In this document: positions 1 to 59,736 of the stretch, piece after piece
Position numbering within the stretch: position 1 is the first letter of the stretch
Layout: the number at the start of each line of letters is the position of its first letter
NCBI GenBank assembly: GCA_020072565.1
Contig: JAIQGI010000043.1
Span: 1 to 59,736 of the forward strand
Source of the DNA: Terriglobia bacterium
GTDB taxonomy: Bacteria > Acidobacteriota > UBA6911
DNA: 59,736 bases
Direction of reading: 5' to 3'
Made by a program: the position numbers and the translations under genes
Notes under the pieces: model-generated
What the model saw: only the letters and a program-made list of their open reading frames with translations
The model's database searches: none
What the model was told of the DNA's origin: nothing

Positions 1-128
1 ATCGCCTTAGCGCGAGGCTCGCAAACCAGCCAACCCCCTCTGGGCAGACACCAAAGGATCTGCAGTGCTGTCCCGGAAAGATTCCATGCGAAAAATCAAG
101 TGGGGGCTTGACAACTTGATTCCACATA

Positions 129-275
129 ATGCTGAAGCAGCTGGACTGTATTCTCTGGGGCATGTGCCAAAGAATCGAGCACAAAGTCGAGGGTGCAGGG
201 CCGCGGGCCGGCGACATCAGCGTGTATGTCAAGCTGCTCCGTCTGATGTTCGAAGAGCTGGAAGCGGCTGTTTAG
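129..275 (+). CDS. Hypothetical small protein, 48 aa
   Basis: ATG at 129 and TAG at 273-275 give a 48-residue protein rich in Leu and Glu. Its C-terminal half (ISVYVKLLRLMFEELEAAV) is likely amphipathic helix. I do not recognise the family. No clear Shine-Dalgarno sequence precedes the start. A longer reading in another frame (65-406) has less protein-like composition and is not preferred. It lies 212 bases upstream of ssb on the same strand and would fit the small-gene mobile segment that ends near 1.3 kb. Confidence 0.35.
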   Translation: MLKQLDCILWGMCQRIEHKVEGAGPRAGDISVYVKLLRLMFEELEAAV

Positions 276-487
276 GCGCCGATTTCGGAAACCTGCAAAA
301 ACGCGAACGTCGACGACGGAATCATTTCATATGCGGCTCGATCGTCACCGCCCCACAAACGATCCAGGCGCGAACAAAGCCGATTCCAATTTCGCGTCAA
401 ATTTGAGGTTTAGGGCCATTTGGAAACCCGTTACCAACAACAAAAAGCACAATAATGAAATGTGCCATCAACACAGGAGGCGAATCA

Positions 488-922
488 GTGTCAAGTTTGA
501 ACAAGGTAATGTTGATCGGCCGGCTCGGCAAAGATCCGGAGGTCCGGTACACGCAGAACGGCACCCCCGTCGCGACCTTCAGTCTCGCAACAAGCGAGAA
601 ATGGAAGGACAACGGCGGCAACCCGCAAGAGAAGACCAACTGGCACAACATCGTGCTCTGGAACAAGCTCGCCGAGGTTGCGAAGCGGTTCCTATCGAAA
701 GGCGCCCTGATCTATCTGGAAGGCAAACTGACGACCCGGAAATGGCAGGACCAGAGCGGCGCCAACCGTTACACGACCGAGGTGGTCTGCAACAAGATGG
801 TGATGCTTGGCGGAAAGCGCAATGGAGAAGCGGAGGAAGGCTCTGCTGAGATATCGGAAGCCGTTGAGCCCGCCGGATCTTCCGAGCCAGCGGGCATTGA
901 CGATTCGGACATTCCGTTCTGA
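488..922 (+). CDS. ssb: Single-stranded DNA-binding protein (SSB)
   Basis: Coats single-stranded DNA in replication, recombination and repair, and recruits partners through its tail. The start is taken as GTG at 488 because AGGAGG lies at 475-480 with good spacing; an in-frame ATG at 455 lacks such a site. The 144-residue product begins SSLNKVMLIGRLGKDPEVRY, the usual SSB OB-fold opening, and continues with FSLATSEKW and NWHNIVLWNKLAEVA. It ends in the acidic tail DDSDIPF, which matches the partner-binding C-terminus of bacterial SSBs. Its length is slightly below chromosomal SSBs. With the zinc-ribbon gene downstream and element-like genes elsewhere in the window, it is probably an element-borne copy rather than the housekeeping gene. 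Confidence 0.93.
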   Translation: MSSLNKVMLIGRLGKDPEVRYTQNGTPVATFSLATSEKWKDNGGNPQEKTNWHNIVLWNKLAEVAKRFLSKGALIYLEGKLTTRKWQDQSGANRYTTEVVCNKMVMLGGKRNGEAEEGSAEISEAVEPAGSSEPAGIDDSDIPF

Positions 923-937
923 TACTTGCGAAACGAG

Positions 938-978
938 TTGACACAGTCCGAGCAATGCATTATATTGCGTTGACAATG
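938..978 (+). promoter_or_regulatory. Sigma70-type promoter with CAATGCATT operator-like box
   Basis: TTGACA at 938-943, a 17-base spacer and TATATT at 961-966 form a near-consensus promoter. CAATGCATTA at 953-962 matches 9 of 10 bases of the palindrome CAATGCATTG found in the promoters at 22445, 26325, 34087 and 35183. A further TTGACAATG lies at 970-978. The promoter would drive the zinc-ribbon gene at 994. Confidence 0.7.
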
Positions 979-993
979 GAGGATGTGCCAACT

Positions 994-1197
994 ATGGTTC
1001 GTCATGTCGAGATGTTGAGACCGCCGCTGGAAAAGGAAGAACTGCCCCGCCGCAAGTGCCCCGTATGCGGCAAGGAGTTCACCCCCAACCGGAAATGGCA
1101 GGCCTTCGACACCAAGCCCTGCCAACAGAAGTACTACGCCGCTACGCACCCGAGGGTTTCTGTTGAGCACCTGAAGGGTAGCCCCAAAAAGAAGTAG
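994..1197 (+). CDS. Small zinc-ribbon-like protein, 67 aa
   Basis: The start is ATG 994, preceded by GGAGG at 978-982; an in-frame ATG at 976 has no ribosome site. The product carries KCPVCGKEF, then a third cysteine in KPCQQKYYAATHP, so it has a C-x2-C knuckle plus one more Cys. That is compatible with a degenerate zinc ribbon or treble clef. The C-terminus is basic (GSPKKK). Function is unknown. A strong promoter sits directly upstream and a hairpin terminator directly downstream, so it is probably a single-gene transcript. Small zinc-ribbon proteins recur in the other small-gene blocks of this window. Confidence 0.65.
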   Translation: MVRHVEMLRPPLEKEELPRRKCPVCGKEFTPNRKWQAFDTKPCQQKYYAATHPRVSVEHLKGSPKKK

Positions 1198-1200
1198 GAC

Positions 1201-1236
1201 GGCGGGCTTTTATTTCGGGAGCCCGCCGGTTTCTCT
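1201..1236 (+). terminator. Rho-independent terminator after the zinc-ribbon gene
   Basis: GGCGGGCT at 1201-1208 and AGCCCGCC at 1220-1227 are perfect complements around an 11-base loop. A T-rich stretch (TTTCTCTTT) follows. The hairpin starts three bases after the stop codon at 1197. Confidence 0.8.
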
Positions 1237-1247
1237 TTCCAGGGGCT

Positions 1248-1316
1248 CGCGCTGGCTGCCAGTGTTGATTTGTAATCCGTAGGTCCGGGATTCAAGTCCC
1301 CGCGCTGGCTCCAGTG
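1248..1316 (+). other. tRNA-Thr(TGT) 3'-half fragment with direct repeats (att-like)
   Basis: Bases 1265-1313 read as the 3' half of a tRNA. There is an anticodon loop TTTGTAA with anticodon TGT at 1271-1273, a T-arm with the TTCAAGT loop at 1291-1297, and an encoded CCA end at 1311-1313. The pair closing the T loop is A-C rather than G-C, and no D-arm or matching 5' acceptor strand (GGAGCCA) lies upstream, so this is not a functional tRNA. CGCGCTGGCTgCCAGTG at 1248-1264 repeats the tRNA end CGCGCTGGCTCCAGTG at 1301-1316 with one extra base. Duplicated tRNA 3' ends are typical of integration sites. The remaining sequence up to 1598 shows no confident gene; a 72-residue reading at 1384-1602 overlaps the next start by four bases but looks non-coding. 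Confidence 0.55.
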
Positions 1317-1598
1317 GTGGAATCAATGGTTGAACTGACACTGAACCAAATCCCGAAAGCCACAGGTAGCAGATAGGTGACAAATGGCGACCGATTGGGT
1401 TTGGATTTCCCCCCTTGTTCTCTCATCCGAATCGTTCCGCCTTTTCGCGGCGCTGAGGAATAGGTGCGTCCGTTTCGTCTGGATACGATCTGCGAAACAG
1501 TTCTGTTGCTTGTCGATGGTTTTGTATGGCAAGCTTACCTCACCGAGAAGACAGGCCGGATTTGGCTGTAGCCTGGGCAGGACCAAAGAGGCGCTCGC

Positions 1599-3314
1599 GT
1601 GAAGCTCATCCAAATCGACATTGAGAATTTCCGCGGGATTAAGAAGCTACAGGTACCGCTCGATGACCTTACGGTCCTCGTTGGTGAGAACAACAGCGGC
1701 AAATCCTCTGTCTTAGACGCACTCAATACATGTCTCAGCCGATCTCTGACCCGAAAGGGTAGCATCTTTGCCGAGTACGACTACCACTTGTGCGACGCTG
1801 AAGGCCAGCCTGCCAAAGCGGACCCGATCAGGGTGACTTTATTATTTAGAGAAATCAGAGAGAACGAATGGCCTGATGTGGTGCTCCAGGCGCTTTCCGA
1901 AGCGGTGCAGGTTGATGACGATGGAATCAACAGTGTAACACTCCGGATAACGAGTTCTTTTGATGAGGCTACAGGTCAGTTTGCGACACAGTGGGACTTC
2001 CTTGACGGTGCTGGCAACCCGCTGACCAAGGCAAAGAATCCTCGTCTAGCGATCCAACTCCAGCAATTGGCACCAGTCTTCTACCTTGCTGCATTGCGTG
2101 ATGCTGCACAGGAGTTTGGTCCCCGATCTCAGTTCTGGGGTCCGTTCCTTCGCAATCTGAAGATTGATGACGCCGTCCGCAAGCAGCTTGAGGATACCCT
2201 TTCTGAGCTCAACCAGAAGGTCCTTGACGCCCACGTTGCGTTCAAGGATGTAAAAGATCGCTTGACGGAAACGACACGCCTTGTCTCTCTTGCTAGCGAC
2301 GATCCAGTCCACATCGAGGCACTTCCGGGCAGGGCGTTTGACATGCTATCGCGGACTCAGGTGATCCTGAAATCGCGGTCCGGTGCCAGCCTGCCACTAC
2401 ATCGCCATGGCATGGGAACGCAAAGTCTGGCCGTGCTATTCCTTTTTGATGCATTCCTCCGAGTTCGGCTCCAAGTGGACTTTGACGCAAGCGCAGAGCC
2501 CATACTTGCCCTTGAGGAGCCAGAAGCGCACTTACACCCATCCGCTATTCGTTCACTTGGTAGCATGTTGCAGCAGTTGAAGGGCCAGAAGATCATCGCT
2601 ACTCATTCTGGAGACCTGCTCGCAGGGATTCCTTTGAGCTCAGTTCGTCGTTTGGTTCGACGGGATGGTGACATACAGCTGTATCGTTTAAAGGCCGGCA
2701 CGCTGACGAAGGATGAGCTCAATAAGGTTACGTACCACATCCGTTCACAGCGCGGGAATCTTCTCTTCGCCCGGTGCTGGATTCTTGTGGAGGGGCAGAG
2801 TGAGTACTGGCTGCTGCCGGAGTTCGCCCGCCAGCTTGATCACGATTTTGATCTCAACGGTGTGTGCTGCGTCGAATACCGCCAATTTGATCTTGATCCA
2901 CTCATCCGCCTCGCTGACGACCTCGGTATTGCGTGGCATGCGTTTATGGATAATGACAGCCAGGGGCAGGACGATAAATCAAAGGCCATCGCGCGTTTGA
3001 ACGGTCGGGTTCAGGGAGAGCACATATCAACTCTGCCCGAGCAAGATGTTGAGCATTGTCTTTGGCAGGCTGGTTATAGTTCAGTTTACGAAAAAGCTGT
3101 GTCACGAACTCGCCGTATCAGTATGATTTCAGCCCCCTCGACCGCTGCAGAATATCCGTCACAGGTAATTAGGGCAGCAGAGAAATCGACTTCGAAGCCA
3201 TACTTGGCCACCGCCATATGTGTTGAATCGGCCAAGCCCGGCTCACCAGGCATTCCACCTGTGATTTCCGGTGCAATCAAAGCTGCGATCGATCTTGCTA
3301 AAAGAGCAACATGA
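1599..3314 (+). CDS. gajA: Gabija GajA-like OLD-family ATPase/TOPRIM nuclease
   Basis: Putative nickase-type nuclease of the Gabija anti-phage system, in which the ATPase domain senses nucleotides and controls TOPRIM cleavage. The start is GTG 1599 with AGAGG a few bases upstream. The 571 residues match GajA length. Walker A GENNSGKS is at residues 29-36. The ABC-type Walker B region LALEEPEAHLHP is near residue 302 and the switch histidine ATHSGD near 333. The TOPRIM domain follows, with ILVEGQSEYWLLPEF near 394 and the acidic AFMDNDSQ near 447. The next gene, a UvrD-like helicase, overlaps by four bases (ATGA). This tandem is characteristic of Gabija / class 2 OLD loci. A stand-alone OLD nuclease is the alternative, but the fused context argues against it. 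Confidence 0.88.
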   Translation: MKLIQIDIENFRGIKKLQVPLDDLTVLVGENNSGKSSVLDALNTCLSRSLTRKGSIFAEYDYHLCDAEGQPAKADPIRVTLLFREIRENEWPDVVLQALSEAVQVDDDGINSVTLRITSSFDEATGQFATQWDFLDGAGNPLTKAKNPRLAIQLQQLAPVFYLAALRDAAQEFGPRSQFWGPFLRNLKIDDAVRKQLEDTLSELNQKVLDAHVAFKDVKDRLTETTRLVSLASDDPVHIEALPGRAFDMLSRTQVILKSRSGASLPLHRHGMGTQSLAVLFLFDAFLRVRLQVDFDASAEPILALEEPEAHLHPSAIRSLGSMLQQLKGQKIIATHSGDLLAGIPLSSVRRLVRRDGDIQLYRLKAGTLTKDELNKVTYHIRSQRGNLLFARCWILVEGQSEYWLLPEFARQLDHDFDLNGVCCVEYRQFDLDPLIRLADDLGIAWHAFMDNDSQGQDDKSKAIARLNGRVQGEHISTLPEQDVEHCLWQAGYSSVYEKAVSRTRRISMISAPSTAAEYPSQVIRAAEKSTSKPYLATAICVESAKPGSPGIPPVISGAIKAAIDLAKRAT

Positions 3315-5224
3315 ACTTAGACCTGTCAGCGTTGAACGACAATCAGCGCCTCGCTGTAGAGTGGGGGGAAGGGCCGCTACTTGTGCTGGCGGGTCCCGGC
3401 TCTGGAAAGACGCGCGTTCTGACCTGTCGCATCGCACGTCTTATCGAGACCTCGCCAAACCAGCGCTACAAGATCCTTGGTCTCACCTTCACGAACAAGG
3501 CCGCGGCCGAGATGCGCGAACGGATTGAGCAGCTAGTCCCGGATTCATCAGCGCGGACGTTATTGACTACGTTTCACTCGTTCTGCGCGGATTTACTTCG
3601 ACAACACGGACACCATCTAGGTCTGCGTCCAGATTTCACGATACTCGCACAGCCGGAAGATTGCGAAGCAGTGCTCGAAGAGGCGATCGGACAGGTGGCT
3701 GCTTCCGATGATTACAGGGCAGAACGTCTGATGCCGTTGATCGCAAGGTTGCTTGACCTAAATGTCGATGCCGCCCAGGCACGGGAGCGGCTTGAACAGT
3801 CTGGCACAGACGACAGTGAGCGACTCGCACACATCTATGAAGTTTATCGACAGAAACTGATTCAAAAGAACCGGTTGGACTTCGGTGCACTCCTCGCCGA
3901 GGCGCTGCGATTGCTTGAGACACATGCTGGCGTCCGAAAGCAGGTCCATCGCATATACCCGTTTATCTGCGTGGATGAATTTCAAGACACGAACCTGGCT
4001 CAACATCGAGTGCTGAGGCAACTCGTAAATCCCAAAACGCGCAATCTCTTCGTCGTCGCTGACGACGATCAGATCATCTATCAATGGAACGGCGCCAGCC
4101 CTGAGAGACTTAAAGAGCTTCGCGAGGAGTTTGAGATGGCCGTGGTTCAACTCCCCGAGAACTATCGATGTCCGGCCGCCGTGATCGAGATAGCAAACAA
4201 GCTGATTGCTAACAACCTGGGGCGTTCCACAAATAAAGAATTGCTGGTAGCGCATAAGGCAGAAATCGAAAGTAATCCGATAAGTCTAGAACAATTTGAC
4301 ACCCTGGACGATGAAGCGACCTGGGTGGCAACGAGCATTTCAATCCGACCTGCCGCTGACCGCGCGAAATGCGCCATTCTCGCGCGGACCCGGAAGGTTC
4401 TCGATGTATTTATCCATGCACTTGATGAGGCAGGCGTCAGTGGATTCCTCAGCGTGAGGAAGAACGAGTTCCTGACGCCTCCCATGCAATGGCTTCATTC
4501 CATGCTTCGCCTTGCCAACGCTCGCCAGGAGGGGGATCAACTCCGACGAGCATGCAAATCGTTTTACACGCTTGAGGGAATCAATCTCGATGTCAGAGAT
4601 GTTGTCTCCACGGCATCGACTGAGGATGGAGATCTTCTACGAGCATGGCAGCGGGCGGTTCTGAATCGAGGGGAACTCGAACCTAAAACACGAGCGTTTA
4701 TCCAACGGAGTGTTTCTGAACTCTGCGATCGACTCGATTTTTGGGGCTTCATAACGGCCGCGTTCAATTGGTTCGCCACCCTCGAACCTACTGAAATGGA
4801 GGATGTGGAGCAAGATAGAGAGTTCGAGGAAGAAAAGAACGTCTGGCAAGAGCTGGTTAACGAGGTGGTCACGCAGTACGGCAACGAGGCCATCACCTTG
4901 CACTTACTTCTGCAAGAACTAGATCTTCGATCTAAGACACCGGCTCCTCCTGCGGGTGCGATTCCGTGCTTCACTATTCATGCCTCGAAGGGAATGGAAT
5001 TTGGTCACGTGTATCTCGTTGCCATGGTTGAGGACCAACTTCCGAGCTGGGCCGCTGTTAAGAAAGGTCCAAGTAGCTCCGAAATGCAAGAAGAACGTCG
5101 AAACTGCTTCGTAGCGGTTACTCGCGCCCAGGAATCCCTCACGCTCACGTTCTCAGAAAAAGTGTTTGGCTGGACAAAGCAGCCATCCAGGTTTCTGGGC
5201 GAAATGGGACTTCTCTCGCCTTGA
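3311..5224 (+). CDS. gajB: Gabija GajB-like UvrD/Rep superfamily 1 helicase
   Basis: UvrD/PcrA/Rep-type helicase, 637 residues, with every superfamily 1 motif visible. They are LAGPGSGKTRVL (Walker A, about residue 26), LTFTNKAAAEMRERI (Ia), ICVDEFQDTN (motif II, near 220), VVADDDQIIYQWNGA (III), QLPENYRCPAAVI (IV), TIHASKGMEFGHVYLV (V) and NCFVAVTRAQESL (VI). In Gabija, GajB binds DNA ends and activates with GajA. The start codon lies inside the gajA stop (ATGA), so translation is coupled. It is longer than the roughly 500-residue GajB first described and closer to a full UvrD, so the accessory 1B/2B subdomains are probably retained. Confidence 0.87.
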   Translation: MNLDLSALNDNQRLAVEWGEGPLLVLAGPGSGKTRVLTCRIARLIETSPNQRYKILGLTFTNKAAAEMRERIEQLVPDSSARTLLTTFHSFCADLLRQHGHHLGLRPDFTILAQPEDCEAVLEEAIGQVAASDDYRAERLMPLIARLLDLNVDAAQARERLEQSGTDDSERLAHIYEVYRQKLIQKNRLDFGALLAEALRLLETHAGVRKQVHRIYPFICVDEFQDTNLAQHRVLRQLVNPKTRNLFVVADDDQIIYQWNGASPERLKELREEFEMAVVQLPENYRCPAAVIEIANKLIANNLGRSTNKELLVAHKAEIESNPISLEQFDTLDDEATWVATSISIRPAADRAKCAILARTRKVLDVFIHALDEAGVSGFLSVRKNEFLTPPMQWLHSMLRLANARQEGDQLRRACKSFYTLEGINLDVRDVVSTASTEDGDLLRAWQRAVLNRGELEPKTRAFIQRSVSELCDRLDFWGFITAAFNWFATLEPTEMEDVEQDREFEEEKNVWQELVNEVVTQYGNEAITLHLLLQELDLRSKTPAPPAGAIPCFTIHASKGMEFGHVYLVAMVEDQLPSWAAVKKGPSSSEMQEERRNCFVAVTRAQESLTLTFSEKVFGWTKQPSRFLGEMGLLSP

Positions 5225-5468
5225 TGTAGTAGACATCTTGCCAAGAAACTCATCGGATATGCGACAGGTGAATTTCGGCAAGTCACGCTCCACCGGCTGA
5301 TTCCTTGTGTGCTGGCGCAAGAGTGCGTAGGCGCCATTAGTTATTTGCAGGGGATTTTTGTTTTGCGATCGCTGGAAAAGAATCTGGATTTTGTGGATAT
5401 CGCTGCCTGGATCTAGGAGCCCGGCGTCGGCCGCCAAGCCACTCACCGAGTCAGGGAGTCGCAAAACC
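5225..5468. other. Intergenic region without a confident gene
   Basis: The gap between gajB and the restriction enzyme gene runs to 5827. Minus-strand readings of about 100-140 residues cross it, but they lack ribosome sites and recognisable motifs, and the longest overlaps the promoter at 5469. I see no RNA gene or repeat. Confidence 0.4.
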
Positions 5469-5497
5469 TTGACTTCCAGATACCTGTCGAATATATA
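5469..5497 (+). promoter_or_regulatory. Candidate promoter for the restriction-modification gene
   Basis: TTGACT at 5469-5474, 17 bases, then TATATA at 5492-5497. It lies about 330 bases before the GTG start at 5828, which implies a long untranslated leader. No stronger promoter is visible nearer the gene. Confidence 0.45.
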
Positions 5498-5827
5498 CTC
5501 ACGAATCTGCGAGTCGTCCGGCTGGCACTGACTTGTGCGCCGTGCCCGAGATCAGTGGCAACCAGTGCGGTTTCCGGCTCTGCGGAGGGAGGTGCTGCCA
5601 TGAAGGCAATATTGACCTCTTTGCCCAAACACTCATGAACAGCGAGATAACCACAGGCCGGGTTGTTGGATCGCCAACCTGATGACCGCCCACCAGAAAG
5701 GCCGAAAAGATGTGGGTTCGCGGTAAGGCATGGTTCGAGGGCGCTGGAGGCGGGTCTGGCGCCCTCCTGGTGTTCATCTCCGAACTTTTTCCTGGTAGTT
5801 GTTGCTCCCGCATCAAAGGAAGCGCCC

Positions 5828-8800
5828 GTGCAAACGCTGGAACTCAAGCCAACGCACAAACCTGTACAGAGCTACTACGCGGCTCTGAGACAGTTTGAGG
5901 AACTGGGCGTCCGGCATGAGACTGCAGTCCGCTCGGCGTTTCAGAACCTTCTGGCCCATTGCGCCCGGCAACATGATTGGACGCTGGTACCGGAATGGGA
6001 AATCCGGCGTCAGCGCAAGCTCCCGCTCCGTGTGGATGGTGCTCTGGTCGATGGCTTCCGCCTGACACATGGCTATTGGGAGGCGAAGGACATCCGCGAC
6101 GATCTCCAGCGAGAAGTCCGGCGTAAGTTCGAGGTGGGTTATCCGCGTGACAACATTATCTTCCAGACGCCTCATCGTGCGCTCCTTTACCAGAACGATA
6201 CCCTGGCCATTGATGCTGACCTTACCAAGCCGCAGGCGCTTATCGACACACTTTCCATGCTTTTCAGCTATACGGCGCCTGCCTACGACCAATGGGAGCG
6301 CGCGGTCGCCGAGTTTCAAGAGCGCGTGCCGGAGCTGGCCCGCAGCCTGGTTGAAATCATCGAGCGAGAGCGTAAGACAAACCAACGTTTCATCCACGCA
6401 TTTGCTGATTTCACTGACCTAACTCGGCGCTCGATCAATCCCAACCTGGCTGATGCCGCCGTAGAAGAGATGCTCATTCAGCATCTGCTCACGGAGAGGC
6501 TGTTCCGGACCATCTTCAATAATTCCGATTTTTCCCGGCGCAACATCATCGCCTGCGAGATCGAGAAAGTGATCGACGCGCTAACCTCGCAGAGCTTCAG
6601 CCGTGCGGATTTCCTCAGGAAGCTTGACCGCTTTTACGTCGCCATCGAACAAGCCGCCGCCACCATTTCTGACTTTTCCCAGAAGCAGCAGTTTCTCAAT
6701 ACAGTCTATGAAAAGTTCTTTCAGGGTTTCTGCGTCAAAGTGGCCGACACGCATGGCATTGTTTACACGCCGCCGTCAATTGTGCGCTTTATGGTCAAGA
6801 GCGTGGCGGAAATCCTGGAGAAGGAATTCGGCAAGACGCTCGGCTCGAAGGGCGTGCACATTCTCGATCCGTTCGTCGGCACGGGAAATTTCATCGTGCA
6901 CCTCATGCGTGAAATCCCACGCAGCGCCCTGCCGCACAAATTCGCGCACGAGTTGCATGCCAACGAAATAATGCTGTTGCCGTACTACATTGCCAGCATG
7001 AACATCGAGCATGAGTACTACGAGGCGACCGGGAAATACGAGGCGTTTGAAGGCATGTGCCTTGTGGATACGTTCGAAACAGCGGAGGGAAAACAGTTCA
7101 AGCTGTTCACAGAAGCCAACACTCAGCGCGTGAAGCGGCAAAAGGAGTCCCCAATCTTCGTTGTGATAGGCAATCCGCCTTACAACGCGTGGCAGGCCGA
7201 CGAAAATGACAGGAACAAGAACCGGAAATACCCGGTGATTGATAAACGGGTTGCGGACACTTACGGCGCAGACTCAACGGCGACACTTCAGAACAGTCTT
7301 CGCGACCCTTATATTAAGGCTCTTCGCTGGGCATCGGACCGCATCGGCGACGAAGGCGTCGTAGCGTTCGTCACAAATAGCGGATTTCTCGACGGCATCG
7401 CTGCAGACGGAATGCGGAAGAATCTAGTGGACGATTTCGATGTGCTCTACATCCTTGATTTGGGTGGAAACGTGCGGAAAAACCCGAAGCTTTCCGGCAC
7501 GACTCACAACGTCTTTGGCATTCAAGTTGGCGTCAGCATCAACTTCTTGGTGCGGAAGCGGGTTGACAAAGGGAAGAAGACCAGCAAGCCGCTGATCAGC
7601 TACGCCTCGACACAGACGGACTGGCGCAAGGAGCAGAAATGGCGGTTCCTCGATGAGAAGGAATCGCTCGTCGGAGTCTCATGGCGACATCTCGAACCGG
7701 ATGATAAGCACACATGGCTAACCGAAGGTTTGAGGGCAGAGTTTGATGCTTTTGTTCCACTTGGTAGCAAAGCGGCGAAGGCCAGCAGAAACCCAGAATC
7801 CATCTTTGGCACATTCAGTAATGGCGTGAAATCGAACAGTGATGCCTATGTTTATGACTTCAACCGCGACGAACTGACAGCGCGCGCTAAGCGGATGGTA
7901 GAGGCTTACAGCGCCGAGCTTGATCGCTGGCGTCGTGCCGGAACACCGAAGAACGTCGAGGATTTCCTGCGCGTGAACGAGCGCGAGTTGAAATGGATTC
8001 GGCGCACGAAGAAGGAGCTGGCCCGAGGCAAAGAGGTCGCCTTCGATCCCGGGAAAATTCGAGAGGCGCAGTATCGCCCGTTCGCGCGACTTGCCTACTA
8101 TTTTGGGGACGCATTTAACGAGGATACTTACCAGATCCTGAGCTTCTTTCCCGACTTAAATGCCGAGGAGGAAAACAGGGTCATCTGGCTTAAAGTCGGG
8201 ATGGAAGTCCCGATGTTCGCGTTGGCTACAAATCGAATCCCTGATCTGCTATCGCAGGGCGGCTCTCAATGCTTCCCCTTCTACACCTATGCCGAAGACG
8301 GGAGCGAGCGGCGGGAAAATATCACGGATTGGACTTTGCGGGAAGTCCAGTCGCGTTACGGCGACAAGAAAATCAGTAGGTGGGACATTTTCTATTTCGT
8401 CTATGCGGTACTGCATCACCCCCATTATCGCGAGCGTTACGCCGCCAACCTCCGCCGTGAGCTGCCTCGCATTCCTTACGCTCCCGACTTCCGCGGCTTT
8501 GCTACGGCGGGAAAGCAACTGGCGGAGCTACATGTCAAATACGAGCAGCAGGAGGAATATTGGTGGCATCGCATCGAAAATCCCAAGGTGCCGCTATCCT
8601 ACCGCGTGGAAAAGATGAAACTCACCAAGGACAAGCGATCGATCATTTACAACGAATTCCTCACGATTGACGGTATCCCTCCTGAGGTTTTTGAATATCG
8701 CCTCGGCAATCGATCGGCCCTGGAATGGGTGATTGATCAGTACCAGGTAAGCACCGACAAGCGCAGCGGCATCACGAACGATCCGAACCGCCTTGATGAT

Positions 8801-8914
8801 CCGGAGTACATCATCCGCCTCATCGGCCAGGTCATTACTGTGAGCCTCGAAACGGTGAAAATCGTAAGGGGATTGCCTCCACTTGAGGCAAGGCAAAATG
8901 GGAAGGGCGCATGA
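5828..8914 (+). CDS. Single-chain restriction-modification enzyme (ISP/IIG type)
   Basis: Predicted N6-adenine methyltransferase fused to a nuclease. The start chosen is GTG 5828 with AAGGAAG at 5816-5822, giving 1028 residues; the frame is open further upstream but without a ribosome site. The N-terminal Mrr-like PD-(D/E)xK region has D70 (LRVDGALVDG) and E85-A-K87 (GYWEAKDIRDD). A helical segment follows, then the methyltransferase: motif I DPFVGTGNF near residue 347 and motif IV IGNPPYNAW near 448. The C-terminal 400 residues, ending after LEARQNGKGA, should hold the target recognition domain. Unlike LlaGI/LlaBIII, no RecA-like translocase motifs are seen between nuclease and methyltransferase, so it is a shorter form. 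It is convergent with the next gene and belongs to the defence island. Confidence 0.85.
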   Translation: MQTLELKPTHKPVQSYYAALRQFEELGVRHETAVRSAFQNLLAHCARQHDWTLVPEWEIRRQRKLPLRVDGALVDGFRLTHGYWEAKDIRDDLQREVRRKFEVGYPRDNIIFQTPHRALLYQNDTLAIDADLTKPQALIDTLSMLFSYTAPAYDQWERAVAEFQERVPELARSLVEIIERERKTNQRFIHAFADFTDLTRRSINPNLADAAVEEMLIQHLLTERLFRTIFNNSDFSRRNIIACEIEKVIDALTSQSFSRADFLRKLDRFYVAIEQAAATISDFSQKQQFLNTVYEKFFQGFCVKVADTHGIVYTPPSIVRFMVKSVAEILEKEFGKTLGSKGVHILDPFVGTGNFIVHLMREIPRSALPHKFAHELHANEIMLLPYYIASMNIEHEYYEATGKYEAFEGMCLVDTFETAEGKQFKLFTEANTQRVKRQKESPIFVVIGNPPYNAWQADENDRNKNRKYPVIDKRVADTYGADSTATLQNSLRDPYIKALRWASDRIGDEGVVAFVTNSGFLDGIAADGMRKNLVDDFDVLYILDLGGNVRKNPKLSGTTHNVFGIQVGVSINFLVRKRVDKGKKTSKPLISYASTQTDWRKEQKWRFLDEKESLVGVSWRHLEPDDKHTWLTEGLRAEFDAFVPLGSKAAKASRNPESIFGTFSNGVKSNSDAYVYDFNRDELTARAKRMVEAYSAELDRWRRAGTPKNVEDFLRVNERELKWIRRTKKELARGKEVAFDPGKIREAQYRPFARLAYYFGDAFNEDTYQILSFFPDLNAEEENRVIWLKVGMEVPMFALATNRIPDLLSQGGSQCFPFYTYAEDGSERRENITDWTLREVQSRYGDKKISRWDIFYFVYAVLHHPHYRERYAANLRRELPRIPYAPDFRGFATAGKQLAELHVKYEQQEEYWWHRIENPKVPLSYRVEKMKLTKDKRSIIYNEFLTIDGIPPEVFEYRLGNRSALEWVIDQYQVSTDKRSGITNDPNRLDDPEYIIRLIGQVITVSLETVKIVRGLPPLEARQNGKGA

Positions 8915-8980
8915 CTCCCGCGCTAGTTACAATCAGGGGGATTATTCAGGACAGTGCAGCTGAACGCAGTTCTTAATTGC

Positions 8981-10480
8981 CTACCCCCGGAATTTCCCAC
9001 CAGCCGCTTCGGCGATTAGACTGCGCCCCGTATCGGTCAATCGATATTTCTGAAGGCGGCTCTTGGGCTTTTCGGGGATCGTCATCTCAATCATGCCCAG
9101 TTCCAGAAGCCGCCTTACTTGTTTATGCAGCTCCCCGGAAACGGTCTTGTGACCCAGCCTGGAAGCGAGGCTTGCCTTGCCCTGATCCGCGTCCGCCAAT
9201 AGGGAAAGGACTCTTGCCGCTAGCGCCGACTCTAGCCGTGACTCTAGCCGTGACTCTAGCCGTGATTCAGACCTCGACGTGGTTTGTTCTGCAGATTCTC
9301 CCGAAATTGGCGACGTACCTGCGATCGCTGTGCGCAAGACCGTGGCTTTGAACAGGCATCCCTCCCGGTCATCGGCCAACTCGATTTTAGGCCACGCCTC
9401 CAACGCTCGCTGGATACCTGAAGCGAGTCCGCGATAGGGCAGAATCCCCTTGGCAACATGGGAAACCAGGATTGGATTGCGGATATTGGAATTGCCGGCC
9501 CGGATCTTGTCCACCGTCAGGTTGTCGGGCAGATGACCAGGACTGATGATCTCGATGCGGTTGTCGAAGATAAAGAGGCGGATCGGCGCGCTGACCAGGT
9601 AGTCCCGATGCACCAGGGCATTGACCAGCAGTTCCTCAAAAACCACCGGCGGGATTTCCGGAACGCCGGGAGCGTTCACTCCCCGTCCCGCCTGCACCTT
9701 GTGCAGGTTGCGCAGCACGAACGCCATGGCGCCGTCAAACAGCTCACGAATCGGTCCCGCGAAATCCTCAGAGTCAAGAAACTCGGTCGCGTGAATGCTG
9801 TTTCCCGGGAACCGGATGGCCTTGAAGGTAAACTGCGGCATAAAGCGATCCGGTTGTTCGGCAAACAGCAGGAGCCCGGCGAGGTTCAGGAACCCCATGT
9901 CAGTCGCCAGATTCAGGTTCTGCAGCAGCCGTGTGACGTCGGCCGGCGAATCCGGGTACTCCTGCTTGTATGCATTCCGCAGGTAGTCACGTAGGCGCAG
10001 CTTGTCGAGTGCCTCTATGCCAGCCTTGGTGGGGAGTTCGTCGGCGTGAAACTGGCCGCTCATTTGAAATAAGCGCCGCAGCTCTTCCTTGGATTGGATG
10101 CGGCGGCGATCGCTCCCGGTCTTTACCCACATGACGCCATGACGGTCAAAATATGGCTTGTCGAGACCTTCGGGAACCGTGAGAACAATGACCACCCGCT
10201 TGCCGGCAACCGGTATGTTTTCTGTTGTCGGAGAAATGGGACTGCGCATGTGCTGCGTCGCGGCGTTGGCGATGAGCTGATTGATCCGCCGCACATCCGC
10301 GGAGTTCAATCCATGTGCGGCGCCGTCATCAGCGATGCCGATCAGGATCACTCCACCGCTGCTGTTTGAGAATGCCACAAGGTCGGCTGCCAGAGAGTCT
10401 GCATTCGTGACATCGGCCTTGAACTGGTGGCGAGAATCTTCACCAAGGGCAACCATTGCAAGAAGGTCATCGCGCGTCAT
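8981..10480 (-). CDS. AlbA/Schlafen-type ATP-binding protein, 499 aa
   Basis: COG2865-like protein annotated as a transcriptional regulator in many genomes; related AlbA_2 proteins occur in defence islands. The start is set at 10480 (MTRDDLLAMVALGEDS) because GGAGG precedes it and it overlaps the stop of the upstream gene by four bases. The AlbA_2/Schlafen domain shows HQFKADVTN and FSNSSGGVILIGIADDG in residues 15-60. A GHKL-like ATPase domain follows, with EELLVNALVHRDY and FIFDNRIEIISPGHLP. A winged helix is likely at the C-terminus. Between ATPase and winged helix lies a short tandem repeat SRLESRLESRLE. It is the last gene of a three-gene minus-strand operon. Confidence 0.82.
   Translation of the reverse strand: MTRDDLLAMVALGEDSRHQFKADVTNADSLAADLVAFSNSSGGVILIGIADDGAAHGLNSADVRRINQLIANAATQHMRSPISPTTENIPVAGKRVVIVLTVPEGLDKPYFDRHGVMWVKTGSDRRRIQSKEELRRLFQMSGQFHADELPTKAGIEALDKLRLRDYLRNAYKQEYPDSPADVTRLLQNLNLATDMGFLNLAGLLLFAEQPDRFMPQFTFKAIRFPGNSIHATEFLDSEDFAGPIRELFDGAMAFVLRNLHKVQAGRGVNAPGVPEIPPVVFEELLVNALVHRDYLVSAPIRLFIFDNRIEIISPGHLPDNLTVDKIRAGNSNIRNPILVSHVAKGILPYRGLASGIQRALEAWPKIELADDREGCLFKATVLRTAIAGTSPISGESAEQTTSRSESRLESRLESRLESALAARVLSLLADADQGKASLASRLGHKTVSGELHKQVRRLLELGMIEMTIPEKPKSRLQKYRLTDTGRSLIAEAAGGKFRG
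9228..9263 (-). repeat. Three perfect 12-bp tandem repeats inside the AlbA-type gene
   Basis: GACTCTAGCCGT occurs three times without interruption and encodes the four-residue unit SRLE on the minus strand, with degenerate flanking units. Copy number changes keep the frame, so the linker length between the ATPase and winged-helix parts could vary between strains. Confidence 0.9.
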
Positions 10481-11403
10481 CGGGCGCCTCCACGTCCTTG
10501 CTCGCAGGCGAACGTCGATTTGCCCAGCCGCTGGGCTTTGATCTCTACCTTCCTGGGGTCGATCAAGTTCACCTCGCACTCACCGGCGAAAAATAAAGTG
10601 ATCCTGACGTTGTTGATCGGCGTCGCGCACCTCACGTAATTCGGGCCAAACTTCCATTCGGCAGTCCTTTGCAGAAGCGTGAAGGATTGCCCTGGTACCG
10701 ATCGAAGCCATCGCGCGAGCGGCCCTTGCTCCCGCTCGAAACCGATCTCTCTGGCGACGTCTGTCCAGCACAGCTCGCATCGGAGAAAGCCAGTTTCGCA
10801 GCGGCAAACTGACGCATGGGCGACTTGAAAAGATACCTCCGCATCAGAGAACGCCTTTTGGTGCACGTCGAAATAGCGCTGAAGGATTCTGTTCTGGTTC
10901 GGCGAAAGATGCTCCAAAGTTTGCCAGCAGAACGTTCGTTTTGTGCCGACGCCTCGATACAGCACCAGCACTCCGTCCTTGATGAGAGGCTGCTCGTTCA
11001 CATCGAAATCGAGGTGGCTGCCGTGCTGGAGGAGGAGATACATGTCGCGATTGTCCCAACCGGTTCGATACCTGTAGCTGCCAATCGGCGCGGTGAATCC
11101 GCCGTCGCATCGTCCGCCCATCAGGACATGGATGGGCTCGACCTTTCCAGCCCGCGCCTTGGCCCAGAAGTCCACGAACGGCTCGATGCCCCAACCGGAA
11201 TATCGCTGGCTCAGACATGATCGCTTCCCGAAATAATAGTACCTCTTGTCCCGATAAACGCCGGGCATGAGCCAGCTGTACTGGAAAAAATAGTCCGAAT
11301 CCGGCGGATTCTCTGGCGAATAGGCCAATGGACCCTCTGCGGCCAACCATGGCACGATGGCTCCGTCGGATCTCATGATTGATGTCGAGTATCGCTTTGC
11401 CAT
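10477..11403 (-). CDS. Unknown protein, 308 aa, with weak ART-like motifs
   Basis: I do not recognise this family. It starts MAKRYSTSIMRSDGAIVPW. Aromatic-rich segments (FFQYSWLMPGVYRDKRYYYF) precede a cysteine cluster (CRCETGFLRCELCW), which may bind a metal. VLVLYRGVGTKRTF in the middle and FFAGECEVNLIDP near the C-terminus recall the R (YRG) and E-x-E elements of ADP-ribosyltransferase folds; this is a pattern resemblance only. It sits five bases downstream of the 155-residue gene and overlaps the AlbA-type gene by four bases, so the three are almost certainly co-expressed. There is no transmembrane segment or signal peptide. Confidence 0.75.
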   Translation of the reverse strand: MAKRYSTSIMRSDGAIVPWLAAEGPLAYSPENPPDSDYFFQYSWLMPGVYRDKRYYYFGKRSCLSQRYSGWGIEPFVDFWAKARAGKVEPIHVLMGGRCDGGFTAPIGSYRYRTGWDNRDMYLLLQHGSHLDFDVNEQPLIKDGVLVLYRGVGTKRTFCWQTLEHLSPNQNRILQRYFDVHQKAFSDAEVSFQVAHASVCRCETGFLRCELCWTDVAREIGFEREQGPLARWLRSVPGQSFTLLQRTAEWKFGPNYVRCATPINNVRITLFFAGECEVNLIDPRKVEIKAQRLGKSTFACEQGRGGAR

Positions 11404-11408
11404 GCCGG

Positions 11409-11876
11409 TTAGTCCGCGCTCCTTGGTCTCCGTGCCCGGGCTCGTCGGACCGCGGCCTGGAACGATGCGATTCTTTCCTCGTCCCCTCCCAGGGTAACGA
11501 TTGGGCGACTCGACTGCCGGCGTAAGGCTTCGTCAATGGCCCCTTTCAGAACATCTGACTTGTAGCTGTCCGGCATTGCTCCGATGCCCTTGGCGCGGAC
11601 CCGCCAGCGAAGTTCCTTCGCCGGGAGGATCCCCACGATGTAATTGTCGAACCTGCCCCATACCGTGAGGCGCTCAGCTTTATCATTGAGCCAGAGCTGC
11701 TTCCTAACACGCACTTCGGCCATCTCATCGGGGATATCCAGCACCAGGACCTGTCCCCGCCATCCAACCGCATAGAGCGCGGCAGTGTGGGGGCAATCCG
11801 TGAAATTCACTCCCTCCAGCCCGTCAGGCCTTTGATCAGGTCGGTATGGTTCTTTCAGACCTCGATACAGACGCAT
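11409..11876 (-). CDS. Unknown protein, 155 aa, possible ART-like fold
   Basis: The start is taken at 11876 (MRLYRGLKEPY) with GGAG nine bases upstream; an in-frame ATG nine bases earlier is less well placed. The N-terminal LYRG, then GVNFTDCPHTAALYAVGW, then NYIVGILPAKEL follow the order of conserved pieces (R, F-T/S, then a strand before I-P) in many small ADP-ribosyltransferase-like toxins. A clear catalytic glutamate is not evident, so activity is uncertain. The C-terminal 50 residues are Arg-rich (RRARARRPRSAD). It is the first gene of the operon, preceded by a fair promoter at 11930-11958. Confidence 0.7.
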   Translation of the reverse strand: MRLYRGLKEPYRPDQRPDGLEGVNFTDCPHTAALYAVGWRGQVLVLDIPDEMAEVRVRKQLWLNDKAERLTVWGRFDNYIVGILPAKELRWRVRAKGIGAMPDSYKSDVLKGAIDEALRRQSSRPIVTLGGDEERIASFQAAVRRARARRPRSAD

Positions 11877-11929
11877 CCAACACATCTCCGTTAAGCTCGA
11901 CCGGCGAGGCCAGGCAGATGTAAGGCTGA

Positions 11930-11958
11930 TCTATAAAGCTTTTTGTCACCGGGTACAA
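11930..11958 (-). promoter_or_regulatory. Candidate promoter of the three-gene AlbA/Schlafen operon
   Basis: On the minus strand, TTGTAC (11953-11958), 17 bases, then TATAGA (11930-11935). It lies about 55 bases before the start at 11876. The rest of the gap to 12206 shows only a 64-residue minus-strand reading (11980-12174) with no ribosome site, perhaps a decayed gene end. Confidence 0.5.
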
Positions 11959-12206
11959 CCGAGAAATCAGCGCCAGACCCTATTGCACCTTCGGCACCAG
12001 GCCCCGCGGCAGGCGCACGATGACAACGTCGCACCTTGCCCCACGCTTGGAAGGCCATCCCTGAGCTGCGAGAACAAGGTGACGCGCGTTGGGATACTCG
12101 GCCGTGCCTGGAGGTTGCATCCCAGCCGCGTCCACTGAACGCCCCAGGCTCCCTCCAGTCCAGATTTGAATCACTTCGCCAAGTACGAGGTACGCTCAGA
12201 AACTAC

Positions 12207-12236
12207 TTGACAGGGTGCACTCGTTGGCAATAGATT
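12207..12236 (+). promoter_or_regulatory. Candidate promoter of PadR gene 1
   Basis: TTGACA at 12207-12212 and TAGATT at 12231-12236 with an 18-base spacer. The start codon at 12264 follows GAGAGGAG. Confidence 0.5.
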
Positions 12237-12263
12237 CCTCCTGTCGCCACACGAGAGGAGCAA

Positions 12264-12590
12264 ATGCCGAAAACCGAGTACTTACAAGGCGCACTCGACC
12301 TGCTGATCCTCCAAACCCTCGCACTCGGACCCAATCACGGTTGGGGTATCCAGCAGCGAATTCGACAAGTCTCGCGCGAGGCGCTCACCGTCAGCCAGGG
12401 ATCGCTCTACCCCGCCCTCCACCGGCTCGAGGCCGCAGGGCTTCTGGCGTCGGAGATGGCGACATCGGAGAACAACCGCAAGGCGCGGATCTACACGCTC
12501 ACGCCGGCTGGCCGGAAGCGGCTGTCGGCCGAGACCGAAGACTGGCGCGAGTTCGCGCTCGCGATTCGCAGGCTGTTGCAGACCAGCTGA
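12264..12590 (+). CDS. PadR-family repressor 1
   Basis: Winged-helix regulator of 108 residues. It shows the PadR hallmarks [43 protein letters not shown] and a recognition wing with SENNRKARIYTLTPAGRKRL. PadR proteins usually repress their own operon and the adjacent transporter until a ligand binds. The gene ends seven bases before the ADOP permease start with a GGAGGA ribosome site between them, so the two form an operon. Confidence 0.92.
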   Translation: MPKTEYLQGALDLLILQTLALGPNHGWGIQQRIRQVSREALTVSQGSLYPALHRLEAAGLLASEMATSENNRKARIYTLTPAGRKRLSAETEDWREFALAIRRLLQTS

Positions 12591-12597
12591 GGAGGAC

Positions 12598-15189
12598 ATG
12601 ATGGCGCTAATGACATGGTTGCGTGGGCTGTTCCAGCGCCCGAGGGTCGAGAGGGAGATCGACGATGAGCTGGCATTTCATGTGGAAATGGAGACGCAGG
12701 CGAACATCGCTCGCGGGATGGTGCCAGCGGATGCGCGTCGGGTGGCACTTGGCGCTTTTGGCGGAGTCGCTCAGGCGAAGGAGTTGGTTCGCGAGGTCCG
12801 GGCGCTACGGATCGAATCGCTCTGCCAGGACGTGCGTCACGCCGTGCGCACGCTCGCGGCGCACCGGAGCTTCACGCTCGCGGCGGTCGGCATGCTGGCA
12901 CTTGGGATAGGCATCACCACGGCGATGTTTACTATTGTGGATTCCCTAGTTCTCCGCCCGGTCCCATTTCGTGATCCCGGGCAGCTCGCGCATCTCTGGA
13001 TGGGCAGCGACCACGGAGGAGTCACCCTCGTCTCCCCAGCAGTCGTGCGCGCGTGGCGCAGCAGCCCGGCGTTTGTGGCGGTGGAATCGGCGGTCTCGGA
13101 CACGGGGTTGCTCGAGGCGGACAACGACGTTGTCACACGTGGTGTCGCGACGGTTACACCGGGCGTGTTCAAGATGCTCGGCGGCGTGACGCCCTTGCGC
13201 GGCCGCTTGTTCGACCCTACTGAGGGAAGCCCAGGTCAGTCCGACCGAGTGCTCGTTTCGGAGACCGCGTGGCGGTCGCTCTTTGGCTCCGACGAGGCAC
13301 TTGTCGGCCGTCCGATCAGGCTCGATGGCGAGAGATTGACGGTCATCGGGATCCTGCCCGCTAACTTCAGGTTCCCATCAGCAAGCACGGTGCTCTGGCG
13401 CCCGACCGACCTGGGCAGCGGCCGCGGAGAACCTCGTCGTGCGAGCAGATGGAACAAAACAGCGAAGGCTTACGTCCGCTTCGCGCCCGGCGTTCCGCGC
13501 GAGGACGCGCTACGGCTCGCCACCGAAGCAGCGCGTGCCGCCGATTCGAGCACCGCCGGCCTGCGTCCATGGGTGTATCAGCTAGTGGATCATCTTGACA
13601 AATACTCGAATCGCGCGATCCCGCTGCTTGCCGGCGGAGTTGTGCTGGTCTTCCTCGTTCTGTGCGCGAACGCGTGCAGTCTGCTGCTCGCGCGGCTGAC
13701 CGCCCGCCGACGTGAGTTCAGCCTGCGCGCGGCACTCGGCGCCTCACGCGCGCGCTTGATGCGACAGGCGCTCGTTGAGAGCGGTGTGCTGGGTGTGCTC
13801 GGCATGGCCGTCGGTGCAGTGATCGCCTGGGCGCTCGTTTCGGTCGCGCAGGCGCTCTTGCCTGCGGCGCTGCTGCAGCTTACGCTGAATCCGCCGAGCC
13901 TGGACGAACGCGCGCTTGGTGCAACATGCATCGCAGGATTTGTTGCAACCCTCGCTGCCGGTCTCTTGCCGGCGTGGCTCGGCACGAAGGCAGATGCGGG
14001 CGACTCGTTGCGCGTCGTGGACCGCAGTGGAACGGAGGCTCGCGGCGCGCGAGCCCTGACGCGAGGCCTGCTCGTCGGTGAAGTCGCGCTGGCGTGCACC
14101 TTGCTTGTGGGCGCCACGCTGCTGACGCGCTCGTTCGTAAACCTCGCTACAGCAGATCGCGGCTTCGACACGTCGGGTGTCACAACGCTCTGGCTGAACC
14201 TTGGAGAGACTGCCGACGGCCGCGAGGCGCTTGCGCAGACGCTCAAGGAGGAGTTCCTGCACATGCCCGGCGTGCAACAGGCAGCCTGGTCCTATGGCAT
14301 TCCGCCCGAAGGTGGCATTATTTCTTCGGGTGACTGGATCTCCGACCGGCCCGGCGCTGCTCCCGTCAACATGACGGTTGCGCGCTATATCGTCAGCCCT
14401 GAGTTCTTCTCGCTGTATGGGATTCCGATCATCAGAGGACGTACGTTCATCACCAGCGATGCACCCACCAACGTGATTGTCTCGGAGCGGCTGGGGCAGG
14501 CCTTGTGGCCGGGCGCCGATCCTCTCGGCCATACGTTACGCATCGAAAAGGTGGCGTTGCAGGTCGTTGGGATCGCCAAAGAGATTAACTACCCGACGCT
14601 CGATTCCCGCGACGACGGCCCCGAGCTGTACCAGCCCTACAAGAAAATCGGCAACACCGCGATGGTCAGCCTGCGTTGTGGACCCAGCTGCCCTCAGGCG
14701 GCCACTATTCGTCGCCGCCTCGCGTCGACGCACCCCACAGTCAAGGTGCAGGATGCCGGCCCCCTCGAGCGCGCCTACTCAGCGCAGCTTGTCCGACCAC
14801 GCGCGGCCGCGGCTCTGGCGGTGACGTTCGCCGCGGTCGCGGTTCTCGCGGCCGCGGGCGGCCTGTTCAGCGTCTTGTCCTATGCCGTCAGCCGGAGGCG
14901 TCGCGAGTTCGGCATCCGTGCGGCGCTCGGCGCGTCGCCCAACCAGATCCGGCGCGTGGTGCTGCGCGACGGCCTTCTGGTCGCGACGACCGGCTTGGCG
15001 ATCGGATCACTGTTGGCCGCTGCGCTGGCGCGTGGGCTCGCGTCTCTGCAATATGGCGTCACCCCGTACGATCCCTTGAGCTGGGCGATCGTGCTCGGGC
15101 TTATTGCCCTCACGGTTCTGGGTGCATGCTGGCGCCCCGCTCGAGCCGCTGCTCGGCTAGATCCGCAATTGCTGCTGCGAGAGGAATGA
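12598..15189 (+). CDS. ADOP permease 1 (duplicated MacB/FtsX type), 863 aa
   Basis: Inner-membrane permease made of two MacB-periplasmic/FtsX units in one chain. The N-terminal cytoplasmic ADOP segment has VEREIDDELAFHVEME and ARRVALGAFGGVAQAKE. The first membrane helix carries MLALGIGITTAMFTIVDS then LRPVPF. The internal FtsX triplet begins around residue 345, and the second unit ends with FGIRAALGASPNQIRR and the final helix plus ARLDPQLLLREE. No ATPase gene is adjacent, which is why this family is called orphan; substrate unknown. DNA here is visibly richer in G+C than the neighbouring permease genes, pointing to separate origins. Confidence 0.9.
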   Translation: MMALMTWLRGLFQRPRVEREIDDELAFHVEMETQANIARGMVPADARRVALGAFGGVAQAKELVREVRALRIESLCQDVRHAVRTLAAHRSFTLAAVGMLALGIGITTAMFTIVDSLVLRPVPFRDPGQLAHLWMGSDHGGVTLVSPAVVRAWRSSPAFVAVESAVSDTGLLEADNDVVTRGVATVTPGVFKMLGGVTPLRGRLFDPTEGSPGQSDRVLVSETAWRSLFGSDEALVGRPIRLDGERLTVIGILPANFRFPSASTVLWRPTDLGSGRGEPRRASRWNKTAKAYVRFAPGVPREDALRLATEAARAADSSTAGLRPWVYQLVDHLDKYSNRAIPLLAGGVVLVFLVLCANACSLLLARLTARRREFSLRAALGASRARLMRQALVESGVLGVLGMAVGAVIAWALVSVAQALLPAALLQLTLNPPSLDERALGATCIAGFVATLAAGLLPAWLGTKADAGDSLRVVDRSGTEARGARALTRGLLVGEVALACTLLVGATLLTRSFVNLATADRGFDTSGVTTLWLNLGETADGREALAQTLKEEFLHMPGVQQAAWSYGIPPEGGIISSGDWISDRPGAAPVNMTVARYIVSPEFFSLYGIPIIRGRTFITSDAPTNVIVSERLGQALWPGADPLGHTLRIEKVALQVVGIAKEINYPTLDSRDDGPELYQPYKKIGNTAMVSLRCGPSCPQAATIRRRLASTHPTVKVQDAGPLERAYSAQLVRPRAAAALAVTFAAVAVLAAAGGLFSVLSYAVSRRRREFGIRAALGASPNQIRRVVLRDGLLVATTGLAIGSLLAAALARGLASLQYGVTPYDPLSWAIVLGLIALTVLGACWRPARAAARLDPQLLLREE

Positions 15190-15321
15190 GGCGGGAGACC
15201 GCCCGTGGCACTCTTGCGGGAATGGCTGGTAGTAACGCTGTTGTCGTCGAACGCGCCGGTCGTCCCATCAACCGGCTCACCCGTGACGTGAACATCAGCG
15301 CCACGCTTCTTCGGAGGTCGC

Positions 15322-15720
15322 ATGTCAGTTGTCCTTTCATCCGTCCTGTTGTGCCTGACCATGTCCGTTTCATCTCCGCAGACCGCATCCAAGCCGGACC
15401 CCCGCGAGAAGGTCGAAACGGCGATCGGTGCGGCTATTCACCTCCTTGAATTGAAGGACTACAAGACATTCTTGCTGCAGTTCGTCCCGCCCGATCAGGT
15501 CAAGGCGCGTGGTGGATCACCCGAGGCATTGGACGCATGGATTGAGTATTTCTCTGCCCAGGCAGACAGTATCCTTGCGGCACTTAAGGACGCCAGGACG
15601 CAGACTCCAACCTACGATGCCGCGAAGATCACGGCCACTTTCCCGTTGAAGGGAGAGGCTGGCCCGAAGTCGCTGAAGATGGCGAAAATCGGTCAATTCT
15701 GGTATATCGGGAACAAGTAG
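15322..15720 (+). CDS. Small secreted protein after ADOP 1, 132 aa
   Basis: The first 20 residues form a signal peptide (MSVVLSSVLLCLTMSVSSPQ). The mature part is helical at first (EKVETAIGAAIHLLELKDY) and ends in strands with IGQFWYIGNK, like small exported accessory domains that end in a W-Y-I strand. Function is unknown. It lies 132 bases behind ADOP 1 on the same strand. Small exported proteins recur behind other ADOP genes here. Confidence 0.7.
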   Translation: MSVVLSSVLLCLTMSVSSPQTASKPDPREKVETAIGAAIHLLELKDYKTFLLQFVPPDQVKARGGSPEALDAWIEYFSAQADSILAALKDARTQTPTYDAAKITATFPLKGEAGPKSLKMAKIGQFWYIGNK

Positions 15721-15894
15721 CGGGTAGTACTCGCAGCGGTCGAATCCTCAAGCGCCGTCTGCGCCGGCATGTGGGATTCCTGGCTTGCCCTCTAACTTGG
15801 GGGTCGTCGGAATGAGCGACATGCCTTCGGTTACCGGGGACATAATAGGACCTTTACCTGAAAGCAAGTAGAATCCCGCTTCAGTTGATTTCCG

Positions 15895-15924
15895 TTGACA
15901 CGATCGCGCGGCAGGGCGTACATT
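15895..15924 (+). promoter_or_regulatory. Candidate promoter of PadR gene 2
   Basis: TTGACA at 15895-15900 and TACATT at 15919-15924 with an 18-base spacer. GAGAGAGG precedes the start codon at 15955. Confidence 0.5.
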
Positions 15925-15954
15925 CCTCTCGACACCCGAGAGAGGATACCTTTC

Positions 15955-16290
<336 letters not shown>

Positions 16291-16310
16291 AAACACCCAA
16301 CGGGGGCCGG

Positions 16311-18959
16311 ATGCTTCGGAAAATATGGCTTTTCTTCCAGACTCGCCTTCAGCGTCGCAGTGTTGAGCACGAAATGGATGATGAACTGCGCTTCCACCTC
16401 GAGATGCAAATTGAAAGGAACGTCGATCGTGGAATGAGTCCCGGGGAAGCGCGCCATGAGGCTATGGTTCATTTCGGAGGGATCCAGCAGGTCAAAGAAG
16501 AATGCCGCGATGCTCGCATGGTCCGATGGCTCGATGAGATAAGGCAGGATCTGCGGTATGCCTGCCGATCGCTCCACCGCAAGCCGGGCTTTACGATCAC
16601 AGTAGCGCTGACATTGTCCCTTGGCATCGGGGCCAACACGGCCATTTTCAGTACAGTCAACTCCATCTTGCTGCGCCCGCTCCCCTATCGGGATGCCGGG
16701 CGTTTGGTGACGCTGTTGCAGCAGACGGAGCGCTTTCGTGAGCCAATCTCATTTACGTCTCCGGCCGACATTGACGACCTTATGAGCCGCAGCGCCGTTT
16801 TTGAGGACGCAGCCACGGTATATCGTACGAGTTATCGTGTCATCCAGCGGGAGAGCCCCGAAAATGTGGAGGGGGCGGACGTATCGCCGAACCTCTTTGC
16901 ACTTCTTGGCATCACGCCCGCACGAGGTCGTCTTTTCCTGCCGGAAGACGACGAGCCCCGGAGTGATCCTGTGGCGGTTTTGAGCCACAGCTACTGGCTC
17001 AACGAGATGGGAGGAGATCCGGAGATAATCGGCAGGAAACTGAACCTCGACGGCAAATCGCGCACCGTAATCGGCGTCTTGCCTGCAGACTTCAGAGGGA
17101 TGTTCGCCCCGAATGACTGGAAGACCATGATCTGGACTCCGGACGGCCTGCGCATAGCCAAGCCGTCTGGCCGCAATATGCGGCAACACGTAGCCGTTGC
17201 TCACCTCAGACCAGGAGTGAGTTTCAGGCAGGCGCAAACGGAAATTGATGCGATCTCCGGGCAGTTGGCGAGCGAATATCCCGAGACCAACGCCCATTTG
17301 AGCTTTGCCGTTCAATCCCTGCACGAAAGGATATACGGCGACACGCGCGCACCATTGCTGATTCTAATGGCGGCTGTCGGTTTGGTGCTGCTGATCGCCA
17401 GTGCCAATGTCGCCAACCTTCTCCTGGCTCGTAGTCTGGAGCGTGAAAAGGAGATTGCGATTCGGGCCTCGCTTGGCGCCGGACGCTGGCGCGTGATGAG
17501 GCAATTGCTGACGGAAAGCATTGTTCTTTCGATCTCAGGCGGAGCAATTGGCGCTCTCCTGGCGATTTGGGCTGTGAGTGTCATGCGTCCGGTGATTACC
17601 GGCGTGCTCCTCGCGAATGAGATTCACGTGGACCTTCACGCCCTTGGATTTACGCTGGCGTTATCCTGCCTGACCGGCATTTCATTCGGCTTGCTGCCGG
17701 CCTGGCAGGCGGCCCGGCTCAATCTGACCGGTACACTCAAGGACATTGGCAGGCGTACCCACGCTGGGCGCAAAAGCCGATGGTTGCGACAGGGGCTCGT
17801 GGCGTCACAAATTGCGCTCTCGATTGTGTTGCTCCTGGGCGCCGGCCTGCTTCTGAACAGCCTGATTCGACTTTTGCGTGTGGATCCCGGCTTCAAGACT
17901 GACAACCTGCTGTGCATGTTTGTTCGTTTGCCGCGCTCAAATTCGGGAGCATCGAGCGCCGCAGGGGATACGCTCAGTCAAGTCTTGGAACGGGTAAGGA
18001 GCATACCTGGAGTTCAGGAAGTCGCGCTGACGTCTTCACTGCCATTGGGCGATTCCCCCACGGTCACGAGCATCAGCACCGAAGACCGCCCGTCTTCTCT
18101 ACCAGGGGGAGGCCTCAAGGCCAGTGCTGCGATTGTCAGCCCGCAATATGTTCGTTTGCTGGGATTGAGTTTGCGGAGCGGGCGATTCCTGTCGGAACAC
18201 GACACTCAAGACGCCCCACAGGCCGTGGTCATCAATGAGAGGCTGGCAAAGACACTTTGGCCCAACGAGGGAGTGCTCGGCCGCAGAATCGTTCTGGGGC
18301 AAGGGGAAAGGAAAAATACTGTCGAGGTGGTAGGCGTAGTCAGCGATGCGCGGCATGACCTCACGCTCAAACCCATGCCGCAGTTCTATCAGTCCTATCT
18401 GCAGTCACAGGTCGGAGGCATATACCTCGTTGCGCGTGCAAATCCCTCGGTGCCAAACCTCGCCAAGACATTACGTGAGACCGTTCAAACCTATGACCGC
18501 CGCCTCGTCGTTGGAACGGTGCGCACGATGGAGCAGGCTACCGACAGGTATTTTGTGCGCCCACGTTTCTATGCATCGCTCTTCGGCATCCTGGCGGCGG
18601 TTGCGCTACTGATAGCGCTGGTGGGCACCTACGGCGTCATGTCGTACACCGTAGCGCAGCGCACCCACGAGATCGGCGTTCGGATGGCATTGGGCGCGCA
18701 AGTCAGCGACATCCTCCGGCTGGTTATTGGACGCGGCATGCTGACCACATCGATCGGCCTTGCCATTGGATTGGGCGCTGGCCTGGCCTTGACTCGCTTG
18801 CTGAAACAATTGGTCGCCCTCTATGGCGTAACCGCGTCTGATCCGGCGACCTTTGCCGGAATCGCTGGATTATTTGTCGTGATGGCCCTCCCGGCATGTT
18901 ACCTGCCGGCGCGGCGAGCCATAAAGATTGAGCCTGTGATCGCGGTCAAATATGAGTAA
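16311..18959 (+). CDS. ADOP permease 2, 882 aa
   Basis: Duplicated MacB/FtsX permease with the N-terminal segment VEHEMDDELRFHLEMQIE and GEARHEAMVHFGGIQQVKEE. The first membrane helix is LSLGIGANTAIFSTVNS then LLRPLPY. The middle FtsX block has ASANVANLLLARSLEREKE, and the C-terminal block has TYGVMSYTVAQRTHEIG and CYLPARRAIKIEPVIAVKYE. It follows PadR 2 in an operon and precedes a secreted protein gene by 54 bases. Confidence 0.92.
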   Translation: MLRKIWLFFQTRLQRRSVEHEMDDELRFHLEMQIERNVDRGMSPGEARHEAMVHFGGIQQVKEECRDARMVRWLDEIRQDLRYACRSLHRKPGFTITVALTLSLGIGANTAIFSTVNSILLRPLPYRDAGRLVTLLQQTERFREPISFTSPADIDDLMSRSAVFEDAATVYRTSYRVIQRESPENVEGADVSPNLFALLGITPARGRLFLPEDDEPRSDPVAVLSHSYWLNEMGGDPEIIGRKLNLDGKSRTVIGVLPADFRGMFAPNDWKTMIWTPDGLRIAKPSGRNMRQHVAVAHLRPGVSFRQAQTEIDAISGQLASEYPETNAHLSFAVQSLHERIYGDTRAPLLILMAAVGLVLLIASANVANLLLARSLEREKEIAIRASLGAGRWRVMRQLLTESIVLSISGGAIGALLAIWAVSVMRPVITGVLLANEIHVDLHALGFTLALSCLTGISFGLLPAWQAARLNLTGTLKDIGRRTHAGRKSRWLRQGLVASQIALSIVLLLGAGLLLNSLIRLLRVDPGFKTDNLLCMFVRLPRSNSGASSAAGDTLSQVLERVRSIPGVQEVALTSSLPLGDSPTVTSISTEDRPSSLPGGGLKASAAIVSPQYVRLLGLSLRSGRFLSEHDTQDAPQAVVINERLAKTLWPNEGVLGRRIVLGQGERKNTVEVVGVVSDARHDLTLKPMPQFYQSYLQSQVGGIYLVARANPSVPNLAKTLRETVQTYDRRLVVGTVRTMEQATDRYFVRPRFYASLFGILAAVALLIALVGTYGVMSYTVAQRTHEIGVRMALGAQVSDILRLVIGRGMLTTSIGLAIGLGAGLALTRLLKQLVALYGVTASDPATFAGIAGLFVVMALPACYLPARRAIKIEPVIAVKYE

Positions 18960-19013
18960 TCCGTTGGGCGAAACTCCGCCCGGCCGGATTCCGATCTTTC
19001 TTGGGAGAAGATC

Positions 19014-19400
19014 ATGCTCAAAAAGAGGATAGTTCTGATTTGGCTTGTTGCGGCGACCGTCATTCCCTATGCCCTGCCTCAGACCAAAAACGGGACCGGG
19101 AATGCCAATATCAGCGGCGTTTGGGAATTAACCTGGACTTCGAACAACCGGACTGGGGACCTTGCCTTCGTGCAGGACAAGCAAGCCCTGAAAGTCACAT
19201 TGAAACCACCCGACGAAGTAGCGATTACCGGCACAGGAACCATCAAGGCCAACGTGGTCGAATGGTCGATGACCGCCAGCGGCCCGCGTGGCAATCTCAA
19301 GCTGGCATTCAAGGGCAAGGTAGAAGGCGAGACAATGTCCGGAGAAGCCCAGATGGGCGACACAGGAACCTACGCATGGACGGCGAAGAAGAAGAAATGA
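19014..19400 (+). CDS. Small secreted beta-rich protein after ADOP 2, 128 aa
   Basis: The signal peptide MLKKRIVLIWLVAATVIPYA is followed by a beta-rich domain with alternating strands (ISGVWELTWTSNNRTGDLAF, VTLKPPDEVAITGTGTIK, GETMSGEAQMGDTGTYAW) and a lysine tail. The G-x-W then repeated T-G-T-I pattern resembles the small lipocalin-like exported proteins common in Acidobacteriota. The role is unknown; position suggests co-expression with ADOP 2. AGAAG sits ten bases before the start. Confidence 0.75.
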   Translation: MLKKRIVLIWLVAATVIPYALPQTKNGTGNANISGVWELTWTSNNRTGDLAFVQDKQALKVTLKPPDEVAITGTGTIKANVVEWSMTASGPRGNLKLAFKGKVEGETMSGEAQMGDTGTYAWTAKKKK

Positions 19401-19433
19401 TCCTCAAGAAATCGGGGGAATCACGCTCATTGA

Positions 19434-21929
19434 TTACTCGTAGCGCAAAACTTCCGCCGGATCTACACGCAGGGCACGTCTCGCCGGCACGACCGCAGCC
19501 AGAAGGGCAACAAAAAAGAGGATGCCGAAGCCTGCTGCATAGCTGATCGGATCGAGATTGCTCATGCCAAACAGAAGAGCACGAAGGGCACCAGAGAGTG
19601 CGATTGCAGCGACAAGTCCAGCTGTGCCCCCTGCCAGAATGGGCCACGTCATTGACGCCAGAGCAATCCGCAGGATCTGGCCGGAATCCGCACCGAGCAC
19701 CCTGCGAATGCCGATCTCTCGTGAACGTTGGGAGACCGTGTACATTGCCAGGCCGAATACACCCACCGCAGCCAGGACCAAGGCAAGCGTTCCGAGCGCA
19801 CTGAGAGCAAGCGCGATGACAACCGTGGCCTGAGTGACCTTCTGAAAGGCGGCAGTCATCGTACTGAGCTCCAGAACGACCTTGGCGTCGACGGAGTTTG
19901 CAGCGGCATTCAACAAGGCAGGGAGCCGGTCATTTTCGCCGTCATATCGTACGACCAGGGTTGCTGCATTGGCCTCTCCTTCGGTAAGTGGCTGGTAGAG
20001 TTCGACGCCTTCCTCGCCCAACAACCGCCACGCACGCGTGCTTTCCGCAATGCCGACAACGGTTTGCTTACCTGCGTAGATTCTGCCCAGTGCGTCTTGC
20101 CCAGGCCAAACCGCACGCGCCATAGCCTCGCTTACGATGACGACATTTCGATCACCCGCTTCGAAGCCGCGGCCTCGCAAAATGCGTATGCCCATGGTTC
20201 TGAAGTAGTCGGGATCTGCTTCGACAATATGCACTACACTCCCGTTCTCTGGCAGCCTGACTGTTGTCCTTGTCTGCCCGAAAGGAACTGCAATTGCTGC
20301 GGAAACCGCCACGACTCCCGGGATACCCCGCAAGCGGATTTTCATGTCCTCAATATATGCTTGCGCGCGTGCGGCGCTGTAACTATGGGTTCGGAAATGC
20401 GGATTGACAATCATCAGACGCGTGTAATCGATTCCCGGATCTTGGAAGGTTATGCGCGCGGCACTCTTTGCCAGCAGGCTTGCGAGGATCACCAGGATGC
20501 AACTGCCTGCAATCTGCACACCCAGCAGCCCCACACGAGCTCGCGAAGCCCGCACCGCCGAGCATGATATTCCCAATGCCGGAGTTAGCCCGAATATCAG
20601 CAGGGAGAGCAATGCCAGCGACGCTGTAAACAGTATTACCCGCCAGTCCAGCGATAGCCTGATTGGTTGAGACCCGGAAACAACCGTGAACACCCGCGCC
20701 CCTGCATAGCCAAGTAATGAACCTGCTGCGGCACCAAGTGACGCTAGTAGCAGACTTTCTGTTAACATTTGGCGCACAATGCGCTTCCGATCGGCTCCGA
20801 TCGCCATCCGGATGGCAATTTCGCGCTGCCGGCAAAGGCCTCGAGCGATGAGCAGCGTCCCCAGGTTGCCGCAAGCCACCAACAGCACGAGGAGCACGAG
20901 GAAGGTCGCCATGGCAATCATCGGAATGGCTCTTTCAGGGATATTCGCCCTGGCGCCCGGCACGGCTTTAAGCCATTCTCCTGCCCAAACCTTGGTAGTA
21001 TCTTGGGCACCGCGCAGCGAAGCGAGAGAATTCAAAGCCTGCTCTGCCGCCACCGGTGTCGTGTCAGGTTTCAAACGCCCATACATTAAAATCGCACTGG
21101 ACTTGCTATCATCCAGGAGGCGGCTGTCTGACACGAAGCGAGGATGCTGAACAATCGGCAGCCAACCGTCAGCAGGGAGTGCCGGGGAGAGCCCGACGAA
21201 GTCCTCGGGTAATACTCCCGCGACAACTACCTTCTGGTTGTTTATTGTGATCGTGGTGCCAATGACCGCAGGATCGCTGCTGAAGCGCCTTGTCCAGAAA
21301 GTGTAGCTCAGTACAACACGCGGATCTGCGCCGCGATTGTCGTCAATGTACGGATCGAAAAGCAGACCGCGAACCGCTCGGGCGCCGAGTTCATGAAAGT
21401 AGTTGGCGCTGACAAATTGAGCTCGGACCCGCTCCGTTCCCTCTTGCCCGAAAGTCATTTCCTGATCGACCCGCGCCATCAGGGCCGAAAACACTCCGCT
21501 GTGCTGCCTATAGAATTCGAAGTCGGGATAGGGGATCGCGGTTGACATGGCGCGCGGGCTGTACCGTACCAAGCGGTAGATCGTGTCCGGGTCACGAACT
21601 GGAAGTGGCTTCAGGTACACTGCATTGAGCAGGTGAAATGCACCGATGTTGACGCCCATGCCCAGCGCCAGGACGCAAACAGCTGAAAGCGTGAAGCCCG
21701 GAAACTTCCGTAGCATTCGTACACCGTACGAGAGATCCTGCCCCAATCGGTCAATCCACATCCAACCCCAAGCTTCGCGTGCATCTTCGCGTAATCGCAG
21801 GATGTTGCCGAAGTTGGCGCGCTCTTCATAGGCCATACTATCGCGGTGCGCTTTCATCTCAGCCTCGAGTTCATGGTCAAACTTGTGGCGGCGGATCAAG
21901 TAATATACTCGGCGGAGAAGTTCGCGCAT
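19434..21929 (-). CDS. ADOP permease 3, 831 aa
   Basis: Minus-strand duplicated permease. The start is put at 21929 (MRELLRRVYYLIRRHKFDHE) with GAGG nine bases upstream; the longer in-frame start at 21971 would overlap the PadR gene. The N-terminal segment has HELEAEMKAHRDSMAYEE. The first helix is LALGMGVNIGAFHLLNAVYL, more divergent than in the other copies. C-terminal blocks are MYTVSQRSREIGIRRVLGA and VVPARRALRVDPAEVLRYE. It ends 33 bases from the convergent secreted-protein gene. Confidence 0.9.
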   Translation of the reverse strand: MRELLRRVYYLIRRHKFDHELEAEMKAHRDSMAYEERANFGNILRLREDAREAWGWMWIDRLGQDLSYGVRMLRKFPGFTLSAVCVLALGMGVNIGAFHLLNAVYLKPLPVRDPDTIYRLVRYSPRAMSTAIPYPDFEFYRQHSGVFSALMARVDQEMTFGQEGTERVRAQFVSANYFHELGARAVRGLLFDPYIDDNRGADPRVVLSYTFWTRRFSSDPAVIGTTITINNQKVVVAGVLPEDFVGLSPALPADGWLPIVQHPRFVSDSRLLDDSKSSAILMYGRLKPDTTPVAAEQALNSLASLRGAQDTTKVWAGEWLKAVPGARANIPERAIPMIAMATFLVLLVLLVACGNLGTLLIARGLCRQREIAIRMAIGADRKRIVRQMLTESLLLASLGAAAGSLLGYAGARVFTVVSGSQPIRLSLDWRVILFTASLALLSLLIFGLTPALGISCSAVRASRARVGLLGVQIAGSCILVILASLLAKSAARITFQDPGIDYTRLMIVNPHFRTHSYSAARAQAYIEDMKIRLRGIPGVVAVSAAIAVPFGQTRTTVRLPENGSVVHIVEADPDYFRTMGIRILRGRGFEAGDRNVVIVSEAMARAVWPGQDALGRIYAGKQTVVGIAESTRAWRLLGEEGVELYQPLTEGEANAATLVVRYDGENDRLPALLNAAANSVDAKVVLELSTMTAAFQKVTQATVVIALALSALGTLALVLAAVGVFGLAMYTVSQRSREIGIRRVLGADSGQILRIALASMTWPILAGGTAGLVAAIALSGALRALLFGMSNLDPISYAAGFGILFFVALLAAVVPARRALRVDPAEVLRYE

Positions 21930-21939
21930 CGCGGCATCC

Positions 21940-22266
21940 TCAAGCAGTTCTGAGAATAGTTTGGATGGCATTCGTGGTCTGCTCGTACTCGGAGAGCTTG
22001 CTATCCAATTGCCTGTGCCCAGCCGGGGTCAGTCGATAAAACCGAACGCGGCGGTTTGTGTCCGAGATTCCCCATGCCGCCTTGACATAGCCCTTCCTCA
22101 ACATGCCCTCGAGAGCCGGATAAAGGGAGCCTTCTTCGACTTTCAAAACATCGCCAGAGAGACTGTGAATCCGCTGGGCAATGGCGTAGCCATGGAGCGG
22201 TTCTGATTTGAGCACTCGCAAAACTAGCATTGTGAGTGCACCTTGTGGCATGTCTATCTTAGGCAT
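21940..22266 (-). CDS. PadR-family repressor 3
   Basis: 108 residues: MPKIDMPQGALTMLVLRVL, SEPLHGYAIAQRI, EEGSLYPALEGMLRKGY, DTNRRVRFYRLTPAGHRQL. It is more divergent than PadR 1, 2, 4 and 5, especially in helix 2. It ends ten bases before ADOP 3 and is preceded by the palindrome TACCTAGGTA, probably its own operator. Confidence 0.9.
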   Translation of the reverse strand: MPKIDMPQGALTMLVLRVLKSEPLHGYAIAQRIHSLSGDVLKVEEGSLYPALEGMLRKGYVKAAWGISDTNRRVRFYRLTPAGHRQLDSKLSEYEQTTNAIQTILRTA

Positions 22267-22270
22267 AGGG

Positions 22271-22310
22271 TACCTAGGTATATGTAACCTATGCGTACAT
22301 CACTTTGCAA
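22271..22310 (-). promoter_or_regulatory. Promoter and palindromic operator of PadR gene 3
   Basis: On the minus strand, TTGCAA (22305-22310), 17 bases, then TTACAT (22282-22287). The perfect 10-base palindrome TACCTAGGTA at 22271-22280 lies between the -10 box and the start codon, a good place for autorepression. Confidence 0.5.
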
Positions 22311-22444
22311 GAAGAAAATGCGTAAAATGCGATTCAACCCAGTGTTTATCCAAGATCGAAACCGCCTCAGTCTGCTCGGCGCATCCTCTGGGCACGCATG
22401 GGAGTAAATAATTGATAATTAAAGAGTTGTGTAAGCTTATTAGA

Positions 22445-22473
22445 TTGACAATGCATTGTCACCCTGATAAGAT
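22445..22473 (+). promoter_or_regulatory. Element promoter A with CAATGCATTG operator
   Basis: TTGACA at 22445-22450, exactly 17 bases, then TAAGAT at 22468-22473. The palindrome CAATGCATTG at 22449-22458 overlaps the -35 box by two bases, so a bound protein would block RNA polymerase. The eight bases before it (TTATTAGA) are identical in promoter B at 26325. It drives the gene block starting at 22499. Confidence 0.8.
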
Positions 22474-22498
22474 CTAAGCATAACGGAGGTGAAAACAA

Positions 22499-22756
22499 AT
22501 GAACGAGATGACGGTTGAACAGAAAGTCAGGGTGGCGCGGAAGGCGATCGACAAGTTAATGGAGACCATACCGCTGGATGTCAATGGCTTCGAGATTGAC
22601 GCCAATTTTGTTCGGCGGTTCCGATCGGTGCTTCGCGCGCTGCACCTATCCTTTCACGATTTCGCGGAGACGATGGACTTTATCATCCAGATCGAATTCG
22701 CCCATGACGCCTATTCGTCCGCTTTCGATCAGTTCCTTTTCTGCACGGCAGCCTGA
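22499..22756 (+). CDS. Small element protein, 85 aa (paralogue of 26382 gene)
   Basis: Unknown family. GGAGGT at 22485-22490 sets the start. It shares with the 26382 gene the pattern MTVEQKVRVARKAIDKLM, then RRFRSVLRALHLSF, FAETMDFIIQIE and the identical end FCTAA. It is all helical with no cysteine cluster, membrane segment or catalytic motif. It is the first gene after operator promoter A, as its paralogue is after promoter B, so it may be a regulatory or DNA-associated component of the element. Confidence 0.75.
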   Translation: MNEMTVEQKVRVARKAIDKLMETIPLDVNGFEIDANFVRRFRSVLRALHLSFHDFAETMDFIIQIEFAHDAYSSAFDQFLFCTAA

Positions 22757-22768
22757 GGGGCGCACTCC

Positions 22769-24073
22769 ATGAAAGCCACTTACAGGATCCCGGAGCAGAA
22801 CCTGGAAGAACTTAGAGGCAGAATCGAGAAGCTGAACCGGCGATGCGCCCGGATCGGGGTATCCCCCATTACGTTGACGGTCGCGGGCGAGGAGATGGTG
22901 GTCGAGAAAAAGTTCGTCCAGCGCGCTTTCACTGAAGACGAGATCCTTTGGGGTGGGGCCGGCGGATCGATGGTCGACAGCTTTCGCAAGGTTTTTGAAA
23001 TCAAGGTCGAGGGCGAGACGCCAAAATACGAAGGCTGGGAATTCGTGGCGGTCATCCAGCACGAGGAGGCGGGTAACATCCTGCGGACGGTGCCGGGATT
23101 CGAGGGCGAAATCCCTCTGCAATACCGGACGGCGCAAAGATGGTGCGACTACTGCCAGATCGACCGGGGCTGGAAGGACACATACCTGATCCGCCACGAG
23201 GACGGGACCTGGAAGCAGGTCGGTCGCAATTGCCTGAAGGACTTCATGGGCCACGCAAACCCGCATCAGCTTGCGGAATTCGCCGAAATCCTGATCGACC
23301 TCGGCGATCTGTGCGCGAGCGCACGCGACGACGACTGGATGGGAGGCAGGGAGCGGATTGCGCGGTCCTGGGCGATTGAAACGTGGGTGGCGATCACAGT
23401 GGCCTACATCCGTACCGACGGCTGGGTCAGCAGGAAGGAACAGGACCTCAAGATGGTGCCCGCGACGGTCGGCCGCGTGTTCAATCACGTGAACCCGCGG
23501 TTCACAGGAAAGCGGGCGGAGGTAATCGATTCCGACTACGCCGAAGCCAAGGCCGCAATCGAGTGGGCGCGTAACCTGCCTGCCGACCTCAACAGTGACT
23601 ACCTATGGAACCTGCGGGTTGCCTGCTCGAGCGACTACGTCAGCGCCAGAGCCACCGGGATCGTATGCTCGCTGATTGTGAGCTATCGGCGGGCGATGGA
23701 GCGCGAGATTGAACGCCGGAGGCGGTTTCAGAGCGACAAGGACAGCGAATATTTCGGCGAGGTCGGCAAGCGAGCCGTCTACGAGCTGACCGTGACCTTC
23801 ACCAAGGAAATCGACAGCAACTACGGGTTAATGACGCTCGTGAAATTCCGCGATCGGAACGGCAACGTGGCCACGTGGTTTGCTTCCGGCCGCCCGGATT
23901 GGTTCCAGATGGGGATGACGCACAAGGTGAAGGCAACCGTGAAGAAACACGAACTTTACCATGGCGTCAAGCAGACGATCCTCACCAGAGTGGCCGAGGT
24001 CAAGCCGAAACCAATTGTTCCTGAGTACACGGAGGTGTTGGCGGCTGAGGAAGCGATGGCTCTCGGGCTGTAG
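22769..24073 (+). CDS. Zinc-knuckle plus OB-fold-like protein, 434 aa
   Basis: The largest protein of the small-gene block. Near residues 124-160 it has RWCDYCQIDRGWKDTYLIRH and KQVGRNCLKDFMG, a C-x2-C knuckle with a further Cys; closely similar blocks occur in hypothetical proteins of large actinobacteriophages and plasmids. Residues about 320-415 (AVYELTVTFTKEIDSNYG, LVKFRDRNGNVATWFASG, HKVKATVKKHELYHGVKQ) follow the strand pattern of an OB fold, so nucleic-acid binding is likely. Catalytic residues are not recognised. It follows the 22499 gene by 12 bases. Confidence 0.8.
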   Translation: MKATYRIPEQNLEELRGRIEKLNRRCARIGVSPITLTVAGEEMVVEKKFVQRAFTEDEILWGGAGGSMVDSFRKVFEIKVEGETPKYEGWEFVAVIQHEEAGNILRTVPGFEGEIPLQYRTAQRWCDYCQIDRGWKDTYLIRHEDGTWKQVGRNCLKDFMGHANPHQLAEFAEILIDLGDLCASARDDDWMGGRERIARSWAIETWVAITVAYIRTDGWVSRKEQDLKMVPATVGRVFNHVNPRFTGKRAEVIDSDYAEAKAAIEWARNLPADLNSDYLWNLRVACSSDYVSARATGIVCSLIVSYRRAMEREIERRRRFQSDKDSEYFGEVGKRAVYELTVTFTKEIDSNYGLMTLVKFRDRNGNVATWFASGRPDWFQMGMTHKVKATVKKHELYHGVKQTILTRVAEVKPKPIVPEYTEVLAAEEAMALGL

Positions 24074-24122
24074 CAATCGATCGCTCCCGCCAGCTTCCGG
24101 GCGGCGGGGCAGGAGGTACGCG

Positions 24123-24488
24123 ATGAGATACAACGTTCACATTTTTGCGGTTGTCCGGGTGAAGGTGCCGGACGTTGAGGCCGTGTCACATCAGGACGCG
24201 ATCAAAAAGGCAGTCGAGAGCACAGACCTGAATGAGGTGTTCGATCGAGTGAGCCCCGTGCCCGGCGTCGAACATACCGAATACGGTGAGGAGATCTCTC
24301 ACTACCTGGTGGACGAGGTCGGCGACGAGGAGTGCCGGCGCTCGACCTTCTACCAGGATGCTCGCCACCTTGAGGTGATCAGCAACGACAAGTCAGAAGG
24401 CATCGAGGTCTACTCAGAGGAGCCGGAGCCTGCGGATCTTGACTCTGGGACCAGGGCAGGAGGTTATCAGCATGAACGGCTTTCCTAA
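24123..24488 (+). CDS. Small acidic element protein, 121 aa
   Basis: The start is ATG 24123 after GGCAGGAGG. MRYNVHIFAVVRVKVPDVEA opens a beta strand, then a helix DAIKKAVESTDLNEVFDRV. The layout resembles small alpha/beta proteins of plasmids and phages. The C-terminal third is strongly acidic. Function is unknown. The end overlaps the next start at 24472. Confidence 0.7.
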   Translation: MRYNVHIFAVVRVKVPDVEAVSHQDAIKKAVESTDLNEVFDRVSPVPGVEHTEYGEEISHYLVDEVGDEECRRSTFYQDARHLEVISNDKSEGIEVYSEEPEPADLDSGTRAGGYQHERLS

Positions 24489-24672
24489 CCTGGCCGAAGG
24501 TGAAACGCAGATTGTCCGGGTCGTCGAGCCCTGTGGCTGCATTGCCTGCAAGGATGGCAGTCCGTGGTTTATGTGCAGGGATCCCCGAGAAATCGCCCGC
24601 TATGAAGTCGCCAGCTCGAGAGCCATCAAGATCATCCGCGAGCTGCACCCTGGCAAGGACCTGGTTTATTAA
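24472..24672 (+). CDS. Small cysteine-containing element protein, 66 aa
   Basis: ATG 24472 follows GGCAGGAGG. MNGFPNLAEGETQIVRVVEP is followed by CGCIACKDG and FMCRDP, giving four cysteines in a spacing compatible with one zinc site. Unknown function. It overlaps the upstream gene by 17 bases. Confidence 0.65.
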   Translation: MNGFPNLAEGETQIVRVVEPCGCIACKDGSPWFMCRDPREIARYEVASSRAIKIIRELHPGKDLVY

Positions 24673-24688
24673 ATGGAGGCCGATTTCA

Positions 24689-24901
24689 GTGATTACAGTC
24701 TACTGCGGTTATCAAAAGAAGGGCCGGCGCTTCAAGCTCACCTCCGACAAGGATTGCCTGCCGCCGGACATCGACTACTACAGTGAGCGCGCGCTGCTGG
24801 ACATGGAGGCGGTCAGGGCATGCGTCGAAGCGCTTGAACGCGCCGGGTTTGCCGTGTGCGCCGATTTTGGAGAGTGGTTCTACGAAACCGATGCCGCCTG
24901 A
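24689..24901 (+). CDS. Small element protein, 70 aa
   Basis: The start is GTG 24689 with GGAGG nine bases upstream. The protein begins MITVYCGYQKKGRRFKLTSD and continues with the helix LDMEAVRACVEALERAGFAV. It is compact and alpha/beta. No known family is recognised. Its end overlaps the next candidate start. Confidence 0.6.
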   Translation: MITVYCGYQKKGRRFKLTSDKDCLPPDIDYYSERALLDMEAVRACVEALERAGFAVCADFGEWFYETDAA

Positions 24902-25130
24902 AAACGGCCAACACGGAGATTTGCATGGAACGCAAACAGGTCAATCTGAGGCAGTGGATGGAGGCAAATCTAATCTACGCCAGGAGTGGCTGCAGGCCGG
25001 CGTCGAATTGGACGACTCTTCGAGAATTGCGCTGAACTGGGCGTATGCGTTCAAGGATGCAGGCGCTCACATCACCGACGTGCAAATCCTCAAGGTATAC
25101 GAATCGATGACAGAAGGGAGCAGAGCATGA
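24891..25130 (+). CDS. Small element protein, up to 79 aa
   Basis: The reading frame ends LNWAYAFKDAGAHITDVQIL then KVYESMTEGSRA and looks coding from about residue 25 onward. The start is uncertain: ATG 24891 overlaps the previous stop but lacks a ribosome site, and GTG 24954 is an alternative. A second frame opens at ATG 24925 (MERKQVNLRQWMEANLIYA) with GGAG upstream but stops after 36 codons, so a frameshift between the two is possible. The end overlaps the next gene by four bases (ATGA). Confidence 0.5.
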   Translation: MPPENGQHGDLHGTQTGQSEAVDGGKSNLRQEWLQAGVELDDSSRIALNWAYAFKDAGAHITDVQILKVYESMTEGSRA

Positions 25131-25468
25131 AACTCAAACAAATCATTGAGATCGCGGATCGGGCATACAGCGACGACGGCGCCGTAGCAAGGGCTTTCGA
25201 GGCGGAGACGGGTTCCATTGACGAGTTGCTGGTCGGCGATTCGCTGGCAGTCTTCATCGCCAGGGAAATCAAAGAGACCTACGACCCCGACGCTGCCAGG
25301 GAGCAACAGCTTGGCGAGGCCTACCGGGTAATGTCGGTTGCCCACGAGCAACTTGAGAACGTGCTAAACGCCCTAGCCATGGCAAGCACAAAGCGCCCAT
25401 CGAAAAGCGCGGCGATGCGGATTCCTGGGATCAACGACAAACGAGCGCACAAAGGAGGGATCGCATGA
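25127..25468 (+). CDS. Element protein, helical, 113 aa
   Basis: ATG 25127 overlaps the preceding stop. It starts MKLKQIIEIADRAYSDDGAV and is predominantly helical, with a basic tail (KRPSKSAAMRIPGINDKRAH). Unknown function. The stop overlaps the next gene by four bases, so it is translationally coupled on both sides. Confidence 0.7.
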   Translation: MKLKQIIEIADRAYSDDGAVARAFEAETGSIDELLVGDSLAVFIAREIKETYDPDAAREQQLGEAYRVMSVAHEQLENVLNALAMASTKRPSKSAAMRIPGINDKRAHKGGIA

Positions 25469-25815
25469 GCAACGACAATTGGGAAGGGGAGGAAGTAATC
25501 TCCGTCTACGACGACTGCCAGGCGATCGAAGATGGCGTCATCGTGGACATCTCCGAACTGGGTCTAGACTTCCGAGGCCGGCCACTCAATCGCATAACCC
25601 GTGGCCTGTGGGACGACTTCCAGCCCTTCATCACCTTCGAGAGCACCTTCCCGGGATTACAGGCTCCGACGCCGATGGAGGAGCTGAAAAAGATCATGCG
25701 TACGAAGCTCCGGCTTGCATCGCACGAGGGCGGCATTTGGAAACTCCCGCCGGGATTGTGGCTGATCGAGAACGAAGTGCACGGATGGACAGTGATGAAA
25801 CCAGAGGAGTATTGA
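25465..25815 (+). CDS. DUF6573-like element protein, 116 aa
   Basis: The core ISVYDDCQAIEDGVIVDISE followed by NRITRGLWDDF resembles the small family annotated as DUF6573 in phages and plasmids (pattern Y-x-x-x-x-A-I-E-D-G-x-x-V-D then R-x-x-W). Biochemical role unknown. This is recall of a family pattern, not a search. The end WLIENEVHGWTVMKPEEY reads as two strands. It overlaps the upstream gene by ATGA. Confidence 0.72.
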   Translation: MSNDNWEGEEVISVYDDCQAIEDGVIVDISELGLDFRGRPLNRITRGLWDDFQPFITFESTFPGLQAPTPMEELKKIMRTKLRLASHEGGIWKLPPGLWLIENEVHGWTVMKPEEY

Positions 25816-25817
25816 CC

Positions 25818-26030
25818 ATGAGAGAAACTGAGCAGAAGCACCGCCACTATCTGTCGATTGACGAGACTGGCAGGTGGTCACTCATTATTTACGATAGCCT
25901 GCCAATGTGCGCACCGACCGCCGAAGGGAACGCCAGAGCGCTATGGATAAGGTTTCGCGAGAGCAACCGCCATCTGGAACTGCCGGAAGTTCCGCCCGTG
26001 TGGGATGGCGCATATGGCGCTTTCAGATAA
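25818..26030 (+). CDS. Small element protein, 70 aa
   Basis: ATG 25818 follows GAGGAG. The sequence MRETEQKHRHYLSIDETGRW and SLIIYDSLPMC suggests a short beta-rich domain; the tail is ELPEVPPVWDGAYGAFR. Unknown function. Confidence 0.6.
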   Translation: MRETEQKHRHYLSIDETGRWSLIIYDSLPMCAPTAEGNARALWIRFRESNRHLELPEVPPVWDGAYGAFR

Positions 26031-26068
26031 AAAAGAACTGCTGGAACCAGAGGAATACCAGGAGGGGT

Positions 26069-26305
26069 ATGAAAAAGATCGAGGATCTGACGACTGAAGA
26101 ACTTAGAGAGATTTTGAGTGCGGTGCAGGAGATCCTGTATCTGGACATCACCTATTCTGAGGGACTGGGCGAAGATGTCGAAGCCTGGAATCCGCACAAG
26201 GAATGGGAAATCGAGACCCTGGATGCCATCGCATTTCAACTAAGAGCCCATGGGCTGGAGCCTGAAGAAGAACTTGAGAGGGCAGAAAAAAACGACAAGG
26301 CCTGA
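26069..26305 (+). CDS. Small acidic element protein, 78 aa
   Basis: AGGAGGGG directly precedes ATG 26069. MKKIEDLTTEELREILSAVQ then LDAIAFQLRAHGLEPEEELE indicates two helices; it is highly acidic. Unknown function. A 27-30 codon frame (26005 or 26014 to 26097, MALSDKKELLEPEEYQEG) overlaps its start and has coding-like composition but no clear ribosome site. Promoter B begins 20 bases after the stop. Confidence 0.65.
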   Translation: MKKIEDLTTEELREILSAVQEILYLDITYSEGLGEDVEAWNPHKEWEIETLDAIAFQLRAHGLEPEEELERAEKNDKA

Positions 26306-26324
26306 TTTCTCTTGCTTTATTAGA

Positions 26325-26353
26325 TTGACAATGCATTGGCAATCCGATAGAAT
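26325..26353 (+). promoter_or_regulatory. Element promoter B with CAATGCATTG operator
   Basis: TTGACA at 26325-26330, 17 bases, TAGAAT at 26348-26353, and the palindrome CAATGCATTG at 26329-26338. The flank TTATTAGA before it is the same as in promoter A. It drives the paralogous gene at 26382. Confidence 0.82.
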
Positions 26354-26381
26354 TAGATCATAAAATCAGGAGAAAAAGACA

Positions 26382-26663
26382 ATGAAAAACACCCAGGCGC
26401 AGCAGATGACGGTGGATCAGAAGGTTCGGGCGGCCCGCAAGGCGATTGACAGGCTGATGGTGGCAGAGGCTGACATGATCGAGAGGATGGACTGCGAGGT
26501 GGCGGCGTTTCAGACTGTCCGGCGCTTCCGGTCGGTTCTGCGGTCCTTGCACCTCAGTTTCAGGCAGTTCGCGGAAGCCATGGACGGCCTGATCCGCATC
26601 GAACTCAGCCGCGGAAACGACTCGGTGGCCCTGGACCAATTCTATTTTTGCACGGCAGCGTAA
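26382..26663 (+). CDS. Small element protein, 93 aa (paralogue of 22499 gene)
   Basis: AGGAG at 26368-26372 sets the start. MTVDQKVRAARKAIDRLM, RRFRSVLRSLHLSF, FAEAMDGLIRIE and the ending FCTAA match the 22499 protein closely; the middle is longer by eight residues. The same operator-promoter precedes both, so promoter and gene were duplicated together or come from related elements. Function is unknown. Confidence 0.75.
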   Translation: MKNTQAQQMTVDQKVRAARKAIDRLMVAEADMIERMDCEVAAFQTVRRFRSVLRSLHLSFRQFAEAMDGLIRIELSRGNDSVALDQFYFCTAA

Positions 26664-26706
26664 AACGCGCCCCTGGCCGGAGCGGCAGACAGTTATGGAG
26701 ACTCAC

Positions 26707-26955
26707 ATGGCATACGACGTGAAGAAGGACATTACGGTTGCGAGCAGGGTGGCGCTCAATGACGGGACGAACACCCTGATCGTGTGCATCCAGCGGTACA
26801 ACGGCGGCGAGCCCAAGATCCAAATCTCGCGGACGGTGAAGCTCAACAACGGCGAGACCCAGTACGTGAAACAGGGCAGGCTGACGTTCGCGGAGTGGGA
26901 AGCAGTGAACAAGGCGGTCGGCGAGATGCAAGCCGAACTGAAAGCAGCGAAATAA
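26707..26955 (+). CDS. PC4-like single-stranded DNA-binding domain protein, 82 aa
   Basis: The start is taken at ATG 26707 with GGAG upstream; an in-frame ATG lies at 26695. The strand order ITVASRVALNDGTNTLIVCI, GEPKIQISRTVKLNNGE, QGRLTFAEWEAVNKAV looks like the PC4/YdbC fold: antiparallel strands with Y-x-G-G-x-P-x-I then R-L-T-x-x-E-W before a final helix. Such proteins bind single-stranded DNA as dimers. This is a resemblance in pattern, not a confirmed hit. The location in an element with ssb and RadC-like genes supports a DNA role. Confidence 0.7.
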   Translation: MAYDVKKDITVASRVALNDGTNTLIVCIQRYNGGEPKIQISRTVKLNNGETQYVKQGRLTFAEWEAVNKAVGEMQAELKAAK

Positions 26956-26966
26956 CGAGGGGCATG

Positions 26967-27323
26967 ATGCCAAGAGGAATGTTGGTTTCAATCCTAAAGG
27001 ACAGCGACGGCTGCGACTGCACGAACCATGGCGTGACCTCGCGGATCAAGGAGGCGGTCCTGGTCGGCGCCGGGATTCCGGAATTGGCTGAAGCCAGTCC
27101 AGACCTCCCTGTCCTGTACGTCTATCCGTGGTGTGGGCACTTCAAGGCATCGCCGGAAGCAGCCATCGGTTTTGAGGAAGTCAGCGGCAGGCATGTGGCG
27201 AACGGGAAGATTCCCATATTCGAGCATCAATGGATGTTCGGCGGCAATTGGGTTTGGTCGTCGGACTCGCGATTTCCGGCAGTGGCACCGATCCCGGTTC
27301 ACGACAGGAGGGAAGGTCAATGA
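26967..27323 (+). CDS. Element protein, 118 aa
   Basis: GAGGGG at 26957-26962 favours the second of two adjacent ATGs (26967). MPRGMLVSILKDSDGCDCTN begins a short cysteine motif (DGCDCTNHG), and LPVLYVYPWCGHFKASPEA adds C and H. The domain is unrecognised. It ends with a four-base overlap into the next gene. Confidence 0.65.
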   Translation: MPRGMLVSILKDSDGCDCTNHGVTSRIKEAVLVGAGIPELAEASPDLPVLYVYPWCGHFKASPEAAIGFEEVSGRHVANGKIPIFEHQWMFGGNWVWSSDSRFPAVAPIPVHDRREGQ

Positions 27324-27535
27324 TTCGCGCAATTGATCCAGTCACGGAGATCGAGGCAAAGGGCCGCAACGGATACTTCAAGGTGGCACGCGCCGTGACC
27401 TTTGCCACCGAGGATGGGAAGTACGCTGACATCTGCTTCTACTCCAAGAGACAGGGCGACAGCGCCCCCCTAATCATCAAAGGGGAGCCGGCAGCCCTTA
27501 AGGCCCTTCTCGGTTTGCTTTACAACAGCATTTAG
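27320..27535 (+). CDS. Small element protein, 71 aa
   Basis: ATG 27320 overlaps the upstream stop; GGAGGGAAGG lies before it. MIRAIDPVTEIEAKGRNGYF, AVTFATEDGKYADICFYSKR and EPAALKALLGLLYNSI give strands then a helix. Unknown function. Confidence 0.65.
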   Translation: MIRAIDPVTEIEAKGRNGYFKVARAVTFATEDGKYADICFYSKRQGDSAPLIIKGEPAALKALLGLLYNSI

Positions 27536-27547
27536 GGGGGTGCAGTG

Positions 27548-27751
27548 ATGGCCGCACTAAGTCGCTTACGACGATATCAGATTCATGGCAGACGGTTACT
27601 TTGCCACCCTGAATGTATCAGTGGATTCCGCGAGGACCGGCGGGCCGGTCTGATCTACGGCCCATACATGCTCAGCAATGGCAGGTTCGCGAAAGATGCA
27701 GAAGAGGCGTCACGGAAAGAGCGGTTCTGCCCCTACTGCGGTCGAAGATAG
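27548..27751 (+). CDS. Small zinc-ribbon protein, 67 aa
   Basis: GGGGGG precedes ATG 27548 (a GTG start at 27545 is equally possible). LLCHPECISGF and the C-terminal RFCPYCGRR provide four cysteines in a zinc-ribbon arrangement. The N-terminus is basic (SRLRRYQIHGRR). A nucleic-acid or protein-binding role is likely but unproven. Confidence 0.7.
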   Translation: MAALSRLRRYQIHGRRLLCHPECISGFREDRRAGLIYGPYMLSNGRFAKDAEEASRKERFCPYCGRR

Positions 27752-27753
27752 GG

Positions 27754-28017
27754 ATGGCGACCAAAATGGACGCACGAACAAGAAGGCAGATCAATTGTGA
27801 GTTATTCGACCTGACCCGCACGAATCCGACGCTGGGAATCGGCATCGGCCAGACGATCGAGATCATCCAGAAGCACCTGGGCGAGGACGCGGCGGATGTC
27901 GTGGCCGGAATCTACTGTGGCGAATTTGGCGAATCCCGCGAAATCATCCCCGGGCACAACTCTGCGCTCGTCCTCCAGTGGGGCTATAAGCGACTCGAAG
28001 TAGCCTACGTAAGCTGA
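27754..28017 (+). CDS. Element protein, 87 aa
   Basis: ATG 27754 is two bases after the previous stop. MATKMDARTRRQINCELFDL and GQTIEIIQKHLGEDAADVVA suggest two to three helices; the tail QWGYKRLEVAYVS is strand-like. Unknown function. Last gene of the first small-gene block. Confidence 0.6.
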   Translation: MATKMDARTRRQINCELFDLTRTNPTLGIGIGQTIEIIQKHLGEDAADVVAGIYCGEFGESREIIPGHNSALVLQWGYKRLEVAYVS

Positions 28018-28076
28018 GGATTCAGGCGGGCTGGCAGAATCGAGTGCTCGGGCGTCCGCAGAGCAGGCAATTACAG

Positions 28077-28281
28077 TCATGATCGAAAGGAGGTTCCAGA
28101 AACAAACTGACCAATTGCAATAATTCCCACCAACAACCCGCACCAAACCACCGCAGCAAGACCCGCAGGCCATCGCGCCTGCGGTTCCCCTGTCGCGTCC
28201 AGCAGAGCGAGTGTCAACATAGTGCTCGAGCGGAATGGCCAGGCCCTCCTGCCGATAGACTGCCTTCCAATCAGTGGTCAC
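28077..28281 (-). pseudogene. Decayed small membrane protein gene
   Basis: The minus-strand frame from GTG 28281 (MTTDWKAVYRQEGLAIPLEH) loses coding character after YVD. The adjacent frame takes over with TLALLDATGEPQARWP and a membrane helix AGLAAVVWCGLLVGIIAIG, ending at 28077. The frames join only by a frameshift near 28217. Its GTG overlaps the upstream remnant's last stop by four bases (GTGA), a relic of translational coupling. A 47-residue protein from ATG 28220 is the alternative. Confidence 0.4.
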
Positions 28282-28792
28282 GCCACGTTCTTCCGCCTCC
28301 TTGCCTTCACGGCCTGAATCACCTCGTCCACCTGTGCACGCCTTTATTCGTCGGACAGCCGCGAATGATCGAGGTCGGATTCGAAGTTGTGAGTGCTTTC
28401 AACGGCGGGATTGACGAGGCCGGAACAATCGCGACCAAGCGCGTTGAGGAACGCGCTCGCGTAGCCGCTCTCGTTGGAGCCTGCCCGCTGGAAACCGGGA
28501 TCGAAAGCGCGCAAGCGACGGTCAGGCCGGAAGTCGGGGCCCTCCCAGAATCCATCAGTCCAAACACGCGCTCCTGAATGCGTCGCATCCCGGTTGCGGG
28601 ATCGTGCTCGAGGAGGCGCAGTTTCTTAAGCCGCTTGTATACCCAGAAGGGGAGATCGATCTCGACGCCATGAGGATTGAGGATTTTGCGGTCGAATTCG
28701 TCAGACAAAGCTTCGCCAATCAGCTGCTGGTTGTTTTGGGAGCTCCAGCCCGCTCGCGTCAGAATTGATTCGATGTAAGCGCAGCAGTCCAA
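28278..28792 (-). pseudogene. Frameshifted unknown gene with in-frame stop
   Basis: The minus strand from about 28792 (TTG start, MDCCAYIESILTRAGWSSQN) is coding-like up to GMRRIQERVFGLMD. The neighbouring frame then continues with FWEGPDFRPDRRLRAFDPGF and ESDLDHSRLSDE to a TAA at 28344-28346. The same frame goes on after the TAA as QVDEVIQAVKARRRKNVA to a second stop at 28278-28280. One frameshift plus one stop codon mark it as decayed, unless these are sequencing errors. The family is not recognised. It lies on the opposite strand to the small-gene block. Confidence 0.5.
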
Positions 28793-28874
28793 TATGACTC
28801 TGATCTACTACACCGGAAAGCCTATTTGTTCTCTCTGAAATCTGTCAAGGCTATCTGTACCAGTTTTTCATTTC

Positions 28875-28952
28875 GTACCGTCGGTACACACTCAATCATG
28901 CCCGGTAAATTTCGGATTTTCGTTGACAGGCCAGCCGGTATGGATTTAAGAT
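28875..28952 (+). promoter_or_regulatory. Promoter and palindrome upstream of PadR gene 4
   Basis: GTACCG-T-CGGTAC at 28875-28887 is a 6+6 inverted repeat. It is followed by TTGACA at 28923-28928 and TAAGAT at 28947-28952 (18-base spacer). The stretch after the -10 box (GACCATCGACAGGAG) is nearly the same as in the PadR 5 leader (GACCGTCTACAGGAG), so the two units share regulatory sequence. Confidence 0.5.
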
Positions 28953-28980
28953 GAATTTGCGACCATCGACAGGAGAGCCT

Positions 28981-29316
28981 ATGACCCAATCAAAATCCGA
29001 AGTTCTGCAAGGCACGCTGGATCTGCTCGTGCTGAAGACTCTCGAATCTTTGGGGCCTATGCACGGGTGGGGTGTGGCGAGGCGCATCCAACGGGTATCG
29101 GAGGACGCGCTCCAGTTATCCCAGGGGACCATCTATCCTGCGCTGTTGCGTCTGGAGCAGCGCGGCTGGATTCTCGCCGAATGGGGCACCTCGGAAAACA
29201 ATCGGAAGGTACGGTTCTACACCATCACCAAGGCGGGACGCCGGCAGCTTCGCGAGGAAACCGCGAGCTGGGAACGCATGATGGCGATCATCAATCGTGT
29301 ACTTGAAGGCGCATAG
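28981..29316 (+). CDS. PadR-family repressor 4
   Basis: 111 residues: MTQSKSEVLQGTLDLLVLKT, GPMHGWGVARRIQRVSED, SQGTIYPALLRLEQRGW, SENNRKVRFYTITKAGRRQL. It is almost identical in layout to PadR 5 and to the relic at 48478. The start is ATG 28981 after AGGAGAG. ADOP 4 begins 12 bases after the stop. Confidence 0.92.
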   Translation: MTQSKSEVLQGTLDLLVLKTLESLGPMHGWGVARRIQRVSEDALQLSQGTIYPALLRLEQRGWILAEWGTSENNRKVRFYTITKAGRRQLREETASWERMMAIINRVLEGA

Positions 29317-29327
29317 TGGGAGGAAAA

Positions 29328-32030
29328 ATGCTGGCATCAATCCGAGCGTTCTTCTGGCGACTCGCGCATCTTACACGTCGCTCAAAATCACAGGTTACTC
29401 TTGATGCCGAGCTTGAATTCCATCTACAGATGGAGACCAAGGAGAACCTCCGAAACGGTATGAGCCCGGAGCAGGCGAAGCGGGCCGCATTGCTGGCACT
29501 GGGTGGCATCGAACAAACCAAGGAAGCATACCGTGAAACCACGTCAATAAGATGGCTCGATGTACTCTGCCAAGATATGCGCTATGGCCTGCGAATACTG
29601 CGCAAGAATCCTGGTTTCACCTTGGCTGCCTCCTTATTGATCGCATTGGGGATCGGCATCAACACAACGGTCTTCAGCATCGTAGATGTTGTCCTGTTCC
29701 GACCGTTGCCCGTATCTGCGCCGGAAGAGCTGGCATACCTATACCCATCTCAATCCAACGCTCTCTTTTCCTATGATTCCTATCTGATGTTCCAAGAAAA
29801 CAATCCAGCTTTCGTCGAAATGCTTGCACACGCCCCGGTGTCGGCAAAATTCACGGCTAACGGAGAAACCACGCAGCTCATAGGTGAGTTGGTCACGTCT
29901 AACTATTTTTCGATGCTGGGGATAGAACCCTTGATCGGGCGAGGTTTTATCGGGAAGGGGGCCGAGGCAAACGATCAAACCGAAATCGTTATAGGACACG
30001 ATCTATGTAACCGACTATTTGCCAACACCAACGATGCCATAGGCAAGGCCATCACTCTCAATGGCGGCCAGTTCACCATCATTGGCGTCGCGCGAGCTGG
30101 ATTCAAGGGCATATCAGCACCGTGGAGCCCCACTCAGTTTTGGATTCCAATTGCCTCCTGGGCTAAGCTCATGGGATACCCCCTCAACCAATGTCCTGCA
30201 TATCCGATTGGGAGATTAAAACCGGGCGAGACTATCAAGGAAGCACAAGCAATTACTGCTACGCTGTTTGTCACTCGGAATCCGACATCAAAAGCATCCA
30301 GCTTGCTCCTGCTCCCATCTAGCAGGCTTCGACTTCCATTCGACCGAACTGGAGCAATTGTGCCCGCCAAGCTCGCGGCAGCCCTACTCATTGTTACAGG
30401 CATTGTTCTGCTGACTGCCATCGCAAATCTCGCCGGTGTCCTGATGGCACGTGGCGTCTCCCGTAAAAGAGAAATAGCAGCTCGATTGGCGCTTGGCGCT
30501 CCAAGATGGCGGATTGTCCAGCAACTTCTAACGGAGAGTGTCTTGCTTGTCCTCCTCGGTGGCGCATTCGCCATGGGACTAGCCCGTCTTTTGATTGGTT
30601 TGTACGTCGCGAATACTCCTGCCCGATTTAGCGCTCGACAGGTTTTCTTGGATGTGTCGATGGACGTTCGCGTCTTTTTCTTCACATTCTTGCTCTGCAT
30701 CGTTACTGGAATATTAGTTGGTCTGGGGCCGGCACGACGGGCTTCCAGAATCGACCTGATGCGAGAGATTTCCGGAGGGACTGCATCCCCCTCCGCCCAC
30801 GAGAGATCAAGCCTTCGCTACTGGATTGTTATCCCCCAGATCAGCTCTTCGCTCGTCTTGCTGCTTATGGCTGCCGGATTCATTGCAGTCTTATTAAGAT
30901 CGGAATTTGCCGATCCCGGTTATACCTCCAACAACTTAACTGTCGTTGATCTCTCTATTTCCGATGCGCTTGTTTCCTCAATTCCGGTTCGGCGTGGAGG
31001 CGAAATCCCTCCGGAGGATCAATCGCGTCTTACCTGTCAGCGCATCCTTACCAGCATGCAATCGTTGCGTAGTGTCGACAGCTTTTGTTTGACGACCCGC
31101 TCGCCATTCCTTTCTGGTATGAGAAGGAGCACTATTATAGATAAAGATCAATTCCTGGCCGGCAATTCGCAAGGCTTTTCAATAGACGAGACATCCGTCT
31201 CGAGTCAATATTTCCGGATTACCGGGATTCATTCGCTCAGGGGACGTTACTTTGAAGATCGAGATATGAATTCTTCTCCTCCTGTGGCGATTGTGAGCGA
31301 GAGTCTGGGACGAGCTCTCTGGCCCGGCCAGAATCCAGTCGGGAAATACATTGCATCCTTCAATCCGCTGTCAAAACAATCTTCCGGAAAATGGTTTGAG
31401 GTCATAGGTGTTGTCCGGGACGTAAGGCCCGCGCTCTCTGAAGGCGGTCCAAATCCGATTGCTTATTTCGCATTTGACCAAAATCCGCTTCCCTTTGTTT
31501 CATTGATCGTACGCGGACAGGAGAATCCTCTAGTTATCGACAGGCAGGTAAAGAAAACCATAAGCAGTGCAGGCGTCAATGTTGAGATCAAGAACATCGC
31601 CAGCATGAGGGATGCAGTCGGTGAACTTCTATACCCGCGACGCATGATCACGGCTATCCTCACATTATCCGCACTATTCGCCTTGTTGCTTGCAACCGTC
31701 GGGATTTATGGTGTTATTAGTTATTCCGTGGCACAACGAACAAAGGAATTTGGGATTCGCTTCGCGCTGGGAGCAGAGGAAATCACAATAATGAAGCTCG
31801 TAGTAACCGAGGGAGCTAAGGTGGGGGCAATAGGAGCGATTTTGGGCATCATTCTCGCCATCGCAGCTTCACGAATCGCCTCGAGTATAATTATGCCCAT
31901 CCCTGTAATTCAGTTAACTGTCTCTGCCGTTGTCATTGTCGCAATGGGATTTATCATCTTGATTGCCAGCTACATTCCAGCGAGGCGTGCTTCGAAGGTG
32001 GATCCAATTAAGGCCCTGCGTGATTTGTAG
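29328..32030 (+). CDS. ADOP permease 4, 900 aa
   Basis: The start is ATG 29328 after GGGAGGA. MLASIRAFFWRLAHLTRR is the N-terminal signature shared with ADOPs 5 and 7, then LDAELEFHLQMETKENLR. The first helix is LGIGINTTVFSIVDVVLF. The second half ends with ISYSVAQRTKEFGIRFALGA and YIPARRASKVDPIKALRDL. Codon use is clearly more A+T-rich than in ADOPs 1 and 5, hinting at a different donor despite the shared 5' end. Confidence 0.92.
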   Translation: MLASIRAFFWRLAHLTRRSKSQVTLDAELEFHLQMETKENLRNGMSPEQAKRAALLALGGIEQTKEAYRETTSIRWLDVLCQDMRYGLRILRKNPGFTLAASLLIALGIGINTTVFSIVDVVLFRPLPVSAPEELAYLYPSQSNALFSYDSYLMFQENNPAFVEMLAHAPVSAKFTANGETTQLIGELVTSNYFSMLGIEPLIGRGFIGKGAEANDQTEIVIGHDLCNRLFANTNDAIGKAITLNGGQFTIIGVARAGFKGISAPWSPTQFWIPIASWAKLMGYPLNQCPAYPIGRLKPGETIKEAQAITATLFVTRNPTSKASSLLLLPSSRLRLPFDRTGAIVPAKLAAALLIVTGIVLLTAIANLAGVLMARGVSRKREIAARLALGAPRWRIVQQLLTESVLLVLLGGAFAMGLARLLIGLYVANTPARFSARQVFLDVSMDVRVFFFTFLLCIVTGILVGLGPARRASRIDLMREISGGTASPSAHERSSLRYWIVIPQISSSLVLLLMAAGFIAVLLRSEFADPGYTSNNLTVVDLSISDALVSSIPVRRGGEIPPEDQSRLTCQRILTSMQSLRSVDSFCLTTRSPFLSGMRRSTIIDKDQFLAGNSQGFSIDETSVSSQYFRITGIHSLRGRYFEDRDMNSSPPVAIVSESLGRALWPGQNPVGKYIASFNPLSKQSSGKWFEVIGVVRDVRPALSEGGPNPIAYFAFDQNPLPFVSLIVRGQENPLVIDRQVKKTISSAGVNVEIKNIASMRDAVGELLYPRRMITAILTLSALFALLLATVGIYGVISYSVAQRTKEFGIRFALGAEEITIMKLVVTEGAKVGAIGAILGIILAIAASRIASSIIMPIPVIQLTVSAVVIVAMGFIILIASYIPARRASKVDPIKALRDL

Positions 32031-32060
32031 CTGCAGTCGCGTTGCTTTTAAGGGGGAACA

Positions 32061-32516
32061 ATGAGAGCTGCATTTTCTAATGCAATAATCACAGGAGTAT
32101 TTGCAATTGTATTTGCATCGCCCGATTTCAGCGGCACTTGGGTTTGTAATCCGATAAAAAGCGGAGCCAAAAGCGCTTCGGGGAACACTGAAATAACACT
32201 TGTCATTCGGCACACGAGCAGACAACTGAATATTCTTCGCAGAATCGAGGTCGCAGGCAAACAAATCGAATCGAATTACCAATTTGAATTGGACGGTGGC
32301 GAGCATACGGTGTCCTCTTCGGGCTTCGGGACATATAAATACACGGCCAGGTGGATCGGAAACGAGCTAATCATTGATGGAACTCGCTCTATGGCGAGTA
32401 AATCAGTGCCACACTCGTTCACCTACTCGCTCTCCGCGGATGGCAAGAGTCTGAATGTATCAGAGAGTCTCGGGCAAGGTGTTCAGCCAACCAAACAGGT
32501 GTACGTTAGAAAATAG
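32061..32516 (+). CDS. Secreted lipocalin-like protein after ADOP 4, 151 aa
   Basis: A short signal peptide (MRAAFSNAIITGVFAIVFAS) is followed by PDFSGTWVCNPIKSGAKSAS, the D-F-S-G-T-W-x-x-(N/D)-x-x-K-S opening of small lipocalin-like exported proteins in Acidobacteriota. Alternating strands follow (FELDGGEHTVSSSGFGTYKY, GNELIIDGTRSM, YSLSADGKSLNVSES). It lies 30 bases behind ADOP 4 with AAGGGGG as ribosome site. Ligand unknown. Confidence 0.78.
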   Translation: MRAAFSNAIITGVFAIVFASPDFSGTWVCNPIKSGAKSASGNTEITLVIRHTSRQLNILRRIEVAGKQIESNYQFELDGGEHTVSSSGFGTYKYTARWIGNELIIDGTRSMASKSVPHSFTYSLSADGKSLNVSESLGQGVQPTKQVYVRK

Positions 32517-32576
32517 CATTCATGTATATCGTTAGCAACGCATAGGTTAGTGCCAGGGACATGCAAGAGAATTGAG

Positions 32577-32948
32577 ATGAAAAGCAACTCACCTTCCCAA
32601 TTGCAGCTGGAGATGCTTAGGCTCATCTGGAAACACGGTTCTGCAACTGGTCGCCAAGTGCAAAACGCATTGGTTTCGAATCACCCTTTAAGTTACTCAA
32701 GCGTTCGAACCATTTTGCGCAGGCTTGAAAAGCGCGGCTACGTACGGCATCAGCCAAGTGTCAAGCCCTATGTTTATGAAACAACCATCAGGCCGCTTGG
32801 AATTGGCGCGGGACTGGCAAAGCAACTGATTGAAAGATTTTATCGGGGTAGAGTCAGATTGTTCCTGCAGGATATGGTAGAGGAAAAGGTCTTGCCGTTG
32901 CGCACCATCCTGAGGTTCAGTAGGAACGGACATCGAAATACTCGGTAG
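32577..32948 (+). CDS. BlaI/MecI-family repressor without partner sensor
   Basis: 123 residues from ATG 32577. The winged-helix pattern LEMLRLIWKHGSATGRQVQN, SYSSVRTILRRLEKRGYVRH and KPYVYETTIRPLG matches BlaI/MecI/CopY. These repressors are normally cleaved after an M56 sensor is activated; here no sensor gene follows. The C-terminal dimer helices (ERFYRGRVRLFLQDMVEE) are present. The ribosome site is weak. The gap to 33135 holds only an unconvincing 62-codon reading. Confidence 0.75.
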   Translation: MKSNSPSQLQLEMLRLIWKHGSATGRQVQNALVSNHPLSYSSVRTILRRLEKRGYVRHQPSVKPYVYETTIRPLGIGAGLAKQLIERFYRGRVRLFLQDMVEEKVLPLRTILRFSRNGHRNTR

Positions 32949-33135
32949 GAACGAGACCTTGGTGTAAGTCGACACCTGACATGGAACGGATTATTGCACC
33001 TCGGGCGGCTCAGCCACTGGTCGCCGCCGAATGGCAGTATGCATCTTGGGATTTCCTCCTCTCAGGGGAGATCTTATCCAGAAATGCGATCACAGCGCAT
33101 CTCTACGGTACAGTCAGTGGAGCCTTTGAAGCTGT

Positions 33136-33297
33136 TCAACCGTCCTCATCCGAGATGACGTTATCCTGACGCACATTGAGAAGTTTTTCACGGCCTTTCA
33201 GTCGGACCCTGATTCTGATGCGCCTGCGATAGACCCAGCCGGTCAGGAAAGAACGCGCGGGAGAGTGCAGCCAAATTACATGGTCCCCTGGTTTCAT
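33136..33297 (-). CDS. Small SH3/KOW-like protein, 53 aa
   Basis: The minus-strand ATG at 33297 overlaps the upstream stop by four bases. MKPGDHVIWLHSPARSFLTG then WVYRRRIRIRVRLKGREKLL and NVRQDNVIS have the strand lengths and turn glycines of a KOW/SH3-like barrel (K-P-G-D-x-V start). It is very basic, suggesting nucleic-acid contact. Last of a three-gene overlapping cluster. Confidence 0.65.
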   Translation of the reverse strand: MKPGDHVIWLHSPARSFLTGWVYRRRIRIRVRLKGREKLLNVRQDNVISDEDG

Positions 33298-33620
33298 GGA
33301 ATGGCTCTCAGTCCTGACCGATCCGGATCGTTAGACTCCTCATAAGCTTGGTTCCGATCCCATTCGGCACGCATTTTCGCAATCCATTCCGAATTGGCGG
33401 TGACCTGAGCTTGGTGCTGCAACTCGCAAGCGATCTCGTAAAGCTCCGCGATATTCGGGAATCGCGAGAACCTCAGGACGGCACGATCGGAAAGCTGCTT
33501 CCAGTGCTCTGGATTCAGCCGCCAGCGTTCGAGCGATTTCAGATACCGCCTGGTCGTCACTTCCGACGGCTCGATCCTGTAGGCGGCCGCCAGATCCTCA
33601 AGCCACGCGATCAGATCCAT
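33294..33620 (-). CDS. Unknown element protein, 108 aa
   Basis: The start at 33620 (MDLIAWLEDLAAAYRIEPSE) has GGAGGAAAGGA upstream. The helical pattern TTRRYLKSLERWRLNPEHWK then AVLRFSRFPNIAELYEIACE, with F-x-R-F-P-x-x-x-E-L, recalls the C-terminal part of phage-type replication loader or helicase-accessory proteins. That is only a weak analogy. It overlaps both neighbours. Confidence 0.65.
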   Translation of the reverse strand: MDLIAWLEDLAAAYRIEPSEVTTRRYLKSLERWRLNPEHWKQLSDRAVLRFSRFPNIAELYEIACELQHQAQVTANSEWIAKMRAEWDRNQAYEESNDPDRSGLRAIP

Positions 33621-33798
33621 GATTCCTTTCCTCCCGTTCTTTACGGATTTTGTCGAACACGGTTCTGGCGTCATCACCGGGACTCGCCCTTGCGCCGGAG
33701 TCGTACCGGCCTTCAAGGGCCCGGATCATTAGAACCGCGTATCTTATGGATTTTATTGGGCCGAAAGACAGTTCGTAATCAGTAGGCCCGCGTTGCAA
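33598..33798 (-). CDS. Unknown small protein, 66 aa
   Basis: The minus-strand frame begins with a TTG codon at 33798 (MQRGPTDYELSFGPIKSIRY) and ends inside the next gene at 33598. Helices VLMIRALEGRY and TVFDKIRKEREERNHG are visible. No ribosome site is seen before TTG, so the start may be further in. Unknown function; its overlap with the 108-residue gene supports an operon. Confidence 0.5.
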   Translation of the reverse strand: MQRGPTDYELSFGPIKSIRYAVLMIRALEGRYDSGARASPGDDARTVFDKIRKEREERNHGSDRVA

Positions 33799-33863
33799 AT
33801 GCGACCGTTGGCTGCCGCAGAATCAACACTTGCAGACATTTGCCAAAATTTCTTAGATAGTGA

Positions 33864-34048
33864 GGAGCGCAGTCGCCGGCGACCGTAGCTTCCAAAGAGC
33901 CAAACCATCGGCAGTCACAAGCCACCACAGGCAAACAAGGCCGTTATCGGATGAGAAATTTCGTCTAAGATCCGGGGTTACTGGGGAAAACCTCGTTCGC
34001 AGAGACGCTAAAGATATCCTTGTTGGTTTTCCCCGCCACTGCGGCTCC
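33864..34048. other. Non-coding region with long inverted repeats
   Basis: GGGGAAAACC at 33983-33992 and GGTTTTCCCC at 34025-34034 are perfect complements 32 bases apart. Outside them, GGAGCGCAGTCGCCGG near 33867 can pair imperfectly with CCCGCCACTGCGGCTCC near 34031. The region separates the minus-strand trio from promoter C and has no convincing gene, so it may be a structured RNA, a regulatory or a replication/transfer site. Confidence 0.5.
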
Positions 34049-34086
34049 AAAAATCAGCAAATAACGACAAGTCCCGACACAATCGA

Positions 34087-34115
34087 TTGACAATGCATTG
34101 ATATATCGTTAGAAT
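34087..34115 (+). promoter_or_regulatory. Element promoter C with CAATGCATTG operator
   Basis: TTGACA at 34087-34092, 17 bases, TAGAAT at 34110-34115, palindrome CAATGCATTG at 34091-34100. It drives the radC-like operon. Transcription would begin around 34122, where a 21-codon frame (34122-34187, MNNQKFQTNIQGRLW) opens and overlaps the radC-like start. Confidence 0.82.
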
Positions 34116-34162
34116 GAGGGCATGAACAATCAGAAATTCCAAACAAACATTCAGGGGAGATT

Positions 34163-34639
34163 ATGGACGCCAAAGCCGAGGTTCTGAGGCAGTACCGCAT
34201 TCCTTGTTACAGAGTCTCCTTGGTACGTGAAGGCTCGGTTGCTTCTCCGCACCAGAGGTTCAGCAATTCGCGAGAAGTCTTTGAGATCATGCGACCGCTC
34301 ACGCGGGATTTGGATCGGGAGCACTTCATCGTTCTCATGCTCGATTCGAAAAACAAGCTGATCGGCATGAACACCGTATCGGTCGGCTCGATAAGCACCT
34401 CGGTCGTGCACCCCAGGGAGGCAGCCAAACCGGCAGTGGTCCACAACGCAGCGGCAGTCATCGGGATCCACAACCATCCGAGTGGGGATGCAACTCCCTC
34501 TATCGAAGATCGGCAGTGCACCGAAAGGCTGGCGCAGGCATTCAAACTGCTGGGCATTCGGCTCTTGGATCACATCATCATCGGCGAGTCCGATTACTTC
34601 AGTTTTGCCGATGCTGGATTGCTCGGGCATGGGGAGTGA
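34163..34639 (+). CDS. radC: RadC-like JAB/MPN-domain protein, 158 aa
   Basis: The short, element-type RadC: one JAB metalloprotease-like domain without the N-terminal helix-hairpin-helix of chromosomal RadC. Metal motif GIHNHPSGDATPSIED near residues 101-116 gives H-x-H and the distal Asp. ILMLD-type strand FIVLMLDSKNKLIG and SVVHPREAAKPAVVHNAAA precede it, as in the family. GGGGAG lies eight bases before ATG 34163. Such genes are frequent on plasmids and islands; the enzyme activity is unproven, with suggested DNA-repair or anti-restriction roles. First full gene after promoter C. Confidence 0.88.
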   Translation: MDAKAEVLRQYRIPCYRVSLVREGSVASPHQRFSNSREVFEIMRPLTRDLDREHFIVLMLDSKNKLIGMNTVSVGSISTSVVHPREAAKPAVVHNAAAVIGIHNHPSGDATPSIEDRQCTERLAQAFKLLGIRLLDHIIIGESDYFSFADAGLLGHGE

Positions 34640-34645
34640 GCGCAA

Positions 34646-34915
34646 ATGAGAATGACGATCGAGGTTGAAATGAGTAACGCTGCCTTTACTGAGGATGGCC
34701 CTGGGTCCGAGAGTCACGAGGCAGCCCGGATTCTCCGGGATCTGGCTGGCAGGATCGAATGCCATCCGCACTTCTCGCCCGGGCTCACGCAGGCATTGCA
34801 CGACATCAACGGAAATAACGTGGGACGCGTCGATGTTCGTGGAGATCGAGTCCAGACCTCTCTGCCAGTCAATCAGACACTGGGGATCCACTCAACGATG
34901 GAGTCGAAGAGATGA
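34646..34915 (+). CDS. Small plasmid-type protein, 89 aa
   Basis: MRMTIEVEMSNAAFTEDGPG then EAARILRDLAGRIECHPHF follows a pattern common in short plasmid and phage proteins (M-x-I-x-I-x-V-D-x-x-N-A-A-F, then A-R-I-L-R-x-L-A-x-x-I). Function unknown. It starts six bases after the radC-like stop and overlaps the next gene by four bases. Confidence 0.72.
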   Translation: MRMTIEVEMSNAAFTEDGPGSESHEAARILRDLAGRIECHPHFSPGLTQALHDINGNNVGRVDVRGDRVQTSLPVNQTLGIHSTMESKR

Positions 34916-35205
34916 TGACCAGGATCGACATTGAGATTGACAGGCACGAGGCGGCAATCGAGGCCGGCCAACTCCCGGCGTATTGCCCGTTTTGCGAGGA
35001 CACAGATTACGCATGGGTGCGGTGTGAACAGTGCGGCGCCCGGGTGTGCGAGCACTGCGCCGTCTCAATTGATGCCACCGGCCATCTGTGCCCGGTCTGC
35101 GCCCAGGAATCAGCCTGCGAAGAATGTGGCTGCGTGGGCGGCGATCACTTCCCGAGCTGCGCTTTTTTTGAATCTGTAACGGTTGACAATGCATTGGCCG
35201 TGTGA
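34912..35205 (+). CDS. Multi-zinc-ribbon protein, 97 aa
   Basis: Six C-x2-C-type pairs or half pairs are seen: YCPFCED, RCEQCGARVCEHC, LCPVCAQ, ACEECGC. This suggests two or three zinc sites in a B-box or RING-like array. Its last codons (TVDNALAV) contain the fourth copy of TTGACAATGCATTG, so the coding end doubles as an operator for the next gene. Partner or nucleic-acid binding is likely. Confidence 0.75.
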   Translation: MMTRIDIEIDRHEAAIEAGQLPAYCPFCEDTDYAWVRCEQCGARVCEHCAVSIDATGHLCPVCAQESACEECGCVGGDHFPSCAFFESVTVDNALAV

Positions 35206-35214
35206 GGAGAGAAT
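35183..35214 (+). promoter_or_regulatory. Fourth CAATGCATTG operator, inside a coding end
   Basis: TTGACA at 35183-35188 and the palindrome CAATGCATTG at 35187-35196 lie within the final codons of the upstream gene. At the 17-base position the sequence is GGAGAG, which also serves as ribosome site for 35218; a poor -10 candidate GAGAAT is at 35209-35214. It may act mainly as a binding site rather than as a strong promoter. Confidence 0.6.
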
Positions 35215-35217
35215 GCG

Positions 35218-35547
35218 ATGCCCTTCGAACTGGAAACTTGTGGGTGGTGCGGCCTGCCAGATCCCGAACACAGGAGCGAGTGCCCATATGGCCGGGCTTG
35301 GGAAGATCGGACCGTCTACAAAGGTTTCCGGGTGTCGGACCTCCGCAAAGTCTTCAACAAGCTGGCGAACCCGCAAGACTGGAGGGGCCCGATCGCGGCA
35401 TCGATGCCAGGCGAAGCCGTGCTGGGCGCCTGCGCAGCCATCGAATATTGCACGGCCACGCTTCCCCGGGTGTGTCTGGACACGCGAACGATGACCTACG
35501 TGGTTACGAGCGAAGGCTACCGAATGGGGCCGGCAGGCGATCACTGA
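35218..35547 (+). CDS. Zinc-binding element protein, 109 aa
   Basis: MPFELETCGWCGLPDPEHRS with ECPYG supplies C-x2-C, H and C ligands at the N-terminus. The remainder (DLRKVFNKLANPQDWRGPIA, MTYVVTSEGYRMGPAGDH) is alpha/beta and unrecognised. GAGGAG precedes the start. Confidence 0.72.
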   Translation: MPFELETCGWCGLPDPEHRSECPYGRAWEDRTVYKGFRVSDLRKVFNKLANPQDWRGPIAASMPGEAVLGACAAIEYCTATLPRVCLDTRTMTYVVTSEGYRMGPAGDH

Positions 35548-35561
35548 GACCGGAGCGAGCA

Positions 35562-36233
35562 ATGCAAGTGCAGTTGATTTCGTGGAACCGGAAGAAGCAG
35601 CGATCGATGGCTCACATGATCGCGACCGGCGGCGCGAAGACGCTCTGCGACAACATACCTGGAACCGGGACCGGGCCAGCCGGTTTAAACCAATATCCGC
35701 TCTGCCGCTGTTGCGTGGTGAAGGCTCGAAAGTTGGGGGTCCCGACGGAGTTTGTGCCTATTGTACCGGCGCCGCCAACGCCGAGACTATTGAAGTCGCC
35801 CGGCAAGAAGAAACCGTTTCTGCCTAATCCATACAAGAACATCCTGTGCGCGATTCAGTATCTCGGCGGCATCAATCCGCGCAAGCTCCGAAGGGCGGGC
35901 TGGTGGACGGAGTTTTATGAGTTTTTGCCGGCCAGTATCCGGCGGCGCATCTTTCGGCACGCCAGCACGAACAGCGTCGACTCGATCGCCACGGAACTTG
36001 CCGGGTACGGCTATCCGGTGGAGGACGCCGACAGCCTGCTCGAGTACCTGAAAGACCAGAAGAAGGTCAACTGGTCTCAGGAACCGCAAGAAGTGCAGAT
36101 GACGAACGAAGACTACCTGGAACTGCGCATCAACGAACTGCTGATAGAGAACGAGGCGCTCCGGCAGCAAATCGAGAACCTGACCCGGGCGGAGGGATGC
36201 TTCGATCCGGTTGAAATGGAGGAGCCATTTTGA
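35562..36233 (+). CDS. Unknown element protein, 223 aa, coiled-coil end
   Basis: The start is ATG 35562 with GGAG upstream. Cysteines in LCDNI and PLCRCCVVKARK may bind metal. A helical middle (YKNILCAIQYLGGINPRKLR, SIRRRIFRHASTNSVDSIAT) precedes a C-terminal coiled coil (ELRINELLIENEALRQQIEN). The shape suggests a DNA-binding or scaffolding protein, but no family is recognised. It overlaps the next gene by four bases (TTGA). Confidence 0.7.
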   Translation: MQVQLISWNRKKQRSMAHMIATGGAKTLCDNIPGTGTGPAGLNQYPLCRCCVVKARKLGVPTEFVPIVPAPPTPRLLKSPGKKKPFLPNPYKNILCAIQYLGGINPRKLRRAGWWTEFYEFLPASIRRRIFRHASTNSVDSIATELAGYGYPVEDADSLLEYLKDQKKVNWSQEPQEVQMTNEDYLELRINELLIENEALRQQIENLTRAEGCFDPVEMEEPF

Positions 36234-36427
36234 GAATCGACGAATTGGCACGCGAGATGACCGAAGCACAGACCCGGCAGCGCGAAATGGTACGCAGCGA
36301 GGTCGTCAACCGGGTGCTCCGTGCGCCCGAAACCCCAAATCAGAGCAAACGAACCATGCTTGGTTTGGATCGAAAGCGGCGGCCGCAAAAATCGGCGCCG
36401 ATGTTTGAAGACAAGGGGCTTTTCTAG
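36230..36427 (+). CDS. Small basic element protein, 65 aa
   Basis: TTG 36230 overlaps the previous stop; GGAGG nine bases earlier supports the unusual start. Helix RIDELAREMTEAQTRQREMV is followed by a basic, probably disordered tail (LDRKRRPQKSAPMFEDKGLF). Unknown function. Confidence 0.6.
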   Translation: MRIDELAREMTEAQTRQREMVRSEVVNRVLRAPETPNQSKRTMLGLDRKRRPQKSAPMFEDKGLF

Positions 36428-36436
36428 GGAGGAGTC

Positions 36437-37111
36437 ATGTCATTACCAGCAGAGGAGTTTCAGTCATTTGCAAAAGCGATCGCGGCTGAGTTGGGCTGGA
36501 CGTACCGCGAACGGGAAGCGGATAGACGGGACAGCGCGGATATCGATGGCCCCGATGGGATGAAGCTTTATCTGAACAACGGCTACTGGGATCACAGCCG
36601 AATCACAATCATGGGGAGCAGGCCCCAACAGAAAAACGGCAAACATTTCAGCGTGAACTGGCCCGACAACCTCAGGATCACAGTCGCGCCGAATCGACCG
36701 GCTAAAGCGGTCGCCAAGGATATCGAGCGGCGGCTGCTCCCCAACTATCGCGTGGCATTTCAGAAAGCCTCTGACGACATTGCGGAGCGTCATGAGCAAC
36801 GGATGGAGGCAGAACGCATCGCCAACAACCTCGCCGGCATCCTCGGCTGCCAGGTCTCACAAAACAATGGAGCCGGCTCCGATTTCCAGATTCATCCCCG
36901 CAACCTGAGGAACGGCTACGCAGACATCAAAGTCAGCGAGTACTCGAACGAAGTGGAAATCAACCTGCGCTGGATCTCCGCGGAGCTTGCGGAACGCGTT
37001 TGCGCTGTCCTGAAACAGGAGGTATGTCACGAGCCCGCAATGGAAGCAATAGCAGAGCGAGCGAATCGTGGAGAGCATGAAGCCGAAGAATCTCAGGGAG
37101 CACGAGCATGA
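36437..37111 (+). CDS. Unknown element protein, 224 aa
   Basis: GGGAGGAG precedes ATG 36437. An N-terminal alpha/beta part (EEFQSFAKAIAAELGWTYRE, MKLYLNNGYWDHSRITIMGS, LRITVAPNRPAKAVAKDIER) looks like one domain repeated weakly in the second half (QRMEAERIANNLAGILGCQV, GYADIKVSEYSNEVEINLRW). An internal duplication of a helix-strand-strand unit is therefore possible. No catalytic motif is seen. It overlaps the next gene by four bases. Confidence 0.7.
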   Translation: MSLPAEEFQSFAKAIAAELGWTYREREADRRDSADIDGPDGMKLYLNNGYWDHSRITIMGSRPQQKNGKHFSVNWPDNLRITVAPNRPAKAVAKDIERRLLPNYRVAFQKASDDIAERHEQRMEAERIANNLAGILGCQVSQNNGAGSDFQIHPRNLRNGYADIKVSEYSNEVEINLRWISAELAERVCAVLKQEVCHEPAMEAIAERANRGEHEAEESQGARA

Positions 37112-37332
37112 GACGTGTTAGCGCCAAACGGATAGAAGACTGGGAGGCAGAACTGGCGAGGATCGAGGACCAGATCCTGAAGAGTATTCGACGGGGGGAG
37201 GCGCGCCGCTTCGCGGCCCGGGCCGGTTGGAATCGGCATCAACGCCGCAACTGGTTGATTGATCACATCTCTTCCGCGAAAGCACAGAAAGTCGCATCTG
37301 CTTCCCATACGACCGCAGTACCAAACCCCTGA
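37108..37332 (+). CDS. Small basic element protein, 74 aa
   Basis: ATG 37108 overlaps the upstream stop. A helix EDWEAELARIEDQILKSIRR is followed by RFAARAGWNRHQRRNWLIDH, strongly basic with aromatic residues. Unknown function. Last gene of the second small-gene block. Confidence 0.62.
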   Translation: MRRVSAKRIEDWEAELARIEDQILKSIRRGEARRFAARAGWNRHQRRNWLIDHISSAKAQKVASASHTTAVPNP

Positions 37333-37344
37333 CTGACTCTTGAA

Positions 37345-37422
37345 CACCTGACGCATTAGGCGTTACTGGGGGGTAACGAAGTCGGCGTAGCCGCACTCAG
37401 GTGCGATGGGGAAAATCCCATC
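37345..37422 (+). other. Stacked hairpins after the small-gene block
   Basis: CACCTGA at 37345-37351 pairs with TCAGGTG at 37397-37403, enclosing GTTAC (37362-37366) with GTAAC (37373-37377). A separate hairpin GATGGG (37405-37410), loop GAAAAT, CCCATC (37417-37422) follows. It may be a complex terminator or a small structured RNA; the T-run is weak. Confidence 0.5.
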
Positions 37423-37500
37423 CCCGCATTTTAGTCGATCGCTTCATCAATAAGATCTGGCGCGACCCTCGACCAAGAATCTCTCATTGAAAAGCTCTTG

Positions 37501-37551
37501 TTGACATGTCCTTGGGTCTGGTATATCTTGTGTCCTACACGCGTAGGACAC
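37501..37551 (+). promoter_or_regulatory. BlaI promoter with palindromic operator
   Basis: TTGACA at 37501-37506, 17 bases, TATCTT at 37524-37529. Immediately after the -10 box, TGTCCTAC at 37531-37538 and GTAGGACA at 37543-37550 form a perfect 8-base inverted repeat around ACGC. Position and symmetry fit a BlaI/MecI-type operator controlling its own operon. Confidence 0.75.
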
Positions 37552-37584
37552 ATACCGACAAATCTGGAGGAACGCAAGAAGATC

Positions 37585-37977
37585 ATGAAAGAAAGGCCGA
37601 AGGGCACGTTCGGCGAACGAGAACTTGATGTCCTTCAGGCGCTGTGGCGGCTTGGTTCCGCGACGGTAACGGAGGTGCAAGAGGAGCTGCACGAAAAGGG
37701 GCATGAACTCGCCTACACCACCGTACAAACGATTCTGAATCGACTTGAAGGAAAGGGCCGTGTCGCGCGTGACTCTTCCGATCGTGCGCACCGCTATCAG
37801 CCGCTGTTTCAAGAACCCGCGGCAGTGACGGGTGCCATCCAACGCCTGGCAGATCGGTTTTTCCGTGGTTCGGTGGAAGATCTCGCCACTCATTTGGTCG
37901 AACGGCATCTCACACAAAAGCAGCTTCAACGCATACGAGCCATGGTCGAAAAGAATCGCAAGGAGCCCCAGAAATGA
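37585..37977 (+). CDS. BlaI/MecI-family repressor
   Basis: 130 residues with the winged helix ELDVLQALWRLGSATVTEVQ, AYTTVQTILNRLEGKGRVAR, HRYQPLFQEPAAV and a helical C-terminal dimer region. BlaI repressors are inactivated by a membrane M56 metalloprotease sensor. The sensor gene here starts four bases inside this gene's end (37974), so the pair is an operon. GGAGGAACG precedes the start region, and a palindromic operator lies upstream. Confidence 0.9.
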   Translation: MKERPKGTFGERELDVLQALWRLGSATVTEVQEELHEKGHELAYTTVQTILNRLEGKGRVARDSSDRAHRYQPLFQEPAAVTGAIQRLADRFFRGSVEDLATHLVERHLTQKQLQRIRAMVEKNRKEPQK

Positions 37978-39826
37978 ACTCGACCTCTTCCCCGATTTCG
38001 GTGGCCATCTGCCTCCTGATCAATCTGACGCTGTTCGGGGCCTCTTTGGCTGCCGGAGTGGCATTGGCATTCCGGTTCATTCCGATCGGCCTGCCGAGGT
38101 TGAGATACCTGATCTCGCTAGCAGTTTTTGTTGCTGCTTCCATAATTCCGGTCCTTGTCACCCTGGGAATGCCTGCCACCATGCAGCCTTTCAGCTTCCC
38201 GGTCGTGATTCAAGGAGATGCAATTGGCAGGCTGCCGGCTCACGCGGCGCAGGGACTCTATCCTCAGTCGGATTCATCGGCCCAGCCGGGCATGTCTGGC
38301 TTAAGCGAGCGCTTGAAGGCATCTATTTATCGATTTTCTCAGTCTGCAGCCGCACCATGCTTGTTCTGGTTATGGCTCGGCCTCTCTCTCTCTTGCTCAT
38401 GTGCCGGGAACTTATGGGACATCTTCAGATGGCACGCGCAAGGCATGGGTGGATGGATGCCCCTGCGGCGTTGCGGGAGCAGTTGAGCTTTCCGGCATGG
38501 ACCCGTCTTTACATTGACCCGCACATTGGACCATGCGCAGTGGGATGGCTGCGTGCCGCCGTCATTCTGCCGGTGCGGATTTTTGGCGGCACGACGCCCG
38601 CGGCATTACGTCAAATCACGCTGCACGAATCATGCCATGCACGCTGGCGCGATCCGCAGATCAACTCTCTGTTGCGGCTGCTGCGGGCTGCGCTGTGGCC
38701 AAGTGTGCCGCTATGGTACCTACAGCACCTTATTCAAATGGAGCGAGAGGCTGCCGCCGATCAGGCGGCCATCGCAGGGACGCCAATCAAGGGCGAGTCG
38801 GACCAAGTAACTTTGGACTATGCTGCCGTCCTCATTTCCATCGCGCAATGGCCGCAGAATAGCAGATGCTCATCCTTCAGTCAGGCGGCTCCCCACGCTG
38901 GAAGCAGAAGCCGCTTGGAAAATCGTGTATCTCGCTTGTTGAAGGAATCGCCGCATTTGAGCCTCACACGTTCGACATTCGGGGTGGTTGCCTTGCTGAG
39001 CGGATTCATAGGAACTGCGTTCCTGCCTGCAGCGGTTTTTGACCCTGCAATCCCTTCTTCGGGAAATGCCGCCAGGTCGATTGGGGGGATACCGATCCGA
39101 GCTGACAACCAGGCCGAAGGGCCGCTGCTGATCTCTTGCGCGGGCTTCACGACAATTGATAATGGTCGAATCCAGGCAAGTGTGGCTCTGCTGAACAACA
39201 CAAGCCGCCGCATAGCAGGATTTAGAATGCGCCTTGCACATGGGTACCTGCCGTTCGAGAGAGTGTTCCATATCTACGGAGTGAAGATTGAGCCTCGCCA
39301 ATCTTACCTGGCAAATCTCGATTGGCAGCAAGGCCACCAGCCGGATTGGCACGCGCCTAATGCGGGACTCCTACAAGTTCTCGAAGTGCAATTCGAGGGT
39401 GACGCCCGAGCTCAGTCGGAGAATCTGCCCCCACGGATAGTCGTGAATAACCCCGGAGGAGGCACGATCCTTGTGTCAAAGACCGCCAGTGGTGAAGTGG
39501 AAGAGCCGATTCTGAAGAAGTCCGAGGCAGAGCTCATTTCCTCTGCCACTGAACGCGCCGCCCCTGCCTACCCCGGCGGCGGCATAGGCGAGCAGAATTC
39601 CAATGCGGTCCTGGTTTCTGTATTAATCGACGAATCCGGCAACGTGATCCGGGCGCGCGCGGTCGCCGGAAACAGGGATCAGCTGGCTGAAGAGAGGGCG
39701 GTCGAGGCCGCCCGGAAATGGAAGTTCGTCCCGGCAGTTGCGGAGGGCGTGCCGATCAAGGAATTCGGCAGCCTGACCTTTTTCGGACAGATGGATTTCT
39801 CCAGGGGATGGATCAGCATCCGATAA
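37974..39826 (+). pseudogene. M56 (BlaR1-like) sensor with TonB domain, frameshifted at (CT)6
   Basis: The N-terminal frame from ATG 37974 (MNSTSSPISVAICLLINLTL) encodes several membrane helices and runs out of frame after CLFWLWLGLSLS, reaching a stop at 38486. The -1 frame continues LLLMCRELMGHLQMARARHG, then the zinc protease motif HESCHARW, the downstream EREAAADQAA, and a C-terminal TonB-like domain (NAVLVSVLIDESGNVIRARA) ending at 39826. The frames meet at six CT units (38382-38393); removing one unit would give a continuous protein of about 616 residues. The protease would cleave BlaI on signal detection. It could be a real off-state, a decayed gene or an assembly error. Confidence 0.75.
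38382..38393 (+). repeat. (CT)6 dinucleotide tract at the frame junction
   Basis: Six uninterrupted CT units lie in a membrane-helix codon stretch of the M56 sensor gene. Five units would restore one reading frame (…WLGLSLLLMCREL…). Confidence 0.9.
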
Positions 39827-39878
39827 TTGCGCTCAACCATCCGGCGCAAAACATCTTAGATTAAGGAGATTGGCGACT

Positions 39879-41870
39879 ATGAGACCCGTTTTCATAGCAC
39901 TATGGTTGACGTGTGTGTTGACGACAGGAATCGCCACCCAGACCGCTGACCTCGGGCGGCATCTTGATGACCCTGTACCACAAGCCGCGCGCGACCTGAT
40001 CAAGCGTGGCATGGACCTCGCCGGCCGCGACCGCATTGATGAAGCGATTGCGACACTCAGGAAGGCGATTGATGCAGCTCCGACCTCGCTTGAGGCACAT
40101 CGTGCCTACTTACAGATCAGGATCAATTTTCAAGCGAGGAAGGATGCCGCAAAAGCAGAGTACGAAGCTCTGATGGGAAGAGAACCGGATAATCCTATCT
40201 ATCCGACGGCGCTGGCGTTGGAAATGAGAGGCAAGAACGAGCTGCCGTGGTTGACGAAGGCCGCATCGCTGGCGCCAAATTGGTCTTGGGGGCACTATGC
40301 GAACGCAATCCTGACATTGGGCCGATCATGGCTTACCATCAACGACACACTCGACGGCAAGGGAGATCAGGTCCTGGCCGAGCTTGACAAGGCCACTGAG
40401 ATGAATCCGCATGTTGAGTCTTTCTACAAGACATCGATCTCCTTTCAGGAGGCTCTGGGGAGGATCGACGACGCGATTCAGACGGCGGGGAAGATGACCG
40501 CGCAGCCGGAGTTACGCGCTGCCGGGCTCCTCCAATTATGGCGCTTGCGCCTGACCAAGGCCAAAGCCTCAGTAGCTGCCAAAGACGCACTACAAGGCGA
40601 GTTGGCGCAACTGTCCCGTGGAAGCAGGGACATTGACCTCTTAACATCTATCTATCAAGCGTACGTCACCCTGCTGACAGACGCTTCCAATGCCAATGCG
40701 GTAGCCGCCGAGATCCGTAAGCTCGATCCTTCCTGGTATCCCGAACGCGGCAAGGCCATCAGCATTGTGGAAACGAATACCAGCGGCATCCCTTATGCGA
40801 TTCTAGCGGCGAACCACCAGTTCGCAATTTATCAAAGAGTCAAAGAGACTGTGCTCAGGCGCAACGCCGACTGGCGGAAGACCGCAAGCCAGTTGGAAGG
40901 CATCCTCGCACTTCGTCCAAATCCAGGTCTGAAGAAACTGATTAACTACATTCTTTTCGGAACTGCCCGGAACGCCGGTGATGCAGCGGCCATGATCAAA
41001 TATAACGACCAGATTCGCGCGATAGACGCCAATGATCCGGCGCCTTCGGCCATGATTGCATTGGTGCTGACAGACAATAAAGCTGATTTATCCAAAGCGT
41101 TGGACTATGCACGACGGGCAGATCTCGCCCTCGCAGAACTTCACCCAATGAAGTGCCCTCCTGACATTTCTGCAGATGATTTTGAATCCAGGTTCTCATT
41201 GGAAAAGCAACAAGAGAACTATCAGCGCCAACGATCGCTCGCATTGGACGCCAATGGATGGGTGCTTTTCAAGCTGGGGAATGGGAAGGAAGCCGAAGGA
41301 AAGCTCCGCCAGTCGGTTGAGATAAATCGCAATGAGACCAATCTCATCCATCTCGCTGAAGCACTCAAGCAGCTTGGCCGAGCGGAGGAAGCACGGAGGC
41401 TCGAAGCGGAAATCACCGATAAACTGGCGGTAACCGTGCGGAAGGAGTTCACAAGCAAACCGGCGGTAGATTTTCAACTTGAGGCGGTTAATGGCAGGAA
41501 GTACCGCCTGTCCGACCTCAAAGGGAAGATTGTCCTGATCAATTTCTGGGCCACCTGGTGTGGGCCTTGTGTGAGTGAGATGCCGCTCTTCCTCAAGATG
41601 TACGAAAGCTACAAAGACCAGGGATTCGAGATTCTGGCCATCTCCGGCGACGATCCCGGCGACCGGGGCAAGGTCGCGCAATTTGCCAAGGAGCACCAAT
41701 TCAATTTCCCGGTCCTCTACGATGACGGCGTATCAAAGCTCTACAATGTCACGGGCTATCCAACCAGCATTTTCATTGATCGTCAAGGCAACATGCGATA
41801 CCGGATGGAAGGAGGATTTGGATCCGACGAGCGCCGCATAGAAATGATCATCAGTGAACTATTGAAGTGA
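39879..41870 (+). CDS. Secreted TPR protein with TlpA-like thioredoxin domain, 663 aa
   Basis: The start is ATG 39879 (MRPVFIALWLTCVLTTGIAT, signal peptide) with AAGGAG ten bases upstream. A long helical TPR-type region (DRIDEAIATLRKAIDAAPTS, ANGWVLFKLGNGKEAEGKLR) precedes a TlpA/ResA-type thioredoxin fold at the C-terminus: KIVLINFWATWCGPCVSEMP with the active C-G-P-C, and the cis-proline segment VTGYPTSIFIDRQG. Likely an exported thiol-disulfide reductase bound to a TPR scaffold. It follows the BlaI/M56 pair by 52 bases and may belong to that regulon. Confidence 0.88.
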   Translation: MRPVFIALWLTCVLTTGIATQTADLGRHLDDPVPQAARDLIKRGMDLAGRDRIDEAIATLRKAIDAAPTSLEAHRAYLQIRINFQARKDAAKAEYEALMGREPDNPIYPTALALEMRGKNELPWLTKAASLAPNWSWGHYANAILTLGRSWLTINDTLDGKGDQVLAELDKATEMNPHVESFYKTSISFQEALGRIDDAIQTAGKMTAQPELRAAGLLQLWRLRLTKAKASVAAKDALQGELAQLSRGSRDIDLLTSIYQAYVTLLTDASNANAVAAEIRKLDPSWYPERGKAISIVETNTSGIPYAILAANHQFAIYQRVKETVLRRNADWRKTASQLEGILALRPNPGLKKLINYILFGTARNAGDAAAMIKYNDQIRAIDANDPAPSAMIALVLTDNKADLSKALDYARRADLALAELHPMKCPPDISADDFESRFSLEKQQENYQRQRSLALDANGWVLFKLGNGKEAEGKLRQSVEINRNETNLIHLAEALKQLGRAEEARRLEAEITDKLAVTVRKEFTSKPAVDFQLEAVNGRKYRLSDLKGKIVLINFWATWCGPCVSEMPLFLKMYESYKDQGFEILAISGDDPGDRGKVAQFAKEHQFNFPVLYDDGVSKLYNVTGYPTSIFIDRQGNMRYRMEGGFGSDERRIEMIISELLK

Positions 41871-41978
41871 TGTCTTTTCATTATGGCCGGATTCCGACGC
41901 CTGCACCAGGTTGCGAGACGGCCTCTCTGTCCATCCTGACATTCGAGTAAACGGCGATGATGTTCGACTGTTTTCTTG

Positions 41979-42007
41979 TTGACAGTTGCGCGCCAGAGTC
42001 TTAAGGT
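41979..42007 (+). promoter_or_regulatory. Candidate promoter of PadR gene 5
   Basis: TTGACA at 41979-41984, 17 bases, TAAGGT at 42002-42007. The leader after it (CGACCGTCTACAGGAG) resembles that of PadR gene 4. Confidence 0.55.
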
Positions 42008-42036
42008 GTGCTTACGACCGTCTACAGGAGTGAGCG

Positions 42037-42372
42037 ATGACGCAACCTAAATCCGAAGTATTGCAGGGCACTCTCGACCTCCTCGTGCTCAAGACCTTGG
42101 AAACCATAGGACCTATGCACGGCTGGGGCGTATCGCGTCGAATCCAGCAGGTGTCCGACAATGCCCTTCAGTTGACCCAGGGCACAATCTACCCGGCACT
42201 CCTGCGCCTGGAGCAACGCGGCTGGATTGACGCGGAGTGGGGCATATCGGACCAGAATCGCAGGGCGCGATTCTATTCCATCACCAAGGCAGGCCGCAAA
42301 CAGCTCCGCGAGGAAACGGAGAGCTGGGAACGCATGATGGCGATCATAAACCGGGTGCTTGAAGGCGCGTAG
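42037..42372 (+). CDS. PadR-family repressor 5
   Basis: 111 residues, near-identical in design to PadR 4: MTQPKSEVLQGTLDLLVLKT, GPMHGWGVSRRIQQVSDN, TQGTIYPALLRLEQRGW, DQNRRARFYSITKAGRKQL. It ends 12 bases before ADOP 5, in an operon. Its 3' end and the ADOP 5' end form the DNA block repeated at 48.5 kb. Confidence 0.92.
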   Translation: MTQPKSEVLQGTLDLLVLKTLETIGPMHGWGVSRRIQQVSDNALQLTQGTIYPALLRLEQRGWIDAEWGISDQNRRARFYSITKAGRKQLREETESWERMMAIINRVLEGA

Positions 42373-42384
42373 TAGGAGGAATTG

Positions 42385-45069
42385 ATGCTGGCATCGATTC
42401 GAGCATTTCTCTGGCGGATCGTGCATTTCAACCGCCGGACGAAGTCGGAGGCCACTCTTGACGGCGAGCTGGAGTTTCATCTGCAAATGGAGATTGAGCA
42501 GAATTTCCGTCAGGGCATGAATCACGAAGAAGCCCGGCGACAAGCGCTTATCGCGTTGGGCGGGCTGGAGCAAACCATGGAAGAATGCCGAGATGTCCTG
42601 GCAGTCCGCCTGTTGCGCGATCTCGTGCAGGACCTGAGTTACGGGTTGCGCCAACTCCGCCACGCCCCAGGCTTTGCGGCTGTCGCTGTCATTACGCTTG
42701 CCCTCGGCATCGGGGCGAACACGGCCATCTTCACGGCTGTCAACGCAGTACTCCTGCGACCGCTGCCTTTTGGGAACGCAGACCGCATGATCACCATTTG
42801 GGAAAAGAACCTGAGCGCGGAAGGGGCCAAGTTTCGCTCGCTCCAACCCGACCACAAGGAGCTAATTTCCACCTCTGTTCCAGTGCTGAGAGAATGGCAG
42901 GCGCAAACAGACCTGTTTGAGGATGTGGGCGCTTACAGCTCCTTCCCGGCGCGCGTAGTGCTGACGGGAGGCGGCGAGCCGGAAGAAATTGTTGCGGGCC
43001 GGGTCACGGCGAATTTCTTTTCGACGCTTGGCGTTGCGCCGGAGCTCGGTCGCGGATTTCTGCCCGGCGAGGATCGGCTGGGAAGGACCAATGTCGTGGT
43101 TTTGAGCCACTCTCTTTGGCAGCGGCGGCTTGGAGCCGACCGAACGATTTGCGGCAGGCCTATCATGTTGAATGGCGCGGTTTCTACCGTAGCTGGAGTC
43201 ATGCCACCCTCGTTCCCACCGATGGCGGGTGAGGAGGCATGGGTGCCAGACCCAATTGACTCGCAGTCTTACGATGGTTTCCGCGGCTCTCGCAACATGG
43301 AGGTGATTGCGCGGCTGAAACCCGGCGTGAGCGTTGCGCAGGCCCAGGCCGTATTGACGGCCGGCGCCGAAGTTCGCGCTCGTCTCTTCCCAGAGTCGAG
43401 CAAGAATTATGCCACTGTCATAGTGCCGCTGCGCGAGTACCTAGTCGGCGACATGCGCGGGAGGCTGGTGCTATTGTCTGCGGCTACGTTGTTTGTCATT
43501 CTGATTGCCTGCGCGAACGTCGCCAACATGCTGCTGGCGCGAGGTACGGTGCACCGGCGGGAGATGGCGCTACGCGCTGCCCTGGGCGCTGGCTGCGGGC
43601 GTCTGGTCCGGCAAGCCATTGCCGAAACCATGCTGCTGGCGTTGTTAGGCGGCGCAGCCGGGCTCGGTATCGGCCTGTGGGCAGTAAGTTGGCTGGCGGG
43701 CATGGGTGGAGCGAACGTCAGCGAACTCGGGAACCTCCGCGCCGACTGGCGCGTGTTCTGCTTCGCATTGGCCGCATCCGTTGTGGTAGGCCTGCTTACG
43801 GCGCTCGTGCCGGCATTGCAGGCCTCGAAGGCGGACGTGAACCAAGGATTGAAGGAATCCGCCGGCGCTCAGGGCGGGCGCGCCGCAGCCCGTCGACTGA
43901 GCGGCCTGTTGGTGGTTGCAGAAGTTGCATGCGCGCTGATTCTGCTGGCCGGCACCGGCCTCATGGTGAACACACTTGCCCACCTCGCGGATGTAAGCCT
44001 CGGATTTTCCTCGCAAAATCTTCTGACACTGCGCCTGACGTTGCCGCCGTACAAGTACTCAATCGCCGGGAAGAGCTGGAACAATGCAAGGGCGCGCGCC
44101 TTTCTTGCTGGCGCCCTCGCGCAGATAAAGGCAGTCCCAGGAGTGCGCGAGGCGGGCGCCGTTTATCCGCTTCCATTCAGTAAAAGTCAGGAGGGTACGG
44201 GTGTTTCCGCTGAAGGCAGCCCGGAAGGCTCGGACCTGCCGACTCACTATCGCATCGGAACCCCTGATTATTTCCGGGCGATGAAGATCCCGCTCGTTCG
44301 CGGACGCATATTCACCGATCACGACACGGCCGATATGCCGCCGGTTGTCGTCATCAATGAGACATTGGCGCGACAGCTTTGGCCGAACCAGGACCCGATC
44401 GGGAAGCGGGTGCAGTTGAAGAACAAGTTACAGGAAGTTGTGGGCGTGGTCGGCGACGTGCGGCACCTGCGGCCCGACTTGCCATCGGGCGCGGAGAGCT
44501 ACGTGCCACGGGCGCAGACAGGCGGCTATAGCACTATGTTCGTTGCCGTGCGGACGGCGGGCGATCCTACTCGTGCAGCGGAAGCTGTGCGAGCAGCGAT
44601 TTGGGCCGTCGACAAGGACCAACCAGTGCAGGACATGAAAACCATGGACGAGCGTCTGAGCGGCTTTGCCGCCTTAAGACGCATCTATACGCTCCTGCTT
44701 GGGATTTTTGCGGGGATCGCGGTCGCGCTTTCCGCCGTCGGCATTTATGGCGTCATCAGCTACTCGGTGTCTCAGCGACAAAATGAAATCGGTATTCGCA
44801 TGGCGCTCGGTGCGAAGCCCGGCGAGGTGATGCGCATGGTGCTCCGGCAGGGACTGCTGCTGGTGGCCATCGGTGTGTTGCTCGGAATCGCTGGCGCTTT
44901 GGCGACGAATCGTGCGCTTTCGAACATGCTTTACGGCGTCCGTCCGACGGACCCGCTCACGTTATTAGCAGTTTCGCTTGTCTTGGCCGCCGTGGCCCTG
45001 GCTGCCTGCTTCCTCCCCGCGCACCGTGCCACCCGCATCGATCCATTGCTAGCGCTGCGCAAGGAATAA
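42385..45069 (+). CDS. ADOP permease 5, 894 aa
   Basis: The start is ATG 42385 after AGGAGG (a TTG three bases upstream is ignored). MLASIRAFLWRIVHFNRR, then LDGELEFHLQMEIEQNFR and ARRQALIALGGLEQTMEE. The first helix is LGIGANTAIFTAVNAVLL then RPLPF. The middle block has CANVANMLLARGTVHRREMA. The end is ISYSVSQRQNEIGIRMALGA and CFLPAHRATRIDPLLALRKE. The first 140 bases are close to those of ADOP 7. Confidence 0.92.
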   Translation: MLASIRAFLWRIVHFNRRTKSEATLDGELEFHLQMEIEQNFRQGMNHEEARRQALIALGGLEQTMEECRDVLAVRLLRDLVQDLSYGLRQLRHAPGFAAVAVITLALGIGANTAIFTAVNAVLLRPLPFGNADRMITIWEKNLSAEGAKFRSLQPDHKELISTSVPVLREWQAQTDLFEDVGAYSSFPARVVLTGGGEPEEIVAGRVTANFFSTLGVAPELGRGFLPGEDRLGRTNVVVLSHSLWQRRLGADRTICGRPIMLNGAVSTVAGVMPPSFPPMAGEEAWVPDPIDSQSYDGFRGSRNMEVIARLKPGVSVAQAQAVLTAGAEVRARLFPESSKNYATVIVPLREYLVGDMRGRLVLLSAATLFVILIACANVANMLLARGTVHRREMALRAALGAGCGRLVRQAIAETMLLALLGGAAGLGIGLWAVSWLAGMGGANVSELGNLRADWRVFCFALAASVVVGLLTALVPALQASKADVNQGLKESAGAQGGRAAARRLSGLLVVAEVACALILLAGTGLMVNTLAHLADVSLGFSSQNLLTLRLTLPPYKYSIAGKSWNNARARAFLAGALAQIKAVPGVREAGAVYPLPFSKSQEGTGVSAEGSPEGSDLPTHYRIGTPDYFRAMKIPLVRGRIFTDHDTADMPPVVVINETLARQLWPNQDPIGKRVQLKNKLQEVVGVVGDVRHLRPDLPSGAESYVPRAQTGGYSTMFVAVRTAGDPTRAAEAVRAAIWAVDKDQPVQDMKTMDERLSGFAALRRIYTLLLGIFAGIAVALSAVGIYGVISYSVSQRQNEIGIRMALGAKPGEVMRMVLRQGLLLVAIGVLLGIAGALATNRALSNMLYGVRPTDPLTLLAVSLVLAAVALAACFLPAHRATRIDPLLALRKE

Positions 45070-45158
45070 GTGCTGAGCTTATGATGCCAGGAAGAATGAA
45101 GGTAGGAGCGCGTGAGGCCGGTCACAAATCAGTCCTTGCAGGATCGTAGGAGGCGGTG

Positions 45159-47903
45159 ATGCTGTCGTCGATTCGTGCCTTTGTGTGGCGTGTGATTCAC
45201 CTCGCGCGTCGTTCAGGATCGGGATCCCCATTCGAGAAGGAGTTGGAATTCCATCTGGAGATGGAGATCGAAGAAAACCTGCGTCGTGGCATGAGCCGCG
45301 AAGAAGCGCGGAGGCAGGCTCTTATCTCGCTTGGCGGCCTTGACCAGACGAGGGAGGCGTGCCGCGAAACACGCGCGATCCGGTGGCTTGATGAATCTCT
45401 TAATAACCTGCGTTACAGCCTTCGCAGTTTGCGCCATACCCCTGTGTTCACAGGTGCTGCCGTCATCACACTGGCGCTCGGAATCGGCGCACTCACGTCG
45501 GTGTTCAGTCTGTTCAATTCTGCGCTCCTGCGACCGCTTCCCTATGAGGGTCAGAATCGGTTGCTTTCAATCAGGTATTCAGGCCTCCCCTATTCACCGT
45601 TCCCGGGAGGTGAAACTGTCATTCATTCACCCAGCCCCATTTCCATGTCTTATTCCCAATATCGGGCAGTGAGAGAAAGGAACTCTGCATTCGCCGATGT
45701 CAGCCTGTATCAGATCAGACAGGCGGAGATCCGGACGGGGGAGCCGAGAGAGAAATTCAACCTGGCAGCCGTCACAGCAAACATGTTTCAGGCGCTTAGG
45801 ACTCAGCCTCTCCGCGGTCGGGTCTTTACCGCAGAGGAAGATCGACCAGGAGGCCCGTGCCTAGCGGTGATCAAGGCCTCATTCTGGCGTAACATGTTAG
45901 GCGGACAGGAAGACATCCTGGGGAAGCAGATAGTGATTAATGGCACTTTCTACACGGTTATTGGGATTCTGCCGGCTTCGTACAACATCCCCTCTAATGA
46001 TATCGAGGTGTGGACCCCGTTACTTGTAGACAATGGAAATGTCATCGGCACAAATCGCCCGATGGGTGCGCTGATGGCAACCTTGAAGCCAGGCGTCAAC
46101 CTCTTGCAGGCCGAGGAGAATCTCCGATCCATCATCGGCAACCTAAATAAGGATTACAAAACATTCTTTCGTGCTTCACCTCTCGAGCCGCCCACACTCA
46201 TGTACTACCGTGACTACCTCATTGGGAACTATCGACCGGCATTCCCAATATTGTTGATCGCAGGCGCTTTTGTGATGGCGATAGCGTGCGCGAATGTAGC
46301 GAATCTCTTTCTCATCCAGGCGGAGAGGCGGCGGAGAGAGCGGGCACTGCGGGTTGTTCTTGGCGCGGGCAAGGGTAGGTTGCTGGGTCAAAGCCTAACA
46401 GAGGCTCTGTTGATTTCTGGGGCCGGGAGTGCCTTGGGAATCGCCTTGGCTTGGTGGAGTTTGGAATATATGAGGTTGCTGGCGCGGCAGGTTATACCAC
46501 GGTTGAATGAAGCGGCCATTGGATTGGAGGGGGTCGGTTTTGCAGTTGCGATATCCGTGGCAGCGTCCGTGGTGGTAGGGGCAGTACCGGCAATGAAATC
46601 GGATGCTTTGTTGGTGAACGATCTGAATGCCACGCCGACAGTATCGAGCCAGAGCCGTAGCCGGGTTCGCGGTTTCTTGGTGATATTGGAATTTGCCCTG
46701 GCGCTGGTACTGTCATTCGGGGCAGGATTGATGATTCGTAGCCTTCATAACCTGCTCAATGTCGGATTGGGATTCAATCCTGACCACGTGTTGACCTTCT
46801 CTCTCAACCTGTCGCGCAGCCAATATCCTACAGGCCGAGCAGTTGAGTTTTATGATCGTTTGGAGCAACGGCTTGCCAATTTACCCGGTGTCCGGGCTGC
46901 AGGAATGACGAACTACCTTCCATTGGCCAATTCCGTCATATCCAACGAAATTCGATCCGAGCAGATGGCAACGAGACCATCAGTGGCGACGGTGCGTTAT
47001 GTCGTTTCGCCAGGCTATTTCAATGCGATGGGCATTCCAATTTTGAGAGGACGTTGTTTTTCAGAACTCGACCTCAGTCAAAAAGAACAAGTCGTCATCA
47101 TCGATGAGAATCTAGCGAGGAAGTTCTGGCCCAACGAAGAGGCGCTTGGAAAGAGATTGTTTGTCGACCCAACTCAAGCTGGTGTTCCGATGAATTCGGA
47201 GCAATCGCCGCCGCCGGAGGCCATTCCGCTGACTGTTGTCGGAGTCGCGCAAAGTGTCAGGAAATATGGTTTCCGAACCAGTGCTCCGCGAAGAGAAGAC
47301 GAGGAAATAGGAGAGTATTATCGGCCGTCCGGAGCATTCGATGGTGCAGTCAATCTCGTTTTTGTGGGAACGTCCTTTGCGGTTCGGACGCAAAGCGATC
47401 CCACCAAATTGATAGATGCGGTCCGGCGCGAGGTGATGGCTCTGGACAAGAATCTGACTCCGACTCAATTCACCACTATGGAGAATCGCTGGCTCGATTT
47501 TTCAGCGGAGACCCGATTCTACACGATCATCTTGAATGCTTTCGGCTTGAGTGCGTTGCTCTTGGCTGCGGTGGGTATTTATGGGATCGTCGCCTATTCC
47601 ATCTCCCAACGCACGCATGAGTTTGGAGTGCGCATGGCTTTGGGAGCTGAAGCGCATCAAATCTTCCGGTTGGTTGCCGGGGAGGGTATGAGGTGGGTCG
47701 TGGTGGGAGTCGCAGTCGGCTCCTTTGGCGCATTGGCATTGAGCCGATACCTCAGTTCAATGTTGTTCGAGGTAAGCAGCAGCGATGCTCTTACATTCGG
47801 AACCTCAGTCTTGCTTTTGGCAGGGGTTGCATTCTTCGCGTGCTATAAACCAGCGCGTCGAGCAACCAAACTCGATCCTTGGACGGTTCTGCGCATAGAC
47901 TGA
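45159..47903 (+). CDS. ADOP permease 6, 914 aa, without its own PadR
   Basis: The start is ATG 45159 (MLSSIRAFVWRVIHLARRSG) with AGGAGG upstream. FEKELEFHLEMEIEENLR and ARRQALISLGGLDQTREA follow. The first helix is LGIGALTSVFSLFNSALL. The C-terminus has IAYSISQRTHEFGVRMALGA and CYKPARRATKLDPWTVLRID. It lies 89 bases behind ADOP 5, so both may respond to PadR 5. It is the longest copy; an insertion in the second periplasmic domain (NSEQSPPPEAIPLTVV region) explains part of this. Confidence 0.92.
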   Translation: MLSSIRAFVWRVIHLARRSGSGSPFEKELEFHLEMEIEENLRRGMSREEARRQALISLGGLDQTREACRETRAIRWLDESLNNLRYSLRSLRHTPVFTGAAVITLALGIGALTSVFSLFNSALLRPLPYEGQNRLLSIRYSGLPYSPFPGGETVIHSPSPISMSYSQYRAVRERNSAFADVSLYQIRQAEIRTGEPREKFNLAAVTANMFQALRTQPLRGRVFTAEEDRPGGPCLAVIKASFWRNMLGGQEDILGKQIVINGTFYTVIGILPASYNIPSNDIEVWTPLLVDNGNVIGTNRPMGALMATLKPGVNLLQAEENLRSIIGNLNKDYKTFFRASPLEPPTLMYYRDYLIGNYRPAFPILLIAGAFVMAIACANVANLFLIQAERRRRERALRVVLGAGKGRLLGQSLTEALLISGAGSALGIALAWWSLEYMRLLARQVIPRLNEAAIGLEGVGFAVAISVAASVVVGAVPAMKSDALLVNDLNATPTVSSQSRSRVRGFLVILEFALALVLSFGAGLMIRSLHNLLNVGLGFNPDHVLTFSLNLSRSQYPTGRAVEFYDRLEQRLANLPGVRAAGMTNYLPLANSVISNEIRSEQMATRPSVATVRYVVSPGYFNAMGIPILRGRCFSELDLSQKEQVVIIDENLARKFWPNEEALGKRLFVDPTQAGVPMNSEQSPPPEAIPLTVVGVAQSVRKYGFRTSAPRREDEEIGEYYRPSGAFDGAVNLVFVGTSFAVRTQSDPTKLIDAVRREVMALDKNLTPTQFTTMENRWLDFSAETRFYTIILNAFGLSALLLAAVGIYGIVAYSISQRTHEFGVRMALGAEAHQIFRLVAGEGMRWVVVGVAVGSFGALALSRYLSSMLFEVSSSDALTFGTSVLLLAGVAFFACYKPARRATKLDPWTVLRID

Positions 47904-47951
47904 GGGACAGTCTACTTGGAAGCAGGGTTTGGCACACAGAGGAGAGACGCA

Positions 47952-48422
47952 ATGACTCCGATGATCGATATCTGTTTGTTTGTCTTTCTTCTTCAGACTC
48001 CAGATGCTGGTGTTTCCAGGATCGATGACAAGGAGATGCAACAGAGGATCGTCAAGACTGTTGACTGCTTCATTTCTGAGGAAGAGGTCAAAAAGGCACT
48101 ATTGGAAAAGAAAGGAGAAAACAATTTTACGAGGAGCGTATCGATCGAAGTGGTTGTGGACAAAGCTGGGAAGGTCGAATCTGCAAAACTTGTCAGAGGC
48201 AATCCGATACAGGAGAAGGCCGCGATCGAATGCGTGAAACAATGGGTGTTTCGGGCTGTGGGGCAGAGATACAAAGGCAATGTCATCGTGATCTTCAAGC
48301 CAAAGGTTAGTAAAGCGACGTCGATCCACTTCGACCTTCAGCCCAGGTTGACTTTGCACGGCGCTAGGGACGGTCTGGCGAACATGCGGATAAGGCCACA
48401 ATCGCCTGTGTCCCCATCTTGA
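47952..48422 (+). CDS. Secreted TonB C-terminal-domain protein, 156 aa
   Basis: ATG 47952 follows GGAGAG. The hydrophobic N-terminus MTPMIDICLFVFLLQTPDAG may be a signal or anchor. The core RSVSIEVVVDKAGKVESAKL, GNPIQEKAAIECVKQWVFRA and KGNVIVIFKPK matches the TonB_C fold (V-x-V-x-x-x-G-x-V, then A-A-x-x-x-x-x-W-x-F). The last 40 residues look unlike a domain and may come from sequence acquired at the recombination junction downstream. It follows ADOP 6 by 48 bases. Confidence 0.72.
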   Translation: MTPMIDICLFVFLLQTPDAGVSRIDDKEMQQRIVKTVDCFISEEEVKKALLEKKGENNFTRSVSIEVVVDKAGKVESAKLVRGNPIQEKAAIECVKQWVFRAVGQRYKGNVIVIFKPKVSKATSIHFDLQPRLTLHGARDGLANMRIRPQSPVSPS

Positions 48423-48477
48423 CAGTCACTGTACCGAGGACAGGTGTGTCCCCCTTTTTTGATGTTTCACCTCGGTC
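48423..48477 (+). other. Short junction sequence with GTGTCCCC repeats
   Basis: Two near-copies of (C/G)TGTGTCCCC lie in the last codons of the TonB-like gene and about 40 bases later, the second followed by CTTTTTTG. Such strings often flank REP/RAYT-type repeats, but no transposase is present. The stretch ends where PadR homology begins. Confidence 0.35.
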
Positions 48478-48597
48478 AACAACCGGAAGGCGCGGTTTTA
48501 TGCCATCACCAAGGCCGACCGCAAAAGGCTCCGAGATGAAACAGAGAGCTGGGAGAGCATGATGGCGATTATCAATCGTGTCCTGGAAGGCGCATAG
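48478..48597 (+). pseudogene. C-terminal relic of a PadR gene
   Basis: The frame 48478-48597 encodes NNRKARFYAITKADRKRLRD then ETESWESMMAIINRVLEGA, almost the same as the last 39-40 residues of PadR 4 and 5. The N-terminal two thirds, including the DNA-binding helices, are missing; homology begins abruptly after CTCGGTC. ADOP 7 follows at the normal spacing of 12 bases. Confidence 0.85.
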
Positions 48598-48609
48598 TCG
48601 GGGGAATCC

Positions 48610-51255
48610 ATGCTGGCATCGATTCGAGCATTAATGTGGCGGATCTCGCATCTCCACCGTCGGACGAAATCAGAGGCCACTCTTGACGGCGAACTGAAGT
48701 TCCACCTGCAGATGGAGATTGAAGAAAATCTGCGTCAGGGCATGAGTCCCGAAGAAGCCCGGCGACAAGCGCTTATCGCTTTGGGCGGGCTGGAGCAGAC
48801 GAGGGAGGCGTGTCGTCAAGCGTGCGGAATCAGATGGGCCACAGAACTCTGGCAAGACCTGCGTTACGGATCGCGCATGATGCTCAACAATCCGGGATTT
48901 AACACCGTTGCCATCCTGACCCTGGCCCTAGGCATCGGCGCAAATACGGCCATTTTCACCGTGGTGAACACCTTGCTGCTCAGGCCGTTGCCGTACCACG
49001 ATCCAGACCGGCTTGTTTGGGTGACGGAAAACGAATCTCTACCCAAGAGTGAAATGATCCCCGGCCCGCACTTTTTTGAGTGGCGCGCACGAAGTAAGGC
49101 GCTGGAGCAAATCGCGGCTTTTGGCGGCGGAACCGTAACACTATCGGGCGCAGGTGACTCTGAAAGACTGGATTGCGGGAAGGTTACGGCTTCGTTCTTC
49201 GAAACTTTGGGCGTTCAGCCTCTGGCCGGCCGTTTCTTTGCCGCAGAGGAAGATCTTCCGGACCGCAATCGGGTCGTAGTCATAAGTCGCGGCCTGTGGC
49301 AGCGTCGTTTCAACTCGGATGCCAACATTGTCGGCAGGACTATCCGGCTTGATGACGATAGTTATCAGATTGTCGGCGTGCTGCCGGGTGATTTTCGCTT
49401 TTCGACTCCCTTCGAGCTGTGGAGTCCCCTTGCGCTCGATCCGCAGGACGAGGGCCCCAAGCATGGGATTCATTCCCTGAGCGTGATTGCCCGCCTTCGA
49501 CCTGGAGTCACGGAACAGCTGGCACAACGGGAATTGGAAGCCATTCGCAGCCATTTCGAAAAGATCACCCAGTGGGGCATTCATTTCTCCGGCGAGGTGC
49601 GGGTGATTTCACTGCACGAAAAACTAGTAAAAAACGTGCGGCGTCTGGCTTTGTTGCTCTGGGGTGCCGTCGGTCTGATTATGCTCATTGCGTGCGCCAA
49701 TGTGACAAACCTACTGCTGTCTCATGCAGCGGTGAGAGAGAAAGAACTGGCCGTTCGCGCAGCGCTGGGCGCCGGCAGGCTGAGGCTGGTGCGACAAATG
49801 CTCACGGAGAGCAGCCTTCTTTCTTGCTGTGGAGGAGCTTGCGGGCTGTTAATAGCTTATGCGCTGGTCAGAGTCCTTGCAGCGGTCGCCGCCCTTCCGA
49901 TGTTCGGGGAGATTTCGCGTCTGGTCGTCATTGCAGTAGATTCGAGGTCGCTGTGCTTTACGCTTCTGATATCAGTGCTCACAGGGTTGCTGATCAGCGT
50001 GGTCCCTGCGCTTCAACTTTCACGTCCGGATTTGCAGCCATATCTCAACAAGGGCGGATGGCGGGGTGCCTGCAGTACGGGAATGATGCGCCAGGTTTTG
50101 ATGTCCGTCGAGGTCGCAACAGCGGTAGTGTTGCTCCTTGTGGGCGGCCTGCTCATGCGGAGTTTTGTCAAGCTCCTCGACGTCAATCCGGGATTCAAGG
50201 TCGAAGGACTGCTGACGGCGCGCATTTCACTTCCGTATACACGATATCCCGATCGCGGCCGGCGGGCGCAGTTTCTTCAGCAGGTGTTGCAGCGCGTCTC
50301 GACCCTTCCAGGGGTCCAATCCGCCGGCACCACCAACCGCCTGCCGACGACCGCCTCACTTTTCGCCGGCTATTTGCATGTTGAAGGACGGCCAGTAACT
50401 ACAGAACAACAGGCGACGCCTGTACCGATCGGCTTGGTCAGCCCCGGCTATTTCGCCACGATGGGAATTCCATTGCGCGCGGGGCGTGCTTTCACGGACT
50501 CTGATGACGCGAGCGCGCCCCGGGTCGTGATTCTGAGCGAGAGCCTGGCACAATGGCTTTTCGCGGCCGAAAATCCTATCGGCAAGCGCGTCTGGGTCCC
50601 GGGCCCCGGGAAGGGCACCCCCACTGTGGTCGGCGTCGTGGCGGATGTGCGGTCTCAAGGCCTGGACCGGGAGGTCAGGCCGGAAGTCTACGTACCTTAT
50701 CTGCAGAATTCCATGTATGTGACGACTTTTGTGATTCGAACCAGAGTGAATCCGCTCAGCCTGGCTTCCGCGGTACGGAGTTTGATTCAGGCCGCCGATC
50801 CGGAGCTTCCCCTTTACGACGTGAGCACAATGGAACAGCGGCTGGCGGACTCCATTGCGCCGCATCGTCTGAATTTGTTGCTGCTTGGCGTCTTCGCGCT
50901 GCTGGCGCTGCTATTGGCAGCAATGGGAGTCTATGGCGTGATTTCTTACCTCGTCGCGCAGCGCACGCATGAGGTCGGCATTCGCGTTGCACTGGGAGCT
51001 CGCCCCGGCAATGTCATAAACATGTTTCTTTTGCAGGCTCTTGGCTGGATCATAATCGGCGTGGCGATCGGCACAGGCGTCGGATTGGCATTCGCACGGT
51101 TCATGTCGGCCCTGCTGTTCGAAGTGAGCCCGACCGATCCTGCAACGTTTGCAGGCTGCACGGGGCTTCTGACCGCCGTTGCTCTTCTGGCATGCTATCT
51201 TCCCGCGCGGCGAGCAGCACACCTGGACCCAATCAAGGCCCTGCGGTGCGAGTGA
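48610..51255 (+). CDS. ADOP permease 7, 881 aa, PadR lost
   Basis: MLASIRALMWRISHLHRR, LDGELKFHLQMEIEENLR and ARRQALIALGGLEQTREA. The first helix is LGIGANTAIFTVVNTLLL then RPLPY. The middle block has CANVTNLLLSHAAVREKELA. The end is ISYLVAQRTHEVGIRVALGA and CYLPARRAAHLDPIKALRCE. The ribosome site is GGGGAAT. Because the adjacent PadR is only a fragment, this copy may be unregulated, silent, or controlled by PadR 4 or 5 in trans. Confidence 0.92.
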   Translation: MLASIRALMWRISHLHRRTKSEATLDGELKFHLQMEIEENLRQGMSPEEARRQALIALGGLEQTREACRQACGIRWATELWQDLRYGSRMMLNNPGFNTVAILTLALGIGANTAIFTVVNTLLLRPLPYHDPDRLVWVTENESLPKSEMIPGPHFFEWRARSKALEQIAAFGGGTVTLSGAGDSERLDCGKVTASFFETLGVQPLAGRFFAAEEDLPDRNRVVVISRGLWQRRFNSDANIVGRTIRLDDDSYQIVGVLPGDFRFSTPFELWSPLALDPQDEGPKHGIHSLSVIARLRPGVTEQLAQRELEAIRSHFEKITQWGIHFSGEVRVISLHEKLVKNVRRLALLLWGAVGLIMLIACANVTNLLLSHAAVREKELAVRAALGAGRLRLVRQMLTESSLLSCCGGACGLLIAYALVRVLAAVAALPMFGEISRLVVIAVDSRSLCFTLLISVLTGLLISVVPALQLSRPDLQPYLNKGGWRGACSTGMMRQVLMSVEVATAVVLLLVGGLLMRSFVKLLDVNPGFKVEGLLTARISLPYTRYPDRGRRAQFLQQVLQRVSTLPGVQSAGTTNRLPTTASLFAGYLHVEGRPVTTEQQATPVPIGLVSPGYFATMGIPLRAGRAFTDSDDASAPRVVILSESLAQWLFAAENPIGKRVWVPGPGKGTPTVVGVVADVRSQGLDREVRPEVYVPYLQNSMYVTTFVIRTRVNPLSLASAVRSLIQAADPELPLYDVSTMEQRLADSIAPHRLNLLLLGVFALLALLLAAMGVYGVISYLVAQRTHEVGIRVALGARPGNVINMFLLQALGWIIIGVAIGTGVGLAFARFMSALLFEVSPTDPATFAGCTGLLTAVALLACYLPARRAAHLDPIKALRCE

Positions 51256-51330
51256 ACTGAAACGACACGTCCCGGATTTCTTTCCTCTAAGAAAAATCGA
51301 CGGTACATCCCGGTTTTACATCTAATTCCA

Positions 51331-51492
51331 TTATTGAATGATATAAAGGCATGAAGTGTAAGCCGGCATGTCCGCTCCGTAGTAACCGAACCCGGTGGTC
51401 GAAATCACGGGCCGAGCAGTTTTGGCCAATGGGTTTGCCGCACCTACTACGATAACCATCGTCAATGCGAAGATCAAACGTATGCGTTTCAA
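51331..51492 (-). CDS. Possible tiny secreted peptide, 53 aa
   Basis: The minus-strand frame from TTG 51492 gives MKRIRLIFALTMVIVVGAAN followed by PLAKTARPVISTTGFGYYGA and ending TSCLYIIQ. The first 20 residues form a convincing signal peptide. The start codon is weak and the ribosome site poor (AGAAGG at a long distance). It lies 67 bases behind the TPR-thioredoxin gene on the same strand. Nothing else is seen in 51256-51559. Confidence 0.35.
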   Translation of the reverse strand: MKRIRLIFALTMVIVVGAANPLAKTARPVISTTGFGYYGADMPAYTSCLYIIQ

Positions 51493-51559
51493 AGGGGGCC
51501 TTCTCTCTCGAGAATCCTGGTCCAGCGACAAATCGCACTCATCTGTTATGAGGCGGCAC

Positions 51560-53689
51560 TCATGGCAGGCGGGGTGGAATCGATCCTCGGATCGCCTCGA
51601 TCCGCCAGCTGAATTCTTCGAGCAGCTTCTCGCTCCACCCTTCCTTTTCGAAGACCTTGCGGCCCTGCGGATCAAGGAACCAGGTAGTTGGGAAACCGCT
51701 GATTCCGGCCTTGCTCACGTAACCGTCATCTATCAGGACCGGAAACGTGTACTTCTTCTGGGCCATCCACGGCGGGACATCGTCCTGATTTGCGTCGTTA
51801 TCGATGGTCAGGATCACGACATCGGGGTCCTTCGCGTATTTGTCAAAAAGCTTCTGGTACTCAGGCAACTCCGCAACGCACCAACCGCACCAGATGCCCC
51901 AGAAATTGACGACGACGATTTTGCCCTTCAGCCCCTCAAGTGAGATTCTCTTTCCGTCGAGTCCCTTGAGGTTGAAGGCGGGCACGGCGGTGGGCGCGGC
52001 AATCCGGCTGGCCAGCACCCGATCGTGACGATTTGCGCGGTCGGCATCCTTGAGTTTTGCATAGTACTCGTCGATGCCTTCCAGGCTGCCGTGGTTCTTA
52101 TCGTATAAGGATCGAAGCGAAGTCTCGCAGGGATTTGTCCCGCGCCCCTGCACAACCAGTCCCTTTGCGAAGTATTCTTCCGCTTTTGAGGTTTCGTTCT
52201 TTGACAAGTAATAACGGCCGAGATGATCGAGGTTTCGGCGATCCTCGTGGTTGAGATCGTAGGCGGCCAGAAGCTCTTTCTCCGCCTCCGGTACACGACC
52301 TTCGGCCAGGAGCACCCATCCGACTGCGTCATGTCCCATTGCCGTCGCCCATCCCATTTCATGTTCGTATTCCCCTGGGGATTTATAGACGGAGCGCTGG
52401 CTTTCGATCTTCTTTCTCAGCTCCTCGATGCCCGCGCGCGCAATCCGCTCCGCATCGGCGAGGTCGATCTTCCGGTCCGCCAGCTCAATCGGTATCACGA
52501 CATAGGTGATGTGCGGATTGTTCTTTTCAAACTTCACTGCTCCCTCGGCCGCCTGATACATCTCGTCGGCCGAAGCAGACTTGTCCTCCGCCAGTGCAGA
52601 GAAGAGATTCAGATAGGCTTCGCCCAAAAGACCTGGAATATGGTGCTGCGCGCGGGCGATGAACTCGCGCAGGATCTTACGATACGGGGCCGACTTGGTT
52701 CCTTCCTGGGTCTGTTCAAGTTCACGCCATCGCGAGGCAAAGATCCACTCCGCTTCCGTGCTGTCGGGAAACTGCTTCAGAACCTTCTCTTCACATTCTT
52801 GCTGCCTATCCGTCCACTTCATGCTCCGGGACACATCAGCTACCGCGGAGAGCGCGCCCGGGCGATTTCCGTTTGCCTGCAGGAATGAAACAACGTCCGC
52901 TTCCACTTCCTGCCGCTTCCGGTCGGCCGTGATTACGGTACTCCCAGTAATGGCATCCCAGTAGGCCTTGTGCACCGCAGTCGATCCCGGGGCGAGTGCC
53001 ACAGCCTTCCTCGCCAATGGATAGGCCTCGTCGCTTCGGCGCAGGCCCGTAAGATAGGTGCTGGGCAGGTACCACGCGCTCAGGTTTGTCGGATCAATGC
53101 GGCGCGCTTCCTCGAAGGTGGCGAAAGCCGTAGCCAACAGCGCCTCGTCGCGCGGCGGGCCGGAAGACTGACGGTATTGAGCATATGCCTTTGCAGCCAG
53201 GATATCGGCGGGATTTTTCACACGGGAACGCTGGGCATCCACAAAGGCAATCGCCTCGGCACGATGTTGCTCGTCATTGGCCAGGGTCTGTGCCCGAAGC
53301 CAGATCACGTCGGGATCGGCGGGAAGTAGCTTTAGGGCCTTTTCGCCGGCAGACAGGGCTTCATCGGCCCGTACTTGGGCATAGTTGAGAGCGCCGGCAA
53401 GCGCGAACCAACTCCAGGCATCCTGTGGCGTCTTCTTCGTCATTTCCTCGGCGAGAGCGATACCATTCCGTTCCTGCCCGCTGCGCACGAGGTTGAGCAC
53501 ATACCACGCCTTCAGGTTCGTCGAGTTTGGATTCGCTGCCACTAGCTTCGAGCCTTCAATCGCGCCGGTCTCAAAATCGCGTTGGTAAAACAGCGATCTC
53601 AGCCTTGCATTTGCTGATTGTGCGGCGCTTTGGACGGCCATGCAGGACAAGATGCTGAGAGTGACAAGGACAAACCGCAGTGTTTTCAT
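51560..53689 (-). CDS. Secreted TPR protein with thioredoxin-like domain (CGWC), 709 aa
   Basis: The start is 53689 (MKTLRFVLVTLSILSCMAVQ, signal peptide). A long TPR region follows (DAWSWFALAGALNYAQVRAD, NLDHLGRYYLSKNETSKAEE). A C-terminal TlpA-like fold has KIVVVNFWGIWCGWCVAELP and ISGFPTTWFLDPQGRKVFEK. The active motif is C-G-W-C rather than C-G-P-C, which may shift redox potential. The architecture equals the 39879 protein, so they are distant paralogues. Likely exported thiol-disulfide exchange. Confidence 0.85.
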   Translation of the reverse strand: MKTLRFVLVTLSILSCMAVQSAAQSANARLRSLFYQRDFETGAIEGSKLVAANPNSTNLKAWYVLNLVRSGQERNGIALAEEMTKKTPQDAWSWFALAGALNYAQVRADEALSAGEKALKLLPADPDVIWLRAQTLANDEQHRAEAIAFVDAQRSRVKNPADILAAKAYAQYRQSSGPPRDEALLATAFATFEEARRIDPTNLSAWYLPSTYLTGLRRSDEAYPLARKAVALAPGSTAVHKAYWDAITGSTVITADRKRQEVEADVVSFLQANGNRPGALSAVADVSRSMKWTDRQQECEEKVLKQFPDSTEAEWIFASRWRELEQTQEGTKSAPYRKILREFIARAQHHIPGLLGEAYLNLFSALAEDKSASADEMYQAAEGAVKFEKNNPHITYVVIPIELADRKIDLADAERIARAGIEELRKKIESQRSVYKSPGEYEHEMGWATAMGHDAVGWVLLAEGRVPEAEKELLAAYDLNHEDRRNLDHLGRYYLSKNETSKAEEYFAKGLVVQGRGTNPCETSLRSLYDKNHGSLEGIDEYYAKLKDADRANRHDRVLASRIAAPTAVPAFNLKGLDGKRISLEGLKGKIVVVNFWGIWCGWCVAELPEYQKLFDKYAKDPDVVILTIDNDANQDDVPPWMAQKKYTFPVLIDDGYVSKAGISGFPTTWFLDPQGRKVFEKEGWSEKLLEEFSWRIEAIRGSIPPRLP

Positions 53690-53796
53690 GGCAGTGCTCC
53701 CATTTCGGATTAAACGGCGGCGCTTTACCTGGAGACAAACCAAACTCTATTCTCCTGAATGTGCAACACACAACTCGTGTTGTGGATCGATTGATC

Positions 53797-54105
53797 ATGA
53801 ACCTCAAAATCACGCCATCAGCCGGAAATGTGTTTCCGGATCTCGGATTCCGCCGCGATGAGTCGGAACATCTTTTGATCCGGGCGGATCTCCTGATCGA
53901 GGTCTAGAAGCTCATCGCCTCGCGGGGTCTTACACAAAGAGAGGCAGCCGGGCTCTTGTGTGTCTCCCAGCCTCGGGTCAGCGACCTGTTACGCGGCCGG
54001 ATCGACCTGTTCAGCACGGATGGCCTCATCGACGTGCTCGCCCGCCTCGGCGCCCGGGTCCGCCTGACCGTGAAGCCGACCCGCCGGAGCCGGAAGGCCG
54101 TATAA
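53797..54105 (+). pseudogene. XRE/HigA-like antitoxin interrupted by an amber codon
   Basis: The frame from ATG 53797 (MNLKITPSAGNVFPDLGFRR) reads into TAG at 53905-53907 and then continues in the same frame with KLIASRGLTQREAAGLLCVS, QPRVSDLLRGRIDLFSTDGL and VRLTVKPTRR to TAA at 54103-54105. It matches the 100-residue COG5606-like HTH antitoxin pattern, with the stop just before the HTH. A single C-to-T change of CAG would explain it. No RelE/HigB-type toxin gene precedes it. Confidence 0.75.
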
Positions 54106-54137
54106 CTAGCGTGACCGCTCCTTCCCGCAGATATCCT

Positions 54138-56765
54138 CTATTCATATTTCAGAGCGGACGAGGGTTCGATCCGCGAGGCGCGGCGCGCCGGGATCAGGCA
54201 CGCAAAAATGGCGACTGCGACCAGCAGCACCGATACGATGCCGAGGGTGATTCCGTCTGTGGGCGCAACGCCGAACAGAAAGATCCTGATAAAACGAGTA
54301 AGGCATAGCGCACCGACGATTCCGCGCCCCGCTCCTACCAATGCTATGCGCGTCCCATTTCTGACAACCATGCCAAGCACATCTTTGGCCTCGGCGCCCA
54401 ACGCCATCCGGATTCCGATCTCCTGCGTCCGCTGACCGACGGAGTAGTTGACCAAGCCATAAAGTCCGATCGCCGCCATCAAGACTGACACGACGGCAAA
54501 AAAGGTGAAGAGACCGAGATAGAACCGTGAGCTCGCGATATGAGTCTCAAAAAGGTCTTTCAACATTTCCATTTCGATTGGCATCTTCGAATCGAGCGCC
54601 CAAACCTCGCGCCGCAGATCCGGCGCCAGATTGCGCGGGTCGCCTGCGCTTCGAACGACGAAAGTGACATTACGCATAATCCAGTTGTCGGCGGCTGATA
54701 CGTAGACTTTCGGGCCGAATTGCGCCTGGAGTGACCCGTACCTGACGTCGCCAACCACACCAATAACCTCGCGCGGGATCGATTCCCCGGTAAAGAAGAG
54801 CTTCTTGCCCAGGGGATTTTCACCTGGACAAAATTGTTGTGCCGCCTCTTGACTCAAGATCACCTCGGGGAGCACCTTCTGGCTATCGTATTCCGCAAAC
54901 CCTCGTCCGCGAAGCACCGGGATTCCCATCGTGGCAAAATACCCGGAGGTTATGCCCACCGGCTCTATGTTGCGCCATCGATCGCGATCCTGCGCGGCTT
55001 CCGACATGCGGGCACTCGTCATGGCATTGGAACCATCCAAGGGGAAAATGCTGGATGCCGCTACCGCGCGCACCTGTGGCAGCGCCTGCAACCGCCTCAG
55101 CAGTTGATCAGCAAAAATTGTCCTATTTTGAGCGAGAGCTTCACGCGCACCCGATTCTGGAACCGCTACCCTAAATGCAATCACGTTTTGCGGGTCAAAG
55201 CCGAGGTCGACGTGCTGCAGCCTAATGAAGCTCTTCATCATCAATCCTGCTCCCGTGAGCAGGATCAATGCGAGCGCCATTTCAACGACCACCAGCGAGG
55301 CCCGTTTTCTATTTGAGGCGCGGCGCGTGAGGCTCCCGGTTCCCTGCTTTAGCGTCGCCAAGAGATCCGTCTTCGAGGCGTGAAGAGAAGGCAACAGGCC
55401 GAACAAAAAGGCAGTTGCTGTGGAGGACCCGACCGCAAACAGCAGCACGCCCGGATCTAGGCGCGCTTCACTGGGCCCCGGAATCCCGGGCGCCTTCAAG
55501 GCCAGAAACAGGCGGACTCCCCAATAGGCAAGCAGGAGGCCGACGGCCCCTCCGATGAAGGACAGCAACACACATTCCGTCAGCAGATGGCGGACAATAC
55601 GCAAACGCGAAGCGCCCAGTGCGGAGCGCAGAGCGATTTCCCGCGCACGGACGGAAGCGCGCGCCATAAGCAGGTTGGCTACGTTTACGCAAGCGACCAG
55701 CAGAACGAAGAGTACCGCGCCGAACAGCGTCCAGACTGTGGATTTGCTCAAGGGACTGACGTTATCGGTCATGGCTCTGAGGGCCACGCTATACTTCCTG
55801 CGAATTCTGTCCGATTCTCCGAGATGGGATTCCAGCACATTCATGATCGACTGGGCTTGCAGCAGTGGACATCCAGGTTTGAGGCGTCCGACTACCGTGA
55901 AGCCCCCGCCGGGAAATGGGAATGAACGCATCGGATCTTTATCAAGTACCCACGGAATCCAGTAATTGATCTGGGCCGTGGGGAACCCCTTGCCAGCCGG
56001 CATAACGCCAACCACGCTGCAAGGTCTGTTGTTGATCAGGACACTCCTTCCGACAATGTCCGGAGCGCCTCCGAAACGCCTTTGCCAGAAACCGTACCCA
56101 AGAATTACGACATTCTCCTTGCCCGGCGTGTCTGCGCCGGGATCGAAATTGCGGCCCCAAAACAGCTCCACTCCTGCCATACGAAAGATATTGGCGGTGG
56201 TTTCGATTCCGACGATGCGCGCGGGTTCTCCCCCATCGATCCACGCAACGGAGGTGCGACGATACGCCGTCAATTCTTGGATCACATCGCTCTTCTGCCG
56301 CCAGTCATCAAAGCTGCCGAAGGAAGGCGCGAGCGAATGTTTGCCATCCGTGGAAGAAACACTCACGATATGCTGCGGATCGGGAAAGGAGTACTCAGGG
56401 TAAAGCACGGCATGGACCACGGTGAAGATGGAGGTGGTTGATCCGATGCCGATGGCGAGGGTCAATACCGCGGCAAAGGTAAAAGCACGGCTCTTCGCCA
56501 GCATGCGCGCGGCGACACGCACGTCCTGGCAAAGCCGGTCCAGCCAACCAAAGTGCCAGACCTCGCGGGTCAATTCCGTCGAAAGCGCAACATTGCCAAA
56601 CTTCCGTTGCGCCGCATAGCGCGCTTCTTGCGGATCCATTCCAGCCTCGATGTTCTCATCCATTTCGATATCGAGGTGCGCTTGGATTTCGGCGTCGAGT
56701 TCTGCATCTCGAGGACGACGGACAACCTTGCCCCAAAGATCCCTGATCCTGCGAAGCGGATTCAT
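54138..56765 (-). CDS. ADOP permease 8, 875 aa
   Basis: The start is at 56765 (MNPLRRIRDLWGKVVRRPRD), two bases after the PadR 6 stop, with GGAGGAGAT overlapping that gene's end. LDAEIQAHLDIEMDENIE and ARYAAQRKFGNVALSTEL follow. The first helix is LAIGIGSTTSIFTVVHAVLY, the more divergent ADOP type. The C-terminal end is VNYSVGQRTQEIGIRMALGA and CLIPARRASRIEPSSALKYE. The longer in-frame start at 56828 would lie inside PadR 6. Confidence 0.92.
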   Translation of the reverse strand: MNPLRRIRDLWGKVVRRPRDAELDAEIQAHLDIEMDENIEAGMDPQEARYAAQRKFGNVALSTELTREVWHFGWLDRLCQDVRVAARMLAKSRAFTFAAVLTLAIGIGSTTSIFTVVHAVLYPEYSFPDPQHIVSVSSTDGKHSLAPSFGSFDDWRQKSDVIQELTAYRRTSVAWIDGGEPARIVGIETTANIFRMAGVELFWGRNFDPGADTPGKENVVILGYGFWQRRFGGAPDIVGRSVLINNRPCSVVGVMPAGKGFPTAQINYWIPWVLDKDPMRSFPFPGGGFTVVGRLKPGCPLLQAQSIMNVLESHLGESDRIRRKYSVALRAMTDNVSPLSKSTVWTLFGAVLFVLLVACVNVANLLMARASVRAREIALRSALGASRLRIVRHLLTECVLLSFIGGAVGLLLAYWGVRLFLALKAPGIPGPSEARLDPGVLLFAVGSSTATAFLFGLLPSLHASKTDLLATLKQGTGSLTRRASNRKRASLVVVEMALALILLTGAGLMMKSFIRLQHVDLGFDPQNVIAFRVAVPESGAREALAQNRTIFADQLLRRLQALPQVRAVAASSIFPLDGSNAMTSARMSEAAQDRDRWRNIEPVGITSGYFATMGIPVLRGRGFAEYDSQKVLPEVILSQEAAQQFCPGENPLGKKLFFTGESIPREVIGVVGDVRYGSLQAQFGPKVYVSAADNWIMRNVTFVVRSAGDPRNLAPDLRREVWALDSKMPIEMEMLKDLFETHIASSRFYLGLFTFFAVVSVLMAAIGLYGLVNYSVGQRTQEIGIRMALGAEAKDVLGMVVRNGTRIALVGAGRGIVGALCLTRFIRIFLFGVAPTDGITLGIVSVLLVAVAIFACLIPARRASRIEPSSALKYE

Positions 56766-56767
56766 GA

Positions 56768-57142
56768 TCACATCTCCTCCGGCGATGCTTGTGTAATGCG
56801 CGCGATCGCCCGTACCAGCCGTTCCCATTTCGTGGTTTCCACGGCGAGCTGCTTCCGTCCCGCACTCGTTAGACGATAGTACTTAGCTCGGCGGTTATTT
56901 TTCGATATGCCCCAAGCAGAAGTAATCCATCCCCGGCGAAGCAGCCGGTGCAGCGCCGGGTAAAGGGAACCGTGATCGATCTTTAATACATCTTCGGATG
57001 TCTTCTCAATGGAGGTTGCGATCGCGTGACCGTGCATCGGCCCGAAAAGCAACGTGCGCAGGATGATCATGTCCAACGTGCCCTGGAGCAATTCCTCGCG
57101 TTCCTCCTGCTTCTTTCGAGCGGCCGCTTCAGAATCTGTCAT
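56768..57142 (-). CDS. PadR-family repressor 6
   Basis: 124 residues with a charged N-terminal extension ([17 protein letters not shown]) before [51 protein letters not shown] and [20 protein letters not shown]. It is coupled to ADOP 8. Promoter and palindrome lie upstream at 57215-57260. Confidence 0.9.
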
Positions 57143-57214
57143 ATTCTTTTCCTCGCCCGGTGTTCCAACTGGAGATTCGAGCCACGCCTGACACGTGCTT
57201 ACCTTTTCTTATTA

Positions 57215-57260
57215 GTAGAATATCTACCAGTAGTCTAAAATCAGTCAGGTAGAATGTCAA
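57215..57260 (-). promoter_or_regulatory. Promoter and palindrome of PadR gene 6
   Basis: On the minus strand, TTGACA (57255-57260), 17 bases, TAGACT (57232-57237). GTAGAATATCTAC at 57215-57227 is a 5+5 inverted repeat just downstream of the -10 box, and TAGAAT-like half sites recur in the spacer; this suits an autorepressor site. Confidence 0.55.
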
Positions 57261-57328
57261 CCAAAAACGGGCGATGTCCAGCTGGCCCACTCGGACACAT
57301 TGGGAGGGATTATTCACGGTTACCGCAT

Positions 57329-57793
57329 TTAATCTGAACGTAGAGCACTCATGGGATCGAGGCGGGCGGCGCGGCGAGCAGGGATGTAGCCGGCTGCAAG
57401 GGCGACTGCGCCTAGCACAACCATGGCAAAGGCGAATGTCGCAGGATCTTCCGGTGTGACGTCGAACAGAAGCGGTTCGAGCCGAACCGTGAACAAGACC
57501 GTGCCAGCGCTGCCAAGCGTGAGGCCGATGGCCAACAAGACGATCACTTCAGGTAGAAGGAGCGCGTGGATCTGGGAGGGCCGCGCGCCAAGGGCAAGGC
57601 GAACTCCGATCTCAGGAGTACGGCGTTGGGCGGCGTAAGCAACCACTCCGTAAAGCCCGACGGCTGCTAGGATGAGTGCGAGACCGCCGAAGGCGCCGGA
57701 GAGCCAAGCCAGGAGCCGCTCGCGGCGGGCGCCCTTTTCAATCACGGTGGAACGGCACTCAGCGGAGCGAGGACGTCGGATGGTGACTCGCAC
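57329..57793 (-). pseudogene. C-terminal ADOP remnant, about 154 codons
   Basis: This encodes only the last FtsX block: LSGAFGGLALILAAVGLYGV, YAAQRRTPEIGVRLALGARP and YIPARRAARLDPMSALRSD. The N-terminal 700 residues are absent and the sequence upstream runs into ADOP 9's end. It is probably the leftover of a tandem permease array after deletion. A short expressed membrane protein is unlikely. Confidence 0.8.
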
Positions 57794-57834
57794 AGTGCGC
57801 TTCGCCGTTGGTTGCCTCGGGCGAAGCCCGACGC

Positions 57835-59736
57835 TTATTCCTGCTTCAACACATCGACGGGATTCACGCGCGTCGCGGCACGAGCGGGGATGAATGTCGC
57901 GACGGCAATGACGAGCAGCATCGTTAAGGCAGCCGCCGTGTAGATCGCGGGGTCACGACTTGTGATGCCGAAGAGCCGACTCTCGACGACACGGCCGAAC
58001 ATCCAGGCGAGCGCCAAGCCGGCGACAAGACCCGTGGCGCCAAGAATGGCGGCCTGCCGTAACACCGACCGCATGATCTGCGTCGGGTCGGCACCGATCG
58101 CGAGCCGAATGCCGAATTCGTGCCGCCGCTCGGTCACCGTCTGCGCGAGGAGTCCGTGCACTCCGACGCCGGAAAGCAAAAAACCGATCGAGGCGAGCAG
58201 GCCGAGCAACGATGCAAACAGCCGTTGCTGGCCGAGACGCTGATCGATGATGGCGGCGAACGTGCGATCCGGATGGACGGGTACGGCCGGATCGATCGCC
58301 ACCGCCGCCCTCGCAATGATCCGACGGGCCCCCTCTCGTGTCAATGTCGATCGCACAAGCAGAAACGGTCTGCCGGCCGGGAAATGCGTCAGCGGGACAT
58401 AGAGCACCGGATCCGGCGGCTGATCGACCGCTCCAAAATGCGCTTGCCGCGCCACGCCGACGATACGGAGCGTGGAGGGCTCCGCCCGATACCGCGGCAT
58501 GAGTAATCGTCGGCCCACGACGTCGCTCGAGCCGAAGAGCGCGCGCGCGAGCGTCTCGCTGAGGACGACAGCCTCCTCGTTAGACGGCTCGTCTGGCGTG
58601 GCGCCAAAAGCTTCATCGTGGGTCAGAGCGCGGCCCCGCACCAGCGGGAGGTTCAGCGTGCGGAAGAATTCGCTGTCGACTGCGTTCACCGGTACTTCGG
58701 TGGCGGTCTTCGGGTCGGCCCCGGGCAGGTACACATCGAGGCCGATGGCGCGGCCGACGAGCGGGGCCTCGGACGCCAGCGCCACCGATTGCACGCCGGG
58801 CTCGTGCCGCAGGGCGTCGCTCAGTCGCTGTTCGTAGTCGAGCGCGCGCGCCGACGAGTAGCCGTGCTCGCGGAGGTTCATAGGAACCACCACCACGCCG
58901 GACGGATCGAAGCCCAGATCGACCGCGTGCAAATTGCGAATGGTGGACAGGAAGAGCAGCGCGCCGACGAGCAGAGCCAGCGAGAGCGCGATTTGCGAGG
59001 CCGCGAGCGTATGCCGCAGCCGTTTCGTGCGCGGCAGCTCGGCTCGCGCGCCGCGTCCCAGCGTGCCCGCGATCGAGATGCGCGCCGCCAGGAACGCCGG
59101 GGCGAGGCCAAAGCCCGCGCCCACGAGGATCGACAAGCACGCCGTGGCCGCGAGCACGCGCCAATCCACTACCACGCTGATCGACCCGAGCGCCGGAACG
59201 GCAAATCCAGCGAAAAGCTCACCCAACGCGAGCGCGACGCCCACGCCCGCCACGGCTCCGGCGAGCGCAAGGATCAGGCTTTCCACCAGCCGGAGTTGTA
59301 TGAGGCGCCTCGTCGAAGCGCCAAGAATTTTGCGGGTGGCGACGTCTCGAGCGCCTGCGATGCCGCGAAAGAGGAGCAGATTCGCGACGTTGGCCATGCC
59401 AAGCAGCACCAGGAGAGCTGCGACGCCGGCCATGAGTTGCACGGCGCGAAGCGCGACGGGCCGTGTCGTTGCAGGCGCGGCAAATCCCGGTTGAAGCATC
59501 GCACCGACAGTCTGGAATCGGGCCTTCCGACGCGGGTCCATGGCAGCAAGTGCCCGGAGCCGCCCGGTCAGCTCGGCGGTTGTCTGCTCGACGGTCGCGC
59601 CGTCGGCCATGCGGACAATGAATGCGTAAAAGGGACCGGGGGATGCCAGGCGGGCCCAGAGTTCCGGCGGGAACTGCGTCGCTCGCACGTACGCCATCCC
59701 GGGGATCCAGAAGTCCTCATGGGATTCAGCATCGGT
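57835..59736 (-). CDS. ADOP permease 9, truncated by the window edge
   Basis: The frame stays open to the last base (upstream residues AESHEDFWIPGMAYVRATQF), so the gene's start lies beyond 59736. Visible are the end of the first periplasmic domain, the middle block (GMANVANLLLFRGIAGARDV), the second periplasmic domain and the final block QTVTERRHEFGIRLAIGADP with TFIPARAATRVNPVDVLKQE. The DNA is markedly G+C-rich compared with ADOP 4 and 6. Confidence 0.88.
   Translation of the reverse strand, partial: TDAESHEDFWIPGMAYVRATQFPPELWARLASPGPFYAFIVRMADGATVEQTTAELTGRLRALAAMDPRRKARFQTVGAMLQPGFAAPATTRPVALRAVQLMAGVAALLVLLGMANVANLLLFRGIAGARDVATRKILGASTRRLIQLRLVESLILALAGAVAGVGVALALGELFAGFAVPALGSISVVVDWRVLAATACLSILVGAGFGLAPAFLAARISIAGTLGRGARAELPRTKRLRHTLAASQIALSLALLVGALLFLSTIRNLHAVDLGFDPSGVVVVPMNLREHGYSSARALDYEQRLSDALRHEPGVQSVALASEAPLVGRAIGLDVYLPGADPKTATEVPVNAVDSEFFRTLNLPLVRGRALTHDEAFGATPDEPSNEEAVVLSETLARALFGSSDVVGRRLLMPRYRAEPSTLRIVGVARQAHFGAVDQPPDPVLYVPLTHFPAGRPFLLVRSTLTREGARRIIARAAVAIDPAVPVHPDRTFAAIIDQRLGQQRLFASLLGLLASIGFLLSGVGVHGLLAQTVTERRHEFGIRLAIGADPTQIMRSVLRQAAILGATGLVAGLALAWMFGRVVESRLFGITSRDPAIYTAAALTMLLVIAVATFIPARAATRVNPVDVLKQE

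Follow-up and report, generated by a model that had tools for sequence, protein, structure and literature searches.

Two blocks of small genes with a common palindromic operator: a probable repressor-controlled early lytic region in two related prophages of a Terriglobia bacterium

Positions 22,499–28,017 of the window (the whole stretch of 59,736 nucleotides analysed, contig C43 of assembly GCA_020072565.1) carry 16 small open reading frames of 58–434 codons, all on the plus strand. Together with its promoter-operators this region, block A, extends over ~22.4–28.2 kb and consists of two transcription units (22.5–26.3 and 26.38–28.0 kb), each with its own predicted promoter-operator. Fifteen of the 16 open reading frames have an intact orthologue on another contig of the genome, C21, where the gene order is kept (104,788–110,045, minus strand), and these 15 pairs show Ka/Ks values of 0.03–0.26, i.e. 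purifying selection. Thus the block A open reading frames are not chance occurrences, and the dense small-gene block described in the initial annotation is borne out. The sixteenth, g9, lies within a 231-bp stretch missing from C21. The genes had also been described as linked by ATGA overlaps and strong ribosome sites. Good Shine-Dalgarno sequences are common across the block, and four-base ATGA overlaps are found at 25,127, 25,465 and 27,320, but most other intergenic gaps are 2–80 bp.

The promoter-operator of the first unit (22,445–22,473, plus strand) has the 14-mer TTGACAATGCATTG as its core, with the −35 hexamer TTGACA, a 17-bp spacer and the −10 hexamer TAAGAT; CAATGCATTG at this promoter is a predicted repressor-binding stretch. 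The C21 orthologue of this operator (110,088) has an identical 14-mer and flanks that are only 38–42% identical. The first gene, g1 (22,499–22,756; 85 aa), is 87% identical to its C21 orthologue (Ka/Ks 0.08) and has a paralogue, g11, in the second unit (repeat D2). It is followed by g2 (22,769–24,073; 434 aa), g3 (24,123–24,488; 121 aa), which is homologous to a protein of an unrelated 110-kb viral contig, g4 (24,472–24,672; 66 aa; Ka/Ks 0.14), g5 (24,689–24,901; 70 aa; Ka/Ks 0.26), g6 (24,954–25,130; 58 aa; Ka/Ks 0.11), g7 (25,127–25,468; 113 aa; Ka/Ks 0.14), g8 (25,465–25,815; 116 aa), g9 (25,818–26,030; 70 aa; this copy only) and g10 (26,069–26,305; 78 aa; Ka/Ks 0.16). The second unit begins with a plus-strand promoter-operator at 26,325–26,353 (−35 TTGACA, 17 bp, −10 TAGAAT) and contains g11 (26,382–26,663; 93 aa; Ka/Ks 0.08), g12 (26,695–26,955; 86 aa), g13 (26,979–27,323; 114 aa), g14 (27,320–27,535; 71 aa), which is 99% identical in C21 (Ka/Ks 0.03), g15 (27,545–27,751; 68 aa; GTG start) and g16 (27,766–28,017; 83 aa; Ka/Ks 0.08). 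No function is assigned to g1, g3–g7, g10 or g16, and most block proteins are without a family.

The g2 protein matches PHROG 2319, a family of unknown function, over its full length (residues 3–409, E = 1.3e-79). Cys126, Cys129 and Cys155 are invariant and an OB fold is situated at the C-terminal end (326–413), which supports a Cys motif and an OB fold in the protein described earlier as zinc-knuckle/OB-fold; g2 is likely an ssDNA-binding protein. Against the PDB, a g2 profile search yielded chance matches only. The g13 protein belongs to PHROG 6045, with homologues in Brevundimonas (312–348 kb), Methylophilales and Vibrio phages, and both the g2 and g13 families are found in large phages. 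Other assignments in the initial annotation fare less well. The similarity of g8 to DUF6573 involves only residues 1–32 at the N-terminus, and its score against PF20213 (23.5 bits) is below the cut-off of 27. A PC4-like g12 is not supported: there is no convincing Pfam or PHROG match, and the low-confidence model (pLDDT 69; four strands and a helix) gives no PC4 among the fold matches listed by VIA-align, although a model this weak excludes nothing. The zinc ribbons reduce to one sub-threshold match, at 27,545, in g15, which carries a C-terminal CPYC.

Block B (34.1–37.3 kb) is also on the plus strand. It starts with a promoter-operator at 34,087–34,115 (−35 TTGACA, 17 bp, −10 TAGAAT), the one site that is degenerate in C21. 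The first gene, b1 (34,163–34,639; 158 aa), encodes a RadC-like JAB protein (PF04002, E = 1.2e-44; 151.6 bits against a cut-off of 22.1), and b2 (34,646–34,915; 89 aa) matches PHROG 9027. b3 (34,912–35,205; 97 aa; Ka/Ks 0.15) is rich in Cys, with several CxxC motifs. Within the end of b3, at 35,183–35,196, there is an operator copy without a clear −10; the 14-mer is identical in C21 and its flanks are poorly kept (28% identity downstream, ungapped). This copy is possibly a roadblock, or an operator without a promoter. The remaining genes are b4 (35,218–35,547; 109 aa; Ka/Ks 0.17), b5 (35,562–36,233; 223 aa), which has no relative in the phage collection, b6 (36,230–36,427; 65 aa; TTG start), which with a Ka/Ks of 1.09 is weak as a gene, b7 (36,437–37,111; 224 aa), distantly homologous to a protein of a 110-kb viral contig, and b8 (37,108–37,332; 74 aa; Ka/Ks 0.20). 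No function is assigned to b4, b5 or b8.

The palindromic TTGACAATGCATTG occurs in 13 exact copies in the 7.46 Mb of the genome, against ~0.06 expected by chance and none for the reversed control sequence in the same 7.46 Mb. The copies are found only on C21 (six) and on C43, C54 and C58 (seven together). Only five single matches turned up in 395 further genomes of the phylum. The −35 hexamer of the block A and B promoters falls inside the 14-mer. In six orthologous pairs of sites the 14-mer is identical with flanks 28–90% identical. A 17-bp version of the operator, searched in IMG/VR, matched 16 contigs. No phage homologues were found on them, and several have one unrelated promoter in common.

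Both blocks are duplicated on C21 with 83–88% DNA identity over their main parts. Their treatment as one unit, proposed earlier, holds: they are duplicated together and have a common operator. On C21 the blocks are on the same contig and the same strand as virion genes, with the same operator. PHROG matches on this contig include portal (8e-136), major capsid (3.6e-66), scaffold (2.7e-41), tape measure (5e-45) and terminase (1.8e-28), as well as an integrase (phrog_1, 1.8e-44), a sliding clamp (9e-71), ParA (7.8e-38) and SSB (8.6e-53). From the integrase to the outer edge of block A there are ~100 kb, a minimum for the size of the phage; the left flank of the prophage is host-like, with no tRNA nearby. 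Colinear orthologues of the C21 genes, virion genes included, are found on C58 and C54, and the second prophage is spread over C58, C54 and C43, as read from the sequence. The link of C43 to C54 and C58 consists of the operator, synteny with C21 and homology, not of contig overlap; an attempted C54–C43 join failed, with apparently distinct permease genes at the two ends. Neither attachment sites nor the right prophage end could be located; both C21 and C43 break off at a common repeat. The initial annotation noted no structural, integrase or replication gene. This is correct for the block itself, but such genes are found elsewhere in the same prophages, and the window is without structural or integrase genes because the copies of the second prophage are situated on other contigs. 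Since the same operator and repressor type should make the two prophages mutually immune, the presence of both in one genome calls for an explanation; a composite assembly is possible (3.8% contamination). Genomes with two prophages have been described among soil Acidobacteria (Eichorst 2018, PMC5900883; Demina 2025, group (i), PMC11924767); none of the matches obtained here was recognised as one of those proviruses.

The linkage on C21 of both blocks to head, tail, packaging and integration genes argues against the undescribed element type proposed initially. A conjugative plasmid, an ICE or some other new element type is very improbable. Plasmids and islands often carry RadC-like genes, g2 relatives are found on plasmids and ParA and SSB are present, all of which would fit such an element; however, the virion genes are in the same unit as the blocks, and g2 relatives also occur in 370 phage records. 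A search of the genome for two conjugation families, PF03432 relaxase and PF02534 coupling protein, gave no hit. We consider it probable that blocks A and B are accessory, early lytic genes under repressor control and belong to a large temperate tailed phage, of which this genome holds two related prophages.

A 165-aa helix-turn-helix protein (C21 18,446–18,943) has matches to PHROG regulators and repressors (E = 1e-5 to 1e-3) and is likely the repressor. Its orthologues are found in both prophages (82%) and in the IMG/VR contig 3300039307_000398, each adjoining an operator. Downstream of this operator are exonucleases and a Gp3-like directionality factor. From this arrangement we infer the following switch. 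In the lysogen the helix-turn-helix protein, encoded beside the exonuclease/directionality-factor operon near the integrase, would bind the TTGACAATGCATTG palindrome. Since the −35 hexamer lies inside the 14-mer at nearly all the promoters, occupancy would block RNA polymerase simultaneously at six or seven dispersed sites. On loss of the repressor, the excision and recombination genes would be switched on, and the operons adjoining ParB-like and methyltransferase genes would be expressed together with blocks A and B. g2, with its Cys motif and OB fold, and the RadC-like b1 would probably serve DNA metabolism; the small proteins of both blocks that have no assigned function probably have roles in host takeover or counter-defence.

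The motif spans the −35 hexamer and has a uniform form from promoter to promoter, and could therefore be read as an activator site, or as the mark of a promoter class, that serves a phage activator or modified polymerase in infection; the blocks would then lie in the prophage as middle or late genes not directly repressed. This is unlikely. No activator is needed, since a consensus −35 is followed at nearly all sites by a 17–18-bp spacer to a sigma-70-like −10. In addition, the 14-mer contains a 10-bp palindrome, which fits a dimeric repressor, and the regulator with PHROG repressor matches adjoins one copy in three phages.

The surroundings of the blocks consist of cargo. In the window, the genes to the left of block A include Gabija, type ISP restriction and Schlafen; on C21, Piwi/pAgo-like and type III restriction genes are found beside block A. 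PadR/MacB-like permeases are also present around the blocks. With both copies placed amid such genes, the blocks could themselves be an accessory or defence island expressed in lysogeny. We regard this as quite improbable: the cargo differs between the prophages whereas the block gene order is kept, the operators are common to the blocks and the excision/recombination operon, and b1, the sole block protein run, gave no PADLOC match.

The repressor-controlled early region proposed here is comparable to dispersed-operator immunity, as known from phage P1 with C1 and from the stoperators of cluster A mycobacteriophages (PMC9283540, PMC6550527). In common are numerous near-identical sites spread over a large genome and mostly placed on promoters, with one intragenic site that has no clear −10. 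However, stoperators are asymmetric whereas the predicted repressor-binding site of the prophages is palindromic.

A close relative is a 38-kb viral contig of the same phage group, IMGVR_UViG_3300039307_000398 (capsid 92%, integrase 90%, repressor 82%). It has the same operator before the exonuclease operon and is colinear with C21 10–55 kb, the left half of the prophage, with the PadR/MacB pair replaced by other cargo. This fragment ends before blocks A and B, and no free viral contig was found to carry block A itself. An IMG/VR search with the g2 alignment gave 118 related stretches; near 80 of these no further block gene was found except RadC (two) and a short g13 match (one). As single queries against IMG/VR, g2 and b5 gave no match. 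Among deposited phages the best g2 relative (36%) is in Tunturiibacter phage Tunturi_5 (PP885688), which also has an Acidobacteriota host and was isolated as a lytic myovirus of 309 kb (PMC11924767). Its g2 relative adjoins a few small genes of unknown function; however, Tunturi_5 has a tail sheath and these neighbours are not annotated like other block genes. The closest deposited major capsid (43–45%) and portal (37%) are from Dinoroseobacter phages vB_DshS-R5C and R26L and Pseudanabaena phage Pan1 (72–80 kb), which are smaller than the prophage and not among the g2 matches listed. A genome scan with the capsid alignment showed nine distant relatives (48–58%); in the stretches examined, none of them has the operator, the repressor or any block gene. 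Genome G354 contains a prophage with a related head, in which neither the block genes nor the operator nor the repressor has a match. Thus phage homology and synteny are found within this genome for the whole element, but synteny of the block itself with a deposited isolate is not.

The phage itself most likely belongs to a known kind rather than to a new element type, and a prophage split over contigs by assembly can resemble such a type. It is conceivable, though doubtful, that these prophages represent an Acidobacteriota lineage of large temperate phages with one dispersed palindromic operator, an intragenic promoterless roadblock copy and variable PadR/MacB-permease and defence cargo, which would thereby spread these host-type paralogue families. 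The first phage isolates of Acidobacteriota were reported only in 2025 (PMC11924767). The operator motif provides a handle for locating the missing parts of the prophages, and a list of unknown genes becomes a testable regulon with one predicted repressor, one operator and a small number of operons that encode some two dozen block proteins.

Block A consists of 16 same-strand open reading frames (+ strand) of 58–434 codons between positions 22,499 and 28,017 of the window, which is the entire contig C43 of a 7.46 Mb genome in 135 contigs. A blastn comparison shows that window positions 22,417–28,220 and 34,085–37,269, the latter corresponding to block B (b1–b8), match C21, another contig of the genome, with 77–88% identity and with order and orientation kept. 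Intact C21 counterparts are found for 15 of the 16 block A genes, g9 having none there, and for all eight block B genes. Ka/Ks values against C21 are 0.03–0.26 in block A and 0.07–0.20 for the seven block B genes other than b6, which gives 1.09. The dense small-gene block described in the initial annotation is thus real and has a second copy.

Both blocks lie on C21 (138.6 kb), which also has integrase, exonuclease, tape measure, major capsid and scaffold genes and encodes head morphogenesis, portal, terminase, sliding clamp, ParB-like, ParA and SSB proteins. A second prophage is split over contigs: C58 (integrase to tape measure) and C54 (capsid to clamp) are colinear with C21, and the window holds the counterpart of the remaining C21 portion. 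The two blocks do belong together, as first suggested, but not to an undescribed element type, since virion and integrase genes accompany both on C21. Residence on a plasmid or ICE is disfavoured, both by virion genes in the same element and by the absence of PF03432 and PF02534 from the genome. The viral contig IMGVR_UViG_3300039307_000398 is a close relative of the prophage left half, and the head genes have matches of up to 96% in further fragments.

On C21 the integrase lies ~100 kb from block A. The assembly stops short of the prophage right end, as C21, C43 and a further contig, C5, all end at one repeated sequence. This repeat adjoins a cassette of three genes (48 aa, SSB, and a DUF2256-like 67 aa; window 1–1233, C21 137171–138569, C5 222924–224098), each copy being at a contig end near defence-type genes. 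The cassette need not belong to the phage, because the C5 copy sits beside host-like genes.

Near the prophage block, the window displays a defence cluster (1599–5224 and 5828–10480) in which a Gabija pair (GajA 2.4e-221, GajB 1e-264) comes first, a type ISP restriction-modification enzyme second and a Schlafen-type ATPase third. The C21 cargo at the matching place differs, with a Piwi/pAgo-like protein and a type III restriction-modification pair (10414–12687 of C21 stretch L004, 6837–13332 of stretch L005). Many pairs of a PadR regulator and MacB/FtsX-like permease are interspersed with phage genes (window 12264–22266, 28981–32030, 42037–51255; C21 20712–23724, 85835–91622; C58; C54). One such slot is common to C21 and C58 and holds different genes in the viral contig; this paralogue family may be spread by prophages. 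An ARAGORN tRNA-His call (anticodon atg, window 52626–52717), inside a long opposite-strand open reading frame, is probably false.

The 14-mer TTGACAATGCATTG is common to repeats upstream of g1, g11 and b1 and within b3. There are 13 exact copies in the genome (C21 6, C43 4, C54 2, C58 1) against a chance expectation of ~0.06, and none of the reversed control. Every occurrence of the inner palindrome CAATGCATTG on the examined contig stretches is one of these operator sites. TTGACA in the operator forms a -35 hexamer, with a -10 at 17–18 bp spacing at nearly all sites. Six orthologous pairs of sites agree in every base of the 14-mer, whereas identity in the flanks (ungapped comparison) runs from 28% to 90%, a pattern indicative of selection on the site. 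Neither prophage has a -10 at the b3/b4 copy, which lies at the 3′ end of a gene (window 35183–35196; C21 94062–94075) and is a possible transcription roadblock in both. Another operator lies upstream of a phage DAM-like methylase domain fused to a phage GNAT-like domain (C21 70065–71645), adjoining a ParB-like gene. Among other genomes of the phylum, 5 of 395 have the operator, in single copy each.

A 165 aa helix-turn-helix protein (C21 18,446–18,943) is divergent from an operator-driven operon of two exonucleases and a Gp3-like recombination directionality factor, a content that fits a switch governing excision. Orthologues with 82% identity are found on C58 (10,937–11,440) and in the viral contig (5,123–5,614), in both again divergent from the exonuclease operon. 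The protein is HTH_3 in Pfam, and in PHROG it matches transcriptional regulators and repressors best (E-values 1e-5 to 1e-3). Position and co-conservation suggest that it is likely the repressor; in a main rival reading, the operator would be an activator-type site. Blocks A and B are most likely early lytic genes under one repressor, with binding, timing and protein roles inferred. Silent in the lysogen, both would be kept off by that repressor at dispersed operators, and induction would release them together with the excision functions. The other main rival has the blocks as cargo expressed during lysogeny. Two prophages with a common operator and repressor type would be expected to show mutual immunity. 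Their presence in one genome, or else a composite assembly, therefore calls for an explanation.

The g2 protein matches PHROG 2319 (E-value = 1.3e-79), with relatives in 370 phage records, 73 plasmid records and 118 IMG/VR stretches. An alignment (n = 55) shows invariant Cys126, Cys129, Val151-Gly152, Cys155-Leu156 and Asp158. Its AlphaFold2 model (pLDDT 87) displays a C-terminal OB fold (residues 326–413) that aligns with ssDNA-binding OB folds (Z ~8 over 76–83 residues). Foldseek E-values against the PDB are >0.01, so ssDNA binding is a putative function. g13 is PHROG 6045, also present in large Brevundimonas phages, b1 is RadC-like, and an unrelated 110-kb viral contig has homologues of g3 and b7 in a small-gene cluster. 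No family was found for the other block proteins, and the PC4-like and DUF6573-like readings could not be established.

Prophages and double prophages are already known in Acidobacteria (PMC5900883), and the first phages isolated on Acidobacteriota were reported in 2025 (PMC11924767). No deposited phage closely matches this prophage; capsid identity is at most 45%, and the repressor has no match among them. The regulon of this prophage is unusually easy to test.
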